Assembly (NCBI RefSeq): GCF_003014555.1
Contig: NZ_PYGE01000016.1
Span: 62,001-126,000, forward strand
From: Haloactinopolyspora alba
GTDB taxonomy: Bacteria; Actinomycetota; Actinomycetes; Jiangellales; Jiangellaceae
Reading direction: 5' to 3'
Length of the DNA stretch: 64,000 bases
Both the position numbers and the translations under genes were made by a program. Shown here one piece after another: positions 1 through 64,000 of the stretch (position 1 is the first letter of the stretch; each line of letters opens with the position of its first letter). A model generated the notes under the pieces. It did not search any database, was not told the DNA's origin, and saw only the letters and a list, made by a program, of their open reading frames with translations.

Positions 1-693
1 ACGTTGGCCGAACGGCTACGGCCGCTGGCCGACACGATCGATGTCGTCGTCTATGTCCGTCAGCCGTCCGACTACTACCTGTCGATGGCGCAACAGACGC
101 TGAAGGCGTCACACGAGATTCGGTCGGTAGAGCCGATCAATTACCGGGCCACGCTGGAAGGCTACGCCAAGCACGTTGCCGACACGCTTCACGTGCTGCC
201 GTACGACCGCCGGAACTGGCCGAACGGTGACATTCTGCGGCACTTCTTCGAGAAGTTCCTGCCGAACGTAGACGTGTCACTCGACGACGTGCCGAAGCAA
301 CCGAACACCTCACTGAGCGCCGAGGCCATGTCGGTGGTGGCCGAGTACCGCAGGTTGTTCTGGTCGGACGCCAACCAGCGGTTCACGCCGGACACGGGGC
401 GCCTCATCCGGGCCCTGAACGCTGCCGACGCGGAGGTGGACGGCTCGCGGCGCCCGCGTCTGCACGAGTCGGTCCGTCAGGCGGTCGACAACGCGTCCAC
501 CGAACTGCTGTGGCTACGCGACATGCACGGCGTCGTGTTCGACGAGCTGGGCGACTACGAAGGTGTGGGCGAGTCGGTCGAACTCCCGCCGCGCCCCGAG
601 CGGGTCGAAGACATCTGCCAGGTCGACACCGAGCGCAAAACGGCCCTCGTCTATCGCGCCCTGCGCGAACTGGCCGAACCACCCGCGAAGTGA
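1..693 (+). CDS. Sulfotransferase-like protein, C-terminal part (5' end outside window)
   Basis: The frame is open from the first base, so the start lies upstream and about 230 residues are visible. The stretch VVVYVRQPSDYYLSM followed by a YDR motif and a long helical C-terminus resembles the second half of bacterial sulfotransferase-like proteins, where VxVYxRxP begins the 3'-phosphate-binding part of the PAPS site. The N-terminal P-loop cannot be seen. It converges on the FkbM methyltransferase at 755 across a strong hairpin. The role is inferred to be glycan or lipid sulfation, or an inactive relative of that fold. The same family appears again at 3921-5000, which supports a surface-polymer decoration cluster. 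Confidence 0.6.
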   Translation, partial: TLAERLRPLADTIDVVVYVRQPSDYYLSMAQQTLKASHEIRSVEPINYRATLEGYAKHVADTLHVLPYDRRNWPNGDILRHFFEKFLPNVDVSLDDVPKQPNTSLSAEAMSVVAEYRRLFWSDANQRFTPDTGRLIRALNAADAEVDGSRRPRLHESVRQAVDNASTELLWLRDMHGVVFDELGDYEGVGESVELPPRPERVEDICQVDTERKTALVYRALRELAEPPAK

Positions 694-695
694 GT

Positions 696-752
696 GGCGC
701 CGCCGGGGTTTCGCCCGTCGCCACGACGCGCAACGGGCGAAGCCCCGGCGCC
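696..752. terminator. Bidirectional terminator-like hairpin
   Basis: Arms at 703-718 and 733-748 pair over 16 bp with one G-U pair around a 14-nt loop, and an outer GGCGCC repeat adds to the stem. It fills the gap between two convergent stop codons (693 and 755). No T-run follows, which is usual in high-GC actinobacteria. Confidence 0.7.
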
Positions 753-754
753 GT

Positions 755-1585
755 CTACGGGGTCGAGGCGACCTCGGCAGGCACACAGGTTGCCACGGCG
801 GAGTACCACTCGCGGAAACGGTCGTCGAGCTCGGCGGGGATCGTTCCGGGCCAGAACAGCCAGTCGCGCTCCGGCTCGTCGCCCGCCTGCGCTTCCGGCG
901 GCTCGATGTGCCGGGCCTCGTATCCGTGCGCGGCGAGGAGATGCTGTACCTCGTCACTCTCGCTCCGGCCCGGTAGCAGCTCGGCGACGATAACCGGACG
1001 GTGCGTGTCGAGCAGTTCGGCCGCACCTCGGATGACCGCCGGCTCGTGCCGCTCCACGTCGATCTTGACGACCGAAGGAACCAACCCGGACGAACGGACG
1101 TAACTGTCCAGCGTGATGGCCGGTACCGTGACGGTGCCCTTCGGCTCACGATGCCGGCTGACGAGGGAGTTGGACGCGTCGGTACGTGCGGACAGGTACA
1201 GCGTCGCCTCACCTGCCGTGTCGCTGACGGCGGCACGCTCCCAACGGACCTTGAGATCGTTGGCGGCCTGGAACGACTCACCGGCGTCGGCGACGTCCGG
1301 CGTCGGCTCGAACGCCACGGTCGTCCCGTCCGGCCGGAGCCGACCGTGCAGCGCCGCGTAGATGCCGATGTTGGCACCGACGTCGAAGAAGACGGGAGAC
1401 GGTGCGAGGTCCCACGTGGCCAGCAGCGCCGCTGTCGTGGCAGCCTGCCAGCCGCTCAGGCCGTCCTCGCGGAGCAACCGTCCGATGAAGAGGCTCTTGC
1501 CATACGGCACGCTCAACTCGCCGAGCTGAGCGTCCATGCCCGCGGCCAGTGGGATCGAGATCGTTGTCCATTTCAGGTTCTTCAC
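755..1585 (-). CDS. FkbM family SAM-dependent methyltransferase
   Basis: The product is predicted to be a SAM-dependent O-methyltransferase of the FkbM type. Motif I (VFFDVGANIGIYAALHG) is near residue 63, and the family signature KIDVERHE is near residue 173, where most members have KIDVEGxE. I prefer the GTG at 1585 (about 276 aa), which has AAGGTAGAG upstream. A GTG at 1714 would extend it but would run 83 bp into the upstream methyltransferase gene. It is the last gene of a leftward run with two other methyltransferases, two glycan-type transferases and a sulfotransferase-like gene. The likely substrate is a sugar hydroxyl of a surface glycan, by context only. Confidence 0.8.
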   Translation of the reverse strand: MKNLKWTTISIPLAAGMDAQLGELSVPYGKSLFIGRLLREDGLSGWQAATTAALLATWDLAPSPVFFDVGANIGIYAALHGRLRPDGTTVAFEPTPDVADAGESFQAANDLKVRWERAAVSDTAGEATLYLSARTDASNSLVSRHREPKGTVTVPAITLDSYVRSSGLVPSVVKIDVERHEPAVIRGAAELLDTHRPVIVAELLPGRSESDEVQHLLAAHGYEARHIEPPEAQAGDEPERDWLFWPGTIPAELDDRFREWYSAVATCVPAEVASTP

Positions 1586-1631
1586 AGTTCGGAACTCTAC
1601 CTTCTCGGCATAGCCGTTGTACTCGCCCAGC

Positions 1632-2426
1632 TCAGCTCGCGCTCCGGTGGCCGCGGATCCGCCCCTTGCGCACCGGCGGCCAGGGAACACCGTGATCAGC
1701 GGCCGGATCGACACGGCCCAGCGGTCCCACGAGGCCCTCTTTCATGCCGACCACCGCGAACTGCTTGCCGGTCTGGCGGACATAATCGGCGAAGTGGCTG
1801 TTGTCGCGGATGTCGTCGAAGACGACCGTGGCATCACGTGACAGCGCTGGCTCGACGGCGGCCATGGTGCGCTCGCGGCCCTCATACTCCTTGTCCGAGT
1901 CGTAGTGGAAAAAGTCCACCTCGCCACCGACGAGACGGAGAGCCTCCGGTAGGTGCTCCTGATCGGAACCGAGGAGCAGGGTCCACCGGTCGCGAAGGTG
2001 CTCGTCGACCATGATGCCCACCTGGTCGTCAGTCAGGTGTGGCTTGTCGGCCATCCGCTCGAGCCGGGAGAACGGCAGGTCGATGCTGACCAGCCGGCCG
2101 TGGTTGTTGGCGTGCATGGCGTCGAGGATGGCCCTGCTGCTCCAGCCGGCCGCCACGCCGGTCTCTACTGCCGCGGTTGGACGCAGGTGCCGCACGAGGA
2201 AGTACAGGAGTTCGTAGAGCGCCGGCCCGCCCACTCTGATACCGCGCTGCCCGCGGCTGACCGGCAGCCCAGCCAGTCGTGCCCGACCAAGCTGGTCGAG
2301 ACGCTCAGCGTACTCGCTGGCTTCTTTGGCGAGCGCCGGATCAATAGTGTCGTTCATGGTTCGGAAATCCACATTGTGGCTCTCGCACCAGGTGGTGACC
2401 GGGTGTGGTCGTTTCGACTGATCCAT
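1632..2426 (-). CDS. Class I SAM-dependent methyltransferase (Methyltransf_24 type)
   Basis: A protein of 264 aa starting at the ATG at 2426. The SAM-binding loop VETGVAAGWSSRAIL is near residue 84 and is followed by the acidic strand end VSIDLP. Downstream are DFFHYDSDKEYEGRE and VVFDDIRDN, typical of the O-methyltransferase family that includes cephalosporin-hydroxylase-like and glycan methylation enzymes. The open frame extends to 2693, but the extra residues are arginine-rich and look non-coding. The gene lies between two FkbM methyltransferases and is probably co-transcribed with them. The substrate is unknown; sugar methylation is inferred. Confidence 0.8.
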   Translation of the reverse strand: MDQSKRPHPVTTWCESHNVDFRTMNDTIDPALAKEASEYAERLDQLGRARLAGLPVSRGQRGIRVGGPALYELLYFLVRHLRPTAAVETGVAAGWSSRAILDAMHANNHGRLVSIDLPFSRLERMADKPHLTDDQVGIMVDEHLRDRWTLLLGSDQEHLPEALRLVGGEVDFFHYDSDKEYEGRERTMAAVEPALSRDATVVFDDIRDNSHFADYVRQTGKQFAVVGMKEGLVGPLGRVDPAADHGVPWPPVRKGRIRGHRSAS

Positions 2427-2533
2427 GCCGCGGACCTTACCGCTCGTACGTCCCTGGAGGCGATACGCGTCGTTGTCAGGGTGGACGCGATTGTCGACGG
2501 ACCTCCGCGCCGCGCGACCGGCGCGTGCGGTGT

Positions 2534-3748
2534 CTACGGATGCGCAGACGGGCGGTTCCGCTCGCCGTGCCCGATGGAGGGGCCGTGGTCGTGGACAGCG
2601 GGCCGTTTGGGCATCTTGCTCCGGGCCGCGGGACGGCCGCGCAACCGACGCACGAAGCGTCCTGCGACCCGGGCGGGCGCCATGACGCGCCACGTCCTGC
2701 TTTGCAGCACACCGACGTAGCGCTTCTGCAGGCCGTCGGCGTATTTCACGAACTCGTCCCGCTCGTGTGTGAGGCGCTGCTCCACCTCGCGGGCTTGCTG
2801 CTCGGTCTCGGCCAGCTGCTTGGCGGCGGTCGCGGCCGCCGTCCTGGCCTCTTCCCGCTCACGTTCGAGCGATCGGATGGTCGACACCTGCTCGCGGAGC
2901 GTCCCGACCTCGGTGAACAGCTCGTCGATCCGTTGCTGCAGTGCGTCGTTCGCTGTGGACAGCTCGTCGTTCTTCTGCTTGAGCTCGTCGTTGGTCTCGG
3001 ACAGCTGATCGTTGCGCTTGCGCAGCCGAACGAGTTCTCGAGAGAGCTTGTACGGGTGTCGCTCGGCAAAGCTGGAGCTCACGAACGCGATGTTGGTGCG
3101 CCGCAGCACCGGGCTGTCGTCGAGCCACTCGTTGCGCTGTTCGTAGAAGCGCAGAACGCGGTAGCCGTAAGGCTGGAGTGCCTCTTCGACGTCCTTGTAG
3201 AGGACGTGCTGTTCCGAGGCGGGATCCAGGCCCGTCTCGATGTAGAGGATGTCGACGGCCTCTTCGGTCAGCGCCTTGCTGGCGCCTTCGAGTACCTGGA
3301 GTTCGTGGCCCTCGACGTCGATCTTCAGCAGGTTGATATGACCGATCCCGCTCCGCTGGATCAGGTCGTCGAGGGTCGTCGTCTCGATCTCGAACGTCCC
3401 CGAGTCGGAGGGCTCGTGCGACGGGTCGGCGACCACATGGGTCATGGAATCCTCGTCGCGCATCGTGACCGTCCCGGCGGCCGAGCTGAGTGCGATGTTG
3501 TGGCATGCGACGTGGTTGACGTTGTGGACGTCCTCGGCCGTCGCGCGCAGCGCTTCGAACGTTCGGGGATTGGGTTCGACGAGGTGCGCCTCGCGCACGT
3601 AGAAGCCGGACGCGAGCAGCTGACGGAAGACGCTGCCGTTGTGCGCGCCCGCATCGACGTACGTGACGGGCCGGCCGAAAAAGTACGGCTCGATGTCGGT
3701 GACGAACGGCCGCGCCGCCTTGCCGTCCTTGCTGATCTCGCTGGTCAC
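2534..3748 (-). CDS. FkbM family methyltransferase with C-terminal coiled coil
   Basis: A protein of 404 aa from the GTG at 3748, which has GGGAG four bases upstream; another GTG at 3766 lacks a ribosome site. The N-terminal 220 residues form an FkbM methyltransferase: VTYVDAGAHNGSVFRQLL is motif I, and KIDVEGHELQVLEGA is the family signature. From about residue 232 to 339 there is a long heptad region rich in Glu, Gln, Leu and Asn (NDELKQKNDELS and similar), then the motif LQSRTWRV and a basic tail (GRFVRRLRGR). That tail pattern is common at the ends of actinobacterial glycosyltransferases and may anchor the protein to a complex or the membrane. A fused scaffold role is inferred. Confidence 0.8.
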   Translation of the reverse strand: MTSEISKDGKAARPFVTDIEPYFFGRPVTYVDAGAHNGSVFRQLLASGFYVREAHLVEPNPRTFEALRATAEDVHNVNHVACHNIALSSAAGTVTMRDEDSMTHVVADPSHEPSDSGTFEIETTTLDDLIQRSGIGHINLLKIDVEGHELQVLEGASKALTEEAVDILYIETGLDPASEQHVLYKDVEEALQPYGYRVLRFYEQRNEWLDDSPVLRRTNIAFVSSSFAERHPYKLSRELVRLRKRNDQLSETNDELKQKNDELSTANDALQQRIDELFTEVGTLREQVSTIRSLEREREEARTAAATAAKQLAETEQQAREVEQRLTHERDEFVKYADGLQKRYVGVLQSRTWRVMAPARVAGRFVRRLRGRPAARSKMPKRPAVHDHGPSIGHGERNRPSAHP

Positions 3749-3920
3749 GGCTCTCCCAATATGCACGACACGGCCTGGCGGATCCGCAAGGCGCGCAGGC
3801 CTTATGTCACCACGGCATCGTCAAGAGGACAAGTGCCGCAACGACATCAATATGATCTCTATCTTACGTCACTCGAAAACGTGCACGATGGGCGGTCGCG
3901 GCCCGATCGGGCCGCTGTCG

Positions 3921-5000
3921 TCACGAGTCCGGCGCCGCCTGCTCGGACGCCCACTCGGTGGCGACCTTGCCGGCGATACCGGCGGCCTCGGCGACGTCGC
4001 CGACCGTCGGTGCGTCCGGCTCGGAGCCGGACGAGTAGCCGAGCTCGTCGATGCTCCCGGTGACACGGACACCGGACCGGCGTAGCTCCGCGATGACCTC
4101 GTCGTTCCACTGCTCGACCTGCTCGCGGTGACCTTCCGGAATACTCACCCGCGGGCCGCGTTCCGCTCGTTCCCCGAACGCGTCGATGATTCTCTTGTCC
4201 AGACGCTTGATCGCGGGGACGGACCAACCAGCCGACGTGAGATTGAGGTTCAGGGAATTCAGTATCTCGGCCTCTGCCATGGTGACCCCGCCGTGAACGG
4301 GCGTCTTCTCCGGCGCGGAAAGTTTCGTGCCGTCGACGGCGGCGGCGTCGAGAAAGCGACTCCACAGCTGTTCGGGCGGTGATCCCGGATTGGTGATCAC
4401 GGTGACGCGGTCCGTCCCGACGACGGATGCCCACCGTTCGGCGAGCCGCCCGAGCGCGAACGCGCGCCACATGGGCGTCTGCGGGTCCTTCTCGAGGACG
4501 TCCCACCCCATCGAGCGCTCACGAGCGCGTTGGTTCAGGAAGGATTCGAAGTTGGCCGAGCGGCCGTTGCGCAGGTGCTGCTGCCATGCCGACGGCAGCA
4601 GCTTGCCCAGGCCACGCGCGGTGATGAGGATATCGGTGTTGTCCGGGCAGCCGAACGCCTCCACGGTGCGGCGGGCCGCGTCCGCGCGGATCACCGACAG
4701 CGCCTCGGCCGAGACGATGGCGGTCCCGCGCCACCCGTGCACGCGATCCTGCAGTCTCTCCCACCAGCCGCGTTCCTTCTCGGCTTGCTGCTCGGAGACC
4801 CACGAGTACTCGGTGCCGAGCAGGCCGTAGGTCGCCAGCTCGTGATGGTTGATCCGATTGGTCCGCAATCGTCTGCGGCTGGGGAGCTGGTACAAGACGC
4901 CGATCTTGGCCAGCTCGTGTGCACGGTGCTGCATCAGCTGTTGCAGATATGTCGTTCCCGACTTTTGCACGCCGATGTGCAGCACGAGTCGCTCGGCCAC
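3921..5000 (-). CDS. Sulfotransferase-like protein
   Basis: A protein of 359 aa starting at the GTG at 5000, with GGAG about nine bases upstream. The N-terminus LVLHIGVQKSGTTYLQQLM contains the P-loop-like 5'-phosphosulfate binding motif (KSGTTYLQ, residues 13-20) of PAPS-dependent sulfotransferases. A basic strand (ITARGLGKLLPSAWQQHL) occupies the expected 3'-phosphate position, although the usual RxP is changed to RGL. Because of that change, activity is less certain than for the enzyme at 8128. It lies between the coiled-coil FkbM methyltransferase and a large glycosyltransferase on the same strand. Sulfation of a cell-surface polymer is inferred. Confidence 0.75.
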   Translation of the reverse strand: MAERLVLHIGVQKSGTTYLQQLMQHRAHELAKIGVLYQLPSRRRLRTNRINHHELATYGLLGTEYSWVSEQQAEKERGWWERLQDRVHGWRGTAIVSAEALSVIRADAARRTVEAFGCPDNTDILITARGLGKLLPSAWQQHLRNGRSANFESFLNQRARERSMGWDVLEKDPQTPMWRAFALGRLAERWASVVGTDRVTVITNPGSPPEQLWSRFLDAAAVDGTKLSAPEKTPVHGGVTMAEAEILNSLNLNLTSAGWSVPAIKRLDKRIIDAFGERAERGPRVSIPEGHREQVEQWNDEVIAELRRSGVRVTGSIDELGYSSGSEPDAPTVGDVAEAAGIAGKVATEWASEQAAPDS

Positions 5001-5043
5001 GAATTTACTCCAGACACAAGAAGCGCGCCATGACGGCTGCGCT

Positions 5044-7671
5044 CTATTTCAACAGACTTGCCACCCGACGCATCCCGACCTCCGAGCCGCAGTACTCGGT
5101 CACGAACTCCGCTCCGCGTCGCGAGTATTCGTGGTATCTGTCAGCGTCGGCCCACAGCTCACGGATCGTCTCCGCGACGTCGTCAGCCTCTGCGTAGACG
5201 GCCGCGTCACCGAAGATCTCCGCGTATTCGGTGGGCAGCACGCACGGGACGCCCATGGCCATCGCCTCGGCGATGTTGCGGCCGAACTCCTCGATGTACT
5301 TGCTGTGGTGGAAGTGGACGAAGATGTCGATCTCCTGGACGAAGTCGGAGACCGCCACCGAATCGAACGGATACACCGTCCAGTTCTTGGGCCAGTAACC
5401 CAGGACCTCGTGCGCCGCTTTGGCACCACCCACGAGCCTGACGTCGTAGCCCGTGTCCGCCAGGTAGGACTTGGCCAGGGTCGAGGCGTCTTCGGGCCAC
5501 TTGGTCGCGTGGTCGCGGCTGTGCCGGCCGACCACCGGAGCGCTGGCAGGACCCCGGGTGCGGATCGGCGGCGACATGTCGGCCCAGTCGACGATCGGGT
5601 ACCAGTCCTCGGAGAGGATGGCCTCCGGCGGCAGCACGTCTCCCAGGTGCCGGCGCACGCGCGGGCTGATGGAGATCCAGGTCGGCTCGTCGCCGAACGC
5701 GTCCGCGTAACGACGGATGACCGACGACGTCTCGTACTGGAAGGCGCCGTGGTCCTTCATCTGCCAGGGCAGCTGATTGACCAGCAGGTAGTGCTTGGAC
5801 GCCGTGATGTTGGGGTAGCCGGCGAAGGCGTAGCGCAACACCGGCGGATGGTGCACGAGCAACGCTTCGGCGGAGACGTGGTCCTCGGGCAGGATCAGGT
5901 CGACGTCGTCGGCCTGGAACAGCTCTCGGTACGACGGGTCGATGGTGCCGCTGCCACGGCTTCGATACCGCGGCATGTTGAAAACGCCGATGCGCAGGCC
6001 GAGCTTCCGCGCACAGTCGATGTACGCGAGGTTGCACCGCCTGGTGCCACCCAGCAGCGACAGGTCGGAGCCGATGATCAGGTCGTAGGACTGCGAGATC
6101 TGGTCCCGGTTGCCGGCCAGCGACCGCGGGCTGAAGAACGGTGACTTCGCGTCGCTTCGCCGATGCTCGGAGTACGAGGGAATCTCGCCTTCACCGAAGG
6201 TCTGCTGACGCCAGAACCGCGCCTGCTCGGTGTACTCCCGGCGCGCCCCGAAGTCGATCGAGCGCATGCCGGTGTCTTTGCGTTCGGTGAGGTTGTTCCC
6301 CGCGACCAGGAAGAACGACAACGGAACCTCGGTGTCGGTCTCGACAAGGGAGTCCTCGCCGAAGTGCTCACGCAACCGCTCGATGAACTCGGAGTCCGCG
6401 TGTGCGCGCACGGTGTCCCAGCCGCCGAGGTCGCGCATCGTCTGTGTCGTCGTGAGCAGGGACGTGTAGTTCCAGTGGATGGGCTCGAGCATCGGCCGGT
6501 AGGTCCGAAGCTGAAATTCCATCTGCGGGCTGACCCGAGCCAGCCGGGAGAAGGACCCGGTGGCGTTGTGTGAGCGCAGCATCTGCAACTGACGCTCGAG
6601 AAGCTGCGGGTGCGACCAGTCGTCGGCGTCGTGCACGGTGAAGTACGTGCCGGAGGCGTTCGTCAGGCCGGTGTTGCGGGCGCCGTACGCCCCTTGGTTC
6701 TGGTCGTGCCGCAGGACCTTGACCCGTGGATCGTCCGACGCCAGCGACTTGGCGACCGAGCTGGTGTTGTCGGTGCTGGCGTCGTCGACGACGAGAATCT
6801 CGATCTTGCGCAGGGTCTGTGCCCGCAGGCTGTTGACCGAGGTGACGAGTGTGGACTCGGCGTTGTAGGCCGGCACCACGATCGAGATCGTCGGATTCTC
6901 GGCCTCGGACTCCCCGACGGGCGCGATGTCGGTCTTGAGGGAGGCGAACTCCAGCGCCCTCGAACTGTCCACCAGCCGGCTGATGGGCGTCACCGCGTGC
7001 CGGTGGAACACCTCGTCGATGAGTTCGAGGCGGTCGCGGTCGGCCTGCTCGCGCGGCACGACCCCCGCCTCGGCCTGGCGCAGGCGGAGGTTGGCCTGGG
7101 CGAGGTGCAGGTCGGGCGACTGCGCGCCCCAGGTCTGGAAGAGGAGTTCGGCCTCCTCGAAGTGGCCGAGCTGAGTGAGAATGTGGTGTTCGAGCACACG
7201 GAGCCGGTCGGTGTGAAGGCTCCCGTTGAGCATGCGGGTGAAGACGAGCCGGTCGAGCGCCAAGTCGTACTTCTTCTCGGTGGCGTACCAGCGGGCCAGC
7301 GCCTCGGCGGCGCGGGCGACGGGAAGACGCGGAGTGTTCTCGATGGAGCGACGGAAACTTTCCAGCTCGGCGAGAGCATCGTCGGTGAAGCCCATCCACA
7401 GCGCACGAGAGAGCGAGCTCACGTGCCGGTCGAGCACTCGCTCGCGCTTGGTGCGGTGCTGCGACGGCTGATCGTCGTCGGTCATCGAGCCATCGGCCAT
7501 ACTGCGCTGGGTCAGCCCACGGCTGCTCTGCGTGCCCGTGACCATTCGCCGCAGGTACGGTCTGAACCGGCGCGGCGTCAGCCGTTTGGCGGCAGCCTTG
7601 ATCGTCTGTCGGCGCTGGTGCGAAAGTCGGCCACTGACGACGCGGTACGCGCGGCGAGCTAGGTTCCTCAT
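5044..7671 (-). CDS. Two-domain glycosyltransferase (GT2 plus GT-B-like C-terminal domain)
   Basis: A protein of 875 aa. The first 250 residues are basic, then helical and TPR-like. A family 2 glycosyltransferase domain follows from about residue 259 (ISIVVPAYNAESTL, EILVVDDASTDN, RNTGL) with the nucleotide-sugar and metal motif HDADDW near residue 349. From about residue 560 a GT-B-like domain starts, ending in EEFGRNIAEAMAMGVPCVLP near 795-812, the acceptor and nucleotide signature of GT4-type enzymes. The protein may therefore add two sugars or extend a repeat. It starts the leftward run of decorating enzymes and is divergent from the sulfotransferase at 8128. Teichoic, teichuronic or capsular polymer synthesis is inferred. 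Confidence 0.85.
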   Translation of the reverse strand: MRNLARRAYRVVSGRLSHQRRQTIKAAAKRLTPRRFRPYLRRMVTGTQSSRGLTQRSMADGSMTDDDQPSQHRTKRERVLDRHVSSLSRALWMGFTDDALAELESFRRSIENTPRLPVARAAEALARWYATEKKYDLALDRLVFTRMLNGSLHTDRLRVLEHHILTQLGHFEEAELLFQTWGAQSPDLHLAQANLRLRQAEAGVVPREQADRDRLELIDEVFHRHAVTPISRLVDSSRALEFASLKTDIAPVGESEAENPTISIVVPAYNAESTLVTSVNSLRAQTLRKIEILVVDDASTDNTSSVAKSLASDDPRVKVLRHDQNQGAYGARNTGLTNASGTYFTVHDADDWSHPQLLERQLQMLRSHNATGSFSRLARVSPQMEFQLRTYRPMLEPIHWNYTSLLTTTQTMRDLGGWDTVRAHADSEFIERLREHFGEDSLVETDTEVPLSFFLVAGNNLTERKDTGMRSIDFGARREYTEQARFWRQQTFGEGEIPSYSEHRRSDAKSPFFSPRSLAGNRDQISQSYDLIIGSDLSLLGGTRRCNLAYIDCARKLGLRIGVFNMPRYRSRGSGTIDPSYRELFQADDVDLILPEDHVSAEALLVHHPPVLRYAFAGYPNITASKHYLLVNQLPWQMKDHGAFQYETSSVIRRYADAFGDEPTWISISPRVRRHLGDVLPPEAILSEDWYPIVDWADMSPPIRTRGPASAPVVGRHSRDHATKWPEDASTLAKSYLADTGYDVRLVGGAKAAHEVLGYWPKNWTVYPFDSVAVSDFVQEIDIFVHFHHSKYIEEFGRNIAEAMAMGVPCVLPTEYAEIFGDAAVYAEADDVAETIRELWADADRYHEYSRRGAEFVTEYCGSEVGMRRVASLLK

Positions 7672-8127
7672 GCTCTCGGATTACTCCATCTGTCTCAGGC
7701 GGTCGTGGCCGAGGGCCTTCGGGCCGAGGTGTGCCGGGCGACTCGGTCTCGGGCGGGTCCACTCGCCATGGCAGTGGATCGCAGCAGTTTCTGCCGACAG
7801 TACTGGGTAATCGAGCGGCTCGACCACCGGGACTGCCGTGACAGAGCTCCACTGGCGGCGTGGTTAGGCACGGGACGTCATGATGCCACATCTGTTGTAA
7901 CGACGTGGTTACGGCTGCTGCATCAACTCGAGACTGCAGCGTCCCAGCTCCTGGCTTCTGTCAGCGCGGTCTGGGCCGCCTCCGGGAGGCCAGCACGCTG
8001 AGGCTCGTCTGAGCGTGTCAGCCCGTCGCGGTGCGGTCGGCGCACGCGATGACTGACACCGACACCGCGAGGGACTACAATCACCTGGCCCAGCAACATC
8101 TGGATATGGAACAGCAGGAGGTCTACA
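7672..8127. other. Divergent intergenic region without a supported gene
   Basis: The 456 bases separate the leftward glycosyltransferase from the rightward sulfotransferase. Base composition is lower in GC than the neighbours. Short open frames here have no ribosome site or recognisable product. An imperfect inverted repeat (GTAAC, six bases, GTTAC) lies at 7897-7912. The only strong signal is the promoter at 8053-8081. Confidence 0.5.
8053..8081 (+). promoter_or_regulatory. Sigma-70 type promoter of the sulfotransferase gene
   Basis: CTGACA at 8053-8058 and TACAAT at 8076-8081 are separated by 17 bases. Both boxes are one base from consensus. The predicted start is near 8088, about 40 bases before the GTG at 8128, which has CAGGAGG six bases upstream. 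Confidence 0.6.
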
Positions 8128-8883
8128 GTGAGCGTCGAGAGCCGAGCAAGATTCAGCCTCGACAAGGTGCTCGAGCGCAAAACGGCAGCCGACTGGGAGC
8201 GCAGCACGTACATCTCCCTGAAAAATCGATATGTCTTCTTGCGCGTGGGTAAGGCTGCCAGCAGCACTGTCACACAGCACCTTGAACGAGTGGAGTCCGA
8301 GGGGTCACCGTTCACCGTGGGGAACCCCAACAGGCGCGACACGTCGCCACACCTGCTCCCGTTCCAACTGCCCGCTGATCAAGTAGCCGACATCATGGAA
8401 AGCCCGGACTGGAAACGGGTGACCTTTGTTCGGAATCCATTTACTCGCACGCTTTCGTGCTACTTGCATCGCGTTGTCGCGACCCCGAGATCACCAACTG
8501 CTCGAGCGTTCCGCAGGGTGTCCGGCGACAAAGGAACTCCAACGTTCGCACGGTTCGTCGAGGTCATCTGCCAGCAGCCGAGCGTCGAGATGGAGCGTCA
8601 TTGGCGTTGCCAGGCCGACGAGGTGCTCGACGGCCTCATCGAGCTCGATTTTGTCGGGCGCCAAGAACATCTCGATCGCGACGTCCCAGAGCTGAGTAAC
8701 GTGCTGTTCGGCCGGCAGGTGTTCGAGGACAGCGTGGACGTCGACAAGTCTCCGAAGCCGACGGGGGCATCCACGAAACTCGGCGAGCACTACACGGACA
8801 AGCTCGCGGCGATGCTGGTGGAGCGGTACGAGCGCGACTTCGAACTGTTCGGCTATTCGACCGACTTGTCGCAGGCAACCTGA
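8128..8883 (+). CDS. Sulfotransferase family 2 protein
   Basis: A protein of 251 aa predicted to transfer sulfate from PAPS to a carbohydrate. RVGKAASSTV (residues 39-48) is the 5'-phosphosulfate loop of the Sulfotransfer_2 family (chondroitin and HNK-1 sulfotransferase-like), and FVRNPFTRTLSCY near residue 99 is the 3'-phosphate-binding strand and helix with the expected Arg and Ser. The later motif DFVGRQEHLDRD matches the conserved FIGRxE region. The length is normal for bacterial members. It has its own promoter and faces away from the methyltransferase and glycosyltransferase run, with which it probably shares a polymer substrate. Confidence 0.85.
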   Translation: MSVESRARFSLDKVLERKTAADWERSTYISLKNRYVFLRVGKAASSTVTQHLERVESEGSPFTVGNPNRRDTSPHLLPFQLPADQVADIMESPDWKRVTFVRNPFTRTLSCYLHRVVATPRSPTARAFRRVSGDKGTPTFARFVEVICQQPSVEMERHWRCQADEVLDGLIELDFVGRQEHLDRDVPELSNVLFGRQVFEDSVDVDKSPKPTGASTKLGEHYTDKLAAMLVERYERDFELFGYSTDLSQAT

Positions 8884-8950
8884 CGTAATCCGCGCGTCGT
8901 TGGTGCGGCTGTGGCGTGGCTGTACCACCTCGACGCTCCCCACCGCCGGG

Positions 8951-10174
8951 TTACACCACGAGCCGGTACAGCGTGTGGGGCCGCCCCGCGCCGCCCGGGT
9001 TGAGCTTGCCGGCACGTTCGGCCAGCCCTCCCAGCTCGAGGCGCTGGACGATCCGGTGCGCGGCGCGTACCCGGATGCCGAGGTGGTCGGCGATGTCGCG
9101 GGTGGTGACCGGCCGGTTGTCGGTCGCCTCACGCAGTTTCTGCAGCTCACGCAGCGTCGCGGCGGCCACGCCGACCCGGCGCGCCAGCACCGAGAGGCTG
9201 GTGGTGTCGGTCGCTCCGCGGCTGGCCGGAACGTCGAGGATCATGTCGGTGCCGTCGCGCAACGACAGGACGGCGCGGACGTCGCCGAGCACGCGGGCGC
9301 GGGCGAGGGCGTGCCGGGCCCGCGTCTCGGCCGCCGCGGCGGTGTCGCCGAGCCCGAGCCCGACCCGGACGACGCGGTGGTGGTCGGCGAGTCGGCCAAG
9401 CATCGGCAGCGAGGTGAAACCGGAGGTGGCGGCGTACAACGGACCGCGGGTCGTGATCAGCAGGTGAGAACCGCCTACCGCGGCCGCGAGACTGCCGCCC
9501 AGCGCGGCCGCTTCCGCCGCGAGCCCCACGTCGCCGCCGGAGGTCTGGATCAGCCCGACGGCGACCTGCGCGTCCTCGGCGAGCTGGTTGCTGCCGGCCA
9601 GAAGAACCTGCCGCAGGGCGACGCGGACGGACGCGGCCAGCGGCGCGAGCCGCAGCGCCGGCTGCTCACCGGCGATCGCCTCGTGGACGGCCGAGTTGCA
9701 GGTGACGGCGACGTCGGTGCCGGCGGCGTGCCGCTCGCGGTGGAAGCCGATGATCTCGGCCGGCTTCAGCCCGGGGTCGAACGGGAGCACGTGCAGGTGG
9801 TCGGTGGGCAGCCCCGCCTCGGCGTAGGTGTGGTGGACGTCGTCGAGCGGCACCGTGTCGATGGACAGCCGGGCGACGTCGTGCCCGCGCTGCGCGAGCA
9901 CCAGCAGCGCCTGCGCCAGCGTGGGTCCGCTGTACTCCAGATACGTCGCGGGCGCGGTCGGGGGGCCGTGGGCGGCGACGGTGGCCGCGTACGGGGCGAT
10001 GCCGGCGAACAGCCACCCGTCGACCTCGGCGAGGTGAGCGTCGACCAGGGCGGGGGCGTCGGTGTCGTCGGCGTAGGGCAGCTCGAGGATCACCGTGCCG
10101 GGCTGCTCGCGGACGACGGAGGTGATGCCGGGGATGAGGTCGGCCGGGCCGACGACTCCGATCGTGGCGCTCAT
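8951..10174 (-). CDS. Putative transcriptional regulator, tandem copy 2 (C-terminal winged helix)
   Basis: A protein of 407 aa whose ATG overlaps the stop of the upstream paralogue (ATGA). The N-terminus ATIGVVGPADLIPGIT with VDGWLFAGIAPYAA resembles an alpha/beta sensing domain. A middle part with RVGLGLGDTAAAAETRARHAL looks like a GGDEF- or nucleotide-cyclohydrolase-like fold element. The last 70 residues contain a winged helix (TTRDIADHLGIRVRAAHRIVQRLELGGLAER). Similar multidomain proteins are annotated as regulators of unknown signal. It ends the leftward arm of the four-propeller locus and is the best candidate, with its twin, to control it. The ligand is unknown. Confidence 0.65.
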   Translation of the reverse strand: MSATIGVVGPADLIPGITSVVREQPGTVILELPYADDTDAPALVDAHLAEVDGWLFAGIAPYAATVAAHGPPTAPATYLEYSGPTLAQALLVLAQRGHDVARLSIDTVPLDDVHHTYAEAGLPTDHLHVLPFDPGLKPAEIIGFHRERHAAGTDVAVTCNSAVHEAIAGEQPALRLAPLAASVRVALRQVLLAGSNQLAEDAQVAVGLIQTSGGDVGLAAEAAALGGSLAAAVGGSHLLITTRGPLYAATSGFTSLPMLGRLADHHRVVRVGLGLGDTAAAAETRARHALARARVLGDVRAVLSLRDGTDMILDVPASRGATDTTSLSVLARRVGVAAATLRELQKLREATDNRPVTTRDIADHLGIRVRAAHRIVQRLELGGLAERAGKLNPGGAGRPHTLYRLVV

Positions 10175-11394
10175 CGCACGTGGATCCGGTAGAGCGTGGC
10201 GGGCCTGCCCGGAACACCGCCGGAGTCCTCGCCGGCCCGTTGCGCGAGGCCGGCGCGTTCGAGCTTCGCCAGGATCCGCCGGGCGCTGCGGGTCTGCCGG
10301 CCGAGCCGGTGGCCGAGATCCGCGGCGGTCAGCGGGGTGGTGGAGTCGAGCCGGAGCGCGCGGATGGCGGTCAGCGTCGCCGGGGCGATGCCCGCCTGCT
10401 GCGCGCGCTCGTCCATGGTCGGCTCCTGCGCGGGCGCCACGGACGTGCGGTGCGCGAGGACGACGTCCGGGTCGTTGCGGCGCGACAGCACCGCCGCGAC
10501 CGGCCCGGCCCGGCGGGACCGGACCAGCGCCCGGCGGGCGAGATGCTCGGCCTCGGCGGCGGTGTGCCCGAGACCGAAGCCGACGTGGACCCGGTCGCTG
10601 ACCGCGGAGAGCCGGCCGAGCAGCGGCAGGTCGGTGAACTCGGCGCTCGCCTCGGCCAGCCGGCCGCGGGTCGACGCGATCAGCACCGTGCCGTCCGCGC
10701 GCTGGCCGACGCATCCGCTGAGCTCGGAGACGTGCCGGACGACGTTCGCGGTGCCGTCGGCGGTCTCGACCAGGCCGACGACGATCTGGGCGTCGCCGAG
10801 CGCGGCCTCGTCGATGCTCAGCGTCAGGTGGTCCAGCGTGCTGCGCACGGCGTGCCGGGTGGGGCGCAGCCGGATGGTGGGCAGTTCGCCGTCGAGGCGG
10901 GCGTGCACCGACGACAGGCAGGTGATGGCGTGCGTGCCGGTGCCGTCGCGGTGCGCCCTCCGGTGGAACTCGGCGTAGTCGTCCGCGCTCAGGTCGGGCC
11001 GGAACGGGAGGACGCGCACGTGCGTCGGGTCCAGCCCGGCGTGCTCCAGGCAGCGGCGGACGGCGTTGTGCGACATGGTGTCGACCGAGAGCCGGTCGAT
11101 CCGCTGGTTCGTGCGCAGCAGCCCGACCAGCGCGAGCTGGAGCGCTTCGCGGGTGTAGGGAACGTAGACGGCGGGCCGGTCGAGCACGCCGGCCCGCTCG
11201 GCGCGGGTGTACGGCCCGATCCCGGTGAACAGCCATCCGGTGACGTTGTCGGCCTGCGACTCGACGATGGCGGTCGTCTCCGTCTCGTCGGTGTAGTCCA
11301 GGCACAGCGCCGAGATGTCGGCGTGCTCCCCGCAGTACGGAGCCACCTCGTCGACGACGTCGTGTGGTCCCACCACACCGATCACGGATGCCAC
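10171..11394 (-). CDS. Putative transcriptional regulator, tandem copy 1 (C-terminal winged helix)
   Basis: A protein of 407 aa, exactly the length of the downstream copy and collinear with it: SVIGVVGPHDVVDEV, VTGWLFTGIGPYTRA, RVHVGFGLGHTAAEAEHLARRAL and a terminal winged helix (TAADLGHRLGRQTRSARRILAKLERAGLAQR). The two have diverged strongly outside these motifs, so the duplication is old or kept by divergent selection. The start is the GTG at 11394. Its ribosome site AGGTGA is buried in the 3' arm of a 13-bp hairpin at 11402-11445, which suggests translational control. Both may act as a heteromer, which is inference. Confidence 0.65.
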   Translation of the reverse strand: MASVIGVVGPHDVVDEVAPYCGEHADISALCLDYTDETETTAIVESQADNVTGWLFTGIGPYTRAERAGVLDRPAVYVPYTREALQLALVGLLRTNQRIDRLSVDTMSHNAVRRCLEHAGLDPTHVRVLPFRPDLSADDYAEFHRRAHRDGTGTHAITCLSSVHARLDGELPTIRLRPTRHAVRSTLDHLTLSIDEAALGDAQIVVGLVETADGTANVVRHVSELSGCVGQRADGTVLIASTRGRLAEASAEFTDLPLLGRLSAVSDRVHVGFGLGHTAAEAEHLARRALVRSRRAGPVAAVLSRRNDPDVVLAHRTSVAPAQEPTMDERAQQAGIAPATLTAIRALRLDSTTPLTAADLGHRLGRQTRSARRILAKLERAGLAQRAGEDSGGVPGRPATLYRIHVR

Positions 11395-11401
11395 TTCAGT
11401 A

Positions 11402-11445
11402 TCACCTGCCCCTGATGCCGAGCGTACGGCAGCAGGGGCAGGTGA
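11402..11445 (-). promoter_or_regulatory. Hairpin that covers the ribosome site of the regulator pair
   Basis: Arms 11402-11414 and 11433-11445 form a perfect 13-bp stem (TCACCTGCCCCTG with its complement), and TGCCG/CGGCA inside the loop can extend it after a small bulge. On the leftward transcript the 3' arm contains AGGTGA, seven bases before the GTG start at 11394. It could act as a terminator after the propeller gene ending at 11492, or as a block on translation of the regulators. No T-run follows, which favours the second reading. Confidence 0.6.
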
Positions 11446-11491
11446 CCTGGAGTGGTGGCGCAGCCACGGGCCGGTACCGGCGCGTCGTCCG

Positions 11492-13855
11492 TCAGCGGCG
11501 CGGCCGGGCCAGCACCGGGCGGGACGTCTCCTCGCGGTTGCCGGCTCCGTCGACCGCGGCGGCCGTCACCCGGTGCATGCCGGGCCTGGACAGCGGGACC
11601 GGCCCGGTGTACGCGGTCCACGGGCCGTGGTCGAGCCGGTACTCGACCCGCCAGAGCCCGGAGCCGCCGGCGTCCTCGGCGTTCACCTTCACCGACGGCA
11701 GCCGTTCACCGGAGACGTACACGGTGTCGATCGACACCTGCGGAGCGGATCCGTCGTCACCCGCCGGGTCCCAGTGGAACAGCTCGGCCCCCCGGGCCAG
11801 CGCCAGGGTGCCGTCCGGCAGGACGGTGAACAGCCGGTAGCCGGACACCCCGAGGTCGGTGACCGCGCCGGTGCGGGTCCACACCTGCCACAGCCGCCCC
11901 GCCGACTTCACGTAGAGCAGCGGCGCGTCCGGAGCCTCCCGCAGGATCGCCACCGTGTTGGGGAACGTCCGGCCGCCGCCGACGGTGTCTCCCAGTTCGA
12001 TGGTGCGCACGACCGTGCCGTCGGCCGGGTCGATCTCCGCGAGCGTGGTGTCGGCGATGGTCCACAACCGCCCGTCCCGGTCGGCGACGACACCGGCGTA
12101 GGACGTGGCTCCGGGAACCGGCTTGGTACGCCACAGCACCTCGTCGGCGACCGGGTCGTAGGCGAACATGTCGCCCTCGGTCAGGGTGGGCTCCGGTGCG
12201 CCGGAGCCGCCGTGGATCCAGGTGCCGCAGTACACGACGTCGCCGATGACGGCCAGGTCGCACACGGCCCGGTCACCGAGACCGACGTCGCGCACGTCGT
12301 AATCGCCGGTGCCGGTGTCGTGCACCACCAGAGCGCCGCCGAACGTGGGGCTGCGCGGCCCGGTAGCCGCGACCACCCGGTCGCCGACGCGGGCGATCGC
12401 GAAGATGCGGTCCTGCGGGTCGGCATGATCGTGCAGGTCCCAGACCTTCTCCGGGTTCGGGGCCGTGCCGGGCGGGCCGGGCGAGTACTCGACGCTGTTC
12501 CACGGCTGGTCCGGGTCGTAGCGGTACCCGCGGGCGTCCGGATAGGCACCGACCCACACCGACTCGCCGTCGTCGAGCAGGCTCTCGGTCTGCGAGAAGC
12601 GGTGGAACCGCACGCTCGCGTCGGCGGGGTCGATCCGCGCGAACCCGGCGAGGTACCCGCCGGCGAGGATCGTCCCGTCCCGAGCGGTCTCGAGCGAGAT
12701 CATCTCGGCCGGCTCGCCGGGGACGGTCGGCCCGTCGGTGACCGAGTGCGCACCGGTCTGCGGGTTGTACCGCCACATCTCCCCGCGCCAGAACCAGCCG
12801 GTCAGCGTCTGCCCCGGCCATTCGGGATCGCCGAGGTCGACCCAGCCGACGCCGCGGTAGTTCCACACCCGGCCCGGGTAGACCAGCCCGGTCGCGGTGA
12901 CCGTGCCGCTGACCGGGTCCCAGCCGGTCAGCTCGTTGTCGTGCATGACGTAGACGAGACCGTCCGCGTCCGGTGCGGACAGCCCCAGGCCGGCGACGTT
13001 GGCCAGCTCACCGATCCAGCTCCCGGTGGCGGGGTCGAACGCGTAGAGCGGCGCGTGCTTGATGTCCACGCCGATGCGGACGTAGAGCAGGCCGCCGGAG
13101 GCGTCGACGTCGAATACCGACACCGACGTGTCGCCCGGGGTCAGCCCGGCCGGCAGCGGCAGTTCGGTGGTGTCGCCCGACGCCGGATCCAGCCTGAACA
13201 GGTGCGCACCGCGCGACGTGCCGACGTAGACCGCGCCGTCGAGCACGCCGATGGCGCGGGCGTACTTCGTGTCCGCGGCGACCGAGCCGAAGTCGTGCAC
13301 CTCGGCGGTGTTCACATCGAACGAGAAGACTCTCGTCCCCGGGTAGGTCGCTCCGTAGATGCGCGAGTCGGCGCCGGCGGCCAGCCCGAACAGGAACGTC
13401 TCGCCGGCCAGCGGCGAGCCGAGGTCGTCCACCGTCCCGGCCCGGGGGTCCACCCGGTACAGGCCGGCGTTGGAGTACGAGCCCACGTACATGTTCCCGT
13501 CGGCGCCGATCGCCGTGGCGTACGCGCCGCCCGCGCCGGGCAGCGGCCGGGTGAACAGGGCCTCCCCGGTCCGGGCGTCCACGGCCGACACCTTGGCCGG
13601 CTCTCCGCTGGTGACACCGCACAGCAGTGCTTCGCCGTCGGATCCGCCGAAGATCTGCGCGCCGACCATGTTGACGTCGGTGATCGGCACGGTCAGCAGT
13701 TCGGGCGCCGTCCCCGACGACGGTCCGAGGGCCCGGGCCGGCCCGCCCGGCCCGTCCGTCCCGGTGGTGGTGCTCGCCGTGGCGGGCAGCCAGGACGTCG
13801 CGTACGCCACGGGCGGGCCGGCCAGGGCCGCGGTCAGCAGGGTTCGTCTTCGCAT
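11492..13855 (-). CDS. Exported beta-propeller protein with C-terminal Ig-like domain
   Basis: A protein of 787 aa starting at the ATG at 13855 (GAGGAG upstream). The N-terminus MRRRTLLTAALAGPP is a Tat-like signal. The body is built of repeated blades with WxxDxxTG-like turns (YDPVADEVLW, VDPRAGTVDD, FDPATGSWIG) and the locus-specific ATYPGTRVF blade also found in its three paralogues. The last 90 residues (VSIDTVYVSGERLPSVKV, WRVEYRLDHGPWTAYTGP) form an Ig-like or OmpL47-type domain that the other copies lack. No PQQ ligand set or enzyme motif is visible, so glycan binding or scaffolding on the cell surface is the likely role. It is the most diverged of the four copies. Confidence 0.75.
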   Translation of the reverse strand: MRRRTLLTAALAGPPVAYATSWLPATASTTTGTDGPGGPARALGPSSGTAPELLTVPITDVNMVGAQIFGGSDGEALLCGVTSGEPAKVSAVDARTGEALFTRPLPGAGGAYATAIGADGNMYVGSYSNAGLYRVDPRAGTVDDLGSPLAGETFLFGLAAGADSRIYGATYPGTRVFSFDVNTAEVHDFGSVAADTKYARAIGVLDGAVYVGTSRGAHLFRLDPASGDTTELPLPAGLTPGDTSVSVFDVDASGGLLYVRIGVDIKHAPLYAFDPATGSWIGELANVAGLGLSAPDADGLVYVMHDNELTGWDPVSGTVTATGLVYPGRVWNYRGVGWVDLGDPEWPGQTLTGWFWRGEMWRYNPQTGAHSVTDGPTVPGEPAEMISLETARDGTILAGGYLAGFARIDPADASVRFHRFSQTESLLDDGESVWVGAYPDARGYRYDPDQPWNSVEYSPGPPGTAPNPEKVWDLHDHADPQDRIFAIARVGDRVVAATGPRSPTFGGALVVHDTGTGDYDVRDVGLGDRAVCDLAVIGDVVYCGTWIHGGSGAPEPTLTEGDMFAYDPVADEVLWRTKPVPGATSYAGVVADRDGRLWTIADTTLAEIDPADGTVVRTIELGDTVGGGRTFPNTVAILREAPDAPLLYVKSAGRLWQVWTRTGAVTDLGVSGYRLFTVLPDGTLALARGAELFHWDPAGDDGSAPQVSIDTVYVSGERLPSVKVNAEDAGGSGLWRVEYRLDHGPWTAYTGPVPLSRPGMHRVTAAAVDGAGNREETSRPVLARPRR

Positions 13856-13931
13856 CGGGTCTCCTCGTGGTTTCGGTCCGGCTTCGTTTCGGTCCGGCGG
13901 GCGCGCCGGTGTCACGCGTCGCGGGCCGGTG

Positions 13932-16265
13932 TCACGGCTCGCCGGCGGCGGCCAGGATCGTGGCGCGTTCGCGGGCGCTGATGATCCCGTCGTCGCGCAG
14001 GTCCGCCGAGACGGTGGCGACGTGGCGGACCCACGCGCCGTGCGTGTCGAACTCGTCCGGCGCTCCGAGCAGGTCGGACACGCGGCATCCGTCGTCGGCG
14101 TAGCGGTTCGGCACGGTGGTGTCCTCGCCCCCGACGGCCACGGTGTCGCGCTGGTCCGGTTCGGGGCACCGTGGTTCGGCCACGTCGTACCGGAACAGGT
14201 TGGCGTCGCGGCTGTAGTACAGGTCGCCGTGGTGATCGATGACGAGGCGCTCGACGTGGTTGCCGGCCAGCACGTCGACCTCCCACGTCGTGGGATGCAC
14301 GCGGTGCAGGAAGCCCCCGGTCGTGACGAACAGCCGGCCGACGTCGTCGAAGACGATGTCGCGGTCGGTGCCGTAGCGGCTCACGCCGGTGTCCTGCAGC
14401 TGCTGCCGGCGGACGATCTCACGGGTCTCCGGGTCGAACGCGAACAGCCAGCCGCCGGCGAGCCCGTACAGCAGGCCGTCGGGGCCGAAGGTCAGCCCGG
14501 ACAGCGACGGCTCGCCCTCGACCGGCGCGTTCTCGTACACGACCTCGCCGGTGTCCGGGTCGTAGATGAACAGCGTCCCGGACTCCTCGATCGGGTCGAC
14601 GCCGTAGCCGCCCCACACGGTGGACCCGCCGTAGACGAGGCCGTCGCCTCTCGTGGCCAGCGTGACCGGGCTGCGGTTGCCCAGCACGCCCTGGTCGACG
14701 GTGAGGTCGCCGCTGACCGGGTCCCACAGTCCGATGGCGCCGTCCAGGCGGCCGGACTGCGGCACGGTGCCGACGGCCACCCGGTCGCCGAGATCGGCGA
14801 ACGCGTGCGGGCGGTCCTGGAAGTGCTCCATGTAGACCGGCGGATCCTGGTCGAACCCCTCGTCCCACGGCAGGCCGGTGTCGTAGACGGACAGCACGGC
14901 CCGCGGATAGCGCCCGATCAGCAACCGGTCGCCGAAGGTGCCGAACCCCTCGACCTGGCGCACGCCGCGCAGCCGCTCGACCTTCTCGGTGTCCGGGTCC
15001 CAGCGGGCCATGCCCGACTGCGAGAGGTAGCCGCCGATGTAGATCTTGCCGTCCGGGCCGGTGCCCAGCGAGTGGATCGGCGGCGGCGCGCCCTCCAGGT
15101 CCGCGTAGACCCGCCGTGTCTCGCCGCTGGTGACGTCGAAGACCTCCATCCGGGACGAGCCCTGGTACGTGACGGCGAGCGTCGGCCCGGGGAAGTCCGG
15201 GTGGTCCAGGTCGACCCAGGCGAACCGCCCGGGGATGACGCGTGGCCGCCAGCCGATCTCCTCGTGCTCGCCGGTGCCGAGGTGGTAGCGGGCCATCTCG
15301 CCGTTCTTCAGCCGGAAGTAGACGTGCTCACCGGTGGCCGGGTCGATCGGGGAGACGGCCTGGCCCTGGAACTCGGTGACCTCGTCCACCCACTCGCCCG
15401 TCGCCAGGTCGTACACCAGGAGGACGTGCGTGGACTGCAGGAAGGCGAAGAGTTTCCCGCCGGCCGCGAACAGCCGGTAGACCGCCTTCTCGTCCTCGTA
15501 CCCGGCGGGCAGCGCGATCTCGTCGACGCTGCCGGCGTCCGGGTCGATGCGGAACAGCCGCCCGCCCGGCTGGCTGCCGGCGTAGACGACACCGTCGACC
15601 TCCACGAGGCTCTGCACGTACGTCTCGCTCGGTGCGACCTGGCCGAAGTCGCGGACGTCACCGGTCTCCGGGTCGACCGAGAAGACGTGCCCGCCCGGGT
15701 AGGTGCCGCCGTAGATGGTGCCGTCGTCGCCGGTCTCGAGGCTGAAGATGCCGTCGTCCTCCAGCGGCGTGCCCAGGTCCTCGATCGTCTCGGTGCCGGT
15801 CGGGTGCCGGAACAGGTCACCCTGGCGGGTGCCGATGTACACGCTGCCGTCGGCGGCGGAGTAGTCCAGAGCCTTGCTCCGGTTGCCGCGCGGCAGCCGG
15901 GTGGAGAACGTGGTGTCGCCGGTCCGCATGTCGGTGACGACGAACTCGACCGTGTACAGCGGCTGGCCGTCGGCGACGTGGTAGGCCTGCGGGCGGCCCT
16001 CGGGGCTGCGGCCGAACTCCTGGGCGAACGCGACGACGTTGCCGGCGATGGGTGTGCCGAGGTCGGTCTCGCGGCTGTCGGCGCCCGACGGTGCCGTGGG
16101 TGCGGGCGAGGCGGCCGCTTCGGGTGCCGGTGTGGCGGCCGCGCCGAGCCCGGCTGCGCTCAGGCTCGCCGCCAGCGCGGCCACTCCTGCGCGGGCGAGG
16201 GCCGAACGGCGGCCCGCCCGGCGGTCGGTTCGAGGGTTGGCTTGAGGGCTCGTCGGGGGAATCAT
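13932..16265 (-). CDS. Exported beta-propeller protein, paralogue 2
   Basis: A protein of 777 aa starting at the ATG at 16265, which overlaps the upstream stop (ATGA) and implies coupled translation. A basic N-terminus (RTDRRAGRRSALARAG) and an Ala-rich segment form a signal peptide, followed by an Ala/Pro linker. The propeller begins near residue 60 and contains GGTYPGGHVFSVDPETG, then VRDFGQV, then QDRPHAFADLGDRVAVGTVP, all shared with the copies at 16262 and 18518. It ends with CPEPDQRDTVAVGGEDTTV and a helical tail (DDGIISARERATILAAAG). No catalytic motif is seen. A surface binding function for the substrate imported by the adjacent transporter is inferred. Confidence 0.75.
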   Translation of the reverse strand: MIPPTSPQANPRTDRRAGRRSALARAGVAALAASLSAAGLGAAATPAPEAAASPAPTAPSGADSRETDLGTPIAGNVVAFAQEFGRSPEGRPQAYHVADGQPLYTVEFVVTDMRTGDTTFSTRLPRGNRSKALDYSAADGSVYIGTRQGDLFRHPTGTETIEDLGTPLEDDGIFSLETGDDGTIYGGTYPGGHVFSVDPETGDVRDFGQVAPSETYVQSLVEVDGVVYAGSQPGGRLFRIDPDAGSVDEIALPAGYEDEKAVYRLFAAGGKLFAFLQSTHVLLVYDLATGEWVDEVTEFQGQAVSPIDPATGEHVYFRLKNGEMARYHLGTGEHEEIGWRPRVIPGRFAWVDLDHPDFPGPTLAVTYQGSSRMEVFDVTSGETRRVYADLEGAPPPIHSLGTGPDGKIYIGGYLSQSGMARWDPDTEKVERLRGVRQVEGFGTFGDRLLIGRYPRAVLSVYDTGLPWDEGFDQDPPVYMEHFQDRPHAFADLGDRVAVGTVPQSGRLDGAIGLWDPVSGDLTVDQGVLGNRSPVTLATRGDGLVYGGSTVWGGYGVDPIEESGTLFIYDPDTGEVVYENAPVEGEPSLSGLTFGPDGLLYGLAGGWLFAFDPETREIVRRQQLQDTGVSRYGTDRDIVFDDVGRLFVTTGGFLHRVHPTTWEVDVLAGNHVERLVIDHHGDLYYSRDANLFRYDVAEPRCPEPDQRDTVAVGGEDTTVPNRYADDGCRVSDLLGAPDEFDTHGAWVRHVATVSADLRDDGIISARERATILAAAGEP

Positions 16266-18352
16266 CGTGTGCCTCCCGGATGGGCGTCGACGCGGTGGCG
16301 GAGCAGTTCCGCGCCGTCGGTGACGTACACGTCGCCGGCGTCGCTGACGGTCAGGCGGTAGAGGTCGGGGCGGTCGTGCAGCAGCTCGACGCGCCGGCTG
16401 CGCGGATGCAGCCGGACGAGTCCGCGGCCAGGGACGGTGGCGTAGACGCGTCGGTCGGCCGGGTTGTAGGCGAGATCGCCGACGACGTAGGCGCCGTCGG
16501 ACGGCCAGGTGTAGGAGGCGTAGCGCCGCCACCACACCCGTCGGCTCCCGCGCGGGTCGACGCTGAAGATCACGCCGGCCGTCAGGCCCCACAGCCGGCC
16601 GTGGCCGTCGAAGTCCAGTGCCGACACCGTCCGTTCGCCGGCCACCGGCACCATCGACCACAGCATCCGCCGTTCGGCCAGGTCGAAGGCGAACAGGACG
16701 GCCTCGGACGCGGTCTCGTCCGCTCCGTACCCGCCGTACACCGACGTCCCGGCGTAGAGCACGCCGTCGCGGTGGGCCAGCGCCATGATGCTCTGGTCGG
16801 GGACCAGGTCCGGGTAGACGTCGCGAGCGCCGGTCGCCGAGTCGTACAGGGTGAGCGCGCCGCCCAGGAACCCGCTGGACGGCACCGTTCCCACGGCGAG
16901 GTGTGCGCCCGCCGACGTCATTGCGAACGGCCGGTCCTGACCGTGGTCGGTGCCGTCGAACAGCTTCCGCGGGTTCGGCGTCTCGCCGGGCGGGACGGTG
17001 GTGTACTCCGCGCTGTAGAACGGCGTGTCCGGGTCGTAGTGGTAGATCCGCGCCTGCGGGTAGAGCCCGAGGTAGACCTCGCCGCGGTGCACGGCGATGC
17101 CCTGGTGCTCGCCGAAGCGGTGCGACTCGATCTCGTCGGTGCGTGTGTCCAGCACGGCCAGCCCGCCGACACCGGTGCCTCCGATGTAGACGCGCCCGTC
17201 GGCCCCGGCGCCGAGGGCCCGCAGCCGCACCGGCACCTTGGCGATGTCGGTCTCGAACGTCTCGCCGGCGCCGGTCTCCGGGTCGTGCCGGAAGCCGTAC
17301 CCCTTCCAGCCCATGCCGATCAGCGACGGGCCGGGATAGTCGGGCAGGTCCAGTTGCCCCCAGCCGACGCCGCGGAACTGTGTGACCCGGCCCGGGAAGA
17401 GCAGGCCGGTGGGCGTGGTGGTGCCGGTGCCGGGGTCGTAGCCGGTGACCTCGCCGCCCTGGACGACGTAGACCCGCCCGTCCGGACCGGGTGCCGAGAC
17501 GTCGAGGCCGCCGACGTCGTCGAGCTGGTCGACGACCTCCTCGGTCGCGACGTCGATGACCACCAGCGTCCCGGTGACGCCGGTCGGCGAGATCCGTGCG
17601 TACAGCAGCCCGTCGTGGACGTTGAGGCCGTAGACGCGGTGATCCGGCTCGATGTTCGGCGGGAGGGCGATCTCACGTCGCTCGCCGCTCGCGGTGTCGA
17701 ACGCGACCAGATGGGCGTTGGGCTGGGTGCCCGCGTAGACGGTGTCGCCGTGCACGATCGTGCTGCGCGCGTACGTCTGGCCCTCGAGGGCCTGGCCGTA
17801 GTCGCGGACCTCGCCGGTCTCCGGGTGGTACCGGAAGACCCGGCCGCCGGGGTACGTCCCGCCGTACAGCCAGCCCTGGTCGTCGAACGAGATCTTGAAG
17901 ATCACCCGCTCGGACTCCAGCGGCCGGCCGAGGTCTGTGAGCTGCGCCGCGCCGTGCGGCCACCGGTAGAGGTGCCCGTTCTGCGCGCCGATGTAGACGG
18001 CGCCGTCCGGTCCCGTCGTGACTCCCCAGGCTGTCTGGGTGCCGGTCAGGGGCACGGCGTGCGCGACCGACCCGTCGGACGGGTCCAGGACGTTGAACGT
18101 GCCGTCGGCTCCGGCCGAGCCGGCCGCGATGGAGTACAGCCAGGTCCGGTTCTGTGCGTCCATGCCGACCGCGCCGCCGGTGGTGGTGACGTCCTCGATC
18201 GGCGTGCCGAGTGAGTCCAGGGCCGGTGCGGCGCCCTGTCGTGGTGCGGCAGCGGCGGGCGCTGACGGCAGCACGGTGGCGGACGCGCCGGCGGCGAGTG
18301 TGCCCAGCACAGCGCGTCGTGAGACGGGGCGATGGGGGTGTTCCGAAGACAT
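16262..18352 (-). CDS. Exported beta-propeller protein, paralogue 1
   Basis: A protein of 696 aa from the ATG at 18352 with GGGAGG five bases upstream. SRRAVLGTLAAGASATV is a twin-arginine signal. Nearly the whole mature protein is propeller, including GGTYPGGRVFRYHPETG and QDRPFAMTSAGAHLAVGTVP. The blade GGALTLYDSATGARDVY matches GGALTLWNPDTGDTEVF of the rightward copy, so these two are the closest pair. It is the first gene of the leftward arm, divergent from 18518. Folding before export through Tat suggests a bound cofactor or fast folding. The function is not recognised; extracellular glycan binding or lyase-like activity is possible. Confidence 0.75.
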   Translation of the reverse strand: MSSEHPHRPVSRRAVLGTLAAGASATVLPSAPAAAAPRQGAAPALDSLGTPIEDVTTTGGAVGMDAQNRTWLYSIAAGSAGADGTFNVLDPSDGSVAHAVPLTGTQTAWGVTTGPDGAVYIGAQNGHLYRWPHGAAQLTDLGRPLESERVIFKISFDDQGWLYGGTYPGGRVFRYHPETGEVRDYGQALEGQTYARSTIVHGDTVYAGTQPNAHLVAFDTASGERREIALPPNIEPDHRVYGLNVHDGLLYARISPTGVTGTLVVIDVATEEVVDQLDDVGGLDVSAPGPDGRVYVVQGGEVTGYDPGTGTTTPTGLLFPGRVTQFRGVGWGQLDLPDYPGPSLIGMGWKGYGFRHDPETGAGETFETDIAKVPVRLRALGAGADGRVYIGGTGVGGLAVLDTRTDEIESHRFGEHQGIAVHRGEVYLGLYPQARIYHYDPDTPFYSAEYTTVPPGETPNPRKLFDGTDHGQDRPFAMTSAGAHLAVGTVPSSGFLGGALTLYDSATGARDVYPDLVPDQSIMALAHRDGVLYAGTSVYGGYGADETASEAVLFAFDLAERRMLWSMVPVAGERTVSALDFDGHGRLWGLTAGVIFSVDPRGSRRVWWRRYASYTWPSDGAYVVGDLAYNPADRRVYATVPGRGLVRLHPRSRRVELLHDRPDLYRLTVSDAGDVYVTDGAELLRHRVDAHPGGTR

Positions 18353-18384
18353 CGAGACCTCCCGATGTAGGCATGGTCTTCGAA

Positions 18385-18402
18385 TAACGGTCGCTACCGT
18401 AA
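18385..18402. promoter_or_regulatory. Inverted repeat in the divergent control region
   Basis: TAACGGT, four bases, ACCGTAA forms an 18-base near-perfect palindrome about 33 bases before the leftward ATG at 18352. It lies between the two divergent operons and is the best visible candidate operator for the tandem regulators. Confidence 0.4.
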
Positions 18403-18451
18403 TCACGGATTGTTCGAACTGACAAGATCTGACGCCGCAGATCAGCACCTC

Positions 18452-18480
18452 TTGACCCGGATGTTCGCCGGGCCTACATT
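18452..18480 (+). promoter_or_regulatory. Promoter of the rightward propeller-importer-sulfatase operon
   Basis: TTGACC at 18452-18457 and TACATT at 18475-18480 with a 17-base spacer. The predicted transcript starts near 18487, and the ATG at 18518 follows with AGGCAGGAG as ribosome site. Confidence 0.65.
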
Positions 18481-18517
18481 ACGGCCACGCCCTAAATTGA
18501 CAGGCAGGAGCCCAGCC

Positions 18518-21500
18518 ATGCGATCTGCCCGATGGCGAACGACATCCGCCCTCCTCTGCGGCCTGGTGCTCGCGGCGGCCCCGCTGACGGCACCGGCACA
18601 GCCCTCCGACACCATCGCCGGCACCTCCACCGGCACCTCCACCGGCACCGAGCAGGCGGCGACGGCGAGCCCGTCCACGGTCCCGACGGGCACGCCGGAG
18701 GACCTGGGACCACCGCTGCCGCAGCGGCCGCTCTCACCGGACCAGGCGCTGGGCGAGGGCCTGAACGGCGAGCCGCTCGCGTTCTTCCTGCCCCGCGGCA
18801 ACGACGACGTGCCCGCGGAGTTCACCGTGGTCGACATCCGGACGCAGGAGGTGGTCTTCCGGCAGAAGGTGCCGAGCGGCAACGACTCCTGGGGAGTCGA
18901 GTACTCGGCGGCCGAGAAGGCGGTCTACCTCGGCATGCGCAGCGGTGAGCTGTACCGGTACGAGATCGGCAGCGAGACGATCGAGCCGCTGGGAACGCCG
19001 ATGCCGGGCGAGCAGATCCTGATGCTCGAGGTCGCGGCGGACGGCGTCGTGTTCGGCGGCACGTATCCGAACGGGCACGTGTTCAGCTACGACCCGGCCA
19101 CCGGTGACGTGCGCGACTACGGGCAGGTCCTCGGCCAGCCGTACGTGCGCAGCATCGCCGTGACCGACGACACCATCTGGGCCGGCACCAGGGGAGAGGC
19201 GCGGCTGGCCGAGATCGACCGGAGCAGCGGAGAGCTGACCGAGATCCCGCTGCCCGAGCAGTACCGGTCCAGGCTCGCCGTCTACGACCTGTTCCACGTG
19301 CGTGACGACCGGCTGTTGCTGCGCACCGAGTCACCGCCGGAGCACGAGGTCCACGTCTTCGACCTCGGCACCCGCGAGTTCGTCGACACCGTCGAGGTGG
19401 CCGGTCCCCGTATGGTCTCGCCGGTCGACCCGACGACGGGCAAGCACGTCTACTTCCGGGTGAACGAGGGCGAGCACTCCGGCCAGATCGCCCGCTACGA
19501 CCTGGACGCGCTGAGCTGGGAACCGACGGACTGGTCCCCGAGGGTCATCCCGGGCGACTTCCGCTGGGTCGACATGGATGACCCGGACTTCCCCGGGCTG
19601 AGCCTCGCGGTGACCTATTACCGCGGCGACATCGACGTGCACAACTTCCGGACCGGGAACAGTACGTCCCAGGAGGCCGACCTGCACGCCCCGCCGGCGC
19701 GGCTGGCATCGCTGGACCGCAGCCCGGACGGCGACATCTACGTGTCCGGCCAGCCCGGCATGGCGAGGTGGAGCGTCGAGGACGACGCGCTGGAGGAGCT
19801 CTCCGGTGGCGGCGGCGCGCAGGGGTTCGGATCGTGGGGTGAGGACCTGCTGATCGGCAAGTACCCGGGTGGCGGCCTGCGGGTCTACGACACCGCGTCG
19901 CCGTGGGACCCGGGCGCCGGCAACCCGACGGGTTCGATGCCCATCGGCGCCGAGCAGGACCGCCCGTTCGCCTTCGCGGAGCTGCCCGGCCGCGTCGCCG
20001 TGGGGTCCGCTCCCGAGAGCGGGCTGCTCGGCGGCGCGCTGACACTGTGGAACCCCGACACCGGCGACACCGAGGTGTTCCGCGACGTCGTGGCGGACCA
20101 GAGCGTGGTGTCCCTCGCCTTCGACGGTGACCTCGTCTGGGGCGGCACCTCGATCACGGGCGGCTTCGGCGCCGAGCCGAAGGCGAGCGAGGCCGTGCTG
20201 TTCGCCTTCGACCCGCGGACCCGCGAGGTGGTCTACGAGACCGCCCCCGTCCCGGAGGCCGAAGCCGTCTCCGGGCTGGCGGTGCACGCGGGACAGGTGT
20301 GGGGGATCGCCGACGGCACCCTGTTCGCGGTGGACCTCGACACGCGCGAGGTCTCCGGCACGATCGACCTCGGCCACGACACCACCGAGCCGCACGGGCG
20401 CGACTTCGAGATCGTCGTCGACGACGCCGGCCGGATGTTCGCGAGCAGCACGAAGAAGCTGCACTACATCGACCGTGCCCGCTGGCAGGCGCACGTGCTG
20501 GCCGACAACGCGGTGGAGGACCTGGCGCTCGACGACCACGGTGACCTCTACTACCGCTCGGGCGCGCGGCTGTTCCGCTTCAGCCCGTCGCCGGCCACCG
20601 GCCCGGAGTGCGACCGGATCGTCGACGGGCACCACGCGGGCGCGCTCGCGGTCACCGACGGCGTCACCTGCGTGCACGGCGCGGCGGTCAGCGGGCGGGT
20701 CGAGGTGTCGGCGGGCGCCGGCCTGGTGGTGACCGGCGGTGAGCTGTCCGGCGGGCTGACGGCGCGCGGCGCGTCGACGGTCCGGCTGAACGGTGCCGAC
20801 GTCGCCGGCGCGACCCGCATCGAGTCCACGACCGGCCCGGTCGTCGTCACCGACGCCACGATCTCCGGCGCGGTCACGCTCGCGGACAACGCCGGCGGCG
20901 AGAACGTCATCACCGGGACGACCATCAGCGGGACGCTGGCCTGCACCGGCAACGAGCCCGCCCCCGTCCACGACGGTACGACGGCCTCCGCCGGCGCCAC
21001 TGGGCAGTGCGCCCCCGACGGCGCGCCCGGTATCGAGGTGCTGTCGTCACGGCCGGACGCGGTCTCCGGTGGCGACGCGCTCGTCCGGGTCACGGCGCCG
21101 CCGGGCGTCGAGCCGGGAAGCGTCGACGTCGAGCTCGACGGCGCCGACGTCACCGGTCAGCTGTCACCGGACCCGGCCGGCGGGACGCTCACCGGCGTGG
21201 TGAGCGGCCTGCCCGACGGCGCCGGCACGCTGACGGCGAGCACGGCCGACGGCACACCGGAGGCCGAGCTGCGGCTGACCAACCACCCGATCACCGGGCC
21301 GGTCTTCTCCGGCCCGCACGAGGAACCGTTCGTCTGCGACACCGAACGCTTCGAGCTGGTCACCGGTGAGCTGCTCGGCCCGCCGCTGGACGACGACTGC
21401 TCGGTGGCGACCCGTGTCGACTACATGTACCGCACGACCGGCGACCGTTGGGCTGCGCTGCCCGACGGCGAGACCCGTCCCGACGACCTCGCCTGGACCA

Positions 21501-23113
21501 CCACCAGCACCGGCGCCGAGGTGCCGTACATCGTGCGGGTCGAGACCGGGACCATCAACCGCGGCATCTACGAGACCGCGGTGCTGCACGACCCGGAGAC
21601 GGCCGCCCCGGCGCCGGGCGCACGCCCGGCGGGCTGGAACGGCCGGCTGGTCTACCGGTTCGGCGGCGGCTGCCCGCGGGGCTGGTACGTGCAGGGCGAT
21701 CGCACCGGCAGGGTCCTGGACGGCGGGATGCTCGAACAGGGCTACGCGGTCGCCTCGTCGTCGCTGAACGTGTTCGGCAACAACTGCAACGACGTGCTCG
21801 CGGCGGAGACCATGAGCATGGTCAAGGAGCGCTTCGTCGAGGCCTACGGCCCGCCCGAGTCCACCCTCGGATGGGGCTCCTCCGGCGGCGCCTACCAGGT
21901 GCACCAGATCGGCGACAACTATCCGGGCCTGCTCGACGGCATCATCGCCGGCGCCAGCTTCCCGGACGTCGCCTCGGGAACGCTGCTCAGCGCGACCGAC
22001 GCCGGCCTGCTGCACCGGTACTTCACCGAGACCGCACCCGGCGCGCTCACCCGCGAGCAGCAACGGGCCGTCGCCGGGTTCGGCAAGTGGGGGAGCATCG
22101 CCAAGGGCGCGAACAGCGCGCGCCGGATCGACCCACGCGACCAGTGCCCGGAGCAGCTGCCGGAATCGCTGCGCTACGACCCGGAGACCCACCCGGACGG
22201 CGCCCGCTGCGACGTCTACTCGCACCATGCGAACGTCTACGGCGTCGACGACAACGGGGTCGTGCGGCGGCCGCTGGACAACGTCGGCGTGCAGTACGGG
22301 CTCGGCGCGCTGGAGGACGGCGTCATCAGCGTGGAGGCGTTCCTCGACCTGAACGAGCGCATCGGCGGGCTCGACGCGGACGCGAACCACGTCCCGCAGC
22401 GCACCGAAGCCGACCCGGAGGCGCTGGAGACCGCGTACCGCACCGGGCGCATCCTCCGCGGCGGAGGCGGGCTGGCCGAGATCCCGATCATCGACTTCCG
22501 GCTCTACTTCGACGACCGGCCGAACGGCGACAACCACCAGCGGTACCACTCGTTCTCCACCCGGCAGCGGCTGATCGCGGCCAACGGCACGGCCGCCAAC
22601 CACGTCATGCTGGTCGACGAGCGCGAGCACGGCGGATTCAACTCCCGCGACCCGGTCGGCCGCCGCGCCCTCGCCGAGCTCGACGCCTGGGTCACCGCGA
22701 TCGAGAACGACGACCGGCCCGCGGACGAGCCGATCGACCGGATCGCGCGGAACCGGCCGGACTGGCTGGTCGACTCCTGCTGGACCAGGGGCGAGAACCC
22801 GCGGCGCATCCGCGAGCGCCAGCTGCCCGAGACCGAGGGCTCCACCTGCGCCGAGCAGTACCCGGTGTGGTCGTCGCCGCGGATGGTCGCCGGCGGTCCG
22901 CTGGCCAACGACGTCCTGAAGTGCCGGCTCGAGCCGGTCGGCGCCGACGACTACGCGGTCGAGTTCACCGCGGCGCAGCTGGACCGCGCGCGGGAGATCT
23001 TCGACGACGGGGTGTGCGACTGGTCCCGGCCCGGGGTCGGTCAGCAGGAGCTGGCCGGAACCTGGCTGCGGTTCCCGAGGCCCGGGGCCGGCCAGACGGA
23101 GGCGGTGCGGTGA
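18518..23113 (+). CDS. Exported beta-propeller fused to a DUF6351-type alpha/beta-hydrolase-like domain
   Basis: A protein of 1531 aa, the largest in the window. It has a Sec-type signal (residues 1-30) and a Thr/Gly linker. A propeller at about 50-690 is homologous to the three leftward proteins (GGTYPNGHVFSYDPATG, QDRPFAFAELPGRVAVGSAP). A short beta-helix-like region with hexapeptide-like turns lies at about 724-812. A C-terminal part from about 837 on matches the DUF6351 family of unknown function as I remember it. In that part GWGSSGGAYQ gives a G-x-S-x-G elbow with Ser1122, and VDEREHGGFNSRD could supply the acid and His. It is translationally coupled to the hydrolase at 23110 by GTGA. 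An extracellular esterase carrying its own binding module is the likely role, by inference. Confidence 0.8.
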   Translation: MRSARWRTTSALLCGLVLAAAPLTAPAQPSDTIAGTSTGTSTGTEQAATASPSTVPTGTPEDLGPPLPQRPLSPDQALGEGLNGEPLAFFLPRGNDDVPAEFTVVDIRTQEVVFRQKVPSGNDSWGVEYSAAEKAVYLGMRSGELYRYEIGSETIEPLGTPMPGEQILMLEVAADGVVFGGTYPNGHVFSYDPATGDVRDYGQVLGQPYVRSIAVTDDTIWAGTRGEARLAEIDRSSGELTEIPLPEQYRSRLAVYDLFHVRDDRLLLRTESPPEHEVHVFDLGTREFVDTVEVAGPRMVSPVDPTTGKHVYFRVNEGEHSGQIARYDLDALSWEPTDWSPRVIPGDFRWVDMDDPDFPGLSLAVTYYRGDIDVHNFRTGNSTSQEADLHAPPARLASLDRSPDGDIYVSGQPGMARWSVEDDALEELSGGGGAQGFGSWGEDLLIGKYPGGGLRVYDTASPWDPGAGNPTGSMPIGAEQDRPFAFAELPGRVAVGSAPESGLLGGALTLWNPDTGDTEVFRDVVADQSVVSLAFDGDLVWGGTSITGGFGAEPKASEAVLFAFDPRTREVVYETAPVPEAEAVSGLAVHAGQVWGIADGTLFAVDLDTREVSGTIDLGHDTTEPHGRDFEIVVDDAGRMFASSTKKLHYIDRARWQAHVLADNAVEDLALDDHGDLYYRSGARLFRFSPSPATGPECDRIVDGHHAGALAVTDGVTCVHGAAVSGRVEVSAGAGLVVTGGELSGGLTARGASTVRLNGADVAGATRIESTTGPVVVTDATISGAVTLADNAGGENVITGTTISGTLACTGNEPAPVHDGTTASAGATGQCAPDGAPGIEVLSSRPDAVSGGDALVRVTAPPGVEPGSVDVELDGADVTGQLSPDPAGGTLTGVVSGLPDGAGTLTASTADGTPEAELRLTNHPITGPVFSGPHEEPFVCDTERFELVTGELLGPPLDDDCSVATRVDYMYRTTGDRWAALPDGETRPDDLAWTTTSTGAEVPYIVRVETGTINRGIYETAVLHDPETAAPAPGARPAGWNGRLVYRFGGGCPRGWYVQGDRTGRVLDGGMLEQGYAVASSSLNVFGNNCNDVLAAETMSMVKERFVEAYGPPESTLGWGSSGGAYQVHQIGDNYPGLLDGIIAGASFPDVASGTLLSATDAGLLHRYFTETAPGALTREQQRAVAGFGKWGSIAKGANSARRIDPRDQCPEQLPESLRYDPETHPDGARCDVYSHHANVYGVDDNGVVRRPLDNVGVQYGLGALEDGVISVEAFLDLNERIGGLDADANHVPQRTEADPEALETAYRTGRILRGGGGLAEIPIIDFRLYFDDRPNGDNHQRYHSFSTRQRLIAANGTAANHVMLVDEREHGGFNSRDPVGRRALAELDAWVTAIENDDRPADEPIDRIARNRPDWLVDSCWTRGENPRRIRERQLPETEGSTCAEQYPVWSSPRMVAGGPLANDVLKCRLEPVGADDYAVEFTAAQLDRAREIFDDGVCDWSRPGVGQQELAGTWLRFPRPGAGQTEAVR

Positions 23114-24156
23114 GCGCGCACACCGGTGCACGGCGACGCCGCGAGCGCAACCGCCGCTACAGGATCGAGCTCGAGCACTACCTGCGCGGCAGCCTGGTCG
23201 ACGGCTACCCCGCCCGCGCGGCATCGGCGTGGGCGCGGGACTACACCGACCCCGGCGCCTACGCCCGCAGCGTCGAGGCCAACCTGCGGCGGTGGGCGCG
23301 CTTCCTCGGCACCCCCGGCCTGGTGGCCGACGGGCCGGCCGAGATCGAGCCGCACCCGGTCCGCGACGGCGTGACCGCGAGCTGGGTGCGACTGCCGCTG
23401 TCCGGCGGACTGACGGCCGAGGCGGTGCTGGCGGTGCCCGACGGCGCCGAGCGGGCGCCGCTGGTGGTGTTCCAGCACGGCATCGCCAGCGCGCCGGAGT
23501 CCGCGTTCGACCCACCGGGCGAGAGCGGCAGCGGATACCACGAGTGCGCGGTCGCGCTGTTGCGCGCGGGCTTCGCGGTACTGGCGCCGTTCAACGTCGC
23601 CGGGATCGAGGAGCGCAATCGCTTGCAGCGGCTGGCCTGGATGGACGGGCGCCTGATCGAGGGCATCGAGCTGGCGCGGCTGCGCTGCCTGCTGGACGCG
23701 CTGCCCGGGCTCGCGCCGGTGGACCCGGACCGGATCGGGATGTGGGGGCAGAGCTGGGGCGGACTGGCCACGCAGTACTGGATGCCGGTGGAGCCGCGTA
23801 TCCGCGTCGGCGTGATCTCGTCCTACTTCAACGACCGCCTGGCCAAGATGGCGGTGCCGGATCCGCGGTACACCTGTTTCCTCGAGACCGCGGAGATCCA
23901 CGCGCACCACCCGGGTCTGCTCGGCGAGTTCGCCGACGCCGACCTCGTCAGCCTGATCTGCCCCAGGCCGCTGCTCGTGCAGCACGGGCGCGCGGACGAC
24001 ATCGGGTGGGCCCCGGCGGTCACCGCCGAGTTCGGGCGGGCGCGCCGGCACTGGGACGAGCTCGGCCTGGGTGAGCGCGTCCACCTCGAACTGCACCACG
24101 GCGGCCACGAGGTCGAGCCGGACTCGGCCGTGGACTGGCTGCGGCGATGGCTGTGA
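23110..24156 (+). CDS. Alpha/beta hydrolase (dienelactone hydrolase-like esterase)
   Basis: A protein of 348 aa with a GTG start overlapping the previous stop. VVFQHGIAS is the oxyanion strand, GMWGQSWGGLATQY is the nucleophile elbow with Ser215, VQHGRADDIGW supplies the acid region, and LELHHGGHEV the catalytic His. No signal peptide is seen, so it is cytoplasmic, unlike the DUF6351 fusion upstream. It may remove acyl groups from imported oligosaccharides. The substrate cannot be read from the sequence. It lies directly before the ABC importer genes. Confidence 0.8.
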   Translation: MSAHTGARRRRERNRRYRIELEHYLRGSLVDGYPARAASAWARDYTDPGAYARSVEANLRRWARFLGTPGLVADGPAEIEPHPVRDGVTASWVRLPLSGGLTAEAVLAVPDGAERAPLVVFQHGIASAPESAFDPPGESGSGYHECAVALLRAGFAVLAPFNVAGIEERNRLQRLAWMDGRLIEGIELARLRCLLDALPGLAPVDPDRIGMWGQSWGGLATQYWMPVEPRIRVGVISSYFNDRLAKMAVPDPRYTCFLETAEIHAHHPGLLGEFADADLVSLICPRPLLVQHGRADDIGWAPAVTAEFGRARRHWDELGLGERVHLELHHGGHEVEPDSAVDWLRRWL

Positions 24157-24182
24157 ACACCACTCACGGAAGGTGTCTACCG

Positions 24183-25433
24183 ATGCGGCGAACAACGATG
24201 GCAGCGGGCGCGCTGGCGATGGCACTGCCACTCGCGGCGTGCGGGTCGGACTCCGGCTCGGCGTCCGGCGACGGCGAGATCTCCGGCACCGTCACGATGT
24301 GGACGAACCCCATCTACGACGAGAACGCCATGCGCGAGCACTACCAGCAGCAGGCGGCCGAGTTCCAGAAGGAACACCCGGATGTCGAGGTCGAGATCAC
24401 CGTCAACCCGTGGCAGGGCGCACAGGAACAGCTCACCGCGGCGCTGGCGGCGGGGGAGGGACCGGACGTCGCCTACCTGATCCCGGACCGGATACCCACG
24501 CTGGCCAGCCAGGACCTGCTGGCGCCGCTGGGTGACACGCTCGGTCAGGACCGCGACGACTTTCACCAGTCGGCGCTCGACGCGGTGACCTACGAGGACG
24601 AGATCTACGCGATCCCGGTCCTGCAGAGCGTGATCCCGCAGGTGTACGACAAGCGCGTCCTCGACGCCGCCGGTGTCGCCGAGCCGCCGACCACGTGGGA
24701 CGCCTTCCTGGACGCCGCCGAGAAGGTGAAGCAGGCCGGGCACTACATGACCGAGTACCCCGGACACCTGGAGATGACGCTGAACATCAGCTTCTACCCG
24801 TGGCTCTACCAGGCCGGCGGCAGCGTCTACTCCGACGACGGCGAGTCGGTCGCGTTCAACAGCCCCGAAGGCATCGAGGCGCTCGAGTACCTCAAGACGC
24901 TCGTCGACGAGGGCTACACGCCGAAGGGCGCCATCAGCGAGCCGTCGAACATCGAGCAGTCCGAGGTCAGCCGCGGCAACGTCGCCATGGTCAGCGCCGA
25001 GCCGCAGCGCCTGATCGAGCTCTGGGGCGCGGAGAACGTGCTCATCGCGCCGCCGCTGGAGAACCAGGAACAGGTCGCCTACGGAACGGTCGGGGCGTAC
25101 GGCGTGCTCGGCACGTCCGACAACACGGCCGCGGCACGCGAGTGGGTGAAGTGGATCAGCCGGCCGGAGGCGCTGCGCGAGTTCGACGTGGAGTCGGGCT
25201 ACTTCGCCCCGCGGAAGTCGCTCGACGACCTGTACGCCGACGACCCGGTGCTCGGCAAGGTGGAGAAGCTGATCCCGACGACCTCCACGTTCGGCCCGCA
25301 CCCGGCCAAGTCCGTCGAGGTGATGTCGACGCTGCGGGTCGAGGTCCAGGCGGCGCTGCTCGGCGAGAAGTCGCCCGAGGAGGCGCTGGCCGCTGCCGAG
25401 GAGCAGGCGAACAGGATCCTCGGCGGCAGCTGA
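24183..25433 (+). CDS. ABC sugar transporter, substrate-binding lipoprotein
   Basis: A protein of 416 aa starting at the ATG at 24183 (GGAAGG upstream). The signal ends in LPLAAC with Cys20 as lipidation site. The mature part has the extracellular solute-binding family 1 pattern: FQKEHPDVEVEITVNPWQ, AAGEGPDVAYL, YAIPVLQSVIPQVYDKR, PPTTWDAFLDAAEKVKQAG and a C-terminal WVKWISRPEALREFDVESGYFAPRK. It is the capture protein for the permeases at 25476 and 26435. No ATPase is encoded in the locus, so a shared MsiK-type ATPase elsewhere is expected. Confidence 0.9.
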   Translation: MRRTTMAAGALAMALPLAACGSDSGSASGDGEISGTVTMWTNPIYDENAMREHYQQQAAEFQKEHPDVEVEITVNPWQGAQEQLTAALAAGEGPDVAYLIPDRIPTLASQDLLAPLGDTLGQDRDDFHQSALDAVTYEDEIYAIPVLQSVIPQVYDKRVLDAAGVAEPPTTWDAFLDAAEKVKQAGHYMTEYPGHLEMTLNISFYPWLYQAGGSVYSDDGESVAFNSPEGIEALEYLKTLVDEGYTPKGAISEPSNIEQSEVSRGNVAMVSAEPQRLIELWGAENVLIAPPLENQEQVAYGTVGAYGVLGTSDNTAAAREWVKWISRPEALREFDVESGYFAPRKSLDDLYADDPVLGKVEKLIPTTSTFGPHPAKSVEVMSTLRVEVQAALLGEKSPEEALAAAEEQANRILGGS

Positions 25434-25475
25434 CCGGCGGCCCCGGCCGACATCACCGGAAGGAGCGTGACCGCC

Positions 25476-26438
25476 GTGAGCGGGCACACCGACACGTCAC
25501 CCCGCGTGGACCCACCGCCCGGGCCCGAGCCGCAGAGCTCCGGTGCCCGCCGCGCGGCGAGCCGGGCTGGCGTGCTGCTGCGCCGTCGCGAGGCGCGGAT
25601 CGCCTACGCCTTCATCCTGCCGTACGTCACGCTGTTCCTGATCTTCCGCGTGGTGCCGGCGGTCGGCAGCGTGGCGCTGAGCTTCGCGGACTACTCGCTG
25701 GCCGGACAGTTCAGCTGGGTCGGCCTCGACCACTACGAGCGCCTCGGCGGCGATCCGTTGTTCGTGGAGGCGCTGCGGGTGACGGCGGTCTACACGGTGA
25801 TCGCGGTGCCGCTCGTCGTGGTGGGGTCGCTGGTCATGGCGCTGCTGATCCGGCGGCCCTCGCGGGGGACGAAGGTCTTCCGGTCGATCTTCTTCCTGCC
25901 GGTGATGACCAGCCTGGTCTTCGCCGGGGTGATCTGGCGCTGGATCTACTCCGACAACGGCGCGCTGAACGCCATGCTCGAGGGGATCGGGCTGTCGTCG
26001 GTGCCGTGGCTGTCGAACGAGCTGCTCGTGCTGCCGGTCCTCGCGTCGGTGGCGACCTGGGCCCGGTTCGGCTTCGACATGCTGATCTTCCTGGCGGCGC
26101 TGATGAGCGTTCCGGTGGAGCTGGAGGAAGCGGCGCGGGTGGACGGCGCGAGCTGGTGGCAGGTGTTCCGCTACGTCGTGCTGCCGCACCTGCGCCCGGC
26201 GCTGTTCTTCGTCGTCGTCATCGAGACCGTGCACTCGTTCCAGGTCTTCGACGTCATCTACGTGATGACGGCCGGTGGTCCGGTGCGGTCCAGCTCGACC
26301 CTGGTGTTCATGCTCTACCAGCGCGGATTCGAGTACTTCGAGTTCGGTTACGCGGCGGCCATCGGCGTCGTCCTGTTCGCCATCACGCTGGTGGTCGCGA
26401 TCGTCCAGGGACGGTTCTTCGGAAGGAGCAGGACGTGA
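25476..26438 (+). CDS. ABC sugar transporter permease (MalF type)
   Basis: A protein of about 320 aa with six predicted membrane segments. I chose the GTG at 25476, ten bases after GGAAGGAG, over the GTG at 25467, which would leave one base of spacing. The inner-membrane EAA loop [24 protein letters not shown], the site that contacts the ATPase, is present. The N-terminal 40 residues are polar and Pro-rich. It overlaps the next permease by GTGA. The imported substrate is unknown; the sulfatase and esterase neighbours suggest a modified oligosaccharide. Confidence 0.9.
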
Positions 26439-27355
26439 CCGTCACCGAATCGGGCACCGGGGGTGCCGGGGGCAGCGCGGGCGGTGGAGTTCCCGGAGGC
26501 GGCGCGGACAGCCTGGACGCCGCGCCCGCGCGTCCGCCACGAGCCGGGCTCCCGCAGGTCGCGCGGTACGCGGCACTGACCGTGGCCGCCGTCGCCACGG
26601 GTTTCCCGTTCTACGCGATGATGGTGATCGCGCTGAAGCCGCCGACCGCGGTGATCGAGCTGCCCGGGTCGTTGTGGCCGTGGCCGCTGACCCTGGAGAC
26701 CCTGGAGACCGCTCTGGCCGGCGGCGAGATCGCCAGGTGGGCGCTGAACAGCGTCATCTACTCGGTGGGCTCGATGGTGATCATCGTCGTGCTGTCGTCG
26801 CTGGCCGGGTACGCGTTCGCGAAGAAGCGCTTCGTGGGCCGGGACGCGATCTTCTGGAGCATCATCGCGATGATGATGATCCCGTACCACCTCACTCTGG
26901 TGCCGCTGTTCATCCTCGTGTCACAGGCCGGCGGGATCAACTCGTACTGGGGGCTGATCGTCCCCACCCTGGCGAACGTGCACGCGCTGTTCCTCATGCG
27001 TCAGTTCATCATGGGGATCCCGGACGAGATGATCGACGCGGCGCGGGTCGACGGCGCCGGCGAGCTGCGCATCTACTGGAGCCTCGTTCTCCCGCTGGTG
27101 CGACCCATCGTCGCTACGGTGGGACTGTTCATGTTCCTGTGGCACTGGAACGACTTCCTGTGGCCGCTGGTCGTGGGGCAGTCCGAACAGATGCGCACCC
27201 TGACCGTCGGCGTGGCCGGCCTGCGCCAGCAGGAGACGCTGCTGCCGCTCGAGATGGCCGGCGTCGCACTTGCGTTCCTGCCGATCATGGCGGTCTACCT
27301 GGTCGCCCAGCGGCATTTCCTCCAGGCCGCGATGATGTCCGGAATGAAAGGATGA
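26435..27355 (+). CDS. ABC sugar transporter permease (MalG type)
   Basis: A protein of 306 aa starting at a GTG that overlaps the previous stop, with AAGGAGCAGG upstream. A Gly/Ala-rich cytoplasmic leader of about 45 residues precedes six membrane segments. The EAA loop is [24 protein letters not shown], and the protein ends with MMSGMKG, the usual MalG-type tail. Its stop overlaps the ATG of the sulfatase at 27352 (ATGA), so uptake and desulfation genes are translated as a unit. Confidence 0.9.
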
Positions 27356-28638
27356 GCACAGCAGTGCCGAAACCGCATGTCGTCCTGATCCACTGTCACG
27401 ATCTCGGCACCTGGCTGAGCTGTTACGACGCGCCGAACGCGCCGACACCGCGGTTGCGGGAGCTCGCGGACGAGAGCGTGGTCTTCGACCGCGCCTTCGC
27501 CACGTCGCCGTTGTGCACGCCGGCCCGGTCCGCGCTGTTCACGGGTATCTCGCCGCACCGCAACGGCCTCGTCGGACTCACCCATCACGGCTGGCGCTAC
27601 GCCGCGGGGGTGCGGACGCTGCCGGAGCGCGTCCGCGACCTGGGCTGCCGGTCGAGCCTGGTGGGGCTTCAGCACGAGGACCCGGACCCGGCCGTCCTCG
27701 GCTTCGACGAGGTGCGTGGTCTCGGGTTCCTGCCCCGGGCGCTGCAGGTCGGCCGCGAGAGCGCGGACTGGTTCGCCGAGCACGGACGCAGCGAGACGCC
27801 GTACGTCGTGACCATCGGCATGTGGGAGGTGCACCGGCCGTGGCCGGCGGAGGACTACGCCCCGTTCCCGGCGGCCGACGTCGACGTTCCGCCGTACCTG
27901 CCGGACAACGCCGACACGCGCGCGGACCTGTCCGGCCTGTACGGCTCGATCCGGCAGCTCGACGACGCGGTGGGCATGACCCTCGACGCCATCGAGCAGC
28001 ACGGCGACCCGGACAACACGCTCGTGATCTTCACGACGGACCACGGCGCCGCGCTCCCGCGGGCCAAGGGCACGCTCTACGACCCGGGCGTGCGGGTGGC
28101 CATGATCGCGCGGCCGCCCCGTGCGTGGCGCGTACCGGCGGGCAGGGTGTCGTCGCTGGTCAGTCATCTCGACGTGGTGCCGACGGTGCTGGATCTGCTC
28201 GGCGCCCCGGCGGCCGGTGAGCTGGAGGGGCGCAGCCTGCGCCCGGAGCTGAGCGGCGACGCGGAGGCGCCGGCGGACAGGACGTTGTTCCTGCAGAAGA
28301 CGTACCACGACAGCTACGACCCGATCCGCGCGGTGCGGACGGACCGGTTCAAGTACGTCCGCAACTACGTTCAGGGACCGAAGCTGGTGCTGAGCAAGGA
28401 CCTCGAGGAGAGCCAGACGCGGCGCGGGATGGGCGACGAGCACCTCCAGCCGCGTCCGGAGGAGGAGCTCTACGACCTGGACGCCGACCCGTGGGAGATG
28501 ACGAACCTGGCCGGCACCGCCGACTGGGAGCCGGTCCGGAGCCGGCTGGCCGGCCGGCTCGACGAGTCGATGGCCGACACCGGCGATCCGCTGCGGCACG
28601 GACCGATCGCCCGGCCGCCCGCCCCGGTCCGCCGGTAG
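27352..28638 (+). CDS. Sulfatase, N-sulfoglucosamine sulfohydrolase-like
   Basis: A protein of 428 aa. [14 protein letters not shown] carries the C-x-P-x-R sulfatase signature with Cys55 as the residue converted to formylglycine. [15 protein letters not shown], the following VRTLPERV segment and MWEVHRPW resemble heparan N-sulfatases (SGSH-like). The calcium-site start is HCHDLG rather than the usual DD pair, a variant I associate with this subgroup. [20 protein letters not shown] is the second metal motif. No signal peptide is visible, so cytoplasmic desulfation of an imported oligosaccharide is likely. It is the last gene of the operon; 160 bases without a clear hairpin follow. Confidence 0.85.
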
Positions 28639-28715
28639 CGCGCGGAGCTTCCGCGGTGCCGTTCGCTTCGGCGCCTCGGGGGAGCCGTCGTGTGCTCCGT
28701 CACTGTCGCGGTCGA

Positions 28716-28744
28716 TTGCGTTCTATACCCCCCATGGGTATGGT
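28716..28744 (+). promoter_or_regulatory. copA promoter with CsoR-like operator
   Basis: TTGCGT at 28716-28721 and TATGGT at 28739-28744 have a 17-base spacer. Inside lies ATACCC, five bases, GGGTAT (28725-28741), the G/C-tract pseudo-palindrome with TAC/GTA ends that CsoR-family copper repressors bind. A second weaker element with GGGTACCC and GGTAT follows at 28757-28775. Copper-induced release of a repressor encoded elsewhere is expected. Confidence 0.65.
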
Positions 28745-28801
28745 CTACCATCAGATGGGTACCCCCAGCTGGTATCGGGGCCGTGTGGTGGAGGAGAGCG
28801 C

Positions 28802-31123
<2,322 letters not shown>

Positions 31124-31128
31124 TCTGG

Positions 31129-31182
31129 GTGATGGGGGTGTGGTTACTGGTGCTATGACCCCAGTAACCACACCCCCATCAC
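31129..31182. terminator. Bidirectional terminator, perfect 22-bp stem
   Basis: Arms 31129-31150 and 31161-31182 pair perfectly over 22 bp around a 10-nt loop. It separates copA (ending 31123) from the convergent membrane-protein gene (ending 31196). It is the strongest hairpin in the window. Confidence 0.85.
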
Positions 31183-31195
31183 AGTGGGACGCGGG

Positions 31196-31525
31196 TCACC
31201 GGTCCGTCCGGTGGGCGCCGAGCGTTTCGTCCGGCGCGGTCTGTGGTTCGGCCTGTTCCTGTTCCTGTTCCGCGACCTTGCGGCGCAGCTGCACGATTTC
31301 CTCGCGGCGTGCGCGAATCCGCCGGACCCCCGCTGCGAGTGCGGCCAGTCCGGCCAGCGCGACGAGACCGGTGACGACGCCGGCGACGAACACACCCCAG
31401 ACGGTGGTGTCGAATTCGAGGCCAAACACGTCGACTGCCACCGAGCCGCTGCCGTCCAGCACCACGGCGACGACAACGACGACGGTGACGGCGAGCAGGA
31501 GCAACGCGAGCAATATCATGAGCAT
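31196..31525 (-). CDS. Small two-helix membrane protein with charged coiled tail (LapA-like)
   Basis: A protein of 109 aa starting at the ATG at 31525, preceded by GGAGGGGACG. The frame is open further upstream but without a ribosome site. Two hydrophobic segments (MLMILLALLLLAVTVVVVV and VWGVFVAGVVTGLVALAG) are followed by a basic/acidic helix (RRIRARREEIVQLRRKVAEQEQEQ). This layout matches LapA-domain and similar small envelope proteins. The function is not known. It stands alone between the copA terminator and the NanE operon. Confidence 0.7.
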   Translation of the reverse strand: MLMILLALLLLAVTVVVVVAVVLDGSGSVAVDVFGLEFDTTVWGVFVAGVVTGLVALAGLAALAAGVRRIRARREEIVQLRRKVAEQEQEQAEPQTAPDETLGAHRTDR

Positions 31526-31765
31526 GATCTTCGTCCCCTCCAATCGCCCCCTCGACCAGTGGGTGGACGCTCCAGTCAGGATCGTGTCGAGCGCCGACAC
31601 CCGACCGGCCCATACCGACATCGTTTCCAAATCCGCGCCGGTCAAACGGCTCCAGTACCCGGCGCGTGGTTCCGCTCGGCGTGCTCGCTCCGGCGCCGAC
31701 TTCGATACCGCCACATGCACCTAACGGCGAACGCAGCCTCCGAAGTGCGGCTGCCGGTATCGAGG

Positions 31766-32455
31766 TCAGGCAAGGCCGGGCGTGACGCCGCCGATGAGCC
31801 GCCGGGTCAGCCAGAGCGGTGACGTGATCGCGTTCCCGACGACGACGGCGTGTGCGCCGGCGTCCAGCGCGCGGGTGACGTCGTCGGACGTGCGGTACCG
31901 GCCCTCGGCGATCACCGGCACCGGGACGCGCGCCACCAGCGCGGCGAGCAGGTCGAGATCGGGCCCGTCCCGGCCGGTGGTGTCCGCGGTGTAGCCCGCG
32001 AGCGTCGTGGCAACCGCGTCCGCGCCCGCGTCCACGGCGGCGACACCCTCGTCGAACGTCGAAACGTCGGCCAGCACCAGGGCGGAAGTCGTCTCGTGGA
32101 CCGTGCGCACGGTGTCGGCGAACTCCTGCCCGTCCGGCCGGGGCCGTGCGGTGGCGTCGACAGCCACGATCGCGGCACCGGCGGCGGCCGCGGCGACCGC
32201 GTGCTCGGCCGTCGGTGTGATGGCCACCGGACCCGGGCCGTGCTTGATCAGGCCGATGACCGGGACGTCACAGAGCTCACCGACCGCGCGGATGTCGTCG
32301 GCACCGTTGATGCGCAGCCCGGCGGCGCCGCCGAGCACCGCACTGGCGGCGACCCTGGCCTGCACGTACGGGTCACGCATCGGGTCGTCGGGCTCGTCCG
32401 GCAGCGGCTGGCAGGAGATGACGACGCCGCCGCGCAGCTGGTCGATCGGGCTCAC
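31766..32455 (-). CDS. nanE: N-acetylmannosamine-6-phosphate 2-epimerase
   Basis: A TIM-barrel protein of 229 aa that converts ManNAc-6-P to GlcNAc-6-P. Family motifs are in order: GVVISCQPLPDEPDDPM, GLRINGADDIRAV, PVIGLIKHG with the catalytic-site Lys, AIVAVDATARPRP, ADVSTFDEG, VIAEGRYRTSDDV with the active-site Glu, and VVVGNAITSP. The GTG start overlaps the stop of the ROK kinase (GTGA), so the kinase and epimerase steps are coupled. It is the last gene of the leftward operon from 40517. Its product feeds NagA, encoded 22 kb away at 53596. Confidence 0.88.
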   Translation of the reverse strand: MSPIDQLRGGVVISCQPLPDEPDDPMRDPYVQARVAASAVLGGAAGLRINGADDIRAVGELCDVPVIGLIKHGPGPVAITPTAEHAVAAAAAGAAIVAVDATARPRPDGQEFADTVRTVHETTSALVLADVSTFDEGVAAVDAGADAVATTLAGYTADTTGRDGPDLDLLAALVARVPVPVIAEGRYRTSDDVTRALDAGAHAVVVGNAITSPLWLTRRLIGGVTPGLA

Positions 32456-33333
32456 GTCTCCTCCTCGGTCAGGTCCGCGGCGCCGACGGCGACGGCGTCC
32501 CCGCCGAGCCGCGCCGGTACCAGGGCCACGTCGGCGTGCGGGTCGAGCAACTCGTGGCGGTACGACTCCGTGGCCGCCTCGAGCACGCTCGGCGTGACGC
32601 CGCCGGCCAGCACCACGACGTCGACATCGAGCACGGCGACGCAGCCGGCCAACGTGCGGCCGAGCACGTCCGCTGCGTGGGCGAGGACACCGGCCGCCGC
32701 CGCTTCGCCCGCGTCGGCGCGGCGAGCGATCTCGTGCGCCGGGACGTGCTCCCCGCTGGACCGTGCGTACGCGTGCGCGATCCCGGTGCCGGAGGCGACG
32801 GCCTCCAGGTGGCCGTGACGCCCGCATCCGCACGGGTCGGCGGTCTCGCCGACGTACAGGTGCGCCAGCTCCGTCGCCGTCCCGCGCGGCCCGCGGCACA
32901 CCCGTCCGCCGACCACGAGCCCGCCGCCGACGCCGGTGCCCACGGCCGCGAGCAGCACCCGCCCGTGCTCGCGTCCCGCGCCGTGCCGAGCCTCGCCGAG
33001 CGCGGCGGCGTTGACGTCGTTGTCGACGCTGACCCGCCGGCCGGTGCGGTGGCGCAGCTCCGCAGCGACCGGGGTGCCCGCCCACCCGGGCAGGCTGTCG
33101 GTCGCGTACCGGACGACGCCGGTGCCCGGATCGATGGTGCCTGCGGTGCCCACGCCGACCGGGACGTCCGCGCGGGCCCCGAGGTCCCCGACGAGACCGG
33201 CGGCGTGGGCGAGCACCGCGTCGGGTCCGGAGCCCGCAGGCGTCGGTCCCGCCGACCGGTCGCGCACCGTCCCGTTCTCGACGAGCGCCGCGATCGTCTT
33301 GGTGCCGCCGATATCCACGCCGATCGCGGTCAT
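32452..33333 (-). CDS. ROK family sugar kinase (probable N-acetylmannosamine kinase)
   Basis: A protein of 293 aa. DIGGTKTIAAL (residues 6-16) is the phosphate-binding motif, DNDVNAAALGEARHGAG contains the catalytic Asp, and VGTGVGGGLVVGG is the second nucleotide loop. The zinc motif reads CGCGRHGHLE, so the usual third Cys (CxCGxxGC) is His. Zn binding may still occur, since His can replace Cys. The ATG overlaps the previous stop (ATGA) and the stop overlaps the nanE start. With NanE next to it, ManNAc is the likely substrate; glucose or GlcNAc cannot be excluded. Confidence 0.85.
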   Translation of the reverse strand: MTAIGVDIGGTKTIAALVENGTVRDRSAGPTPAGSGPDAVLAHAAGLVGDLGARADVPVGVGTAGTIDPGTGVVRYATDSLPGWAGTPVAAELRHRTGRRVSVDNDVNAAALGEARHGAGREHGRVLLAAVGTGVGGGLVVGGRVCRGPRGTATELAHLYVGETADPCGCGRHGHLEAVASGTGIAHAYARSSGEHVPAHEIARRADAGEAAAAGVLAHAADVLGRTLAGCVAVLDVDVVVLAGGVTPSVLEAATESYRHELLDPHADVALVPARLGGDAVAVGAADLTEEET

Positions 33334-34250
33334 CCCTTCAGCCCTGTCTGCGCGAGTCCCTCGACGAACTGGCGCTGCGCGAGCACGAACACCCCGAGCA
33401 CCGGCAGCACCGTGAGCGTGGTGGCGGCGAGCTGCACGTTCCAGATGGGGCCGCCGTAGGCGTCGACGTACTGGGTCAGCGCCAGCGGCAGCGTGAAGTT
33501 CTCCTTGCTGGACAGGAACACCAGCGGTTCGAGGAACATGTTCCACGACTGCATGAACGTGAAGATCGCGACGGCGGCGGTCGCCGGGCGGGCGAGCGGG
33601 AACGCGATGCGCCAGAAGATCCCGGCGCGGGTCAGCCCGTCGACCTTGCCGGCGTCCTCCAGTTCGGCGGGGAGGGTGAGGAAGAACTGCCGCATGATGA
33701 ACGTCGCCAGCACGCTGGGCGCTCCGATGATCGGGATGACGATCAGCGGCCAGTGCGTGTCGATCAGGCCCAGCGCGTTGACCATGCGGAACAGCGGCAC
33801 GATCGTCACCTCGATCGGGATGAGCATGCCGACGAGGACGACGATGAACAGCACGTTCACGCCCGGGAACCGCACCCGGGCGAACGCGTACCCGGCCATG
33901 GCGCTGACCAGCACGGTCCCGACCGTGACCACGGCGGCGATGTAGAGGCTGTTCCAGTACTGCTGCGCGAACGGTTGCAGCTCGAAGACCTGGCCGTAGG
34001 CGTCGAACGTCGGCGACGTGGGCCACAGCGTCGGCGGCAGCCGCATGATCTCGCTCATCGGCTTGAAGCTCGACGTCACCATCCACCACGTCGGGAAGAC
34101 GAACGGGACGGCCGCGACGATCATGACCACGAGCAGGACGATGCGCCCGATCGGGCGCCGCCTGCGCCGCCGCTCGCCGGAGCGACCGGCGTCGGCGTCC
34201 GCGCCGCTCGTCGCCGCGTCGTCCGGCGGCGAGGCGAGTTCAGTTCTCAT
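33330..34250 (-). CDS. ABC sugar transporter permease (MalG type)
   Basis: A protein of 306 aa starting at the ATG at 34250, which lies within the end of the upstream permease gene (11-bp overlap). An Arg-rich cytoplasmic leader of about 35 residues precedes six membrane segments. The EAA loop is DAGKVDGLTRAGIFWRIAFPLARP, with Lys in place of the usual Arg before VDG. The end TGLKG is typical for MalG-type permeases. It is part of the putative ManNAc-type sugar importer. Confidence 0.9.
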   Translation of the reverse strand: MRTELASPPDDAATSGADADAGRSGERRRRRRPIGRIVLLVVMIVAAVPFVFPTWWMVTSSFKPMSEIMRLPPTLWPTSPTFDAYGQVFELQPFAQQYWNSLYIAAVVTVGTVLVSAMAGYAFARVRFPGVNVLFIVVLVGMLIPIEVTIVPLFRMVNALGLIDTHWPLIVIPIIGAPSVLATFIMRQFFLTLPAELEDAGKVDGLTRAGIFWRIAFPLARPATAAVAIFTFMQSWNMFLEPLVFLSSKENFTLPLALTQYVDAYGGPIWNVQLAATTLTVLPVLGVFVLAQRQFVEGLAQTGLKG

Positions 34251-35178
34251 GGAAGACCCACCGTTTCCGGGTTTGCCACTGCACGAGTGTCAGCACGGCG
34301 ACGATGAGGAACAGCACGACGGACACCGCGCTGGCGTAGCCGAACTCCTTGAACTCGAACGCCTGCTGGTAGAGGTAGTAGACGAGCACCGTCGTGGACG
34401 TGCCGGGCCCGCCCTGGGTGAGCACCGCGATCTGCGCGAAGACCTGCAACGAGCCGACGATCGTCAGGATCGACACGAGCAGGATCGTGGGGCTGATCAG
34501 CGGCATCGTGATCTTCCAGAACGAGCGCCACGCGTTCGCGCCGTCCACGCGCGCGGCCTCGCGCAGCTCACGTGGCACGCCTTGCAGCGCCGCGAGGAAC
34601 AGCACCATGTTCAGGCCCACGTTCTTGAAGACCTGGACGATGACGACCGAGAGCATGGCGGTGTCCTCGCGGCGCAGCCAGTTCGGCCCGTCGACGCCGA
34701 GCTCGGCGAGGAACCCGTTGATGCCGCCGTCGGCCTGCAGCAGGAACCCCCACACGATGGTCCAGGCGACCAGCGACACCACGACCGGCGAGAAGAAGAA
34801 CGTCCGGAAGGTCGTGGTGCCCGGCAGCCGCTGGTTCAGCATCACCGCCAGCGCCAGGGCCAGGCTGACGTTCAGTACGACGAGCCCGGCGGAGAAGATG
34901 CCGGTCGCCTGCAGCGAGTCGACGAAGCTCGGGTCCGACAGCAGCCGCTCGTAGTTCTCCGCGCCGGAGAACGTGAACGTGCCCGCCAGCACGTTCCAGT
35001 CGTGCAGGCTGTACCAGACGACGGCGATCAGCGGCCCGATCACGAAGAACGCGCTGCCCAGCAGCTGCGGCGTGACGAACGCGTAGCCGGTCAGTGCGTC
35101 GCCGAGGCCGGCCCGGCGGCGCCGCGCGGTGCGGCGCCCCGGACCGGGCCGGCTCCCGGCGTCGATGGTGCTGGTCAT
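34240..35178 (-). CDS. ABC sugar transporter permease (MalF type)
   Basis: A protein of 312 aa from the ATG at 35178, nine bases after the binding-protein stop. A basic leader (RRTARRRRAGLG) is followed by six membrane segments. The EAA loop [24 protein letters not shown] and the downstream LTQGGPGTSTTVLVYYLYQQAF are the family hallmarks. It works with the permease at 33330 and the lipoprotein at 35187. Confidence 0.9.
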   Translation of the reverse strand: MTSTIDAGSRPGPGRRTARRRRAGLGDALTGYAFVTPQLLGSAFFVIGPLIAVVWYSLHDWNVLAGTFTFSGAENYERLLSDPSFVDSLQATGIFSAGLVVLNVSLALALAVMLNQRLPGTTTFRTFFFSPVVVSLVAWTIVWGFLLQADGGINGFLAELGVDGPNWLRREDTAMLSVVIVQVFKNVGLNMVLFLAALQGVPRELREAARVDGANAWRSFWKITMPLISPTILLVSILTIVGSLQVFAQIAVLTQGGPGTSTTVLVYYLYQQAFEFKEFGYASAVSVVLFLIVAVLTLVQWQTRKRWVFHEN

Positions 35179-35186
35179 GATGCGCG

Positions 35187-36503
35187 TCAGTCGCTCAGCA
35201 GCGGGGTGGCGGCTTCGCACACCGACGCCGTGACGGCCTCGACGTCCGCGTCCGCCTTCCACAGCGAGTCCAGCTCGGCCCGGATGGTCTGCTGGAGCTT
35301 GGCGAAGTTCGGGTGCGCCGGCTTGGTGACCGCGCCCTGGATGCCCTCGACGACGACCGACTGCAGTTGCTCGGCGCTGAGCTTCGGGTTCGCCGCCTTC
35401 AGCGTCTCGGCGTTCAGCAACGACGTCCGCGGCGGCGGGAAGTACTGCGCGAGCCGCTCGGAGTTCTCCGGGTTGGTGAAGTACGCCAGGAAGTCCGCGG
35501 CGGCCTCCGCGTTCGGCCCGTCGGCCAGCACGCCGATCCCGGCCTGGCCGATCACGTTCTGCTGCTGCTCCGGCCCGGCCGGCAGCGGCAGCAGGTCCCA
35601 GCCGAAGCTGCCGTCCAGCGCGGACGCGCGGCTGATCTGGGTCACCGTCATCGCGGCGTCGCCGGCGAAGAAGTCGGCCGTCGTTCCGGGTCCGGGGATG
35701 GCCGATTCGGTGAAGACCTGCTCGTGGAACCACGAGAGCGCGCCGACCATCTCGGGAGAGTCGAACTCGCAGCTCGTGCCGTCCTCCGACCACGGGCGCG
35801 CGCCCCACCCGTTCCAGATCGTGGCCAGGTTGCCCCAGTTGGAGTAGTTGAAGTCGCGGACGACGAGGCCGGACTTGCCGCTCTTCGCCGCCGCCGCGGC
35901 GGCCATGTCGGCGGCGGCGTCCCACGTCCACGTGCCGTCGGCGACCAGCTCCGCCGGCATCGGCTGTCCGGCCGCGGCCAGCTGGTCGGTGTTGACGAAC
36001 ACGCCGAACGGGCTGTTCGAGAACGGGTAGGCGTACAGCGCGTCGTCGGACTCCCACAGCCGCAGCGCGTCGCTGTCGAGGTCGTCGACCTGGTAGCCCT
36101 CGGTCTCCGAGAGCACCGGCCGCAGGTCCATCAACGCGCCGCTCTGGACGAACTCCGGTGCCGACGACTCGAAGATCCACGCCAGGTCCGGTGGGTTCCC
36201 GCCGGCGATCTGGGTGGTGAGGCCGGTCGTGTACTCCTCGAACGGCAACGTCTCGAACGTGACCGACGAGACCGTGTCGGCGTTCTCGGCCACGTAGGCG
36301 TCGGCGATCTCCTGGAACAACGCGAGCTGGGACTCGTCGGCGGTCCACACGGTCATCCGCAGATCGACCGGGCCGTCGGCGGACCCGCCTCCGGAGCCGT
36401 CGCCGGATCCCGACCCACACGCGCTCATGGTCAGGGTGGCCAGGACGGACATGGTGGCGAACACCCTTGCCCTTCGACTTCTACGCCACATGCGGTGCTG
36501 CAT
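35187..36503 (-). CDS. ABC sugar transporter, substrate-binding lipoprotein
   Basis: A protein of 438 aa. The signal peptide ends in LTMSAC, with Cys29 as lipidation site, and a Gly/Ser linker follows. The solute-binding family 1 fold shows in LRMTVWTADESQLALFQEIADAY, IAGGNPPDLAWIFE and ALYAYPFSNSPFGVFVNTD, and in FLAYFTNPENSERLAQYFPPPR near the end. AAGGAG lies five bases before the ATG at 36503. The co-encoded kinase and epimerase suggest it binds an N-acetylmannosamine-containing sugar or a glycoside that yields it. Confidence 0.9.
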   Translation of the reverse strand: MQHRMWRRSRRARVFATMSVLATLTMSACGSGSGDGSGGGSADGPVDLRMTVWTADESQLALFQEIADAYVAENADTVSSVTFETLPFEEYTTGLTTQIAGGNPPDLAWIFESSAPEFVQSGALMDLRPVLSETEGYQVDDLDSDALRLWESDDALYAYPFSNSPFGVFVNTDQLAAAGQPMPAELVADGTWTWDAAADMAAAAAAKSGKSGLVVRDFNYSNWGNLATIWNGWGARPWSEDGTSCEFDSPEMVGALSWFHEQVFTESAIPGPGTTADFFAGDAAMTVTQISRASALDGSFGWDLLPLPAGPEQQQNVIGQAGIGVLADGPNAEAAADFLAYFTNPENSERLAQYFPPPRTSLLNAETLKAANPKLSAEQLQSVVVEGIQGAVTKPAHPNFAKLQQTIRAELDSLWKADADVEAVTASVCEAATPLLSD

Positions 36504-36531
36504 CGAAACTCCTTCGTATGGCCGGGACGGG

Positions 36532-37854
36532 TCAGGAGACGTCGATGCGTATCGTCGTCTCGCACGACGCCGGCCGGCCGATCTCGTCGTGGCCGGTGTA
36601 GGTGAGCGTCACGGTGCGCTCGCGCGGTCCGGAGGGGCGCAGCATGATCCAGCCGTCGGTGTCCGGGGAGCCGGTCCGCAGGCCCACGACGTCACGCGGA
36701 TGGGCGTCGACATCGGTCAGCTCGAACCCGTACGGCCCGAGTGTCCCGTCGGGCAGTTCGACGTCGACGCTGACCGGCACGAGCGTGGGCCGGCGCCGGT
36801 CGTGGATCGTGGCCGGCGTCGCCGAACAGACCAGATCACGCGAGACGTCGTCCGTGGGCCGCAGGGTGCCCTTGGCGTGTCCGATGTCGGCCCTCAACCG
36901 GTGTCCGGCCTCGTAGAAGACGTGGAACTCGTCGCCATTCAGGTAGAACGTCGGGGCGGCCGAGCGTCCACTGTCCGGAGCGGTGTCCAGCGCGGAGTGG
37001 ACCCGTCCCAGCGGAACGTCGCGATCGAGCGCCGGTCCCACCTCACTCACCCACATGTCGCCGTCGCTGCCGTGGTAGACGACGACGGTCTTGCCGTTCC
37101 AGTCGAGCAGATAGGCGCCGGACGCGTTCTCGCGGTTGTGCGCGTTCGGCGTCACGAGCGGTTCGGGCTGGATCTCCCACGTGCGCATGTCGTCGGAGAC
37201 CGCCCAGCGGATGCGCCTGTCCCCGCTGAACCCGGGGTCGCCGATGTGGTCCATGAACGTCATCACGTACCGGTTGTCCATGCCCTCGACGCGGCGCTCG
37301 TAGACGCGCGCGTACGAGCTCTCCGGCCCGGTGATGGAGTCCGCCGTGATCGCCGGGCCGCCGTACGTCCAGTCGACGCCGTCCGTCGAGGTGGCGAAGC
37401 GGGTGACGTCGTTCTCACCGTGGAAGAACAGGAAGAACTGCTGCTCTTCCTCGTTCCAGATGACGTGCGGACTGGACACGTGGCTCACGTCGTAGTGCGG
37501 CTCCCACACATTGCTCACCAGCGGGTCGCCCGCGTACTCCGTCCACGGACCGTCCAGATCGTCGGCGTAGGCCATCGCGATCCCGCCGGGCCGTTCGTGC
37601 GGCGCGTAATAGAGGTAGTACTCGCCGAGCGGGTCCTCGAGGTAGTCCGCGGCCCGGACGACGCTCGGGAAGATCCGCTCACCGGTGGGGTCCCAGTCCG
37701 GCGCGGGCACCGGCAGATCGGTGTAGCCGAACTCCGGCAACAGGTCGGTGTGGGCCGGGACGTCGTCGGCGGCCGCCTGCGGCGCCATCGTGGCTGCCAG
37801 AGCCAGGACGCCGGTTGCCGCGGCGATCGCCCGCGGGGGTCTCGGAGCGCGCAT
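36532..37854 (-). CDS. Secreted GH43-like five-bladed propeller protein
   Basis: A protein of 440 aa with a Sec signal peptide ending near AAADD (residue 29) and CAGGAGG before the ATG. Repeated blade motifs such as YYLYYAPHERPGGIAMAYADDLDGPWTEY, HVSSPHVIWNEEEQQFFLFFHG and RIRWAVSDDMRTWE are those of the GH43/GH32/GH68 propeller group. The acids needed for a true glycosidase cannot be assigned with confidence. The C-terminal 100 residues form a beta-sandwich-like region (SVDVELPDGTLGPYGFEL). In the operon it is the only exported enzyme candidate, so it may release the sugar that the importer takes up. Confidence 0.7.
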   Translation of the reverse strand: MRAPRPPRAIAAATGVLALAATMAPQAAADDVPAHTDLLPEFGYTDLPVPAPDWDPTGERIFPSVVRAADYLEDPLGEYYLYYAPHERPGGIAMAYADDLDGPWTEYAGDPLVSNVWEPHYDVSHVSSPHVIWNEEEQQFFLFFHGENDVTRFATSTDGVDWTYGGPAITADSITGPESSYARVYERRVEGMDNRYVMTFMDHIGDPGFSGDRRIRWAVSDDMRTWEIQPEPLVTPNAHNRENASGAYLLDWNGKTVVVYHGSDGDMWVSEVGPALDRDVPLGRVHSALDTAPDSGRSAAPTFYLNGDEFHVFYEAGHRLRADIGHAKGTLRPTDDVSRDLVCSATPATIHDRRRPTLVPVSVDVELPDGTLGPYGFELTDVDAHPRDVVGLRTGSPDTDGWIMLRPSGPRERTVTLTYTGHDEIGRPASCETTIRIDVS

Positions 37855-37884
37855 CTCGTTCCTCCTGAAAAGGGTCGGAATTGG

Positions 37885-39483
37885 TCAGTAGCCGTACACA
37901 CCGTCGGGCCAGTGCAGTTCGATGCCCTCGGCCACCAGCGCCGACCGGAAGTCGGCGAGCGCGCGAGGGGTGTTGCGGACGGCGGACGGCGTACTCCGGT
38001 GCTCCAGGCAGTACGCGGCGAGACGGCCGGCGACCTCGCCGATGTTCCACTCCACCGGGTGCACGCGGTAACAGCCGTTGGTGATGTGCGTGGTGCCGAT
38101 GTTCTTGCTCGCCGGAAGCAGGTTCCGCATCCGCTGGGGGACGAGCGCGCCCAGCGGGATCTCGAACGGCTCGGCGGGGACGTCGAGGTAGTTGTCGCCG
38201 CCGGTCGACGGGTGCAGGTCGATCCGGTACATCCCGACGCCGACGGAGTCGTCGTACGAGACCGCGCCCTTGTCGCCGCGCGCGGCGCTGGACAGGTCCT
38301 GCTCGACGACCGTGTACTCGGCGCGGATGCGGCGCGACTCGCGCACGTACGGCGCTTGGGCGAGCCCCGTCGTGCTGCCGGTGACGTCACCGCGCAGCCG
38401 CAGCCCCGGGAAGCCGGTGCCGCCGTCGGCTCGCGGCGCCTCGGTCTGCATCCAGTACAGCACCGAGTAGGCCAGCTCCCGCGAGCCGGCGAGGTGCGCC
38501 TCGGCGTCCGGCACGTCGAACACCGGGCCGTCGAGGTAGTCGAGCATCGGCCAGTTCACCAGCGTGATGTCGCTGGGGTGATGCCCGGGAGCGAAGTTGC
38601 GGCGCGCGGCGATGCGCCGGAATGTCCAGAGGTCGTCACCTCCCGGGTTGATCCGCTGGTCGGCCAGGACGCTCTGCGGGTCGTCGTCGGGGTTCGGGGT
38701 GAACGCGCGACGCACGGTCTCCAGCGTCCGCGGGTCGGGTGCGGTCCACGACAGCAGCCGGTCGCCCCAGAACGGCGGCTGGTAGGCGCGCCAGTAGTCG
38801 TAGCTCGCGGGCCGGTCGATGGTGTGGTCGCCGTCGACGTGGTCGATCGCGAAGCAGTACGAGACCGCCTGCATGTTCAGCGGCTGTGCCACGTCCGGGG
38901 CGTTGGGCTCACCCGTGTCGGCTCCGGACTCGAATCCGGTGACGTACTCGGCGCCGGTCAGCGGCAGCAGCTCGCCGGTCTCGGTGGCGTCGACGACGTA
39001 GGCCGCCTCGACCGTCGTCGTGGCGCCGTCGTGCTCGTGCCGGACGGTGACCGCGCGGACGGTGTCGCCGTCGACGTCGGCGTGCACCGGCCGGGTCGGT
39101 TGCAGAACGGTCAGCCGCCCGGCCGAGCGTGCGGGCGCGAGCATCGACTCGATGACCGCGAGCGCGACGCGGGGCTCGTGACACAGCCGGGAGACGTAAC
39201 CGGCGCCCGGGTTGAGGTCGGCCTGGGCGCGCGCGGCGTCGGTCAGCGGGAAGTTCGCGCGGTAGTAGTCGCGGACGCGGTCACGCAAGGTGCGGTAGGT
39301 CGCGGTCACGCCGAACTCCTCGACCCAGGAGTGCTCGTCCGGCGGAACCGCCTGGGACGTGAGCTGCCCGCCGAGCCAGTCGTACTGCTCGGTCAGCACC
39401 ACCGAGCGCCCGGCGCGTAGCGCCGCGACCGCGGCCGCGACACCACCGAGGCCTCCGCCGACGACGAGTACATCTGTGCGCAC
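37885..39483 (-). CDS. FAD-dependent oxidoreductase (FAD_oxidored family)
   Basis: A protein of 532 aa. VLVVGGGLGGVAAAVAALRAG (start of the protein) is the Rossmann dinucleotide motif, and VVDATETGELLPLTGAEYV is the second FAD contact typical of the FAD_oxidored family (PF12831 as I recall it). The C-terminal part NIGTTHITNGCYRVHPVEWNIGEVAG matches the conserved end of that family, with FAD-contacting residues. There is no signal peptide, so it acts in the cytoplasm. The start GTG overlaps the LacI stop by one base. Its place in a ManNAc-type operon suggests oxidation of the imported glycoside before cleavage, which is inference. Confidence 0.8.
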   Translation of the reverse strand: MRTDVLVVGGGLGGVAAAVAALRAGRSVVLTEQYDWLGGQLTSQAVPPDEHSWVEEFGVTATYRTLRDRVRDYYRANFPLTDAARAQADLNPGAGYVSRLCHEPRVALAVIESMLAPARSAGRLTVLQPTRPVHADVDGDTVRAVTVRHEHDGATTTVEAAYVVDATETGELLPLTGAEYVTGFESGADTGEPNAPDVAQPLNMQAVSYCFAIDHVDGDHTIDRPASYDYWRAYQPPFWGDRLLSWTAPDPRTLETVRRAFTPNPDDDPQSVLADQRINPGGDDLWTFRRIAARRNFAPGHHPSDITLVNWPMLDYLDGPVFDVPDAEAHLAGSRELAYSVLYWMQTEAPRADGGTGFPGLRLRGDVTGSTTGLAQAPYVRESRRIRAEYTVVEQDLSSAARGDKGAVSYDDSVGVGMYRIDLHPSTGGDNYLDVPAEPFEIPLGALVPQRMRNLLPASKNIGTTHITNGCYRVHPVEWNIGEVAGRLAAYCLEHRSTPSAVRNTPRALADFRSALVAEGIELHWPDGVYGY

Positions 39484-40517
39484 TATCTCCCCCTTGGGTT
39501 CGGTTGATCCGGTTGTTCCGGTGGGACGAGGGTTCCGCGGTCCGTGACCTCACACGGCAACAGCCGCTGGATGTCGGTGTCCTCGCCGCGGAGCAGCGCC
39601 GACAGGATGTCGACGGCCTGCGCGCCCATCTCGCGGCGCGGGATGCGGAAGCCGGTGAACTCACGGTCGGACCCGTCGGCCATCGGGTCTCCGAGCGCGA
39701 CGACGGACAGCTCGGCGGGCACGCGCATCCCGCGTGCCTCGGCCGTCTCGGCGAGCGCCGTGGCGGCCGCGTGCTCCTCGGCGAAGACCGCGGTGACACC
39801 GGTGTCCAGCAGGAAGTCGAGGATCTCGGCCGTCGGGCGCCGCCCGTCGTCGTGCCGGCGGCCACCGGCGGAGCTGAAGCCGCGCAGGCGGTCGACCGCG
39901 GACTCGGCGCCGCCGCCCGGCCCGACGTAGGCGAGCTCTCGGTGGCCCAGAGCGTGCGCGCGTTCGACGAGCTCCGCGGTCGCTTCGGCATAGCCGGCGC
40001 CGACATAGGGGACCGGTCCGTGCGCGTCGTCGCGGCGGCCGACCGCGATGTAGGGGTGGGCCTCGTCGTTGAGCCGGGCGAGCTCGTCGGCCGGGATCTC
40101 GCGGCCCAGTAGGATGCATCCGTCGGCCAGCCGCAGCCGGTTGTTCTCGTGGAAGATGCGCCGTCCCTGGCCCGTGGGTGCGCTGGTGAACAGCAGCAGG
40201 TCGCAGCCCAGCTGCTCCGAGCTCTCCTCGATGCCGACGAGGAACGGGTGGAAGAAGTCCGCGCTGGTGCTCGGGAACACGCGTTCGTAGGTGAAGACGC
40301 CGAAGATCTGGTTGTGCTGAGCGAGCAGCCGTCGTGCGACCGGGTCGGCGACGTAGCCGGTCTCGTTGATGACGCGCAGGACGCGGTCCCTGGTCTCCTG
40401 CGAGATGCGCACGCTCGGCAGGTGCCGGTCGTTCAGGACCATCGAGACGGTGGTCTGGCTGACCTGGGCGAGCCGCGCGATGTCGCGCTGGGTGAGGCGT
40501 CCGGAACGGGTCGGCAC
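39483..40517 (-). CDS. LacI family transcriptional regulator of the ManNAc-type operon
   Basis: A protein of 344 aa. I chose the GTG at 40517 because AAGGGAG lies eight bases upstream; a start at 40571 would add unrelated residues. The helix-turn-helix LTQRDIARLAQVSQTTVSMVLNDR is at residues 8-31 and is followed by the hinge. The sugar-binding core has IFGVFTYERVFPSTSADFF, GCDLLLFTSAP, AYVGPGGG and VVALGDPMADG. It heads the operon that it probably controls, ending in TAG joined to the GTG of the oxidoreductase. The DUF4127 gene at 41026 is divergent and may be under the same control. Confidence 0.88.
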   Translation of the reverse strand: MPTRSGRLTQRDIARLAQVSQTTVSMVLNDRHLPSVRISQETRDRVLRVINETGYVADPVARRLLAQHNQIFGVFTYERVFPSTSADFFHPFLVGIEESSEQLGCDLLLFTSAPTGQGRRIFHENNRLRLADGCILLGREIPADELARLNDEAHPYIAVGRRDDAHGPVPYVGAGYAEATAELVERAHALGHRELAYVGPGGGAESAVDRLRGFSSAGGRRHDDGRRPTAEILDFLLDTGVTAVFAEEHAAATALAETAEARGMRVPAELSVVALGDPMADGSDREFTGFRIPRREMGAQAVDILSALLRGEDTDIQRLLPCEVTDRGTLVPPEQPDQPNPRGR

Positions 40518-41025
40518 CTGCGGCTCCCTTCGATTGATAATGCGCAACTTCAGCGCGTGTACCGAGGACACTGCAGCGCCCGGAATGGCCGTGTCAAGAC
40601 GTGGAGCCGGTGATAATCCGAATTAGTACAGCGGCAACCCTTGACGCCGCTGTGCCGCGCCGTCGAAAGTCAACGCACCGAGGCCGACCCCCCGGAAGGT
40701 TCACGGCCCGAGGAACGAGTCACCACGGAGAGGAGATCGTCGTGATGCTCACGCCACGTCGAGACGGAGGAGGTCCGGCGTCGTGGCCGGTGCCGCCGCC
40801 GACGCCGTCGACGAGGCGACCTTCGAGTGCTCGAGCCTCTACCCGACGCTGTACGGCTGGTGGGACATCGTCGCGGACGTGTTCGCGCAGCAGCCGCGGG
40901 CCCGGGAGCCGCACACGAACCCGCGTGGCAGCGCATGCTGCGCAGCGACGGCTGACCACCGGTGCCGCCGTTTCCGGCGCCGTCCACGACCTCGTCCGAC
41001 CTGACGGAAAAGGTGATCCACGCTG
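40518..41025. other. Divergent control region with a decayed gene fragment
   Basis: These 508 bases lie between the LacI operon and the DUF4127 gene. Two copies of TGATAAT-N-CG, at about 40534 and 40611, are 77 bases apart; the second sits beside the palindrome TAATCCGAATTA (40614-40625). These are weak operator candidates. The rest contains the fragment described at 40743-40955. No intact gene is supported. Confidence 0.4.
40743..40955 (+). pseudogene. Possible frameshifted gene remnant
   Basis: A strong ribosome site (GGAGAGGAG) precedes an ATG at 40745, but that frame soon becomes Arg/Pro-rich. In the next frame a protein-like stretch appears (ATFECSSLYPTLYGWWDIVADVF, positions 40822-40890), and in the third frame a natural-looking end PAWQRMLRSDG stops at 40955. 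This order fits a gene C-terminus broken by two single-base shifts. I do not recognise the family. Chance cannot be excluded in high-GC DNA. Confidence 0.35.
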
Positions 41026-42744
41026 ATGTCCGTTCATCGTTCAACCGCGCTCGCCCGAATGCTGGCGCTGTCGACCGTCTCGGTGCTGGCCGCCGGAGCC
41101 GGCCTCGCGACACCCGCCGCCGCGTCGCCGGAGCCGGGCGGTTCCGCGCCCGGCCCGTCGGCGCCCGCGCCGGAGCACGGTTCCGAGCTGGCGATCGTCC
41201 CGCTGGACGACCGTCCGGCGAACACGTACTTCCCGGAGATGACCGCCGCGGCGGCCGATGTCGGCACCACGTTCCCGCCGGACGAGGCGATCGGGACGTT
41301 CACCACGCCGGGCGACGGCGCCGCCGTCGGCGACTGGCTGCTCGAGCAGGACGACGCGGACGGGTACGTGGTCTCGGTGAGCATGCTCGCCTACGGCGGG
41401 CTGATCGCCTCACGCACCGGCACGCTCTCCGAGGAGCAGGCGCGTGAGAACGTGGCCGCCCTGCGCGAACTGCGCGCCCAGAACCCCGGCACCCCGATCT
41501 ACGTCTACGACACCATCCAGCGCCTGGCCGTCACCTCGCTGGGTGAGGACGCGGTGGACCTCTACGACCTGATCCGGCGCTGGGCCATCCTGGTCGACCG
41601 GGTCGAGAACCTGGGCCAGGAGGAATACCGCGCGGAACTCGAGCAGGTCCGTTCGCAGATCCCGGACGACGTCCTCGAGGACTATCTCGCCGCCCGCGCC
41701 CGCAACCACGAGATCAACCGGCTGCTGGTCCGCTGGGCCGCCGAGGGCGTCATCGACCACCTGGTGCTGGCCCAGGACGACGCGGCGCCGTACGGGCTGC
41801 ACCGCGCCGAGCGCGAGCAGCTGGCGGACCTGGTCGAGCAGCTCGGCGCCGGCGACCGGGTGCAGATCTTCCCCGGTGCCGACGAGGTCGACGCGACGCT
41901 GATCAGCCGGTTCGTGCTGGAGCAGCGGGACGTGCGCCCGACGGTCAGTGTCGAGTACTCCGGGGTGGACGGCGCCGACTGGACCGCCCCGCTCGAGGAC
42001 ACCACGTTCGACGTGAACATCTCCCGGCACGTCCGGGCCGCCGGCGCGGTCCCGGTCGACGAGGGCGGCGACATCCGACTGATGGTGAACACGCCGTCGG
42101 CCGACGGCAGCGACCGCGGGGCCGACCTGGACGCGTTCGTCGACCGGATGGCGTCGTTGCAGGCCGCCGGCGAGGACGTCGTCGTGGTCGACGCGGTCGA
42201 GGTGAACCGCGCCGACGCGGCGCTGGTCGAGCGGATGGAGTCCGAGGTGTCGCTGAGCGGGCTGCTCGCCTACTCGGGCTGGAACACCGCCGGCAACTCG
42301 CTCGGCATCGCGACCGGGCACGGCTTCGCCCGGTGGGGCCTGCTGCAGCGGCCGGGCGATCGCAGCGTTCCCGCGCTGGCGGAGGCCGCCGGTGCGCACG
42401 TGTCGTACCTGCTGCACCGGTACGTGCTCGACGACCGCTGGAAGAACGTCGTCCAGCCCGACGCCTACGAGTTCGCCCGTGACCGCGGGTGGAACGTGTT
42501 CGGCCTGACCCCGGAGCAGACCGCGACCATGCAGGACCGGGTCCGCGACGCGCTCGTGCCGCTGACCGAGGCGTTCTACACCGAGCACTTCGCCGGGCGG
42601 ACGGTGACCGTCGGCCGGCGTGGTGAGCACACGTTCACCGGGGTGATCGACGGCCTGGACGCGGTGGACGTCGCGCTGCCGTGGCCGCGGCTGTTCGAGA
42701 CGGAGCTGGAGCCGGAGGTCGCGTTGAGCTGGCCCGCGCCCTGA
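41026..42744 (+). CDS. Exported DUF4127 family protein
   Basis: A protein of 572 aa with an N-terminal signal (LALSTVSVLAAGAGLATPAAA) and a Pro/Ser linker. The mature part begins with the family motif IVPLDDRPANTYFPEM. It continues with SVSMLAYGGLIASRT, NHEINRLLVRWAAEGVIDHLVLAQDDAAPYGLHRAE, FPGADEVDATLISR and YSGWNTAGNSLGIATGHG. DUF4127 (PF13552) has no established function; the conserved Asp, Arg, Asn and His suggest an enzyme. It is divergent from the ManNAc-type operon, and a second cytoplasmic relative lies at 56331 in the NagAB regulon. A role in amino-sugar or glycoside breakdown is inferred from that double association. Confidence 0.8.
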   Translation: MSVHRSTALARMLALSTVSVLAAGAGLATPAAASPEPGGSAPGPSAPAPEHGSELAIVPLDDRPANTYFPEMTAAAADVGTTFPPDEAIGTFTTPGDGAAVGDWLLEQDDADGYVVSVSMLAYGGLIASRTGTLSEEQARENVAALRELRAQNPGTPIYVYDTIQRLAVTSLGEDAVDLYDLIRRWAILVDRVENLGQEEYRAELEQVRSQIPDDVLEDYLAARARNHEINRLLVRWAAEGVIDHLVLAQDDAAPYGLHRAEREQLADLVEQLGAGDRVQIFPGADEVDATLISRFVLEQRDVRPTVSVEYSGVDGADWTAPLEDTTFDVNISRHVRAAGAVPVDEGGDIRLMVNTPSADGSDRGADLDAFVDRMASLQAAGEDVVVVDAVEVNRADAALVERMESEVSLSGLLAYSGWNTAGNSLGIATGHGFARWGLLQRPGDRSVPALAEAAGAHVSYLLHRYVLDDRWKNVVQPDAYEFARDRGWNVFGLTPEQTATMQDRVRDALVPLTEAFYTEHFAGRTVTVGRRGEHTFTGVIDGLDAVDVALPWPRLFETELEPEVALSWPAP

Positions 42745-42754
42745 CTCCTCATGA

Positions 42755-43339
42755 TCATGGGAGGACGATGCGCCGCACGCTGTCACGGAGCAGCGTGCGG
42801 CGCTGCTCGTGCAGGTCCGCCGGTTCCTCGGCGGTGGCGGCGTAGACGTTGCTGACCGGTGACCAGGCCATGGACATGGCGATCACCATGGCCATCAGGT
42901 CGAACGGGTCGCCGTCGCGGACGAGCCCCGCCGCCTGCGCGTCGGAGATGGCGCGCAGCTTCGCGTCGTCCATGCGCTCGGCGTCGTCGACGAGGTGCCC
43001 GGCCGGGCGCCGTTCCAGCCGGGCCCAGGTGGCCAGCCGGATCAGGTCCGGACGGCGCAGGTACTCGTCGTAGAGGCGCACCGCCCAGTCGGCGAGATCG
43101 GTGGCGTCGATCGGGACGACGTTCATGATCCGTTCCAGCGAGCCGAAGAAGATGGCGTCGAACAGCCCTTCCTTGCTGCCGAAGTAGCCGTAGAGCTGGG
43201 CCTTGTTGGTGCGAGCCTCGGCCACGATCCGCTCGACGCGCGCTCCGGCGATCCCGTACTCGGCGAACTCCCGGGTCGCCACGTCGAGAATGCGCTGCTT
43301 CGTCGCCTCGCCGCGTGAGGTCAGGGGCTTGTCCGCCAT
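42755..43339 (-). CDS. TetR family transcriptional regulator
   Basis: A protein of 194 aa. The helix-turn-helix REFAEYGIAGARVERIVAEARTNKAQLYGYFGSKEGLFDAI is canonical for TetR, including the YGYF recognition turn. The C-terminal part is a helical ligand and dimer domain with LIRLATWARLERRP, seen in TetR proteins near oxidoreductases. It is divergent from the alcohol dehydrogenase at 43436, and two related palindromes lie between them. Its stop codon falls in an ATGATCAT palindrome next to the DUF4127 stop. Autoregulation and control of the dehydrogenase are likely. Confidence 0.88.
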   Translation of the reverse strand: MADKPLTSRGEATKQRILDVATREFAEYGIAGARVERIVAEARTNKAQLYGYFGSKEGLFDAIFFGSLERIMNVVPIDATDLADWAVRLYDEYLRRPDLIRLATWARLERRPAGHLVDDAERMDDAKLRAISDAQAAGLVRDGDPFDLMAMVIAMSMAWSPVSNVYAATAEEPADLHEQRRTLLRDSVRRIVLP

Positions 43340-43350
43340 GGCTCGAGCCT

Positions 43351-43421
43351 AACAAACAGACCATTCGGTTTGCTGTTGCGGCGTGCGGGTGCCTAGTGTT
43401 GAACAGACCGAACAGTCTGTT
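43351..43421. promoter_or_regulatory. TetR operators and dehydrogenase promoter
   Basis: AACAGAC, six bases, GTCTGTT forms a perfect inverted repeat at 43402-43421. A related inverted copy at 43351-43377 reads ACCGAATGGTCTGTTTGT on the minus strand, against ACCGAACAGTCTGTTTAT on the plus strand. TTGCTG (43370-43375) and TAGTGT (43394-43399) with an 18-base spacer give a rightward promoter whose start falls inside the first operator. Each gene thus has one site near its start. Confidence 0.65.
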
Positions 43422-43435
43422 TATCTGGAGTGGAT

Positions 43436-44476
43436 ATGCGAGCGACGACAGGGTGGCAGGCGGACAGTGCCGGAGCCGGGCTGCGGCGGGCGACGCTCGA
43501 ACGCCGCGACCTGCGCCCCGACGACGTCGCGGTGCGAGTGGACTACTGCGGCGTCTGCCACAGCGACCTGCACGCCTTGCACACCCTGGCCGACGGTGCG
43601 CCGCCGTTGGTGCCGGGGCACGAGTTCACCGGTGTCGTGACCGAGGTCGGGAGTGCGGTCACCCGGTTCACCGCCGGCGACGCGGTCGCCGTCGGCAACA
43701 TCGTCGACTCCTGCGGCGTGTGCACCATGTGCCGCCAGGGTCAGGAGAACTTCTGCCGCGAGTTCCCGACCCTGACGTACGGAGGCGTCGACCGGCACGA
43801 CGGTTCCACGACCATGGGCGGGTACTCGCGCGAGTACATCGCCCGCGACCGGTTCGCCCACCCGCTTCCCGCGACGCTCGACCCCGCGGCCGCGGCGCCG
43901 CTGCTGTGTGCGGGCGTCACCGTGTGGGAGCCGTTGCGCTCGCTCGGCGTCGGTCCCGGCACGCGGGTGGCGGTGGCCGGGCTGGGCGGTCTCGGGCACC
44001 TCGCCGTCAAGATCGCCGTCGCCCTCGGCGCCGAGACCACGGTCGTCAGCCGATCGACGGACAAGGCCGACGACGCGCGTCGCCTCGGCGCTCACGGCCT
44101 GGTCGTGTCCACCGACGAACGGCAGATGGCCGACGCCCGGGACGGATTCGACGTCGTCGTCGACACCATCGCGGCCCCGCACGACCTCGGCCGCTACCTG
44201 GGGCTGGTCGCCCTGGACGGGACTCTCAGCCACCTCGGGCACCTCGGTCCGGTCACTGTGGAGACCATCGACCTGCTCATCGGGCGCAAGAGCCTCAGTT
44301 CCGGCGGCAGCGGCGGCCTCGCCTCGACTGCCGCGATGCTCGACTTCTGCGCCGAGCACGACATCACCGCCGACGTCGAGGTGCTGCCGTCAACGCGGGT
44401 GAACGAAGCACTCGACCGTCTCGAGCGCAACGACGTCCGCTACCGCTTCGTCCTGGACATGTCCGACCTGTCGTGA
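43436..44476 (+). CDS. Zinc-dependent alcohol dehydrogenase, CAD-like MDR family
   Basis: A protein of 346 aa starting at the ATG at 43436, with GGAG five bases upstream. The catalytic zinc ligands are Cys41 in CGVCHSD, His62 and Glu63 in GHEFTG, and the Cys in LLCAGVTVWEPL. The structural zinc is held by Cys93, 96, 99 and 107. The cofactor loop GLGGLGHLAVKIA is followed by SRSTDKADDA, which suggests NADP. The protein probably reduces aldehydes under control of the TetR repressor next to it. The substrate cannot be read from sequence. Confidence 0.88.
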   Translation: MRATTGWQADSAGAGLRRATLERRDLRPDDVAVRVDYCGVCHSDLHALHTLADGAPPLVPGHEFTGVVTEVGSAVTRFTAGDAVAVGNIVDSCGVCTMCRQGQENFCREFPTLTYGGVDRHDGSTTMGGYSREYIARDRFAHPLPATLDPAAAAPLLCAGVTVWEPLRSLGVGPGTRVAVAGLGGLGHLAVKIAVALGAETTVVSRSTDKADDARRLGAHGLVVSTDERQMADARDGFDVVVDTIAAPHDLGRYLGLVALDGTLSHLGHLGPVTVETIDLLIGRKSLSSGGSGGLASTAAMLDFCAEHDITADVEVLPSTRVNEALDRLERNDVRYRFVLDMSDLS

Positions 44477-44506
44477 CCACCTCGGCGGAACTCGCCGACC
44501 GGGAGT

Positions 44507-45028
44507 ATGTCTGACGCCACGGTGCCGGATGAGAGAATCGATCACCGTGCGCAAGACGTGCCGAGTTCGACGACCATGAGCAGCGGTACGCGGCCCGGTC
44601 GAGTGGCGACCCCATGGCACCTGTGGGTCGTCGCCGGATTCTTCTTGCTGTTGTACGCCATCGGCGCCTACGACTACGTGCAGGTGCTGCTGGAGAACGA
44701 CAGCTACTTCGATGCCCAGGGGTACGGGCCGGAGCAGGTCGAGTACTTCACCGACTACCCGCGGCTGCCGTTGTTCTTCTGGACCGCCAACGTGGCGAGC
44801 GGCCTGGCCGTCGTCGTGTTGCTGGTCCTGCGGTCACGGTGGGCGGTGCTCGCCGCCGCGACGGCGACCCAGGCACAGGTGTACCTGCAGATCATCACGT
44901 TCGGGTTCATGGACCGGTGGAACGTGCTGGGGGTGCGCCTGGCGGTCACCGACATCGTCGTCCTGCTGCTGACCGCCGCCGTGTGGCTGTATGGCCGCCG
45001 GATGCGGCGCGCGAACGTGCTCACCTGA
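44507..45028 (+). CDS. Four-helix integral membrane protein of unknown function
   Basis: A protein of 173 aa. After a polar leader, four hydrophobic segments follow at about residues 37-58, 88-110, 113-137 and 141-165 (for example WHLWVVAGFFLLLYAIGAYDYV). I do not recognise a family. The start at 44507 has GGGAG very close; a second ATG at 44576 (MSSGTRPGR) is a plausible alternative that keeps all four helices. It follows the dehydrogenase on the same strand by 30 bases and may be co-transcribed. Confidence 0.65.
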   Translation: MSDATVPDERIDHRAQDVPSSTTMSSGTRPGRVATPWHLWVVAGFFLLLYAIGAYDYVQVLLENDSYFDAQGYGPEQVEYFTDYPRLPLFFWTANVASGLAVVVLLVLRSRWAVLAAATATQAQVYLQIITFGFMDRWNVLGVRLAVTDIVVLLLTAAVWLYGRRMRRANVLT

Positions 45029-45053
45029 CGGCATTGACCGGTAGGGGACGGGC

Positions 45054-45527
45054 TCAGGGCTCGTCGCGGTCCGGGCGCGCCCGGGCGGCCAGCGTCGCGA
45101 GCGCGCGCAGGAAGGTGTCGCGCTCGTCGTCCGGCAGGTGAGCCAGCCAGTTCTCGTCCTCGCCGCGCTGGATGTCCCGCTTGGCGGCGTCGCGCAGCCG
45201 CTCGCCCGCGGCGGTGAGCCCCAGCAGGCGCGCGCGCCGGTCCTCCGGGTCCGGTTCGCGCTGGATCAGTCCGCGGTCCTGCAGGTCGTCCAGGGTGGCG
45301 ATGATCCGCGTCTTGTCCGCGCCGATGGCCTGGGCCAGCGCCGCCTGGGTGCGCAACGGGGTCCGGTCCAGCGTGCTGAGCACCGCGTAGGCCCACATGG
45401 ACAGCCCGTGCCGCTGCAGGATCGGCAGCTCGTCGTTCATGAGCGCCTTGCCGAGCGGGCCGATCATCGCCGCGAGGTCGGCGCGTTCGGTCGGTCGATG
45501 GCCGGCGCTGCCGTCTGTCACGTCCAC
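45054..45527 (-). CDS. MarR family transcriptional regulator
   Basis: A protein of about 157 aa from the GTG at 45527; the frame is open to a TTG at 45545. The winged helix is in the middle: RTQAALAQAIGADKTRIIATLDDLQDRGLIQREPDPEDRRARLLGLTAAG, with the DxRA wing motif of MarR. Flanking helices form the dimer domain. It is divergent from the TIGR03086 gene at 45574, and a palindrome in the gap covers that gene's start, so repression of both is expected. Confidence 0.88.
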   Translation of the reverse strand: MDVTDGSAGHRPTERADLAAMIGPLGKALMNDELPILQRHGLSMWAYAVLSTLDRTPLRTQAALAQAIGADKTRIIATLDDLQDRGLIQREPDPEDRRARLLGLTAAGERLRDAAKRDIQRGEDENWLAHLPDDERDTFLRALATLAARARPDRDEP

Positions 45528-45538
45528 GGATCCTATCG

Positions 45539-45579
45539 TTGACAATCAATAAGCAGATGCATACGGTAAGCATATGCAT
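45539..45579 (+). promoter_or_regulatory. Promoter and MarR-type palindrome, probable leaderless start
   Basis: TTGACA (45539-45544), 17 bases and TACGGT (45562-45567) predict a transcript start at about 45574, the ATG itself, so the mRNA would lack a leader. The inverted repeat ATGCATA, nine bases, TATGCAT (45557-45579) spans the -10 box and the start codon. A second short repeat, TTGA-CAA-TCAA (45539-45549), overlaps the -35 box. Confidence 0.6.
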
Positions 45580-46173
45580 AGCGACTTGAACGAACTGGTG
45601 AAGATGGACGAGCGCGTGGCCCGGCAGACCGCCGAGGTGGTGGACCAGGTGCGCGCGGGCGACCTCACGCGGTCGACGCCGTGCGCCGACTGGGACCTCG
45701 GTGAGCTGCTGGCGCACATGACGGCGCAGCACCACGGCTTCGCGGCGGCAGCCGCCGGGCGGGGCGAGGACCCGGTGGCCTGGCAGCACCCGCAGCTCGG
45801 CGACGATCCGGCGGCGACGTATCGCGCGTCCGTCGACGCGGTGGTGGCGGCGTTCGCGGTCGACGGCCTCGACGAGCAGCTGTTCGCGGTGCCCGACTTC
45901 GGGCCGGACGTGCGACTGCCGGCCGTGCAGGCCGTCAGCGCGCACCTCGTCGACTACATCGTGCACGGGTGGGACGTGGCCCGGAGCCTGGACGTGCCGT
46001 TCGAGCCGGACGCGGACGCCGTGCGCGCCGCGCTCGACGTCGCGGAACAGATCCCGGACGGGCCGGAGCGGCGTGAGCCGGGTTCTCCGTTCGCGCCCGC
46101 GGTGCCCGTGTCCGACGGCGCCGCGCCGCTGCGCCGTCTGCTGGCGCTGCTCGGGCGCGACCCCGACGCGTGA
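45574..46173 (+). CDS. TIGR03086 family metal-binding protein (mycothiol-type DinB-like)
   Basis: A protein of 199 aa. The DinB-like helical fold shows in STPCADWDLGELLAHMTAQHHGF and in VSAHLVDYIVHGWDVARSL. Together these supply the His triad (one in each AHM/AHL-type helix and HGWD) that binds a divalent metal in the mycothiol-dependent maleylpyruvate isomerase group. The length is normal. No ribosome site precedes the ATG, which agrees with a leaderless transcript. Regulation by the divergent MarR protein is likely. The substrate is not known. Confidence 0.82.
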   Translation: MHSDLNELVKMDERVARQTAEVVDQVRAGDLTRSTPCADWDLGELLAHMTAQHHGFAAAAAGRGEDPVAWQHPQLGDDPAATYRASVDAVVAAFAVDGLDEQLFAVPDFGPDVRLPAVQAVSAHLVDYIVHGWDVARSLDVPFEPDADAVRAALDVAEQIPDGPERREPGSPFAPAVPVSDGAAPLRRLLALLGRDPDA

Positions 46174-46219
46174 TCATCGGCACTTTCCTGTCATACAGGC
46201 CGGAAAGTGCCGATGATCA
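46171..46219. terminator. Terminator-like hairpin bordered by TGATCA
   Basis: Arms 46171-46188 and 46202-46219 pair perfectly over 18 bp around a 13-nt loop; the outer end is TGATCA and the inner part ATCGGCACTTTCC. It includes the stop codon of the TIGR03086 gene. Almost the same arms recur at 56274-56324. Confidence 0.75.
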
Positions 46220-46283
46220 TGGGGCAAGGCGAGGCTGACGCGGGGACTGTCGCTTTCGGTGCGGGCTGCGAGATGATGCCGCC

Positions 46284-46874
46284 ATGGGTGAATCGTCGGC
46301 CGCCGGGTCCCGCGAGCAGGTGGTGTTGCTGGACGAGGACGGCAACGCCGCCGGTGTGGCGGACAAGAGCACGACCCACCACGCGAACACGCCGTTGCAC
46401 CTGGCGTTCTCGTGCTACGTCTTCGACCGCGACGGACGGTTCCTGCTGACCCGACGCGCGTCGCACAAGCGGACCTGGCCCGGGATCTGGACCAACACCT
46501 GCTGCGGCCACCCGGCCCCGCAGGAGTCGATGGCCGACGCCGTGGCGCGTCGGCTGAAGTCCGAGCTCGGCCTCACCGCCACGGAGATCGAGCTGGTGCT
46601 ACCGAGGTTCCGGTACTCCGCGACGATGGCCGACGGGGTGCGGGAGAACGAGATGTGCCCGGTCTATCGAGCCGAGGTCGACGGGGCGCCGCAGCCGGAC
46701 CCGGACGAGGTGGACGGCACCACCTGGGTCCCGTGGCCGGAGTTCGCGGCGGCGCCGGGGGACGTGTCGCCGTGGTGCCGGTGGCAGGTCGAGCAGCTGA
46801 ACGCGCTCGGACCCGATCCGTGGCGGTGGCCGGTGGCGCCGGACGCGGAACTGCCGCCTGCCTGCCGACCCTGA
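46284..46874 (+). CDS. idi: Isopentenyl-diphosphate delta-isomerase, type 1
   Basis: A Nudix-fold protein of 196 aa that interconverts IPP and DMAPP for isoprenoid synthesis. The active-site Cys is Cys74 in WTNTCCGHP, and the acid pair is Glu122/Glu124 in ENEMCPVY. TRRASHKRTWPGIW supplies the diphosphate-binding Arg and Lys and Trp. HHANTPLHLAFSCYVF gives the metal-site His residues. The start ATG at 46284 lacks a strong ribosome site. It stands alone between two hairpins or repeats, with no isoprenoid genes beside it. Confidence 0.93.
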   Translation: MGESSAAGSREQVVLLDEDGNAAGVADKSTTHHANTPLHLAFSCYVFDRDGRFLLTRRASHKRTWPGIWTNTCCGHPAPQESMADAVARRLKSELGLTATEIELVLPRFRYSATMADGVRENEMCPVYRAEVDGAPQPDPDEVDGTTWVPWPEFAAAPGDVSPWCRWQVEQLNALGPDPWRWPVAPDAELPPACRP

Positions 46875-47047
46875 CCGGAAGGGCTCACGCCCGTTCGCGA
46901 CGTCCATGGGCCGGTATCTCGTGCCGTGCCCGACGAGTGTGTGCCGTCCGTGCTGCCGCCGCATCGTTGACGTGATGTCGGAAATGTTCGTTGAAAGGCC
47001 TTACGTGCCTGGCGTCGGACCTCTACGGTGAGGGTCGTCCCACAGAG

Positions 47048-47083
47048 CGTGACGTCCGTCACAGTTGGACGTCACGATGTGAC
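47048..47083. promoter_or_regulatory. Nested inverted repeats before the M28 peptidase
   Basis: CGTGACGTCC (47048-47057) and GGACGTCACG (47067-47076) are a perfect 10-bp inverted repeat. Two shorter ones, GTGAC/GTCAC and GTCAC-GAT-GTGAC, overlap it. It ends just before AAGGAGG (47084-47090). It may be an operator or a leader hairpin. Confidence 0.45.
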
Positions 47084-47095
47084 AAGGAGGGCCTC

Positions 47096-48721
47096 ATGAG
47101 GGTTCGGGTACCGAGTGGCCACCGGCGCCGGGCGGTGCTGGCAGCGGCTGCGAGCGCAGGGTTGGTCACGGCGACACTGGCGGCAGCGACCGCGCCGGTG
47201 TCGGCGGAACCGTCCGGCGAGGGGTGCGAGAACCGCACCAACCAGACGTACCGCAAGCTCCTGGAGTGCGTGACGCTCGACGGCGTCCGTACGCACCTGG
47301 AGGAGTTCCAGAAGATCGCCGACAACAACGACGACCCGCACTACCCGGGCACGCGGGCTGCCGGCACGCAGGGCTACGCGGACAGCGTGGACTACGTCGC
47401 AGGGCTGCTCGAGGACGCCGGCTACGAGGTGACGCTGGACGAGTTCGAGTTCGAGTTCACCTTCCCGGCGACGTTGCACCAGCTCACACCGGTCGACGCG
47501 GACTACGAGACCGGTGCGTACACCGGCTCCGGTTCGGCGGACGTGACCGGTGGCGTCGTCCCCGTCGATCTGGCGCTCGAACCCCCGCGCGAATCGACGA
47601 GCGGCTGCGAGGCGAGCGACTTCGCCGGCCTGGACTTCAGCAGCCCCGCCGACATCGCGCTGATCCAGCGCGGCGCGTGCACGTTCGCCACCAAGGCACT
47701 GAACGCGGAGGCTGCCGGCGCCGAAGCCGTCGTCATCTTCAACCAAGGCAACACGCCGACCCGGGAAGGGCTGATCGTCGGCACCCTCGGTGACGCGGAC
47801 GTCAGCGTCCCGGTGGTGGGCGGAAGCTTCGCCAACGGAGTGGCGCTCGCGGAGCAGGGCGCGACCGCGCGCGTGCACGTCCGCCCGACCGAGACCCGTA
47901 CCGACGTCAACGTCATCGCCGAGCTTCCCGGGCGCAACGACGACAACGTCGTGATGGCCGGTGCCCACCTCGACGCCGTGACCGAGGGTGCTGGGTACAA
48001 CGACAACGGCACCGGCTCGGCCGCCATCCTCGAGACGGCACTGCAGATGGCGAAGATCAATCCGCACAACACGTTGCGGTTCGCCTGGTGGGGGGCCGAG
48101 GAGCTGGGCCTGATCGGATCGACCGCCTACGTGAACGAGTTGTCGCAGGACGAGCTCGACCGGATCGGGCTGTACCTGAACTACGACATGGTCGGCTCGC
48201 CCAACTACGTGTTCATGGCCTACGACGCCGACCAGTCCACGTTCGAGGCGCCGGTGCCGGTCCCGCCGGGTTCGCCGGCCATCGAGGACGTGTACGAGCG
48301 CTACTACACCTGGACCGGCGAGCCGTACGACGACGCCGAGTTCTCCGGACGCAGCGACTACCAGGCGTTCATCGAGAACGGCATCCCGTCCGGCGGGCTG
48401 TTCACCGGCGCCGAGGTGGTCAAGACGCCGGAGCAGCAGGCGATCTGGGGCGGCACGGCCGGCGAGCAGTTCGACCAGTGCTACCACGAGGCGTGCGACA
48501 CGATCGGCAACATCGACCCGCACGCGCTGGAGGTGAACAGCGACCTGATCGCGTTCGCGCAGCTGACGTTCGCCTACTCGACCGAGTCGGTGAACGGGGT
48601 GCCGGGCGCCCAGGTGCCGGGGCGTCTCGCCGGGTTCCCGGACGAGCCTGCCGGCCCGGAGGGAACGTTCGGCTCCACCGGCGGCGGCGCCGAGCTCGAC
48701 CACGGCGGCGCCGACTCGTAG
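47096..48721 (+). CDS. Secreted M28 family zinc aminopeptidase with PA domain
   Basis: A protein of 541 aa starting at the ATG at 47096, six bases after AAGGAGG. A signal peptide (RRRAVLAAAASAGLVTATLAAA) is followed by a PA domain (FAGLDFSSPADIALIQRGACTFATKALNAEAAGAEAVV). The catalytic domain has zinc-site motifs in the right order: AGAHLDAV, YNDNGTGSAA, WGAEELGLIG with the catalytic Glu, NYDMVGSPNYV and QCYHEACD. This matches Streptomyces griseus-type leucine aminopeptidases. The tail is Gly/Pro-rich. It acts outside the cell on peptide N-termini and appears to be monocistronic, closed by the hairpin at 48749. Confidence 0.92.
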   Translation: MRVRVPSGHRRRAVLAAAASAGLVTATLAAATAPVSAEPSGEGCENRTNQTYRKLLECVTLDGVRTHLEEFQKIADNNDDPHYPGTRAAGTQGYADSVDYVAGLLEDAGYEVTLDEFEFEFTFPATLHQLTPVDADYETGAYTGSGSADVTGGVVPVDLALEPPRESTSGCEASDFAGLDFSSPADIALIQRGACTFATKALNAEAAGAEAVVIFNQGNTPTREGLIVGTLGDADVSVPVVGGSFANGVALAEQGATARVHVRPTETRTDVNVIAELPGRNDDNVVMAGAHLDAVTEGAGYNDNGTGSAAILETALQMAKINPHNTLRFAWWGAEELGLIGSTAYVNELSQDELDRIGLYLNYDMVGSPNYVFMAYDADQSTFEAPVPVPPGSPAIEDVYERYYTWTGEPYDDAEFSGRSDYQAFIENGIPSGGLFTGAEVVKTPEQQAIWGGTAGEQFDQCYHEACDTIGNIDPHALEVNSDLIAFAQLTFAYSTESVNGVPGAQVPGRLAGFPDEPAGPEGTFGSTGGGAELDHGGADS

Positions 48722-48748
48722 GCACCACTCTCAGCTGAGGACGATCAC

Positions 48749-48791
48749 GGGACAACCGGCCTTCCCGCCCCATCGGAGGGCCGGTTGTCCC
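48749..48791. terminator. Terminator-like hairpin after the M28 peptidase, bordered by TGATC
   Basis: GGGACAACCGGCC (48749-48761) and its complement (48779-48791) form a 13-bp perfect stem around a 17-nt loop. GATCA before it and TGATC after it extend the pairing past one mismatch, the same border as at 46171 and 56274. Confidence 0.75.
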
Positions 48792-48954
48792 ATGATCAAC
48801 GCTGGGCGTCCGGACGTTCGAACTCCGTCCCCGGGTCAGGCGGTGCCGGTCGCGAAACGACCCCGCCTCGGTTGTTGATTACCGGCGACGGACTTGGCAA
48901 GGTGCAGATCAAATGCCCGGGGCTGGGCCGGGCGCCGACCGTTCGGAGCCCGCG

Positions 48955-50364
48955 ATGGAAGCCATCGAACCTGCATACGGCACTACCACCCTGTTGCTGA
49001 TCGCCGCGGCGGCTGTCGCCGTCCTGCTCTTCTTGATCATCAAGGTGAAGCTGCACGCCTTCGTGGCGCTGGTGCTCGTGAGCGTGCTGACGGCGTTGGC
49101 TGCCGGCATCCCGGTCGGAGACGTTCCCGACGCGCTCACCTTCGGTTTCGCCGACACGATCGGCTCGGTTGCCCTGCTCGTCGGTTTCGGGGTCATGATC
49201 GGCCGGCTCCTCGAGATCACCGGTGGCGCCCAGGTGCTGGCCGACACTCTCATCGCCAGGTTCGGAGAGAAGCGGGCTCCGTTGGCGCTGGGCGTCGCGG
49301 CCTTGCTCTTCGGGTTCCCGATCTTCTTCGACGCCGGCCTCGTCGTGTTCCTGCCCATCGTCTTCACGGTCGCGCGGCGGTTCGGCGGGTCGCTCCTGCT
49401 GTACGGGCTACCGACCGCCGGAGCGTTCGCCGCCATGCACGCGCTGGTGCCGCCGCACCCCGGACCCGTCGCGGCCGCCGAGGCGCTCGAGGGCGACATC
49501 GGGCTCACGCTGCTGGTCGGCGTGCCCGTCGCGGTCGTGTCGTGGTACGTGGGCGTCATGCTCGTCTCCCGGGTCCTGGGACGCCGGGTGTACGTGGACA
49601 TTCCCGATGTGCTGTTCGGGCGCGTGGACGAGGAGAACGACGAGACCGAAGGCGGCGGCACCGGCGTCCGGACCCGCACAGCACCAGCGTTCACGACCGT
49701 GCTCGGTGTGCTGCTTCTCCCCTTCGTGCTGATCTCCTTCGACACCGTGTTCGCCACCCTGACGACCGCCGGCGTGATCGAGGAGGGTGCCACGTGGGCC
49801 GAGTCGCTCATGTTGCTCGGGAACACCACGGTCGCGCTGCTCATCACCGTCCTCGTCGCCATCGTCGTCCTGGGCCGGCGCGACCGGTCGATGGCCGACA
49901 TCAGCACGATCTTCGACCGGGCCCTCGGCCCCATCTGTTCGATCATCCTGATCACCGGTGCCGGAGGCATGTTCGGAGGCGTGCTGGAGCTCAGTGGTAT
50001 CGGGGAGGCGCTGAGCAACTCGCTCTCGGACCTGGGCATGTCGCTGATCCTGCAGGCGTTCGTCATCGCCGCGGTGCTTCGCGTCGCGCAGGGCTCGGCC
50101 ACCGTCGCCTTGACCACCGCCGCGGGCCTGCTCGGCCCGGCCGCCGCCGCGGCGGACCTCGGGAGTTTCCAGATCTCCCTGCTGGTGATGGCGATCGCCG
50201 CCGGCGCGACCGTGCTCTCACACGTCAACGATTCGGGTTTCTGGCTGGTCAGCCGATTCTTCGGCATGGACGTGAAGACCACGCTCATGACCTGGACGGT
50301 CATGGAGACGACGCTCGGCCTCACGGCTTTCGGCCTCAGCGCGGCGTTGTGGGCCGTGGCCTGA
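48955..50364 (+). CDS. GntP family gluconate-type permease
   Basis: A protein of 469 aa from the ATG at 48955, with GGAG six bases upstream; an ATG at 48913 is an alternative. About twelve membrane segments are present. Family motifs are FGFADTIGSVALLVGFGVMIGRLLEITGGAQ, FPIFFDAGLVVFLPI, AMHALVPPHPGPVAAAEAL, RVAQGSATVAL and LSHVNDSGFWLVSRFFGMD, all typical of GntP proton symporters for gluconate and other sugar acids. It lies next to the amino-sugar regulon, but no sugar-acid kinase is adjacent, so the exact substrate is open. Confidence 0.9.
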   Translation: MEAIEPAYGTTTLLLIAAAAVAVLLFLIIKVKLHAFVALVLVSVLTALAAGIPVGDVPDALTFGFADTIGSVALLVGFGVMIGRLLEITGGAQVLADTLIARFGEKRAPLALGVAALLFGFPIFFDAGLVVFLPIVFTVARRFGGSLLLYGLPTAGAFAAMHALVPPHPGPVAAAEALEGDIGLTLLVGVPVAVVSWYVGVMLVSRVLGRRVYVDIPDVLFGRVDEENDETEGGGTGVRTRTAPAFTTVLGVLLLPFVLISFDTVFATLTTAGVIEEGATWAESLMLLGNTTVALLITVLVAIVVLGRRDRSMADISTIFDRALGPICSIILITGAGGMFGGVLELSGIGEALSNSLSDLGMSLILQAFVIAAVLRVAQGSATVALTTAAGLLGPAAAAADLGSFQISLLVMAIAAGATVLSHVNDSGFWLVSRFFGMDVKTTLMTWTVMETTLGLTAFGLSAALWAVA

Positions 50365-50388
50365 CCTGGCTCGTGGCCTGACCTGGCT
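50355..50388. repeat. 17-bp tandem duplication at the GntP stop
   Basis: CGTGGCCTGACCTGGCT occurs twice in direct succession (50355-50371 and 50372-50388). The first copy contains the gntP stop codon, so the duplication leaves the protein end unchanged. Confidence 0.8.
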
Positions 50389-50418
50389 GGTGCCGGGCGC
50401 CGCCTCGCGGGGGCGCGG

Positions 50419-51432
50419 TCACAGGCCGATCCGGCGCCCCTCCGCGGCCGACCGGCGCACGGCGTCGGTGAACTCCATGTAGCGCACGGCCGTGGGCACG
50501 TCGGTGAGCCGGACCTGCTCCGTGCCGCGGACGGCTCCGACGAACTCGGCTTCGACCCGCCATTCGCCGTGCTCGTCGGGCCGCGGTGTCACCACCTGCT
50601 CGTCCTGCCCTTCGCGCCGCAGGAGCAGTTGCTGCCGGTCGAGGTCGACGACGAGTGTGCCCTCGGCGCCGAACAGATGGACGGTGTTCGAGCCGCCGAA
50701 ACGGGCGTGCGGGCTCAGGTCCATGGTGAGCCGGGCGTGACCAGGCAGCTCCGCGATCACCGAGAGCAGATCCGGGACGTCCGCGGGGCCGCCGTCGGTG
50801 ACCGGGTCGACGATCGCTTCGCTGGCCTGCACCGAGAGCGCGTGTCCCACCCAGCGGGCGAGCTGCTCGTACATGATGCCCAGCGTCAGGACGTTGCTTC
50901 CGCTGCGGCGCCGGTCGCGGCGCCAGGCCGGGCCGGGCCGCAGCGGTCCGTCGCCGCCGCCGGAGAACACCCGGACCAGGCGCAGCGCTCCGATCTCCCC
51001 GTCCGCGAGCAGCCGCCGGATGCACTGGTCCGCCCACAGCGTGAACGGGGCCGGGGCGACCATGGTGGCGAGGTCGGGCCGCGCTGCGGCCGCCGCGGCG
51101 ATGGCCCGTGCCTCGGTGGCGTCGCGGGCGATCCGCGCCTGCAGCAGGACGTGCTTGCCGGCCTCGAGGGCGGCGATCGTCACCGGGGCGTGCTGGTCGG
51201 GCCAGGTGCCGACCAGCACCGCATCGAGCTCCGGGTCGAGGACGAGGTCGCGCCACGTGTCGCGCACCCTGGGAATGCCGAGCTCGGCCGCGGCGCGTTC
51301 GCCCGACGCCCGAGTGCTGTTCGCCACGGCGTCGACGCTCACGCCGTCGATCGCGGCGAAGTTGGGCAGGTGCCGCGACCGCACGATGCCGCCGGCCCCG
51401 ACGATCCCGATGCGGAGTGCGTGATCAGTCAT
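50419..51432 (-). CDS. Gfo/Idh/MocA family oxidoreductase lacking the EKP lysine
   Basis: A protein of 337 aa from the ATG at 51432 (GAGAGGGAGA upstream). The N-terminal Rossmann motif is RIGIVGAGGIVRSRHLPNF, and VLVGTWPDQHAPVTIAALEAGKHVLLQARIA occupies the position of the usual EKP motif, here QAR. That subgroup keeps the fold but loses the conserved Lys, so the chemistry may differ. The C-terminal half is the alpha/beta substrate domain (DLSPHARFGGSNTVHLFGAEGTLVVDL). It is divergent from the LacI gene. One LacI operator lies about 200 bases upstream of its start. Confidence 0.85.
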   Translation of the reverse strand: MTDHALRIGIVGAGGIVRSRHLPNFAAIDGVSVDAVANSTRASGERAAAELGIPRVRDTWRDLVLDPELDAVLVGTWPDQHAPVTIAALEAGKHVLLQARIARDATEARAIAAAAAARPDLATMVAPAPFTLWADQCIRRLLADGEIGALRLVRVFSGGGDGPLRPGPAWRRDRRRSGSNVLTLGIMYEQLARWVGHALSVQASEAIVDPVTDGGPADVPDLLSVIAELPGHARLTMDLSPHARFGGSNTVHLFGAEGTLVVDLDRQQLLLRREGQDEQVVTPRPDEHGEWRVEAEFVGAVRGTEQVRLTDVPTAVRYMEFTDAVRRSAAEGRRIGL

Positions 51433-51771
51433 TCTCTCCCTCTCTCCGTGCTGACCTGTGGCGTTGACCTCAGCCCGATGGCATCGGGCGCCGCTGGCGC
51501 GGCCACGAACGGAGCTGTCACCATGCCACACCCGACGTTCGACAACCGCAGTGTCCGGAACCGTGCCGGCGCCGTCCGGTGACTGGCGGAGCGGCTCGCG
51601 ACCCGGCACGGATGGTCATCCGCCCCGATGTGCATCCGATTGCACCGCGTGTGCGAGCCTTGTCGCCAGCAGCGGGTGCGCCGGCCTCGCCCGCGAGACC
51701 GGGCGCGGGCTGTGTTTGCGGCCACCCCCAGGTCGCGCGCTGCGGCACTACGAACGCTCAGGAGTCTGGTC
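51433..51771. other. Divergent control region of the Gfo/Idh and LacI genes
   Basis: The 339 bases hold two palindromes and no supported gene. GCCCGATG-G-CATCGGGC lies at 51473-51489 in the Gfo/Idh leader. TGCATCCGATTGCA at 51631-51644 matches the LacI operator motif found before nagB, at 57823 and at 59830, with one mismatch. Confidence 0.55.
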
Positions 51772-52749
51772 ATGAATCGGGCGACCATCTACTCGATCGC
51801 GCAGGAACTCGGCATCTCGGCGTCGACGGTCTCGCGCGCGTTCACCCGCCCCGACCTGGTCCGGGAGTCGGTTCGCGAGCAGGTCCTGCAGACGGCCCGG
51901 CGGCTGGGTTACCAGCCGAACCGCTCCGCGCGCGGCCTGGCCACGGGGCGCACCGGGCTGGTCGGTGTGTTGGTGCCGGACATCACCAACCCGTTCTTCC
52001 CGCCGCTGGTCCGGGCCATCGAACAGCAGGCCGCGACGCACGACTCCGACGTGCTGCTGGTGGACTCCGGTGTCAACGGGACCGCCGAGTCGGTGCTGAT
52101 CGGCCGGCTGCTGTCGCAGGTCGACGGGTTGATCCTCGCGTCGCCGCGAGCGCGCAGCGCCACGTTGAAGCAGGCCATCGCGGGCACGCCCACGGTCGTG
52201 GTGAACCGGGCGGTGCAGGGGCTGCCGACGGTCGTGTGCGACAACACCGCCGCGCTGCAACAGGCCGGGCAGCACCTGGTCGACGCCGGCCATCGGAGGG
52301 TCGCCCTGTTGTGCGGACCAGCCAGCGCGTGGGCCGCGAACCGCCGGGCGCGTGCCGTGCGGACCTGGGCGAGCGGCGCGGACGTCGAACTCGTCGAGTT
52401 CGGACCGCTCGAGGCCCAGTTCGAGGACGGGCAGCGGGCGGCCGAGGACGTCGTCGCGTCGGGTGCCACCGCCGTACTGGCCTTCGACGATCTGATGGCC
52501 TGTGGCGTCCTGGCCGGGCTGGCCGAGCTCGGACGGTCGGTCCCGGGCGAGCTGAGCGTGGTCGGCTGCGACGACGTCCTGCTGGCACGGACGCTGACGC
52601 CTCAGCTCACCACGGTCACCGCCCCCATCGAGGAGCTGGGACGCCGTGCGGTGGAGGTCCTCGGCAAGGTCGTCGACGGGGAGCCGGTCGCGAATGTGTC
52701 GCTGACCGGAACGCTGACGCTGCGCGGAACCACCGCGCCGGCCCTTTGA
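51772..52749 (+). CDS. LacI family repressor of the amino-sugar regulon
   Basis: A protein of 325 aa from the ATG at 51772 with AGGAG eight bases upstream. The helix-turn-helix ATIYSIAQELGISASTVSRAFTRPDLV is followed by the hinge YQPNRSARGLATGRTGLVGVLVPDITNPFF, a textbook LacI/GalR arrangement. The effector domain contains VDGLILASPRA, RVALLCGP and VVGCDDVLLAR. Its stop codon overlaps the -35 box of the nagB promoter. Four palindromes close to TGCAACCGMTTGCA lie before its own gene, nagB, the 57823 divergent pair and the 58905 gene, so it probably binds them. The effector is likely GlcNAc-6-P or GlcN-6-P. Confidence 0.9.
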   Translation: MNRATIYSIAQELGISASTVSRAFTRPDLVRESVREQVLQTARRLGYQPNRSARGLATGRTGLVGVLVPDITNPFFPPLVRAIEQQAATHDSDVLLVDSGVNGTAESVLIGRLLSQVDGLILASPRARSATLKQAIAGTPTVVVNRAVQGLPTVVCDNTAALQQAGQHLVDAGHRRVALLCGPASAWAANRRARAVRTWASGADVELVEFGPLEAQFEDGQRAAEDVVASGATAVLAFDDLMACGVLAGLAELGRSVPGELSVVGCDDVLLARTLTPQLTTVTAPIEELGRRAVEVLGKVVDGEPVANVSLTGTLTLRGTTAPAL

Positions 52750-52793
52750 CCGGGATGTCGGAGCACGCTAGATTGTGACTGCAACCGATTGCA
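52746..52793 (+). promoter_or_regulatory. nagBA promoter with LacI operator at the start site
   Basis: TTGACC (52746-52751), a 17-base spacer and TAGATT (52769-52774) form a strong promoter. The 14-base palindrome TGCAACCGATTGCA follows at 52780-52793, over the predicted transcript start, so bound repressor would block initiation. Confidence 0.75.
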
Positions 52794-52816
52794 CATCCGG
52801 TGCTGCCGAAGGACGG

Positions 52817-53599
52817 ATGGTCGTGAGGAACGAGCGCGCGCGGGCCGGCGCGACGACGGTGTCCCCGACGGCCGGGGAGGCCGCCGCCTCTGCCGCGACG
52901 GCGGCGGCCGAGGTGATCGTCACGGCGGTGGCCGAGCGCGGCAGCGCGACCGTCGTCTTCGCGAGTGCGCCGTCCCAGGAGCTCATGCTGGCCGCCTTGG
53001 GCGCCGACCCACGTGTCGACTGGACGCGGGTGCGCTCCCTGCACATGGACGAGTACCTCGGCCTGGACCACGACCATCCCCAGGCGTTCGGGCAGTGGCT
53101 GCGGGACCGGTTGCCGGCCGAGGCGTTGCCCGGGCTGCACCGCATCCGTGCCGACGGCGACCCCGAGGCCGAGGCGCGACGCTACGCGGAGCTGGTCGCC
53201 GCCGGGAATGTCGACCTCGTGTGCCTGGGGATGGGCGTCAACGGGCACATCGCCTTCAACGAGCCGGGGATCGCCCGATTCGACGACGACGCCCTGGCGC
53301 GGGTCGTGGAGCTCGCGGAGGTCTCCCGGATCCAGCAGGCGGACGAAGGGCTGTTCCCGTCCGCCGACGACGTGCCGACGCACGCCATCACCCTCACGGT
53401 GCCCGCTCTGCTGGGGGCGCGGACGCTGGTGGCGACCGTGCTCGGTGCGCAGAAGGCCCGTGCCGTCGCGGATGCGCTCGAGGGGCCGGTCACGCCGGAA
53501 TGTCCCGCGAGCGCACTGCGGACCCACGCCGACGTGTCGGTGCACCTGGACGACGGCGCGGCGACGATGCTGACGGCGTCGTCCGGTGAGCTGCAGTGA
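52817..53599 (+). CDS. nagB: Glucosamine-6-phosphate deaminase
   Basis: A protein of 260 aa that converts GlcN-6-P to Fru-6-P and ammonia. The ATG at 52817 has GAAGGA upstream; longer starts would lie in the operator. Family motifs are VVFASAPSQELMLAAL (phosphate loop, normally xSGGSTP-like), LHMDEYLGLDHDHPQAFGQWL with the catalytic Asp, CLGMGVNGHIAFNEPG with the ring-opening His, and THAITLTVPALLGARTLVATVLGAQKARAV. NGHIAFNEPG with Asn is the form I recall from Gram-positive NagB. It is coupled to nagA by a GTGA overlap and controlled by the LacI site at 52780. Confidence 0.87.
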   Translation: MVVRNERARAGATTVSPTAGEAAASAATAAAEVIVTAVAERGSATVVFASAPSQELMLAALGADPRVDWTRVRSLHMDEYLGLDHDHPQAFGQWLRDRLPAEALPGLHRIRADGDPEAEARRYAELVAAGNVDLVCLGMGVNGHIAFNEPGIARFDDDALARVVELAEVSRIQQADEGLFPSADDVPTHAITLTVPALLGARTLVATVLGAQKARAVADALEGPVTPECPASALRTHADVSVHLDDGAATMLTASSGELQ

Positions 53600-54666
53600 C
53601 ACCGGAGGGGAAGCCCGTGCGCACGAGCGGAACCGTCACCATCCCCGGGCTGGTGGACCTGCAGGTCAACGGATACGGCGGCCTCGACGTCAACGCCACG
53701 GACGTGGACGCCGAGACGATCATCGAGCTCACCCGCGCGATGTGGCGACAGGGTGTCACGACGTTCCTCCCGACGGTGATCACTGCTGCCGAACCGGCGG
53801 TGACCCGGGCGCTGCGCGCCGTCCGGGAGGCGCGGTCGGGTGACCCGCTGGTGGCGCACACGATCGCCGGCGTGCACGTCGAGGGCCCGGCGGTGAACAC
53901 CGACGACGGTCCTCGGGGTGCGCACGACGCGAGGTTCGTGCGCCCGCCCAGCCTGGCCGAGCTGGACCGGTGGCAGGACGCCGCGGACGGCCTCGTGCGC
54001 GTCGTCACCCTCGCGCCGGAGACCGACGGCGCGCTGGAGTACGTCGCCGGCGCCGCCGAGCGAGGAGTGCTGATCTCGCTCGGGCACTGCGCACCGGAGC
54101 CGGACCAGGTCCGTGCCGCGGCCCGTGTCGGGGCCACACTGAGCACGCACCTGGGAAACGGGACCCACGGCATGTTGCCTCGACACCCGAACCACGTCTG
54201 GGCCCAGCTCGCCGAGGACGCGCTGACGGCGATGTTCATCGCCGACGGCCACCACCTGCCGGCGGACACGCTCACGGCCATGGTCCGGGCCAAGTCGCCC
54301 GAGCGTAGCGTCCTCACCTCGGACGCCGCCGCCCTGGCCGGATGCCCGCCCGGCGAGTACCGCACCCCCGTCGGCGGCAGCGTCACCGTGCGCGCCGACG
54401 GACGGCTCGGTCTCACCGGGACCGACCTGCTGGCCGGGGCGGGCGCGTCGCTGCTGGCCTGCCTCGACTGGGCGTGGGAACGGCTGCCGTTCGATCCGGC
54501 GACGACGCTGGCGATGGCCACCGTCAACCCCGCCCGCGTGCTCGGCGTCGGCGAGCGGGCACGAGCCGCGGCGGACGGGGGCGACGTAACGGTCCTGGAT
54601 CGCGCCGACGGGGTGAGCCGCGTCGTGGCCACCCGGCTCGGCGACACCGAGGTCTACGTCGCCTGA
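53596..54666 (+). CDS. nagA: N-acetylglucosamine-6-phosphate deacetylase
   Basis: A protein of 356 aa that removes acetate from GlcNAc-6-P. GLVDLQVNGYGGLDVNA, GVHVEGPAVN (metal Glu), LISLGHCAPEPDQ and STHLGNGTHGM (metal His residues), ADGHHL and VLTSDAAALAGCPPGEYRT (catalytic Asp) follow the NagA order. HLGNG and LGHC differ from the usual HLFNAM and GHS. The N-terminus is short: only about 17 residues precede GLVDLQVNG, where most NagA proteins have about 50, so the small beta-sandwich is reduced. The GTG at 53596 overlaps the nagB stop; the GTG at 53617 with GGAGGGG is an alternative. Confidence 0.87.
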   Translation: MTPEGKPVRTSGTVTIPGLVDLQVNGYGGLDVNATDVDAETIIELTRAMWRQGVTTFLPTVITAAEPAVTRALRAVREARSGDPLVAHTIAGVHVEGPAVNTDDGPRGAHDARFVRPPSLAELDRWQDAADGLVRVVTLAPETDGALEYVAGAAERGVLISLGHCAPEPDQVRAAARVGATLSTHLGNGTHGMLPRHPNHVWAQLAEDALTAMFIADGHHLPADTLTAMVRAKSPERSVLTSDAAALAGCPPGEYRTPVGGSVTVRADGRLGLTGTDLLAGAGASLLACLDWAWERLPFDPATTLAMATVNPARVLGVGERARAAADGGDVTVLDRADGVSRVVATRLGDTEVYVA

Positions 54667-54682
54667 CCCGGCTGGGGCCGGC

Positions 54683-55030
54683 TCACCGCGTGGTCCGGCG
54701 GGCACGGGTGTTGTACTCGCGCGCGACGTCGAGCCAGAAGGACAGGTCGTCGTCGGTGGCGAGTGCGTCCGGGACGACGTGGATCCAGCCCGGTCCCATG
54801 GACCGGCCGGTGCCCATCTCCGCCTGTGTGGCCCCGGCGAGCGCGAGCAGCTCGTCGTGGCGTGCCGGATCGATGCGGACCAGCAGGACGTCGTCGCGGC
54901 CCACGGCGACGAGTATCTTCTCGTCGACCATGAAGGACAGGCCGCCGAACATCGACACCTCGCGCGTCGACGGTTCGCCGCTCAGCGCCGCCCGGACCCG
55001 GCCGGTGAGCGCGGTGGGTGTGCTCGTCAC
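54683..55030 (-). CDS. TfoX/Sxy N-terminal domain protein
   Basis: A protein of 115 aa. VRAALSGEPSTREVSMFGGLSFMVDEKILVAVGRDDVLLVRID is the TfoX N-terminal domain, with the conserved MFGGxxF motif. The protein ends with a helix and a basic tail (FWLDVAREYNTRARR). In actinobacteria these short forms are not linked to competence; their function is unknown. It is last in a leftward run with the NTF2, SRPBCC and ArsR genes. Confidence 0.85.
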   Translation of the reverse strand: MTSTPTALTGRVRAALSGEPSTREVSMFGGLSFMVDEKILVAVGRDDVLLVRIDPARHDELLALAGATQAEMGTGRSMGPGWIHVVPDALATDDDLSFWLDVAREYNTRARRTTR

Positions 55031-55046
55031 GGTGCAATCCCCGTCC

Positions 55047-55412
55047 CTACGGGCTCGGCGGGGCGTAAGACAGCCGGTCGAAGACCAGCACGCTCTCGGT
55101 GATGATGCCGTCGCGCACGGTGAAGTACTCGGCGGCCACCGCGGTGCGGGTCGCGGCCGTCTGCGGGTAGTAGAAAAGCGCCACGTGGTCGCCGTCGGCG
55201 AAGCTCGCGATGTCGGTCAGCCCGGTCAGGTTTGGCACGAAACCCGCCAGATACCGCCGGTAGGCGTCCTTGCCGGTCAGTTCTTCGCCTGGCGCGTGGC
55301 AAACGAAGTCGTCGGCGAGTTTCGTCATGGCCCGGTCGATGTCGCCGCCGGTCCAGGTCCGGTGATAGTCCAGGACGGTGTCGAGAGCGGTGGCTTGGGA
55401 CGTGCTGGTCAC
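55047..55412 (-). CDS. Nuclear transport factor 2 family protein (SnoaL-like)
   Basis: A cone-shaped alpha+beta protein of 121 aa. DTVLDYHRTWTGGDIDRAMTKLADDFVCHAPG and LTGKDAYRRYLAGFVPNLTGL, then HVALFYYPQTAATRTAVAAEYFTVRDGIITESVLVFDR, are typical of the SnoaL/NTF2 group. The GTG overlaps the SRPBCC stop (GTGA). Members bind small hydrophobic ligands or act as isomerases or hydrolases; nothing in the sequence fixes the substrate. Confidence 0.85.
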   Translation of the reverse strand: MTSTSQATALDTVLDYHRTWTGGDIDRAMTKLADDFVCHAPGEELTGKDAYRRYLAGFVPNLTGLTDIASFADGDHVALFYYPQTAATRTAVAAEYFTVRDGIITESVLVFDRLSYAPPSP

Positions 55413-55882
55413 GATGTGCTCCTTCGTGCTGGTCGGTGCGCGATGCTCCGGTCGTCGACGGGAACCCAGTCGTCGTCGCCGGCGTCGCCACCGGACGCGA
55501 CGACACCCAGCCTGCTGAGGAAGTGCTGCCAGCCGTCGGCGTGACCGTCCAGCTGGTCGTCCGGCAGGCCGGAGTGGGTGAGCTCGACGCGGGTTCCGTG
55601 TGTGGTGGGGGTGAGGGTGAACGCGACCCGGGAGGCACCCGGCGGCAGGTCAGGGCTGCCGGCCACGCCCCAGGTCACGACCACCCGGTGTGGCCGGTCC
55701 ACTTCCAGGTAGCGGCCCCGGATGGCGTAGCCGGCGATGTCGACCGCGAACCCGCCGTCCGGACGCGCGTCCAGCTCGGCGTGCTGGCCCATCCACGCCG
55801 TCATGCCGGCGTCCGTGACGAGGTGGTCGAAGACCGCCTCGGGGGCCGCGTCGATCTCGATCGACGTCGTGTACTCAGCCAT
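55409..55882 (-). CDS. SRPBCC domain protein (AHSA1-like)
   Basis: A protein of 157 aa. EYTTSIEIDAAPEAVFDHLVTDAGMTAWMG and YLEVDRPHRVVVTWGVAG, with GTRVELTHSGLPDDQLDGHADGWQHFLSRL at the end, are the START-like AHSA1 pattern with the GWxxxL closing helix. The start overlaps the ArsR stop by eight bases. ArsR-SRPBCC pairs are frequent in actinobacteria, the SRPBCC partner probably binding a hydrophobic ligand. The function is otherwise open. Confidence 0.87.
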   Translation of the reverse strand: MAEYTTSIEIDAAPEAVFDHLVTDAGMTAWMGQHAELDARPDGGFAVDIAGYAIRGRYLEVDRPHRVVVTWGVAGSPDLPPGASRVAFTLTPTTHGTRVELTHSGLPDDQLDGHADGWQHFLSRLGVVASGGDAGDDDWVPVDDRSIAHRPARRSTS

Positions 55883-56210
55883 CGGCGCCGTTCTCCCGCG
55901 ACTCGACGGCTGCCTTGAGAGCGGAGAGCTTCGCCGGCCAGAAGTCGTCGAGGTAGGTCCGGACGGCGGCCAGCCCGTCGGTGTCGACAGCGAACAGGTG
56001 GCGGGTGCCGGCCTTGGTGGCGCTGGCGAGCCCGGCTGTGCGCAGCACCCCGAGATGGTGCGACGTGGTCTGCTGGGACAGTCCGAGCTGGTCGGCGATC
56101 TGCCCGACCGGCCGCGGCCCGGAGCGGACCACCGTCAGGATGGCCCGCCGGTTTGCGTCGGCCAGTGCGCGGAACGCGAGGTCGAGATCGGGTGCGGGCT
56201 CGGCGGTCAT
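55875..56210 (-). CDS. ArsR family transcriptional regulator
   Basis: A protein of 111 aa from the ATG at 56210 with GAGGAG upstream. RALADANRRAILTVVRSGPRPVGQIADQLGLSQQTTSHHLGVLRTAGLASATKAGTRHLFAVD is a winged helix of the ArsR type. No Cys pair for metal sensing is present, so it belongs to the SRPBCC-linked non-metal group. It heads the operon ArsR-SRPBCC-NTF2-TfoX. A perfect 8-bp inverted repeat (56245-56268), 35 bases before the start, is the probable operator. Confidence 0.88.
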   Translation of the reverse strand: MTAEPAPDLDLAFRALADANRRAILTVVRSGPRPVGQIADQLGLSQQTTSHHLGVLRTAGLASATKAGTRHLFAVDTDGLAAVRTYLDDFWPAKLSALKAAVESRENGADG

Positions 56211-56244
56211 GACACTCCTCGGGGACGGGTGTCCGCAGACTAGC

Positions 56245-56268
56245 ACAAATATTCATTTGTATATTTGT
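56245..56268. promoter_or_regulatory. ArsR operator candidate
   Basis: ACAAATAT (56245-56252), eight bases, and ATATTTGT (56261-56268) are a perfect inverted repeat in an AT-rich island. AT-rich palindromes of this kind are typical for ArsR-family sites. Confidence 0.65.
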
Positions 56269-56273
56269 CCTTC

Positions 56274-56324
56274 ATGATCATCGGCATTTTCCCGCCGTAT
56301 GAGCGGTCAAGTGCCGATGATCAT
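56274..56324. terminator. Hairpin bordered by ATGATCAT, second copy
   Basis: ATGATCATCGGCA (56274-56286) and its exact complement (56312-56324) form a 13-bp stem, followed inside by weaker pairing. It closes the leftward DUF4127 gene ending at 56331. The arm sequence is shared with 46171-46219. Confidence 0.7.
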
Positions 56325-56330
56325 GGGACG

Positions 56331-57722
56331 TCACTCGTCGTCGACGGTGACGTCGACGGTGAAGGTGGACCCCCACGGCAGCCGGGCGTCGCGGACACGG
56401 AGACCGTCCAGCGCGTTCACCGTCCGTGCCCAGCGGTCGAGGTCACGGGTGATGCGCTCGTGCACCGCGGGAAGCTCCTCCGGCGGAGGGTCGGTCAGCC
56501 CGCGGCGGCGGGCCTCGTCCTGCACGGCGGCGCGGACCACCGGCAGGTAGTGCCCGTCCTCGACGATCCTGCGGGCCAGGAAGCCGCGCCGGGCCCGTGC
56601 GGCCGCCGCCGAGGTGCCCAGCATCGGCGTGACGGCCGCCGCGAGCGTCGTGCCGATGGTGTTGCCGGCGGTGTTCCAGCCGCCGTAGGCGACCAGCGCG
56701 CCCAGGGCGCCGGCCTCGTCCAGCGCCGTGATCAGCGTCGGGTCCGAGCCGTTGGCGTAGCGCACGTCGGCCACAGCCACCCGCCGGTCCCGGGACAGGT
56801 GCTCGCGGACCTCGTCGACGACGGCGCGGCTCGCGGCGGTCGAGTCCTGACGGGGCGGGTCCATCACCCAGTCGCCCGGCTCGCGTGCGGGAGCGTGCAG
56901 CACGACGACGACGTCCGCGTCGCCCGGTTCCGGCACCTGTTCGGCGCCGAGCGCGCGCACCTGGTTCGCCAGGCCGGCGCCGACGGGGCGGTCCTCGTAC
57001 GGGGCGATCCGCTCGAGCCCGCTCGGGTCGGGGCAGCGCACGGCGATCCGGGGTCGGACGCCGGCAGCCGCGGCGGCCACCCGGGCCACGAGGGCGCTGG
57101 GCACCTCGTCCGCGCCGGGATAGGTCAGCACGTCCACGCCGAGCCGGTCGATCCAGGTCGCGAGCGCCCGGCGGTCGGCGGCGGGCAGGCCGCGCGGCGC
57201 CGTGTCGTCGGAAGTGACGACCAGCGTGTCGACGACCCCGTCCGCGGCGAGTTCGAGGGCGGCGAGGTTCACGGCGTGGTTGCGCAGCCGCCGGCGGGCC
57301 GTGTCGGCCACGTACTCGTCGGGGACCGCGGCCCGGGCGGCCGCGACGGTGTCGTCGTCGGTCTCGCCGAGCGTGCGCTCGTCCCAGGCGGTGGAGAGCC
57401 GGGCGAGCCGCTCGCCGTGGGTGGTCCAGTACTCCGGCTCCTGACGTGACCGGCCGGGGTTGTCGTAGTGCGGCAGCCGGGTCACCACCTGGTACGCGGT
57501 CACCGGGACCGGTAGGTCGCCGAGCACGCCCAGTCGGGCGACGACGGCGCTGGTGGTGTCGGTGGTGAGCCGGGACGGGACGAGCCCGCCGTGGGCGAGT
57601 AGATCCAGCGAGACCACGGCGTGGTCGACCTCGGGGCCGACGGCGCGCAGCCAGGACGCCAGCGCGCCGGTGTCGGCCGGGGTGCGAAAGTCCGGCATGG
57701 CCTCCGGCGGCGGCACGAGCAC
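56331..57722 (-). CDS. DUF4127 family protein, N-terminus split by a frameshift
   Basis: A visible frame of 463 aa. VSLDLLAHGGLVPSRL, NHAVNLAALELAADGVVDTLVVTSDDTAPRGLP, YPGADEVPSALVAR and YGGWNTAGNTIGTTLAAA match the exported DUF4127 protein at 41026. The true start should be the ATG at 57807, which has GAGGAG upstream and encodes MRIALLPP. One extra base in the C-run (57783-57786) then throws the frame out exactly in the family motif PPDERPN. Removing it joins both parts into about 490 aa. The case may be a sequencing error, a recent mutation or a slippery site. There is no signal peptide. It shares a LacI-operator region with the dehydrogenase at 57916. Confidence 0.75.
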   Translation of the reverse strand: MLVPPPEAMPDFRTPADTGALASWLRAVGPEVDHAVVSLDLLAHGGLVPSRLTTDTTSAVVARLGVLGDLPVPVTAYQVVTRLPHYDNPGRSRQEPEYWTTHGERLARLSTAWDERTLGETDDDTVAAARAAVPDEYVADTARRRLRNHAVNLAALELAADGVVDTLVVTSDDTAPRGLPAADRRALATWIDRLGVDVLTYPGADEVPSALVARVAAAAAGVRPRIAVRCPDPSGLERIAPYEDRPVGAGLANQVRALGAEQVPEPGDADVVVVLHAPAREPGDWVMDPPRQDSTAASRAVVDEVREHLSRDRRVAVADVRYANGSDPTLITALDEAGALGALVAYGGWNTAGNTIGTTLAAAVTPMLGTSAAAARARRGFLARRIVEDGHYLPVVRAAVQDEARRRGLTDPPPEELPAVHERITRDLDRWARTVNALDGLRVRDARLPWGSTFTVDVTVDDE

Positions 57723-57822
57723 CTCGGCGTCCGAGCACGCCCCGATCGTGCGGGCGTAACCGCCAGTGTTGGGGCGTTCGTCGGGGCGGGAGCAGGGCGA
57801 TGCGCATCGGTCTCCTCACGTG

Positions 57823-57860
57823 TGCAACCGCTTGCAGTACCGGTGGGTCCATACTACGGT
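57823..57860. promoter_or_regulatory. LacI operator and dehydrogenase promoter
   Basis: TGCAACCGCTTGCA (57823-57836) is a near-perfect palindrome matching the nagB site. TTGCAG (57832-57837), 17 bases and TACGGT (57855-57860) form a rightward promoter whose -35 box lies in the operator. The site lies 16 bases before the leftward DUF4127 start, so it can control both genes. Confidence 0.7.
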
Positions 57861-57915
57861 GCCGGATGTCGCCGCCGGGCCGGCGTGGCCCTCCGACCAC
57901 ACCGAGGAGACGATG

Positions 57916-58923
57916 ATGACGCAAGAGCCGCGGATCTACGTCGCGGTCCGTCCCGACGAGTTCGATCGGCTCTTCGAGCCCGCCGTCGCCGCGGATCTGC
58001 GCTCGCTCGGCACCGTCGAGTTCGCGCCGGACTCCGGCCGTGCCCCCGTTCCCGACGACGTCGCCGAGCGCTACGACGTGCTGGTCACCTCGTGGAGCAC
58101 GGAACGGTTCCCACCGGAGCGGCTGGACGGATCACGGCTGCGGATGGCCGTGCACGCGGCCGGGTCGGTGCGCGGGCTGTTCCCGCGCACGGCGCTCGAG
58201 AACGGTCTCACCCTCGTCCAGGGCGGCGCGGAGGCGATGGCCGAGGCCGTCGCCGAGATGTCGGTGACCCTGACGATGGTGCTGCTGCGCAACGTCCACA
58301 TCCACGACCGCGGCCTGCAGGGCGGGCGGGACTGGGCCGCCGCCGGCAACGGGACGCTCGGCCGGGCCGTGCGCGCGCAACGGGTCGGCGTCGTCGGGCT
58401 GAGCCGGGTCGGCAGGCACTATGCGCAGATGATGCGCGGGCTCGGCGTGACCCGCCTGACCGCGTTCGACCCGTACGCCGCGGCGGACGACGCCGCCGGG
58501 CTCGGTGTCCGGCTGGTCGAGCTGGACGAGCTGTTCGCGGACAGCGACGTCGTGTGTGTCGCGGCGCCGGCGACGCCCGAGACCCGGCGGCTGGTCGGTG
58601 CGCGCGAGCTGTCCCGGTTGCCCGACGGCGCCGTGCTGGTCAACGCCGCACGCTCGGCCGTCGTCAACGAGGCCGCGCTGCTGGCCGAGCTTCGTCCCGG
58701 ACGCATCCGCGCGGGGCTGGACGTGTTCGACGACGAGCCGTTGCCGCCGGACAGCGCCTTTCTCGGCCTGGACAACGTGGTGCTCACGCCACACGTCGCC
58801 GGCGGGACGGTGCAGGCGCGCGCGATGCAGGGGCGGGTGGTGGTGGACGAGATCGGCCGTTTCGGGCGAGGCGAGCCGCTGCGGCACCAGGTCACCCCGG
58901 ACATCTACGACCGGCTGGCCTGA
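57916..58923 (+). CDS. D-isomer specific 2-hydroxyacid dehydrogenase family protein
   Basis: A protein of 335 aa; ATGs at 57913 and 57916 both follow GAGGAG, and the second has the better spacing. The NAD-binding core is RVGVVGLSRVGRHYAQMM. Catalytic Arg lies in VNAARSAVVNEAAL, Glu in DVFDDEPLPP and His in LTPHVAGGT, all in family order. The substrate domain VHAAGSVRGLFP is diverged, so the acid or keto substrate is not clear. It is divergent from DUF4127 and under the LacI operator at 57823. It ends convergently with the Gfo/Idh gene, overlapping it by 19 bp. Confidence 0.87.
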   Translation: MTQEPRIYVAVRPDEFDRLFEPAVAADLRSLGTVEFAPDSGRAPVPDDVAERYDVLVTSWSTERFPPERLDGSRLRMAVHAAGSVRGLFPRTALENGLTLVQGGAEAMAEAVAEMSVTLTMVLLRNVHIHDRGLQGGRDWAAAGNGTLGRAVRAQRVGVVGLSRVGRHYAQMMRGLGVTRLTAFDPYAAADDAAGLGVRLVELDELFADSDVVCVAAPATPETRRLVGARELSRLPDGAVLVNAARSAVVNEAALLAELRPGRIRAGLDVFDDEPLPPDSAFLGLDNVVLTPHVAGGTVQARAMQGRVVVDEIGRFGRGEPLRHQVTPDIYDRLA

Positions 58924-59783
58924 GCTGGCCCGTCGAGCGCTTCGGTGATGGCGGACAGGACGGCGACCGGGGAGATCAGCTCGGCGGCGCCAGCCGGCGC
59001 GGTCCCGGACTCGACGGCCTCGACGAAGCGCGCCAGCGCCGGGGCGTTGTAGTCCGGCCCCAGGGTGAGCTCGCGGGCCAACACGCCGCCGGTTCCGGTG
59101 GCCAGCGCGTGGAACGGGGCCCGGTGGCCGTCGGCTGCAGCGATGAACGTGAGCACCACGTCGACACCGGCGATGCGGGTCAGCGCGACGGTGGTGTCGC
59201 CGTGCCGGCGGACGGTCACGTCCAGCGAGGCGGGTTCGACGACCGGGTTGCCGAGCAGCTCGAGCGCGGTCTCGACGTGGTGGATTCCGTAGAAGAACAG
59301 CCCGGAGTGTTCGCTGTCCGGGTCGGCCGGGCCGCTGATGCTCAGCTGGCGTAGTTCGCCGCGCTCGTGCGGAGCGGCGAACTCGGCGATCTCGGGCACG
59401 AAGCGCAGCGCCGAGCACGACACGAGCGGCACCCCGCGGCGCTCCGCCGCTGTGACGATCGCCTCGGCGTCGGTGACGGTGGTGGCCAGTGGCTTGTCGA
59501 CCAGGACGGGGATCCCGGCGCCGAGCAGCGGTTCGGACTGCTCGCGGTGGCGGGAGCCGTCCCGCGTGGAGACGATGGCGGCGTCGACCCGGCCGATCAG
59601 GTCCTCGGGAGACTCCACCACGTCGTCGATCCCGCCGTCGCGGGCCAGCGCCTCGTTCCGCTCGTTCCGTCCGCCCGCGAGTGCGACGGCGCGATAACCG
59701 GGATGGCGATGCTCGGTGTTCAGGAACCGGATGAAGTGGTCGGTGTGGGAGTTCTCGGTGCCGATGAAGCCGATCCGTCGCAC
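58905..59783 (-). CDS. Gfo/Idh/MocA family oxidoreductase
   Basis: A protein of 292 aa from the GTG at 59783 with GAAGGA seven bases upstream. RRIGFIGTENSHTDHFIRFL is an unusual Rossmann start (GTENSHT in place of GxGxxG). VLVDKPLATTVTDAEAI keeps the conserved Lys of the DKP/EKP motif. FFYGIHHVETALELLGNPV carries the catalytic-region His. It belongs to the amino-sugar regulon through the LacI palindrome at 59830. It may reduce or epimerise a sugar derivative, the substrate not being deducible. The last 19 bases overlap the convergent dehydrogenase. Confidence 0.85.
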   Translation of the reverse strand: MRRIGFIGTENSHTDHFIRFLNTEHRHPGYRAVALAGGRNERNEALARDGGIDDVVESPEDLIGRVDAAIVSTRDGSRHREQSEPLLGAGIPVLVDKPLATTVTDAEAIVTAAERRGVPLVSCSALRFVPEIAEFAAPHERGELRQLSISGPADPDSEHSGLFFYGIHHVETALELLGNPVVEPASLDVTVRRHGDTTVALTRIAGVDVVLTFIAAADGHRAPFHALATGTGGVLARELTLGPDYNAPALARFVEAVESGTAPAGAAELISPVAVLSAITEALDGPAQASRS

Positions 59784-59829
59784 GGTCGTGTCCTTCGCGG
59801 TCGAATGTCGCGTCGGGACAAGCTTTCTG

Positions 59830-59843
59830 CGCAAGCGGTTGCA
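59830..59843 (-). promoter_or_regulatory. LacI operator before the second Gfo/Idh gene
   Basis: Read leftward, TGCAACCGCTTGCG follows directly after TTGACC, a -35 box, so the operator fills the promoter spacer. It matches the sites at 52780 and 57823 except for the last base. Confidence 0.65.
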
Positions 59844-59870
59844 GGTCAAGCCCAGCTCGCTTCCTCTGGG

Positions 59871-60278
59871 GTGGACGAGTTCGAGTTGGACGCAGCCAAC
59901 CAGGTGCTGTTGGTCATCACGCTGATGCTGGTCGCGCTTGCGGCCGTCAACACGATCGTCATCACCTGGACGACCGCGCTTGATGCCAGGCATTCATCGG
60001 CGCTGGCGCGTGCTCTCGGCGTGACTCCTCGGGAGGTCAGCGCAGGACTCTCGGCAGCGCAAGTGCTTCCCGCGCTCACCGGAGCCGTGCTGGGAATCCC
60101 GGGAGGCATCGGGCTGTACATGGCCGTGGTTCCGGACGAGAATCCGGTCCCACCGCTGTGGTGGCTGTTTGCCGTGGTGGCGGGCACCGCGCTTGTGGTG
60201 GCGGCGCTCACCACCGTTCCGGCCCGCCTCGGCGCCCGGCACCCGGTAGCTGAGCTCCTCCGAGCCGAACTTGCCTGA
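59871..60278 (+). pseudogene. FtsX-type ABC permease, C-terminal remnant
   Basis: The frame encodes about 135 residues equal to the last membrane domain of FtsX-like permeases: LLVITLMLVALAAVNTIVITWTTALDARHSSALARALGVTPREV, then two further membrane helices and the tail ARHPVAELLRAELA. The N-terminal helix, the large extracellular domain and the first permease repeat are absent, and no partner ATPase is nearby. A GTG at 59871 is the first possible start, without a good ribosome site. It is probably what a deletion left of a lipoprotein-export or peptide-resistance transporter. Confidence 0.7.
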
Positions 60279-60648
60279 TATCCAGGGGTAGCGGTCCCGG
60301 TGATCATGGTCACCTGTGGCGTTCTGGAGGCGTAGCGGCCGCACTGATGCCTCGTGATCACGGCCGTCCCCGTGATTTGGCCGCGGGTGGCTCACGATTG
60401 CGCGACATGGATGATCACGAGGCACAACCAGAGTGCCCCGGCCAGCTGGCCGGGTCCAGCACGGGGCGCGCCCTAACGCCTGCTGATTCGCACCGGTTGG
60501 TCCACGACCGATCCCGGGTGCCGCGGCCGCAGTTCTGCCTTCTCCGTCCCTCTCGCACCGGTCTCAACTCCTTGACGCCGTCGTCCGGTGCCGCTAGCCT
60601 CCATCGCCAAGTCATTAGATGAGTAGAGGAATTCGGTGAGATGAACAC
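60279..60648. other. Intergenic region with a long inverted repeat
   Basis: The 370 bases between the FtsX remnant and the GntR gene contain no supported gene. TGCCTCGTGATCA (60348-60360) and its exact complement (60412-60424) form a 13-bp inverted repeat with a 51-base GC-rich interior. A further TGATCA lies at 60301. The half next to the GntR gene shows no clear promoter. Confidence 0.5.
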
Positions 60649-61368
60649 ATGAGTGAGTCGGGGCTGGAGCGTCGTAGCCTGCTGGATGATCTGACCGCGG
60701 GCCTGGTCGAGCTCATCGAGAACGGCAGCTATCAGATCGGCGATCGGCTTCCGTCTGTGTCTGCCCTGGCGACCCAGTTCGGCGTCGCGACGCCCACGCT
60801 GCGGGAGGCGGCACGGCGGTTGGAGGCGACCGGCACGATCCAGTTTCGGCACGGCTCCGGGATCTACGTGAGCGGGGACAGTCGCCGGCTCGTGATCGCC
60901 AATCCAGCGCGCAGCGAGATCGGAGACGTCGCGACGCTCGACGTCCTGGACACACGTCTGCTCATCGAGCCTGAGCTTGCCGGCCGGGCTGCCCGCCGAG
61001 GCGAGGACACACAGATCGCCGAGATCGAGTCGGTGTTGGGCGCGGCCGCGCGGGCGATCACCGATGGCTGGGAGCCGACCATCACCCAGCTGAACATGCG
61101 CTTTCACGTTGCCATCGCCCGCGCCGCCGGTAACAAGGTGTTGGCCGAGACCCTGCAGTCGACCGTCGAACTTTATGAGCCGCAACAGCGCGTGATCGGT
61201 GACCTCTACGCCGATCCGAAACACGACCACGACGAGCACAGCGACATCTATGACGCGATCGTCCAGCACGACCCGGCCAGAGCGGCGGACTTGATGCGCA
61301 CTCACCTCGAGGGCGTGATCGCCGTCGTGAGCCGCAAGCTCCGAGAGAGCCCGGATCCCAACCAGTAG
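60649..61368 (+). CDS. GntR family transcriptional regulator (FadR/FCD type)
   Basis: A protein of 239 aa. The winged helix YQIGDRLPSVSALATQFGVATPTLREAARRLEATGTIQFRHGSGIYV is at residues 28-74 and the all-helical FCD domain follows. That domain contains the metal and ligand residues around LNMRFHVAIARAAGN and HSDIYDAIVQHDPARAADLMRTHLE. It stands 30 bases before a sugar-binding lipoprotein gene on the same strand, so it probably controls the importer that follows. The effector is likely a sugar acid or related metabolite. Confidence 0.9.
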   Translation: MSESGLERRSLLDDLTAGLVELIENGSYQIGDRLPSVSALATQFGVATPTLREAARRLEATGTIQFRHGSGIYVSGDSRRLVIANPARSEIGDVATLDVLDTRLLIEPELAGRAARRGEDTQIAEIESVLGAAARAITDGWEPTITQLNMRFHVAIARAAGNKVLAETLQSTVELYEPQQRVIGDLYADPKHDHDEHSDIYDAIVQHDPARAADLMRTHLEGVIAVVSRKLRESPDPNQ

Positions 61369-61398
61369 GACGTCCCACCCAAACCGAAGGAAGCCGTC

Positions 61399-62670
61399 AT
61401 GAACCGTCGAAAGTCAGCGGTCACGGCCGCAGCGATCGCCGCCGTGATGCTCAGCGCGTGCGCGAGCGGCTCTGAGACCAGCGGGGGAGCGAGCGACACC
61501 CTCACCCTGAACGGCGACCGAGCCGACTTCGTCGAGGCCTACAAGGCTGCCGGCGAGGAACTCGAGGAACTCACCGGGTACGGCATCGATCCCCGGAACG
61601 TCCCGAGTACCGAGAGTTACCAGCAGGTCATCCGCTCGTCTCTGCAGTCCGACAGCGCGACCGACCTCGTCAAGTGGTGGAGCGGCTACCGGCTGAAAGA
61701 GCTCGCGCGCACCGGTGGCCTGGCCAATCTCGACGCTGAGTGGGAAGCCGCGGTCGAGAACGACTGGGTCAATCCTGATACCGCACCGAGCTTCTCGTAC
61801 GACGGTCATGTCTATGCGATGCCGATGTACAAGTCGTACTGGGTGATCTTCTACAACAAGAAGATCTACGAAGACCTGGGCCTGTCGGTTCCGACGACGT
61901 GGGAGCAGTTCATCGGCAATGCACAAACGATCAAGGACGCCGGAATCACCCCGTTCTTCGGTACGCAAGAGGCAGGGTGGACGGCCTTCATCTGGTTCGG
62001 GGAGATCCTCAGCAAGCTCAACCCGGAGTTCTACGCCGACCTGATGAACGGGGACGCGAAATACACCGACGAGCCAGCGCGCAGGGCCATGGAGATCTGG
62101 TCGGACCTCTATGAGCGTGGCTTCTTCACCTCACCCGATGTCGCTTGGGACGACGAACCGGCGCTCTTCCAGAGCGGCGAGGTAGCGATGGTGCCGATGG
62201 GCACCTGGCGTAACGCCATCTTCACCGACAACGGGATGACCGAGCAGGACTACGGCGCGTTCGTCATGCCGACCATCAAGCCGGACGTGACGCCGTCGGT
62301 GATCGTCGAGAGCGGCGTCTTCGCGGTGCCGGAGAAGGCCCCCAACAAGGAGGCCGCGGTGGAGACGCTCGGTGAGTGGCTGAACCCCGACGTTCAAGAG
62401 GTGTGGGTCGACGAGATCAACGACATCTCGGCCAATCCTCAGGTCGAGATCGAGAACCCCATCCTGACGTCGGTCACCGAGCAGGTGCAGCAGAGTGAGC
62501 CGATCGAGCTCGAGCGCTATTGGGAGGCCAGTCCGCCGTCGCTGGTCGCGGGGAACGTCAAGGATCTGGCGACCTTCATGGTCGATCCTTCGAAGGAGAA
62601 CATCGGCCCGACTCTGCAGCGGATGCAGGAGCGGGCCGAGCAGGAGTGGGCGAAGTGGGAGCAGGAGTGA
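61399..62670 (+). CDS. ABC sugar transporter, substrate-binding lipoprotein
   Basis: A protein of 423 aa from the ATG at 61399 with GAAGGA upstream. The signal ends in VMLSAC, with Cys21 lipidated. Solute-binding family 1 features include the SATDLVKWWSGYRLKELA region, HVYAMPMYKSYWVIFYNKKIYEDLGLSVPTTWEQF and FGTQEAGWTAFIWFGEI. Base use is slightly less GC-rich than in the rest of the window. It is coupled to the permease by a GTGA overlap. The substrate is unknown. Confidence 0.92.
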   Translation: MNRRKSAVTAAAIAAVMLSACASGSETSGGASDTLTLNGDRADFVEAYKAAGEELEELTGYGIDPRNVPSTESYQQVIRSSLQSDSATDLVKWWSGYRLKELARTGGLANLDAEWEAAVENDWVNPDTAPSFSYDGHVYAMPMYKSYWVIFYNKKIYEDLGLSVPTTWEQFIGNAQTIKDAGITPFFGTQEAGWTAFIWFGEILSKLNPEFYADLMNGDAKYTDEPARRAMEIWSDLYERGFFTSPDVAWDDEPALFQSGEVAMVPMGTWRNAIFTDNGMTEQDYGAFVMPTIKPDVTPSVIVESGVFAVPEKAPNKEAAVETLGEWLNPDVQEVWVDEINDISANPQVEIENPILTSVTEQVQQSEPIELERYWEASPPSLVAGNVKDLATFMVDPSKENIGPTLQRMQERAEQEWAKWEQE

Positions 62671-63629
62671 CCGAGCCCGCCCCCAGCACCGCGGTGCGAA
62701 CGCGTGCGCCCGGGGCCGAGGCGACGCCGCCTCGGCCCCGGGCGCACGGCCCCAGGGCACGTCGTGACGCTCTCACCGCACGCGCCGGCATCGCCATGTA
62801 CATCCTGCCCGCGCTTGCCCTGGTCGGCATCCTCCTCCTCGTGCCGTTCGGCTACACGGTCTATCAGAGCCTGACCGAGTACGACGGCATCAGTCCGGCC
62901 GAGTTCGTCGGTTTCGACAACTACGTGACATTGCTCGGCGCGGAGAGGTTCCATCGCTCCCTCATCAATACCGTGATCTGGACGGTCGGGACCCTGCTGC
63001 TCCCGGTCCTTCTCGGATTGCTGATCGCCGTTCTGACCAACGCCAGCGGCTGGCCGGTCTGGGTGCGCTACGCGTTCGTCCTGCCGTACGCCATCTCCGG
63101 CACCGCCACGGGGGTCATCTGGGGGTTCATGCTCCGTAGCGATGGTGCCGTCAACCAGGTGCTCGGCGCGTTCGGACTGGATTCACTCCAACAAGAGTGG
63201 CTGCTGTCGTGGCCGATGAACACGATCGTGATGATCCTGGCCGAAACGTGGCGCGCCGTCGGGATCTCGATCATCCTCTTCCTCGTCGGCCTCCAGACCG
63301 TGCCCCGTGAGACGGTGGAAGCCGGGATGCTCGACGGCGCCAGCGGCTTCCGGCTCTTCCGCCGCATCGTCTTCCCCCAACTGCGGGCGGTGACCGTCGT
63401 CGTGGTGGGCATCTCGATCGCCAACAGCCTGCGTGTGTTCGACGTCATCTGGCTGCTGACCCAGGGTGGTCCGGGCTGGCTCTCGGAGACTCTCGCCGTG
63501 ACGATGTATCGCCAGACCTTCGTCCTCAGCGAATACGGCCTCGGTTCAGCCGTCGCGGTCGTGCTCGCGGTCATCGTCGTGTCCGTGTCGTGGATCTACT
63601 TGCGTCAACAGATGCCGAAGAGAGGGTGA
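62667..63629 (+). CDS. ABC sugar transporter permease (MalF type)
   Basis: A protein of 320 aa with a GTG start overlapping the binding-protein stop. A Pro/Arg-rich leader of about 35 residues precedes six membrane segments. The EAA loop is EAGMLDGASGFRLFRRIVFPQLRA, with Met-Leu in place of the usual Arg-Val. LLTQGGPGWLSETLAVTMYRQTF is the conserved C-terminal segment. It pairs with the partial permease at 63639. Confidence 0.9.
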   Translation: MTEPAPSTAVRTRAPGAEATPPRPRAHGPRARRDALTARAGIAMYILPALALVGILLLVPFGYTVYQSLTEYDGISPAEFVGFDNYVTLLGAERFHRSLINTVIWTVGTLLLPVLLGLLIAVLTNASGWPVWVRYAFVLPYAISGTATGVIWGFMLRSDGAVNQVLGAFGLDSLQQEWLLSWPMNTIVMILAETWRAVGISIILFLVGLQTVPRETVEAGMLDGASGFRLFRRIVFPQLRAVTVVVVGISIANSLRVFDVIWLLTQGGPGWLSETLAVTMYRQTFVLSEYGLGSAVAVVLAVIVVSVSWIYLRQQMPKRG

Positions 63630-63638
63630 CGAATCACC

Positions 63639-64000
63639 ATGGCGCGATATCTCCGTAATGGATTCTTGATCACCTTCGCGATCCTGTGGCTGATCCCGAC
63701 GTACCTGCTCGTCGTCAACGCCATGACCCCAAGCAGCAGCTACGACGGCTCCCCGGACTGGTTTCCCGGTGGATTCGGCTTCTTCGACAATCTGAGCAAG
63801 GCGTGGGAGTCCGCCGACCTCGGGCTGGGTATCTACAACAGCCTGCTCTACGCGACCCTGTCGGCCGGAATCGCGGTTTTCGCTGCCGCGTTCGCGTCGT
63901 TCGCCGTCATCGTGATGCCGACGCGTCGTCGGGGCCTGTGGTTCTGGCTGATCTACTCCGGCACCCTGCTGCCATTGCAGATCTTCCTCGCGCCGCTTTT
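63639..64000 (+). CDS. ABC sugar transporter permease (MalG type), 3' end outside window
   Basis: The frame starts at the ATG at 63639, nine bases after the previous stop with GAGGGTG upstream, and is open to the window end (about 120 residues). NGFLITFAILWLIPTYLLVVNAM is the first membrane helix. WFPGGFGFFDNLSKAW is the extracellular loop typical of MalG-type permeases, and GIYNSLLYATLSAGIAVFAAAFASFAV is the next helix. The EAA loop lies beyond the window. It completes the importer that begins at 61399. Confidence 0.9.
   Translation, partial: MARYLRNGFLITFAILWLIPTYLLVVNAMTPSSSYDGSPDWFPGGFGFFDNLSKAWESADLGLGIYNSLLYATLSAGIAVFAAAFASFAVIVMPTRRRGLWFWLIYSGTLLPLQIFLAPL

Follow-up and report, generated by a model that had tools for sequence, protein, structure and literature searches.

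The window analysed here, a stretch of 64,000 nucleotides of Haloactinopolyspora alba DNA, carries at 41026–42744 on the plus strand, exactly as first described, a gene for a 572-residue protein of the DUF4127 family (PF13552), which we call copy A and whose N-terminus is of the exported type, resembling a signal peptide when judged by eye. Divergent from it runs a minus-strand operon whose first gene encodes a LacI-family regulator (39483–40571; PF00356 and PF13377). The last base of lacI is the first base of the gene for an FAD-dependent oxidoreductase (37885–39483; PF12831, 360 bits), a frequent partner of DUF4127, for which comparison with the PDB returned no solved relative and only short FAD-motif matches. 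There follow an exported glycosidase-like protein (36532–37854), with weak GH32/GH43/GH130-type matches in Pfam, NCBIfam and the PDB, and the components of an ABC importer, namely a solute-binding protein (35187–36503; PF13416 and PF01547) and two permeases, one at 34240–35190 (start approximate, PF00528 falling at residues 540–718 of a long open reading frame at 34240–36420) and one at 33330–34250 (PF00528). The operon ends with a ROK-family sugar kinase (32452–33333, start judged by eye; PF00480, 185.8 bits) and NanE, the N-acetylmannosamine-6-phosphate 2-epimerase (31766–32455; PF04131, 152.8 bits). This NanE, about 8.6 kb from copy A, is the sole one found in the genome, and a 12-row profile that includes it matches the solved NanE chains 4utt and 4utu at 301–305 bits. 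An N-acetylneuraminate lyase (NanA, PF00701 type) was not found by Pfam among the ten open reading frames of the operon region (31766–43339) and 20 further ones of the window, a scan that left out some reading frames between 44507 and 56246. With NanE and the ROK kinase present and the lyase absent, the identity of a sialic-acid operon was rejected. Gene order and the by-eye signal peptide agree with the sequence-only reading in placing an exported DUF4127 protein divergent from a NanE/ROK/ABC operon.

In the gap between lacI and copy A lies an operator-like palindrome (40612–40627, no strand), far closer to lacI, which it precedes by 41 bp, than to copy A, some 400 bp away. At up to three mismatches it has one match in the window against 0.02 expected, and it recurs in the same intergenic region of a congeneric genome, G001 (positions 1446–1461 of locus L103). 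No sigma-70-type promoter was found at the site, nor any shared operator near the second DUF4127 gene or nagAB, the sole match in the window being on the side of copy A. We infer that LacI controls the operon, with the palindrome as a candidate operator. G001 keeps the divergent arrangement beside an orthologous operon, in which the lacI orthologue is 70% identical; the glycosidase-like protein of the window has no match there, or in any of the 80 loci of the first sample described below. The neighbouring genes of G001 are 70–85% identical to their counterparts, and its DUF4127 protein is only 42% identical to copy A, with both the GWNTAGN motif and the Glu of PGADE lost. The low identity and the lost motifs make a catalytic role of the G001 copy doubtful.

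A profile search of the 5.5 Mb genome finds two DUF4127 genes, both inside the window, so that the pair already recognized there is the only one. Both are near-full-length members, with 445.7 bits for copy A and 382.9 bits for copy B against a Pfam cut-off of 27 bits. Alignments of 11 and 74 sequences show the family motifs PLDDRP, GGLIASR, QDDA, PGADE and GWNTAGN in copy A. Across the 74 sequences 25 columns are invariant, among them Asp, Arg and Glu positions and the GWNTAGN stretch, and copy A, row 1 of that alignment (copy B stands outside it), has all 25 residues.

Copy B lies on the minus strand, from 56331 to about 57807, shows no signal peptide and is 68% identical to the DUF4127 copy of locus L101. 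Its frame changes at about codon 8, the ATG at 57807 with its ribosome-binding site being in another frame than the remainder, and the first conserved motif falls just past the change; this is either a sequencing or assembly error or a damaged gene. The proposal that one copy acts outside and one inside the cell is consistent with both N-termini, judged by eye only. On the plus strand stand a nagB-like gene (52775–53599) and a nagA-like gene (53596–54666), and the names nagA and nagB rest on best matches below the NCBIfam cut-offs (180 against 225.65 bits and 114.7 against 236.9 bits). Copy B is convergent to nagA, with four minus-strand genes between them (54683–55030, 55047–55412, 55409–55882 and 55875–56246), read by eye as TfoX-N-like, SnoaL-like, AHSA1/SRPBCC and ArsR. 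Neither NagA nor NagB has a match among the genes called in the copy-B-type loci L097, L099, L100 and L101 of related genomes. Membership of copy B in a NagAB regulon, as had been claimed, is contradicted by strand, intervening genes and relatives alike, and was rejected. In a tree of 86 rows, built by a quick method, the two copies fall in different clades, which led us to reject a recent duplication. The idea of two independent associations of one kind falls with these results: copy B, outside the nagAB unit, is a paralogue of cytoplasmic type from a different clade than copy A, possibly damaged.

The AlphaFold model of the mature part of copy A (527 residues, pLDDT 95.5) is confident and shows two alpha/beta lobes. 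Of the 25 invariant residues, many come after the C-terminal end of a strand, in one lobe of the model as in the other, a placement consistent with one active site. Neither the single sequence nor the 74-row profile gave a usable match to a solved sequence relative in the PDB, and NCBIfam has no model for either copy. The whole model and a 398-residue core (residues 5–402) likewise have no full-length fold match among solved structures: the best Z is 8.0 for the whole model (2i5b, 200 residues, 5.1 Å) and 8.5 and 8.3 for the core (8zbc, 171 residues, 4.0 Å; 9cbq, 108 residues, 2.9 Å), where models of this kind commonly reach a Z near 8 as background and residues beyond about 410 are barely covered by the comparison. 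The best Foldseek E-values are 5.4e-4 and 2.1e-4, at a TM of about 0.2. The suggested comparison with known glycosidases and deacetylases has yielded a confident model and no full-length match, though DUF4127 may nonetheless belong to one of these classes, and a bond-cleaving reaction is without support from the fold because both a solved sequence relative and a full-length fold match are missing. A TIM-barrel glycosidase fold was also considered, as the predicted alternation of strands and helices might suggest. A Pfam scan of the 74 members (E up to 1) found nothing recurrent beyond DUF4127, the next family being DUF3023 in four of them. In eight members examined for fused domains (the seven longest and L085) there is no second family save a weak Lig_C match (E 0.0088) in L055, and no match was found for the first 638 residues of the L058 reading frame.

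Neighbourhoods were surveyed in two samples, one of 80 loci from the 267 confirmed DUF4127 relatives, and one of 43 loci, independently drawn by order and not by neighbourhood, that covers 43 of 44 DUF4127 genomes (G361 was left out, being already in the first). Of the 80 loci, 13 have NanE no more than about 10 kb from DUF4127, against 0.354 expected; here observed counts come from phmmer with the window proteins (E 1e-5) and expected counts from Pfam profiles, with NanE taken above its cut-off and PF12831 at E 1e-20. In the second sample, searched at E 1e-8 with profiles built for this analysis, NanE is near DUF4127 in 23 of 43 loci against 0.18 expected; such statistics assume independent genomes, which these in fact are not. 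The enrichment of nag and nan genes on which the sequence-only reading depended is therefore seen for NanE in both samples. For nagA it appears in the second, in five loci of 43 against 0.23 expected, all five being also curated nagA matches on the DUF4127 strand; in the first, NagA is near DUF4127 in one of 80 loci and NagB in none.

A PF12831-type flavoprotein gene is near DUF4127 in 14 of the 80 loci, against at least 0.84 expected, a lower bound since PF12831 counts stop at 19 scored candidates per genome (the backgrounds for PF12831 and NanE were taken from 79 of the 80 genomes, all but L026), and in 36 of the 43, a count taken without a background expectation. It is as common a partner as NanE, or commoner. 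The first description gave it no role despite this frequency. In the first sample, the flavoprotein gene is missing from eight of the 13 loci with NanE (L024, L029, L036, L068, L078, L081, L083 and L094), some of which are cut off by contig edges. The link of the family with amino sugars holds for a part and not for the whole, since 53 of the 80 loci have no gene for NanE, a NanE-like barrel, AGE or the flavoprotein; in the second sample, seven of the 43 have no epimerase or flavoprotein partner.

Where an epimerase occurs in the first sample, it is the direct same-strand neighbour of DUF4127 in 14 of 25 loci; two groups of the tree, 34 loci in all, contain all 25. Two unrelated families take the partner role, NanE and the GlcNAc-2-epimerase type PF07221, whose gene adjoins DUF4127 in L056 and L067 and is about two genes off in L097 and L099–L101 (AGE was detected by clustering only in the first sample). 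A third candidate is a distant NanE-like TIM barrel (TIM22), which has no Pfam match and for which a PDB profile search returns short HisA-type pieces (E 0.009), not NanE. The clusters also hold genes for GH38, GH84, GH20, GH3 and GHL10 proteins, AXE1 esterases (12 of 122 otherwise unlabelled genes, out of 133), mannose-6-phosphate isomerases and Gfo/Idh-type oxidoreductases (six of 140 neighbour genes scanned, out of 245, from 33 loci chosen since most carry the cluster). Neither neighbour tally has a sialic-acid lyase-type family among its 25 commonest. Exported and cytoplasmic DUF4127 proteins are both found in flavoprotein-bearing clusters. The notion that epimerase-linked exported copies are confined to this genus was dropped, L127, L128, L135 and L137 of the second sample being further cases by eye; copy A entered the signal-peptide scan as the sequence without its signal. 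The family occurs in Bacillota, Actinomycetota, Chloroflexota and Armatimonadota, and a single-protein search found no relative in viral contigs.

Our best reading of the gene sets is that DUF4127 would process an unphosphorylated N-acetylhexosamine glycoside ahead of ROK and NanE. The observed basis is gene content and order, recurrent linkage, the conserved operator-like site, the conserved residues and the confident two-lobed model. Copy A would be an enzyme of a LacI-controlled system for the uptake and degradation of an oligosaccharide containing N-acetylhexosamine, and we consider the full scheme, step by step, to have an even chance of being right. Extracellular glycosidases and copy A would trim a glycan outside the cell, and the ABC importer would take up the fragments. 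A cytoplasmic DUF4127 protein, the form of most relatives, often together with the PF12831 flavoprotein, would then act on the unphosphorylated fragment, most likely by cleaving its glycosidic bond, and so yield a free ManNAc-type sugar. The freed sugar would be phosphorylated by the ROK kinase, by analogy with NanK, whereupon NanE would turn ManNAc-6-P into GlcNAc-6-P, and NagA and NagB would lead the latter into glycolysis; these last two steps are established for their families. The scheme thus proposes that DUF4127 works ahead of the kinase and cleaves a bond, and an unphosphorylated substrate is suggested because exported and cytoplasmic forms both occur in flavoprotein-bearing clusters.

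The frequency of the flavoprotein, above all in the second sample, also invites an oxidative route, in which that enzyme would oxidize an N-acetylhexosaminide at C3 and DUF4127 would beta-eliminate the activated bond or re-add water. The stereochemistry at C2 would be scrambled in the process, so that a 2-epimerase would be required even without sialic acid, and 2-epimerases of different families do recur, with no lyase type among the commonest neighbours and Gfo/Idh-type oxidoreductases in some clusters. Beta-eliminases acting on 3-keto-glucosides offer a precedent (PMC10628242). However, C3 oxidation is a guess, the PF12831 protein of the window having only its short solved FAD-motif matches; the known eliminases described in that work have a Mn site, and most NanE loci of the first sample do without the flavoprotein. 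We regard this route as rather unlikely. Rather improbable, too, is that DUF4127 and the flavoprotein form a new two-enzyme, redox-assisted system that cleaves N-acetylhexosamine glycosides by oxidation, elimination and rehydration, the two lobes being a new catalytic fold; it would yield ManNAc as well as GlcNAc and so need NanE, the NanE-like barrel or an AGE-type epimerase without sialic acid.

DUF4127 might instead cleave no glycosidic bond and, as an isomerase, epimerase or esterase, trim an unusual amino-sugar modification before the kinase. Lobe 1 resembles SGNH acyltransferases and esterases (8zbc, 2q0s, 7toj and 2wao; Z 6.5–8.5 over 153–174 residues) and AXE1 esterases are frequent in the clusters, but such Z-scores are at background level, the conserved block after strand 1 reads P-L-D-x-R-P and has no Ser, and only two of the 74 members touch the GDSL model, at a best E of 0.054; we doubt this reading to much the same degree as the C3-oxidation route. 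A sugar-binding, sensing or structural protein is quite unlikely. Stretches of the model fit onto periplasmic sugar-binding proteins (Z about 7–8), an exported form exists and the G001 copy stays in place despite its lost active-site motifs; against this, the 25 invariant columns look catalytic and the clusters already own a solute-binding protein. It is very improbable that copy A stands beside this operon by chance, even though its nearest relatives outside the genus (L015–L019) have no NanE nearby and stand, by eye, beside sporulation-like genes, given the same divergent arrangement with its conserved palindrome in G001, the genome's only NanE in this operon and the same partner set in many other genomes.

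The preferred scheme, glycoside processing ahead of the kinase, may be set beside the nan operons for sialic acid and ManNAc catabolism, which comprise nanA-nanT-nanE-nanK and nagA-nagB. DUF4127 clusters share with them NanE, a ROK kinase, an importer, an RpiR or LacI regulator and sometimes nagA-nagB. Unlike them, the operon of the window has no sialic-acid lyase and has the PF12831 flavoprotein and DUF4127 instead, its importer is of the ABC type with an SBP_bac_1/8-type binding protein, and the clusters of relatives bring GH38, GH84, GH20 or GHL10 glycosidases. The pairing of an oxidoreductase with another enzyme among genes for glycoside degradation is also the pattern of the C3-oxidation and beta-elimination pathways of AtOGE and PuCGE as reported in PMC10628242, a likeness drawn without sequence comparison; DUF4127 clusters differ from those pathways in having a C2 epimerase and in a sugar that is presumably an N-acetylhexosamine. 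Genes for GHL10 (PF02638) recur in DUF4127 clusters, as neighbours and not as relatives of DUF4127; in Cwp19 this domain is reported to be a peptidoglycan lytic transglycosylase (PMC6016235).

Pfam assigns PF13552 no function, and titles and abstracts of the open-licence literature yielded no description of DUF4127 or of such a cluster. In many distant bacteria DUF4127 sits in the same cluster for uptake and breakdown of N-acetylated amino sugars, which leaves a small set of testable candidate reactions. A family for which neither function nor solved structure was found can thereby be tied to a particular pathway and a recurrent partner enzyme, with few substrates to consider. The linkage points to a way of making ManNAc from something other than sialic acid, and such a route, if true, would matter for soil and alkaliphilic bacteria that feed on cell-wall or capsule glycans.

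DUF4127 (PF13552) genes were found twice in the 5.5 Mb genome, both times within the window. Copy A (41026-42744, plus strand; 572 aa) matches PF13552 with 445 bits over nearly the whole profile, and copy B (56331 to about 57807, minus strand) is the second PF13552 gene. The sequence-only reading set copy A divergent from a NanE/ROK/ABC operon, and this arrangement is borne out. Reading away from copy A on the minus strand are lacI (39483-40571), a PF12831 FAD oxidoreductase gene (the flavoprotein; 37885-39483), a gene for an exported glycosidase-like protein (36532-37854), an SBP gene (35187-36503), two ABC permease genes, a ROK kinase gene and, last in the row, the gene for NanE, an N-acetylmannosamine-6-phosphate 2-epimerase (31766-32455). 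This NanE is the sole one found in the genome, and a profile of it and 11 relatives matches solved enzymes of this specificity at 301-305 bits. G001, the second genome of the genus, keeps the divergent order of DUF4127, lacI, oxidoreductase, SBP, permeases, ROK (recognised by eye in translation) and NanE, and its version lacks the glycosidase-like gene. Identity to the window is 84% for the oxidoreductase, 75% for NanE and 70% for LacI, as against 42% for DUF4127; the divergent place is better conserved than the DUF4127 protein itself. The G001 protein (L103:1-1401) is truncated where its contig stops; by eye it carries a Tat-like signal, and both the GWNTAGN motif and the PGADE Glu are missing from it. 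Furthermore, both genomes carry a palindrome, GATAAT-NNNN-ATTA(TC), between lacI and DUF4127. It occurs once in the window at up to 3 mismatches (0.02 expected), closer to lacI (41 bp) than to copy A (about 400 bp), and among 153 fetched loci its core is present solely in those covering the window and G001 sites. No sigma-70-type promoter was found at the window palindrome, which could be a candidate LacI-type operator for both directions.

Neighbourhood statistics, which the sequence-only reading had proposed, show NanE enriched near DUF4127 in two samples (13/80 loci versus 0.35 by chance and 23/43 versus 0.18), with genomes counted as independent and relatedness inflating the p-values; the linkage extends across Bacillota, Chloroflexota and Actinomycetota. 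For the first sample, named genome contigs were scanned with an 11-row alignment and the best 80 of 267 relatives taken with flanks of up to 10 kb either way, genes being called by script and then clustered. The NanE background there, counted in 79 of the 80 genomes, comes to 65 genes above the cut-off, spread over 62 genomes. The flavoprotein lies in 14/80 loci, for which at least 203 genes in 68 of the 79 genomes give a lower bound of 0.84 expected, and ROK in 12/80. The flavoprotein is absent from 8 of the 13 NanE loci. Two loci have an AGE-type (GlcNAc-2-epimerase, PF07221) gene and ten have TIM22, a TIM barrel without a Pfam name that aligns to NanE with an hhalign probability of 90% at 15% identity, matches only short HisA-type pieces in the PDB by its profile, and is possibly a new epimerase family. 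In total, 25/80 loci contain an epimerase gene or one resembling it, in 14 of them as the direct same-strand neighbour of DUF4127, and 53/80 loci have neither epimerase nor flavoprotein. TIM22 occupies NanE's place at L022:9141-9899, in nine more first-sample loci and in L102, L127, L128, L135 and L137; its hosts include Paenibacillus and Evansella, and two members scanned singly gave no Pfam match.

For the second, independent sample, 249 genomes were picked evenly across the order to which G361, an Alkalihalobacillus, belongs. DUF4127 is present in 44, of which 43 regions were used, G361 being already in the first sample, and genes were labelled with profiles and sequences from this analysis. 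The flavoprotein was found in 36/43 loci, ROK in 29, TIM22 in 4, and GH38 and GHL10 in 13 each; the direct same-strand neighbour of DUF4127 is the flavoprotein in 14/43 and NanE or TIM22 in 7/43, and 7/43 loci gave no match to any of flavoprotein, NanE, TIM22 and AGE. Among 122 of the 133 unlabelled cluster genes, which were scanned, permeases and SBPs are commonest, with 12 AXE1-type esterases, 3 mannose-6-phosphate isomerases, 2 GH3 and 2 GH20. In neither neighbour-gene tally do the 25 commonest families include one of the sialic-acid-lyase type (66 and 50 rarer families lie beyond). The expected nag enrichment appears in this sample, where NagA and NagB each occur in 5/43 loci (nagA 0.23 expected from whole-genome counts), all five nagA genes are among curated TIGR00221 matches and nagA-nagB lies on the DUF4127 strand in 5/5 loci having both, but not in the first (NagB 0/80, NagA 1/80).

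The epimerase link belongs to a portion of the DUF4127 family. Mapped onto a tree of 86 of its proteins, the epimerase label clusters strongly, with 10 changes where shuffled labels have a mean of 27, and all 25 epimerase-bearing first-sample loci fall among 34 loci of two groups, with the link in none of 34 rows of another set, mainly Armatimonadota. In Armatimonadota, DUF4127 is repeatedly close, by eye, to ruvA/ruvB-like genes (L045, L046, L060, L062, L066, L071, L073, L077, L092 and others), which may reflect either another function or plain synteny. Copies A and B are in different clades, that of copy A including G001 and five Clostridia/Bacillota (L015-L019) with exported-type DUF4127. 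These five genes, the nearest to copy A beyond its genus, at about 9.8-11.5 kb (6.8-8.3 kb in L019), hold a conserved place, by eye, beside dacF-spoIIAA-spoIIAB-sigF-like genes and an SLH-domain protein. Among 33 epimerase-linked rows besides copy A, 26 scored as signal-free, 5 were unscored and 2 scored as signal-like, namely L103 and L029, the start of the latter being probably over-long. Exported DUF4127 in flavoprotein-bearing clusters is seen, by eye, in the window genus and four second-sample loci. DUF4127 occurs in 9/22 genomes surveyed of the organism's own actinomycete order and is rare in the wider class, where 13/296 genomes have it (12 above the cut-off) and 9 of these 13 belong to the organism's own family.

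Copy B, placed in the NagAB regulon by the sequence-only reading, lies outside the nagAB unit. nagB-nagA, named by best matches under NCBIfam's own cut-offs, is on the plus strand and ends at 54666; four minus-strand genes (54683-56246) follow, and then copy B, also on the minus strand and divergent from a 2-hydroxyacid dehydrogenase gene. Its ATG at 57807, preceded by a good ribosome-binding site, is in a frame that differs from that of the gene body; the frame changes inside a C-rich run (57780-57810, about codon 8) just ahead of the first family motif, through either a sequencing error or damage to the gene. Its closest relatives are in another genus of the family (68% identity to L101), where nagAB is not near DUF4127 and an AGE-type gene is, with an enolase-superfamily gene also in L101. 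In a related genus, two large exported-looking proteins (L097:5778-8822 and L097:3313-5739), neither with a Pfam family over cut-off, follow a copy-B-type gene. The window genome has one strong AGE gene, at window-equivalent 66560-67813 just past the window end and in a run separate from copy B, plus one weak match elsewhere. This run, GntR-SBP-permease-permease-enolase-SDR-AGE-GH92, extends from 60649 past the window end (64000) to about window-equivalent 70338 (L109 4650-14339), and looks like a cluster for alpha-mannan use.

What DUF4127 does in such clusters is suggested by its partners. AGE acts on free sugar, and its replacement of NanE in some loci, together with the exported DUF4127s, suggests that DUF4127 would act on unphosphorylated sugar, ahead of the kinase. 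Glycosidic bond cleavage is the likeliest putative step among those that the known members leave. A route through an oxidised intermediate is a serious rival, favoured by the flavoprotein being a frequent partner. The AlphaFold model of copy A (pLDDT 95.5 over the 527 mature residues, 95.9 over residues 5-402 of these) alternates strands and helices, with an insert of helices and a mixed helix/sheet part at the C-terminus. In fold comparison the model had no match along its full length, and neither a glycosidase nor a deacetylase fold of a known kind turned up, though one may still be present. Parts of it matched SGNH acyltransferases, sugar-binding proteins and B12-type domains at Z of about 6.5 to 8.5, the usual background, and these matches suggest two alpha/beta lobes. 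Across 74 sequences 25 residues are invariant, many of them after strand ends in both lobes of the model.

Taken as a set, importer, glycosidases, flavoprotein, DUF4127, kinase, NanE and sometimes nagAB would describe catabolism of an N-acetylhexosamine glycan, which may also carry mannose and acetyl esters, given the GH38, mannose-6-phosphate isomerase and AXE1 genes in the clusters. Among the open papers searched we found none with 'DUF4127' or 'PF13552', and none describing a DUF4127-NanE-flavoprotein cluster by title or abstract. The end of this pathway is already known; the DUF4127-flavoprotein step is, as far as searched, not.
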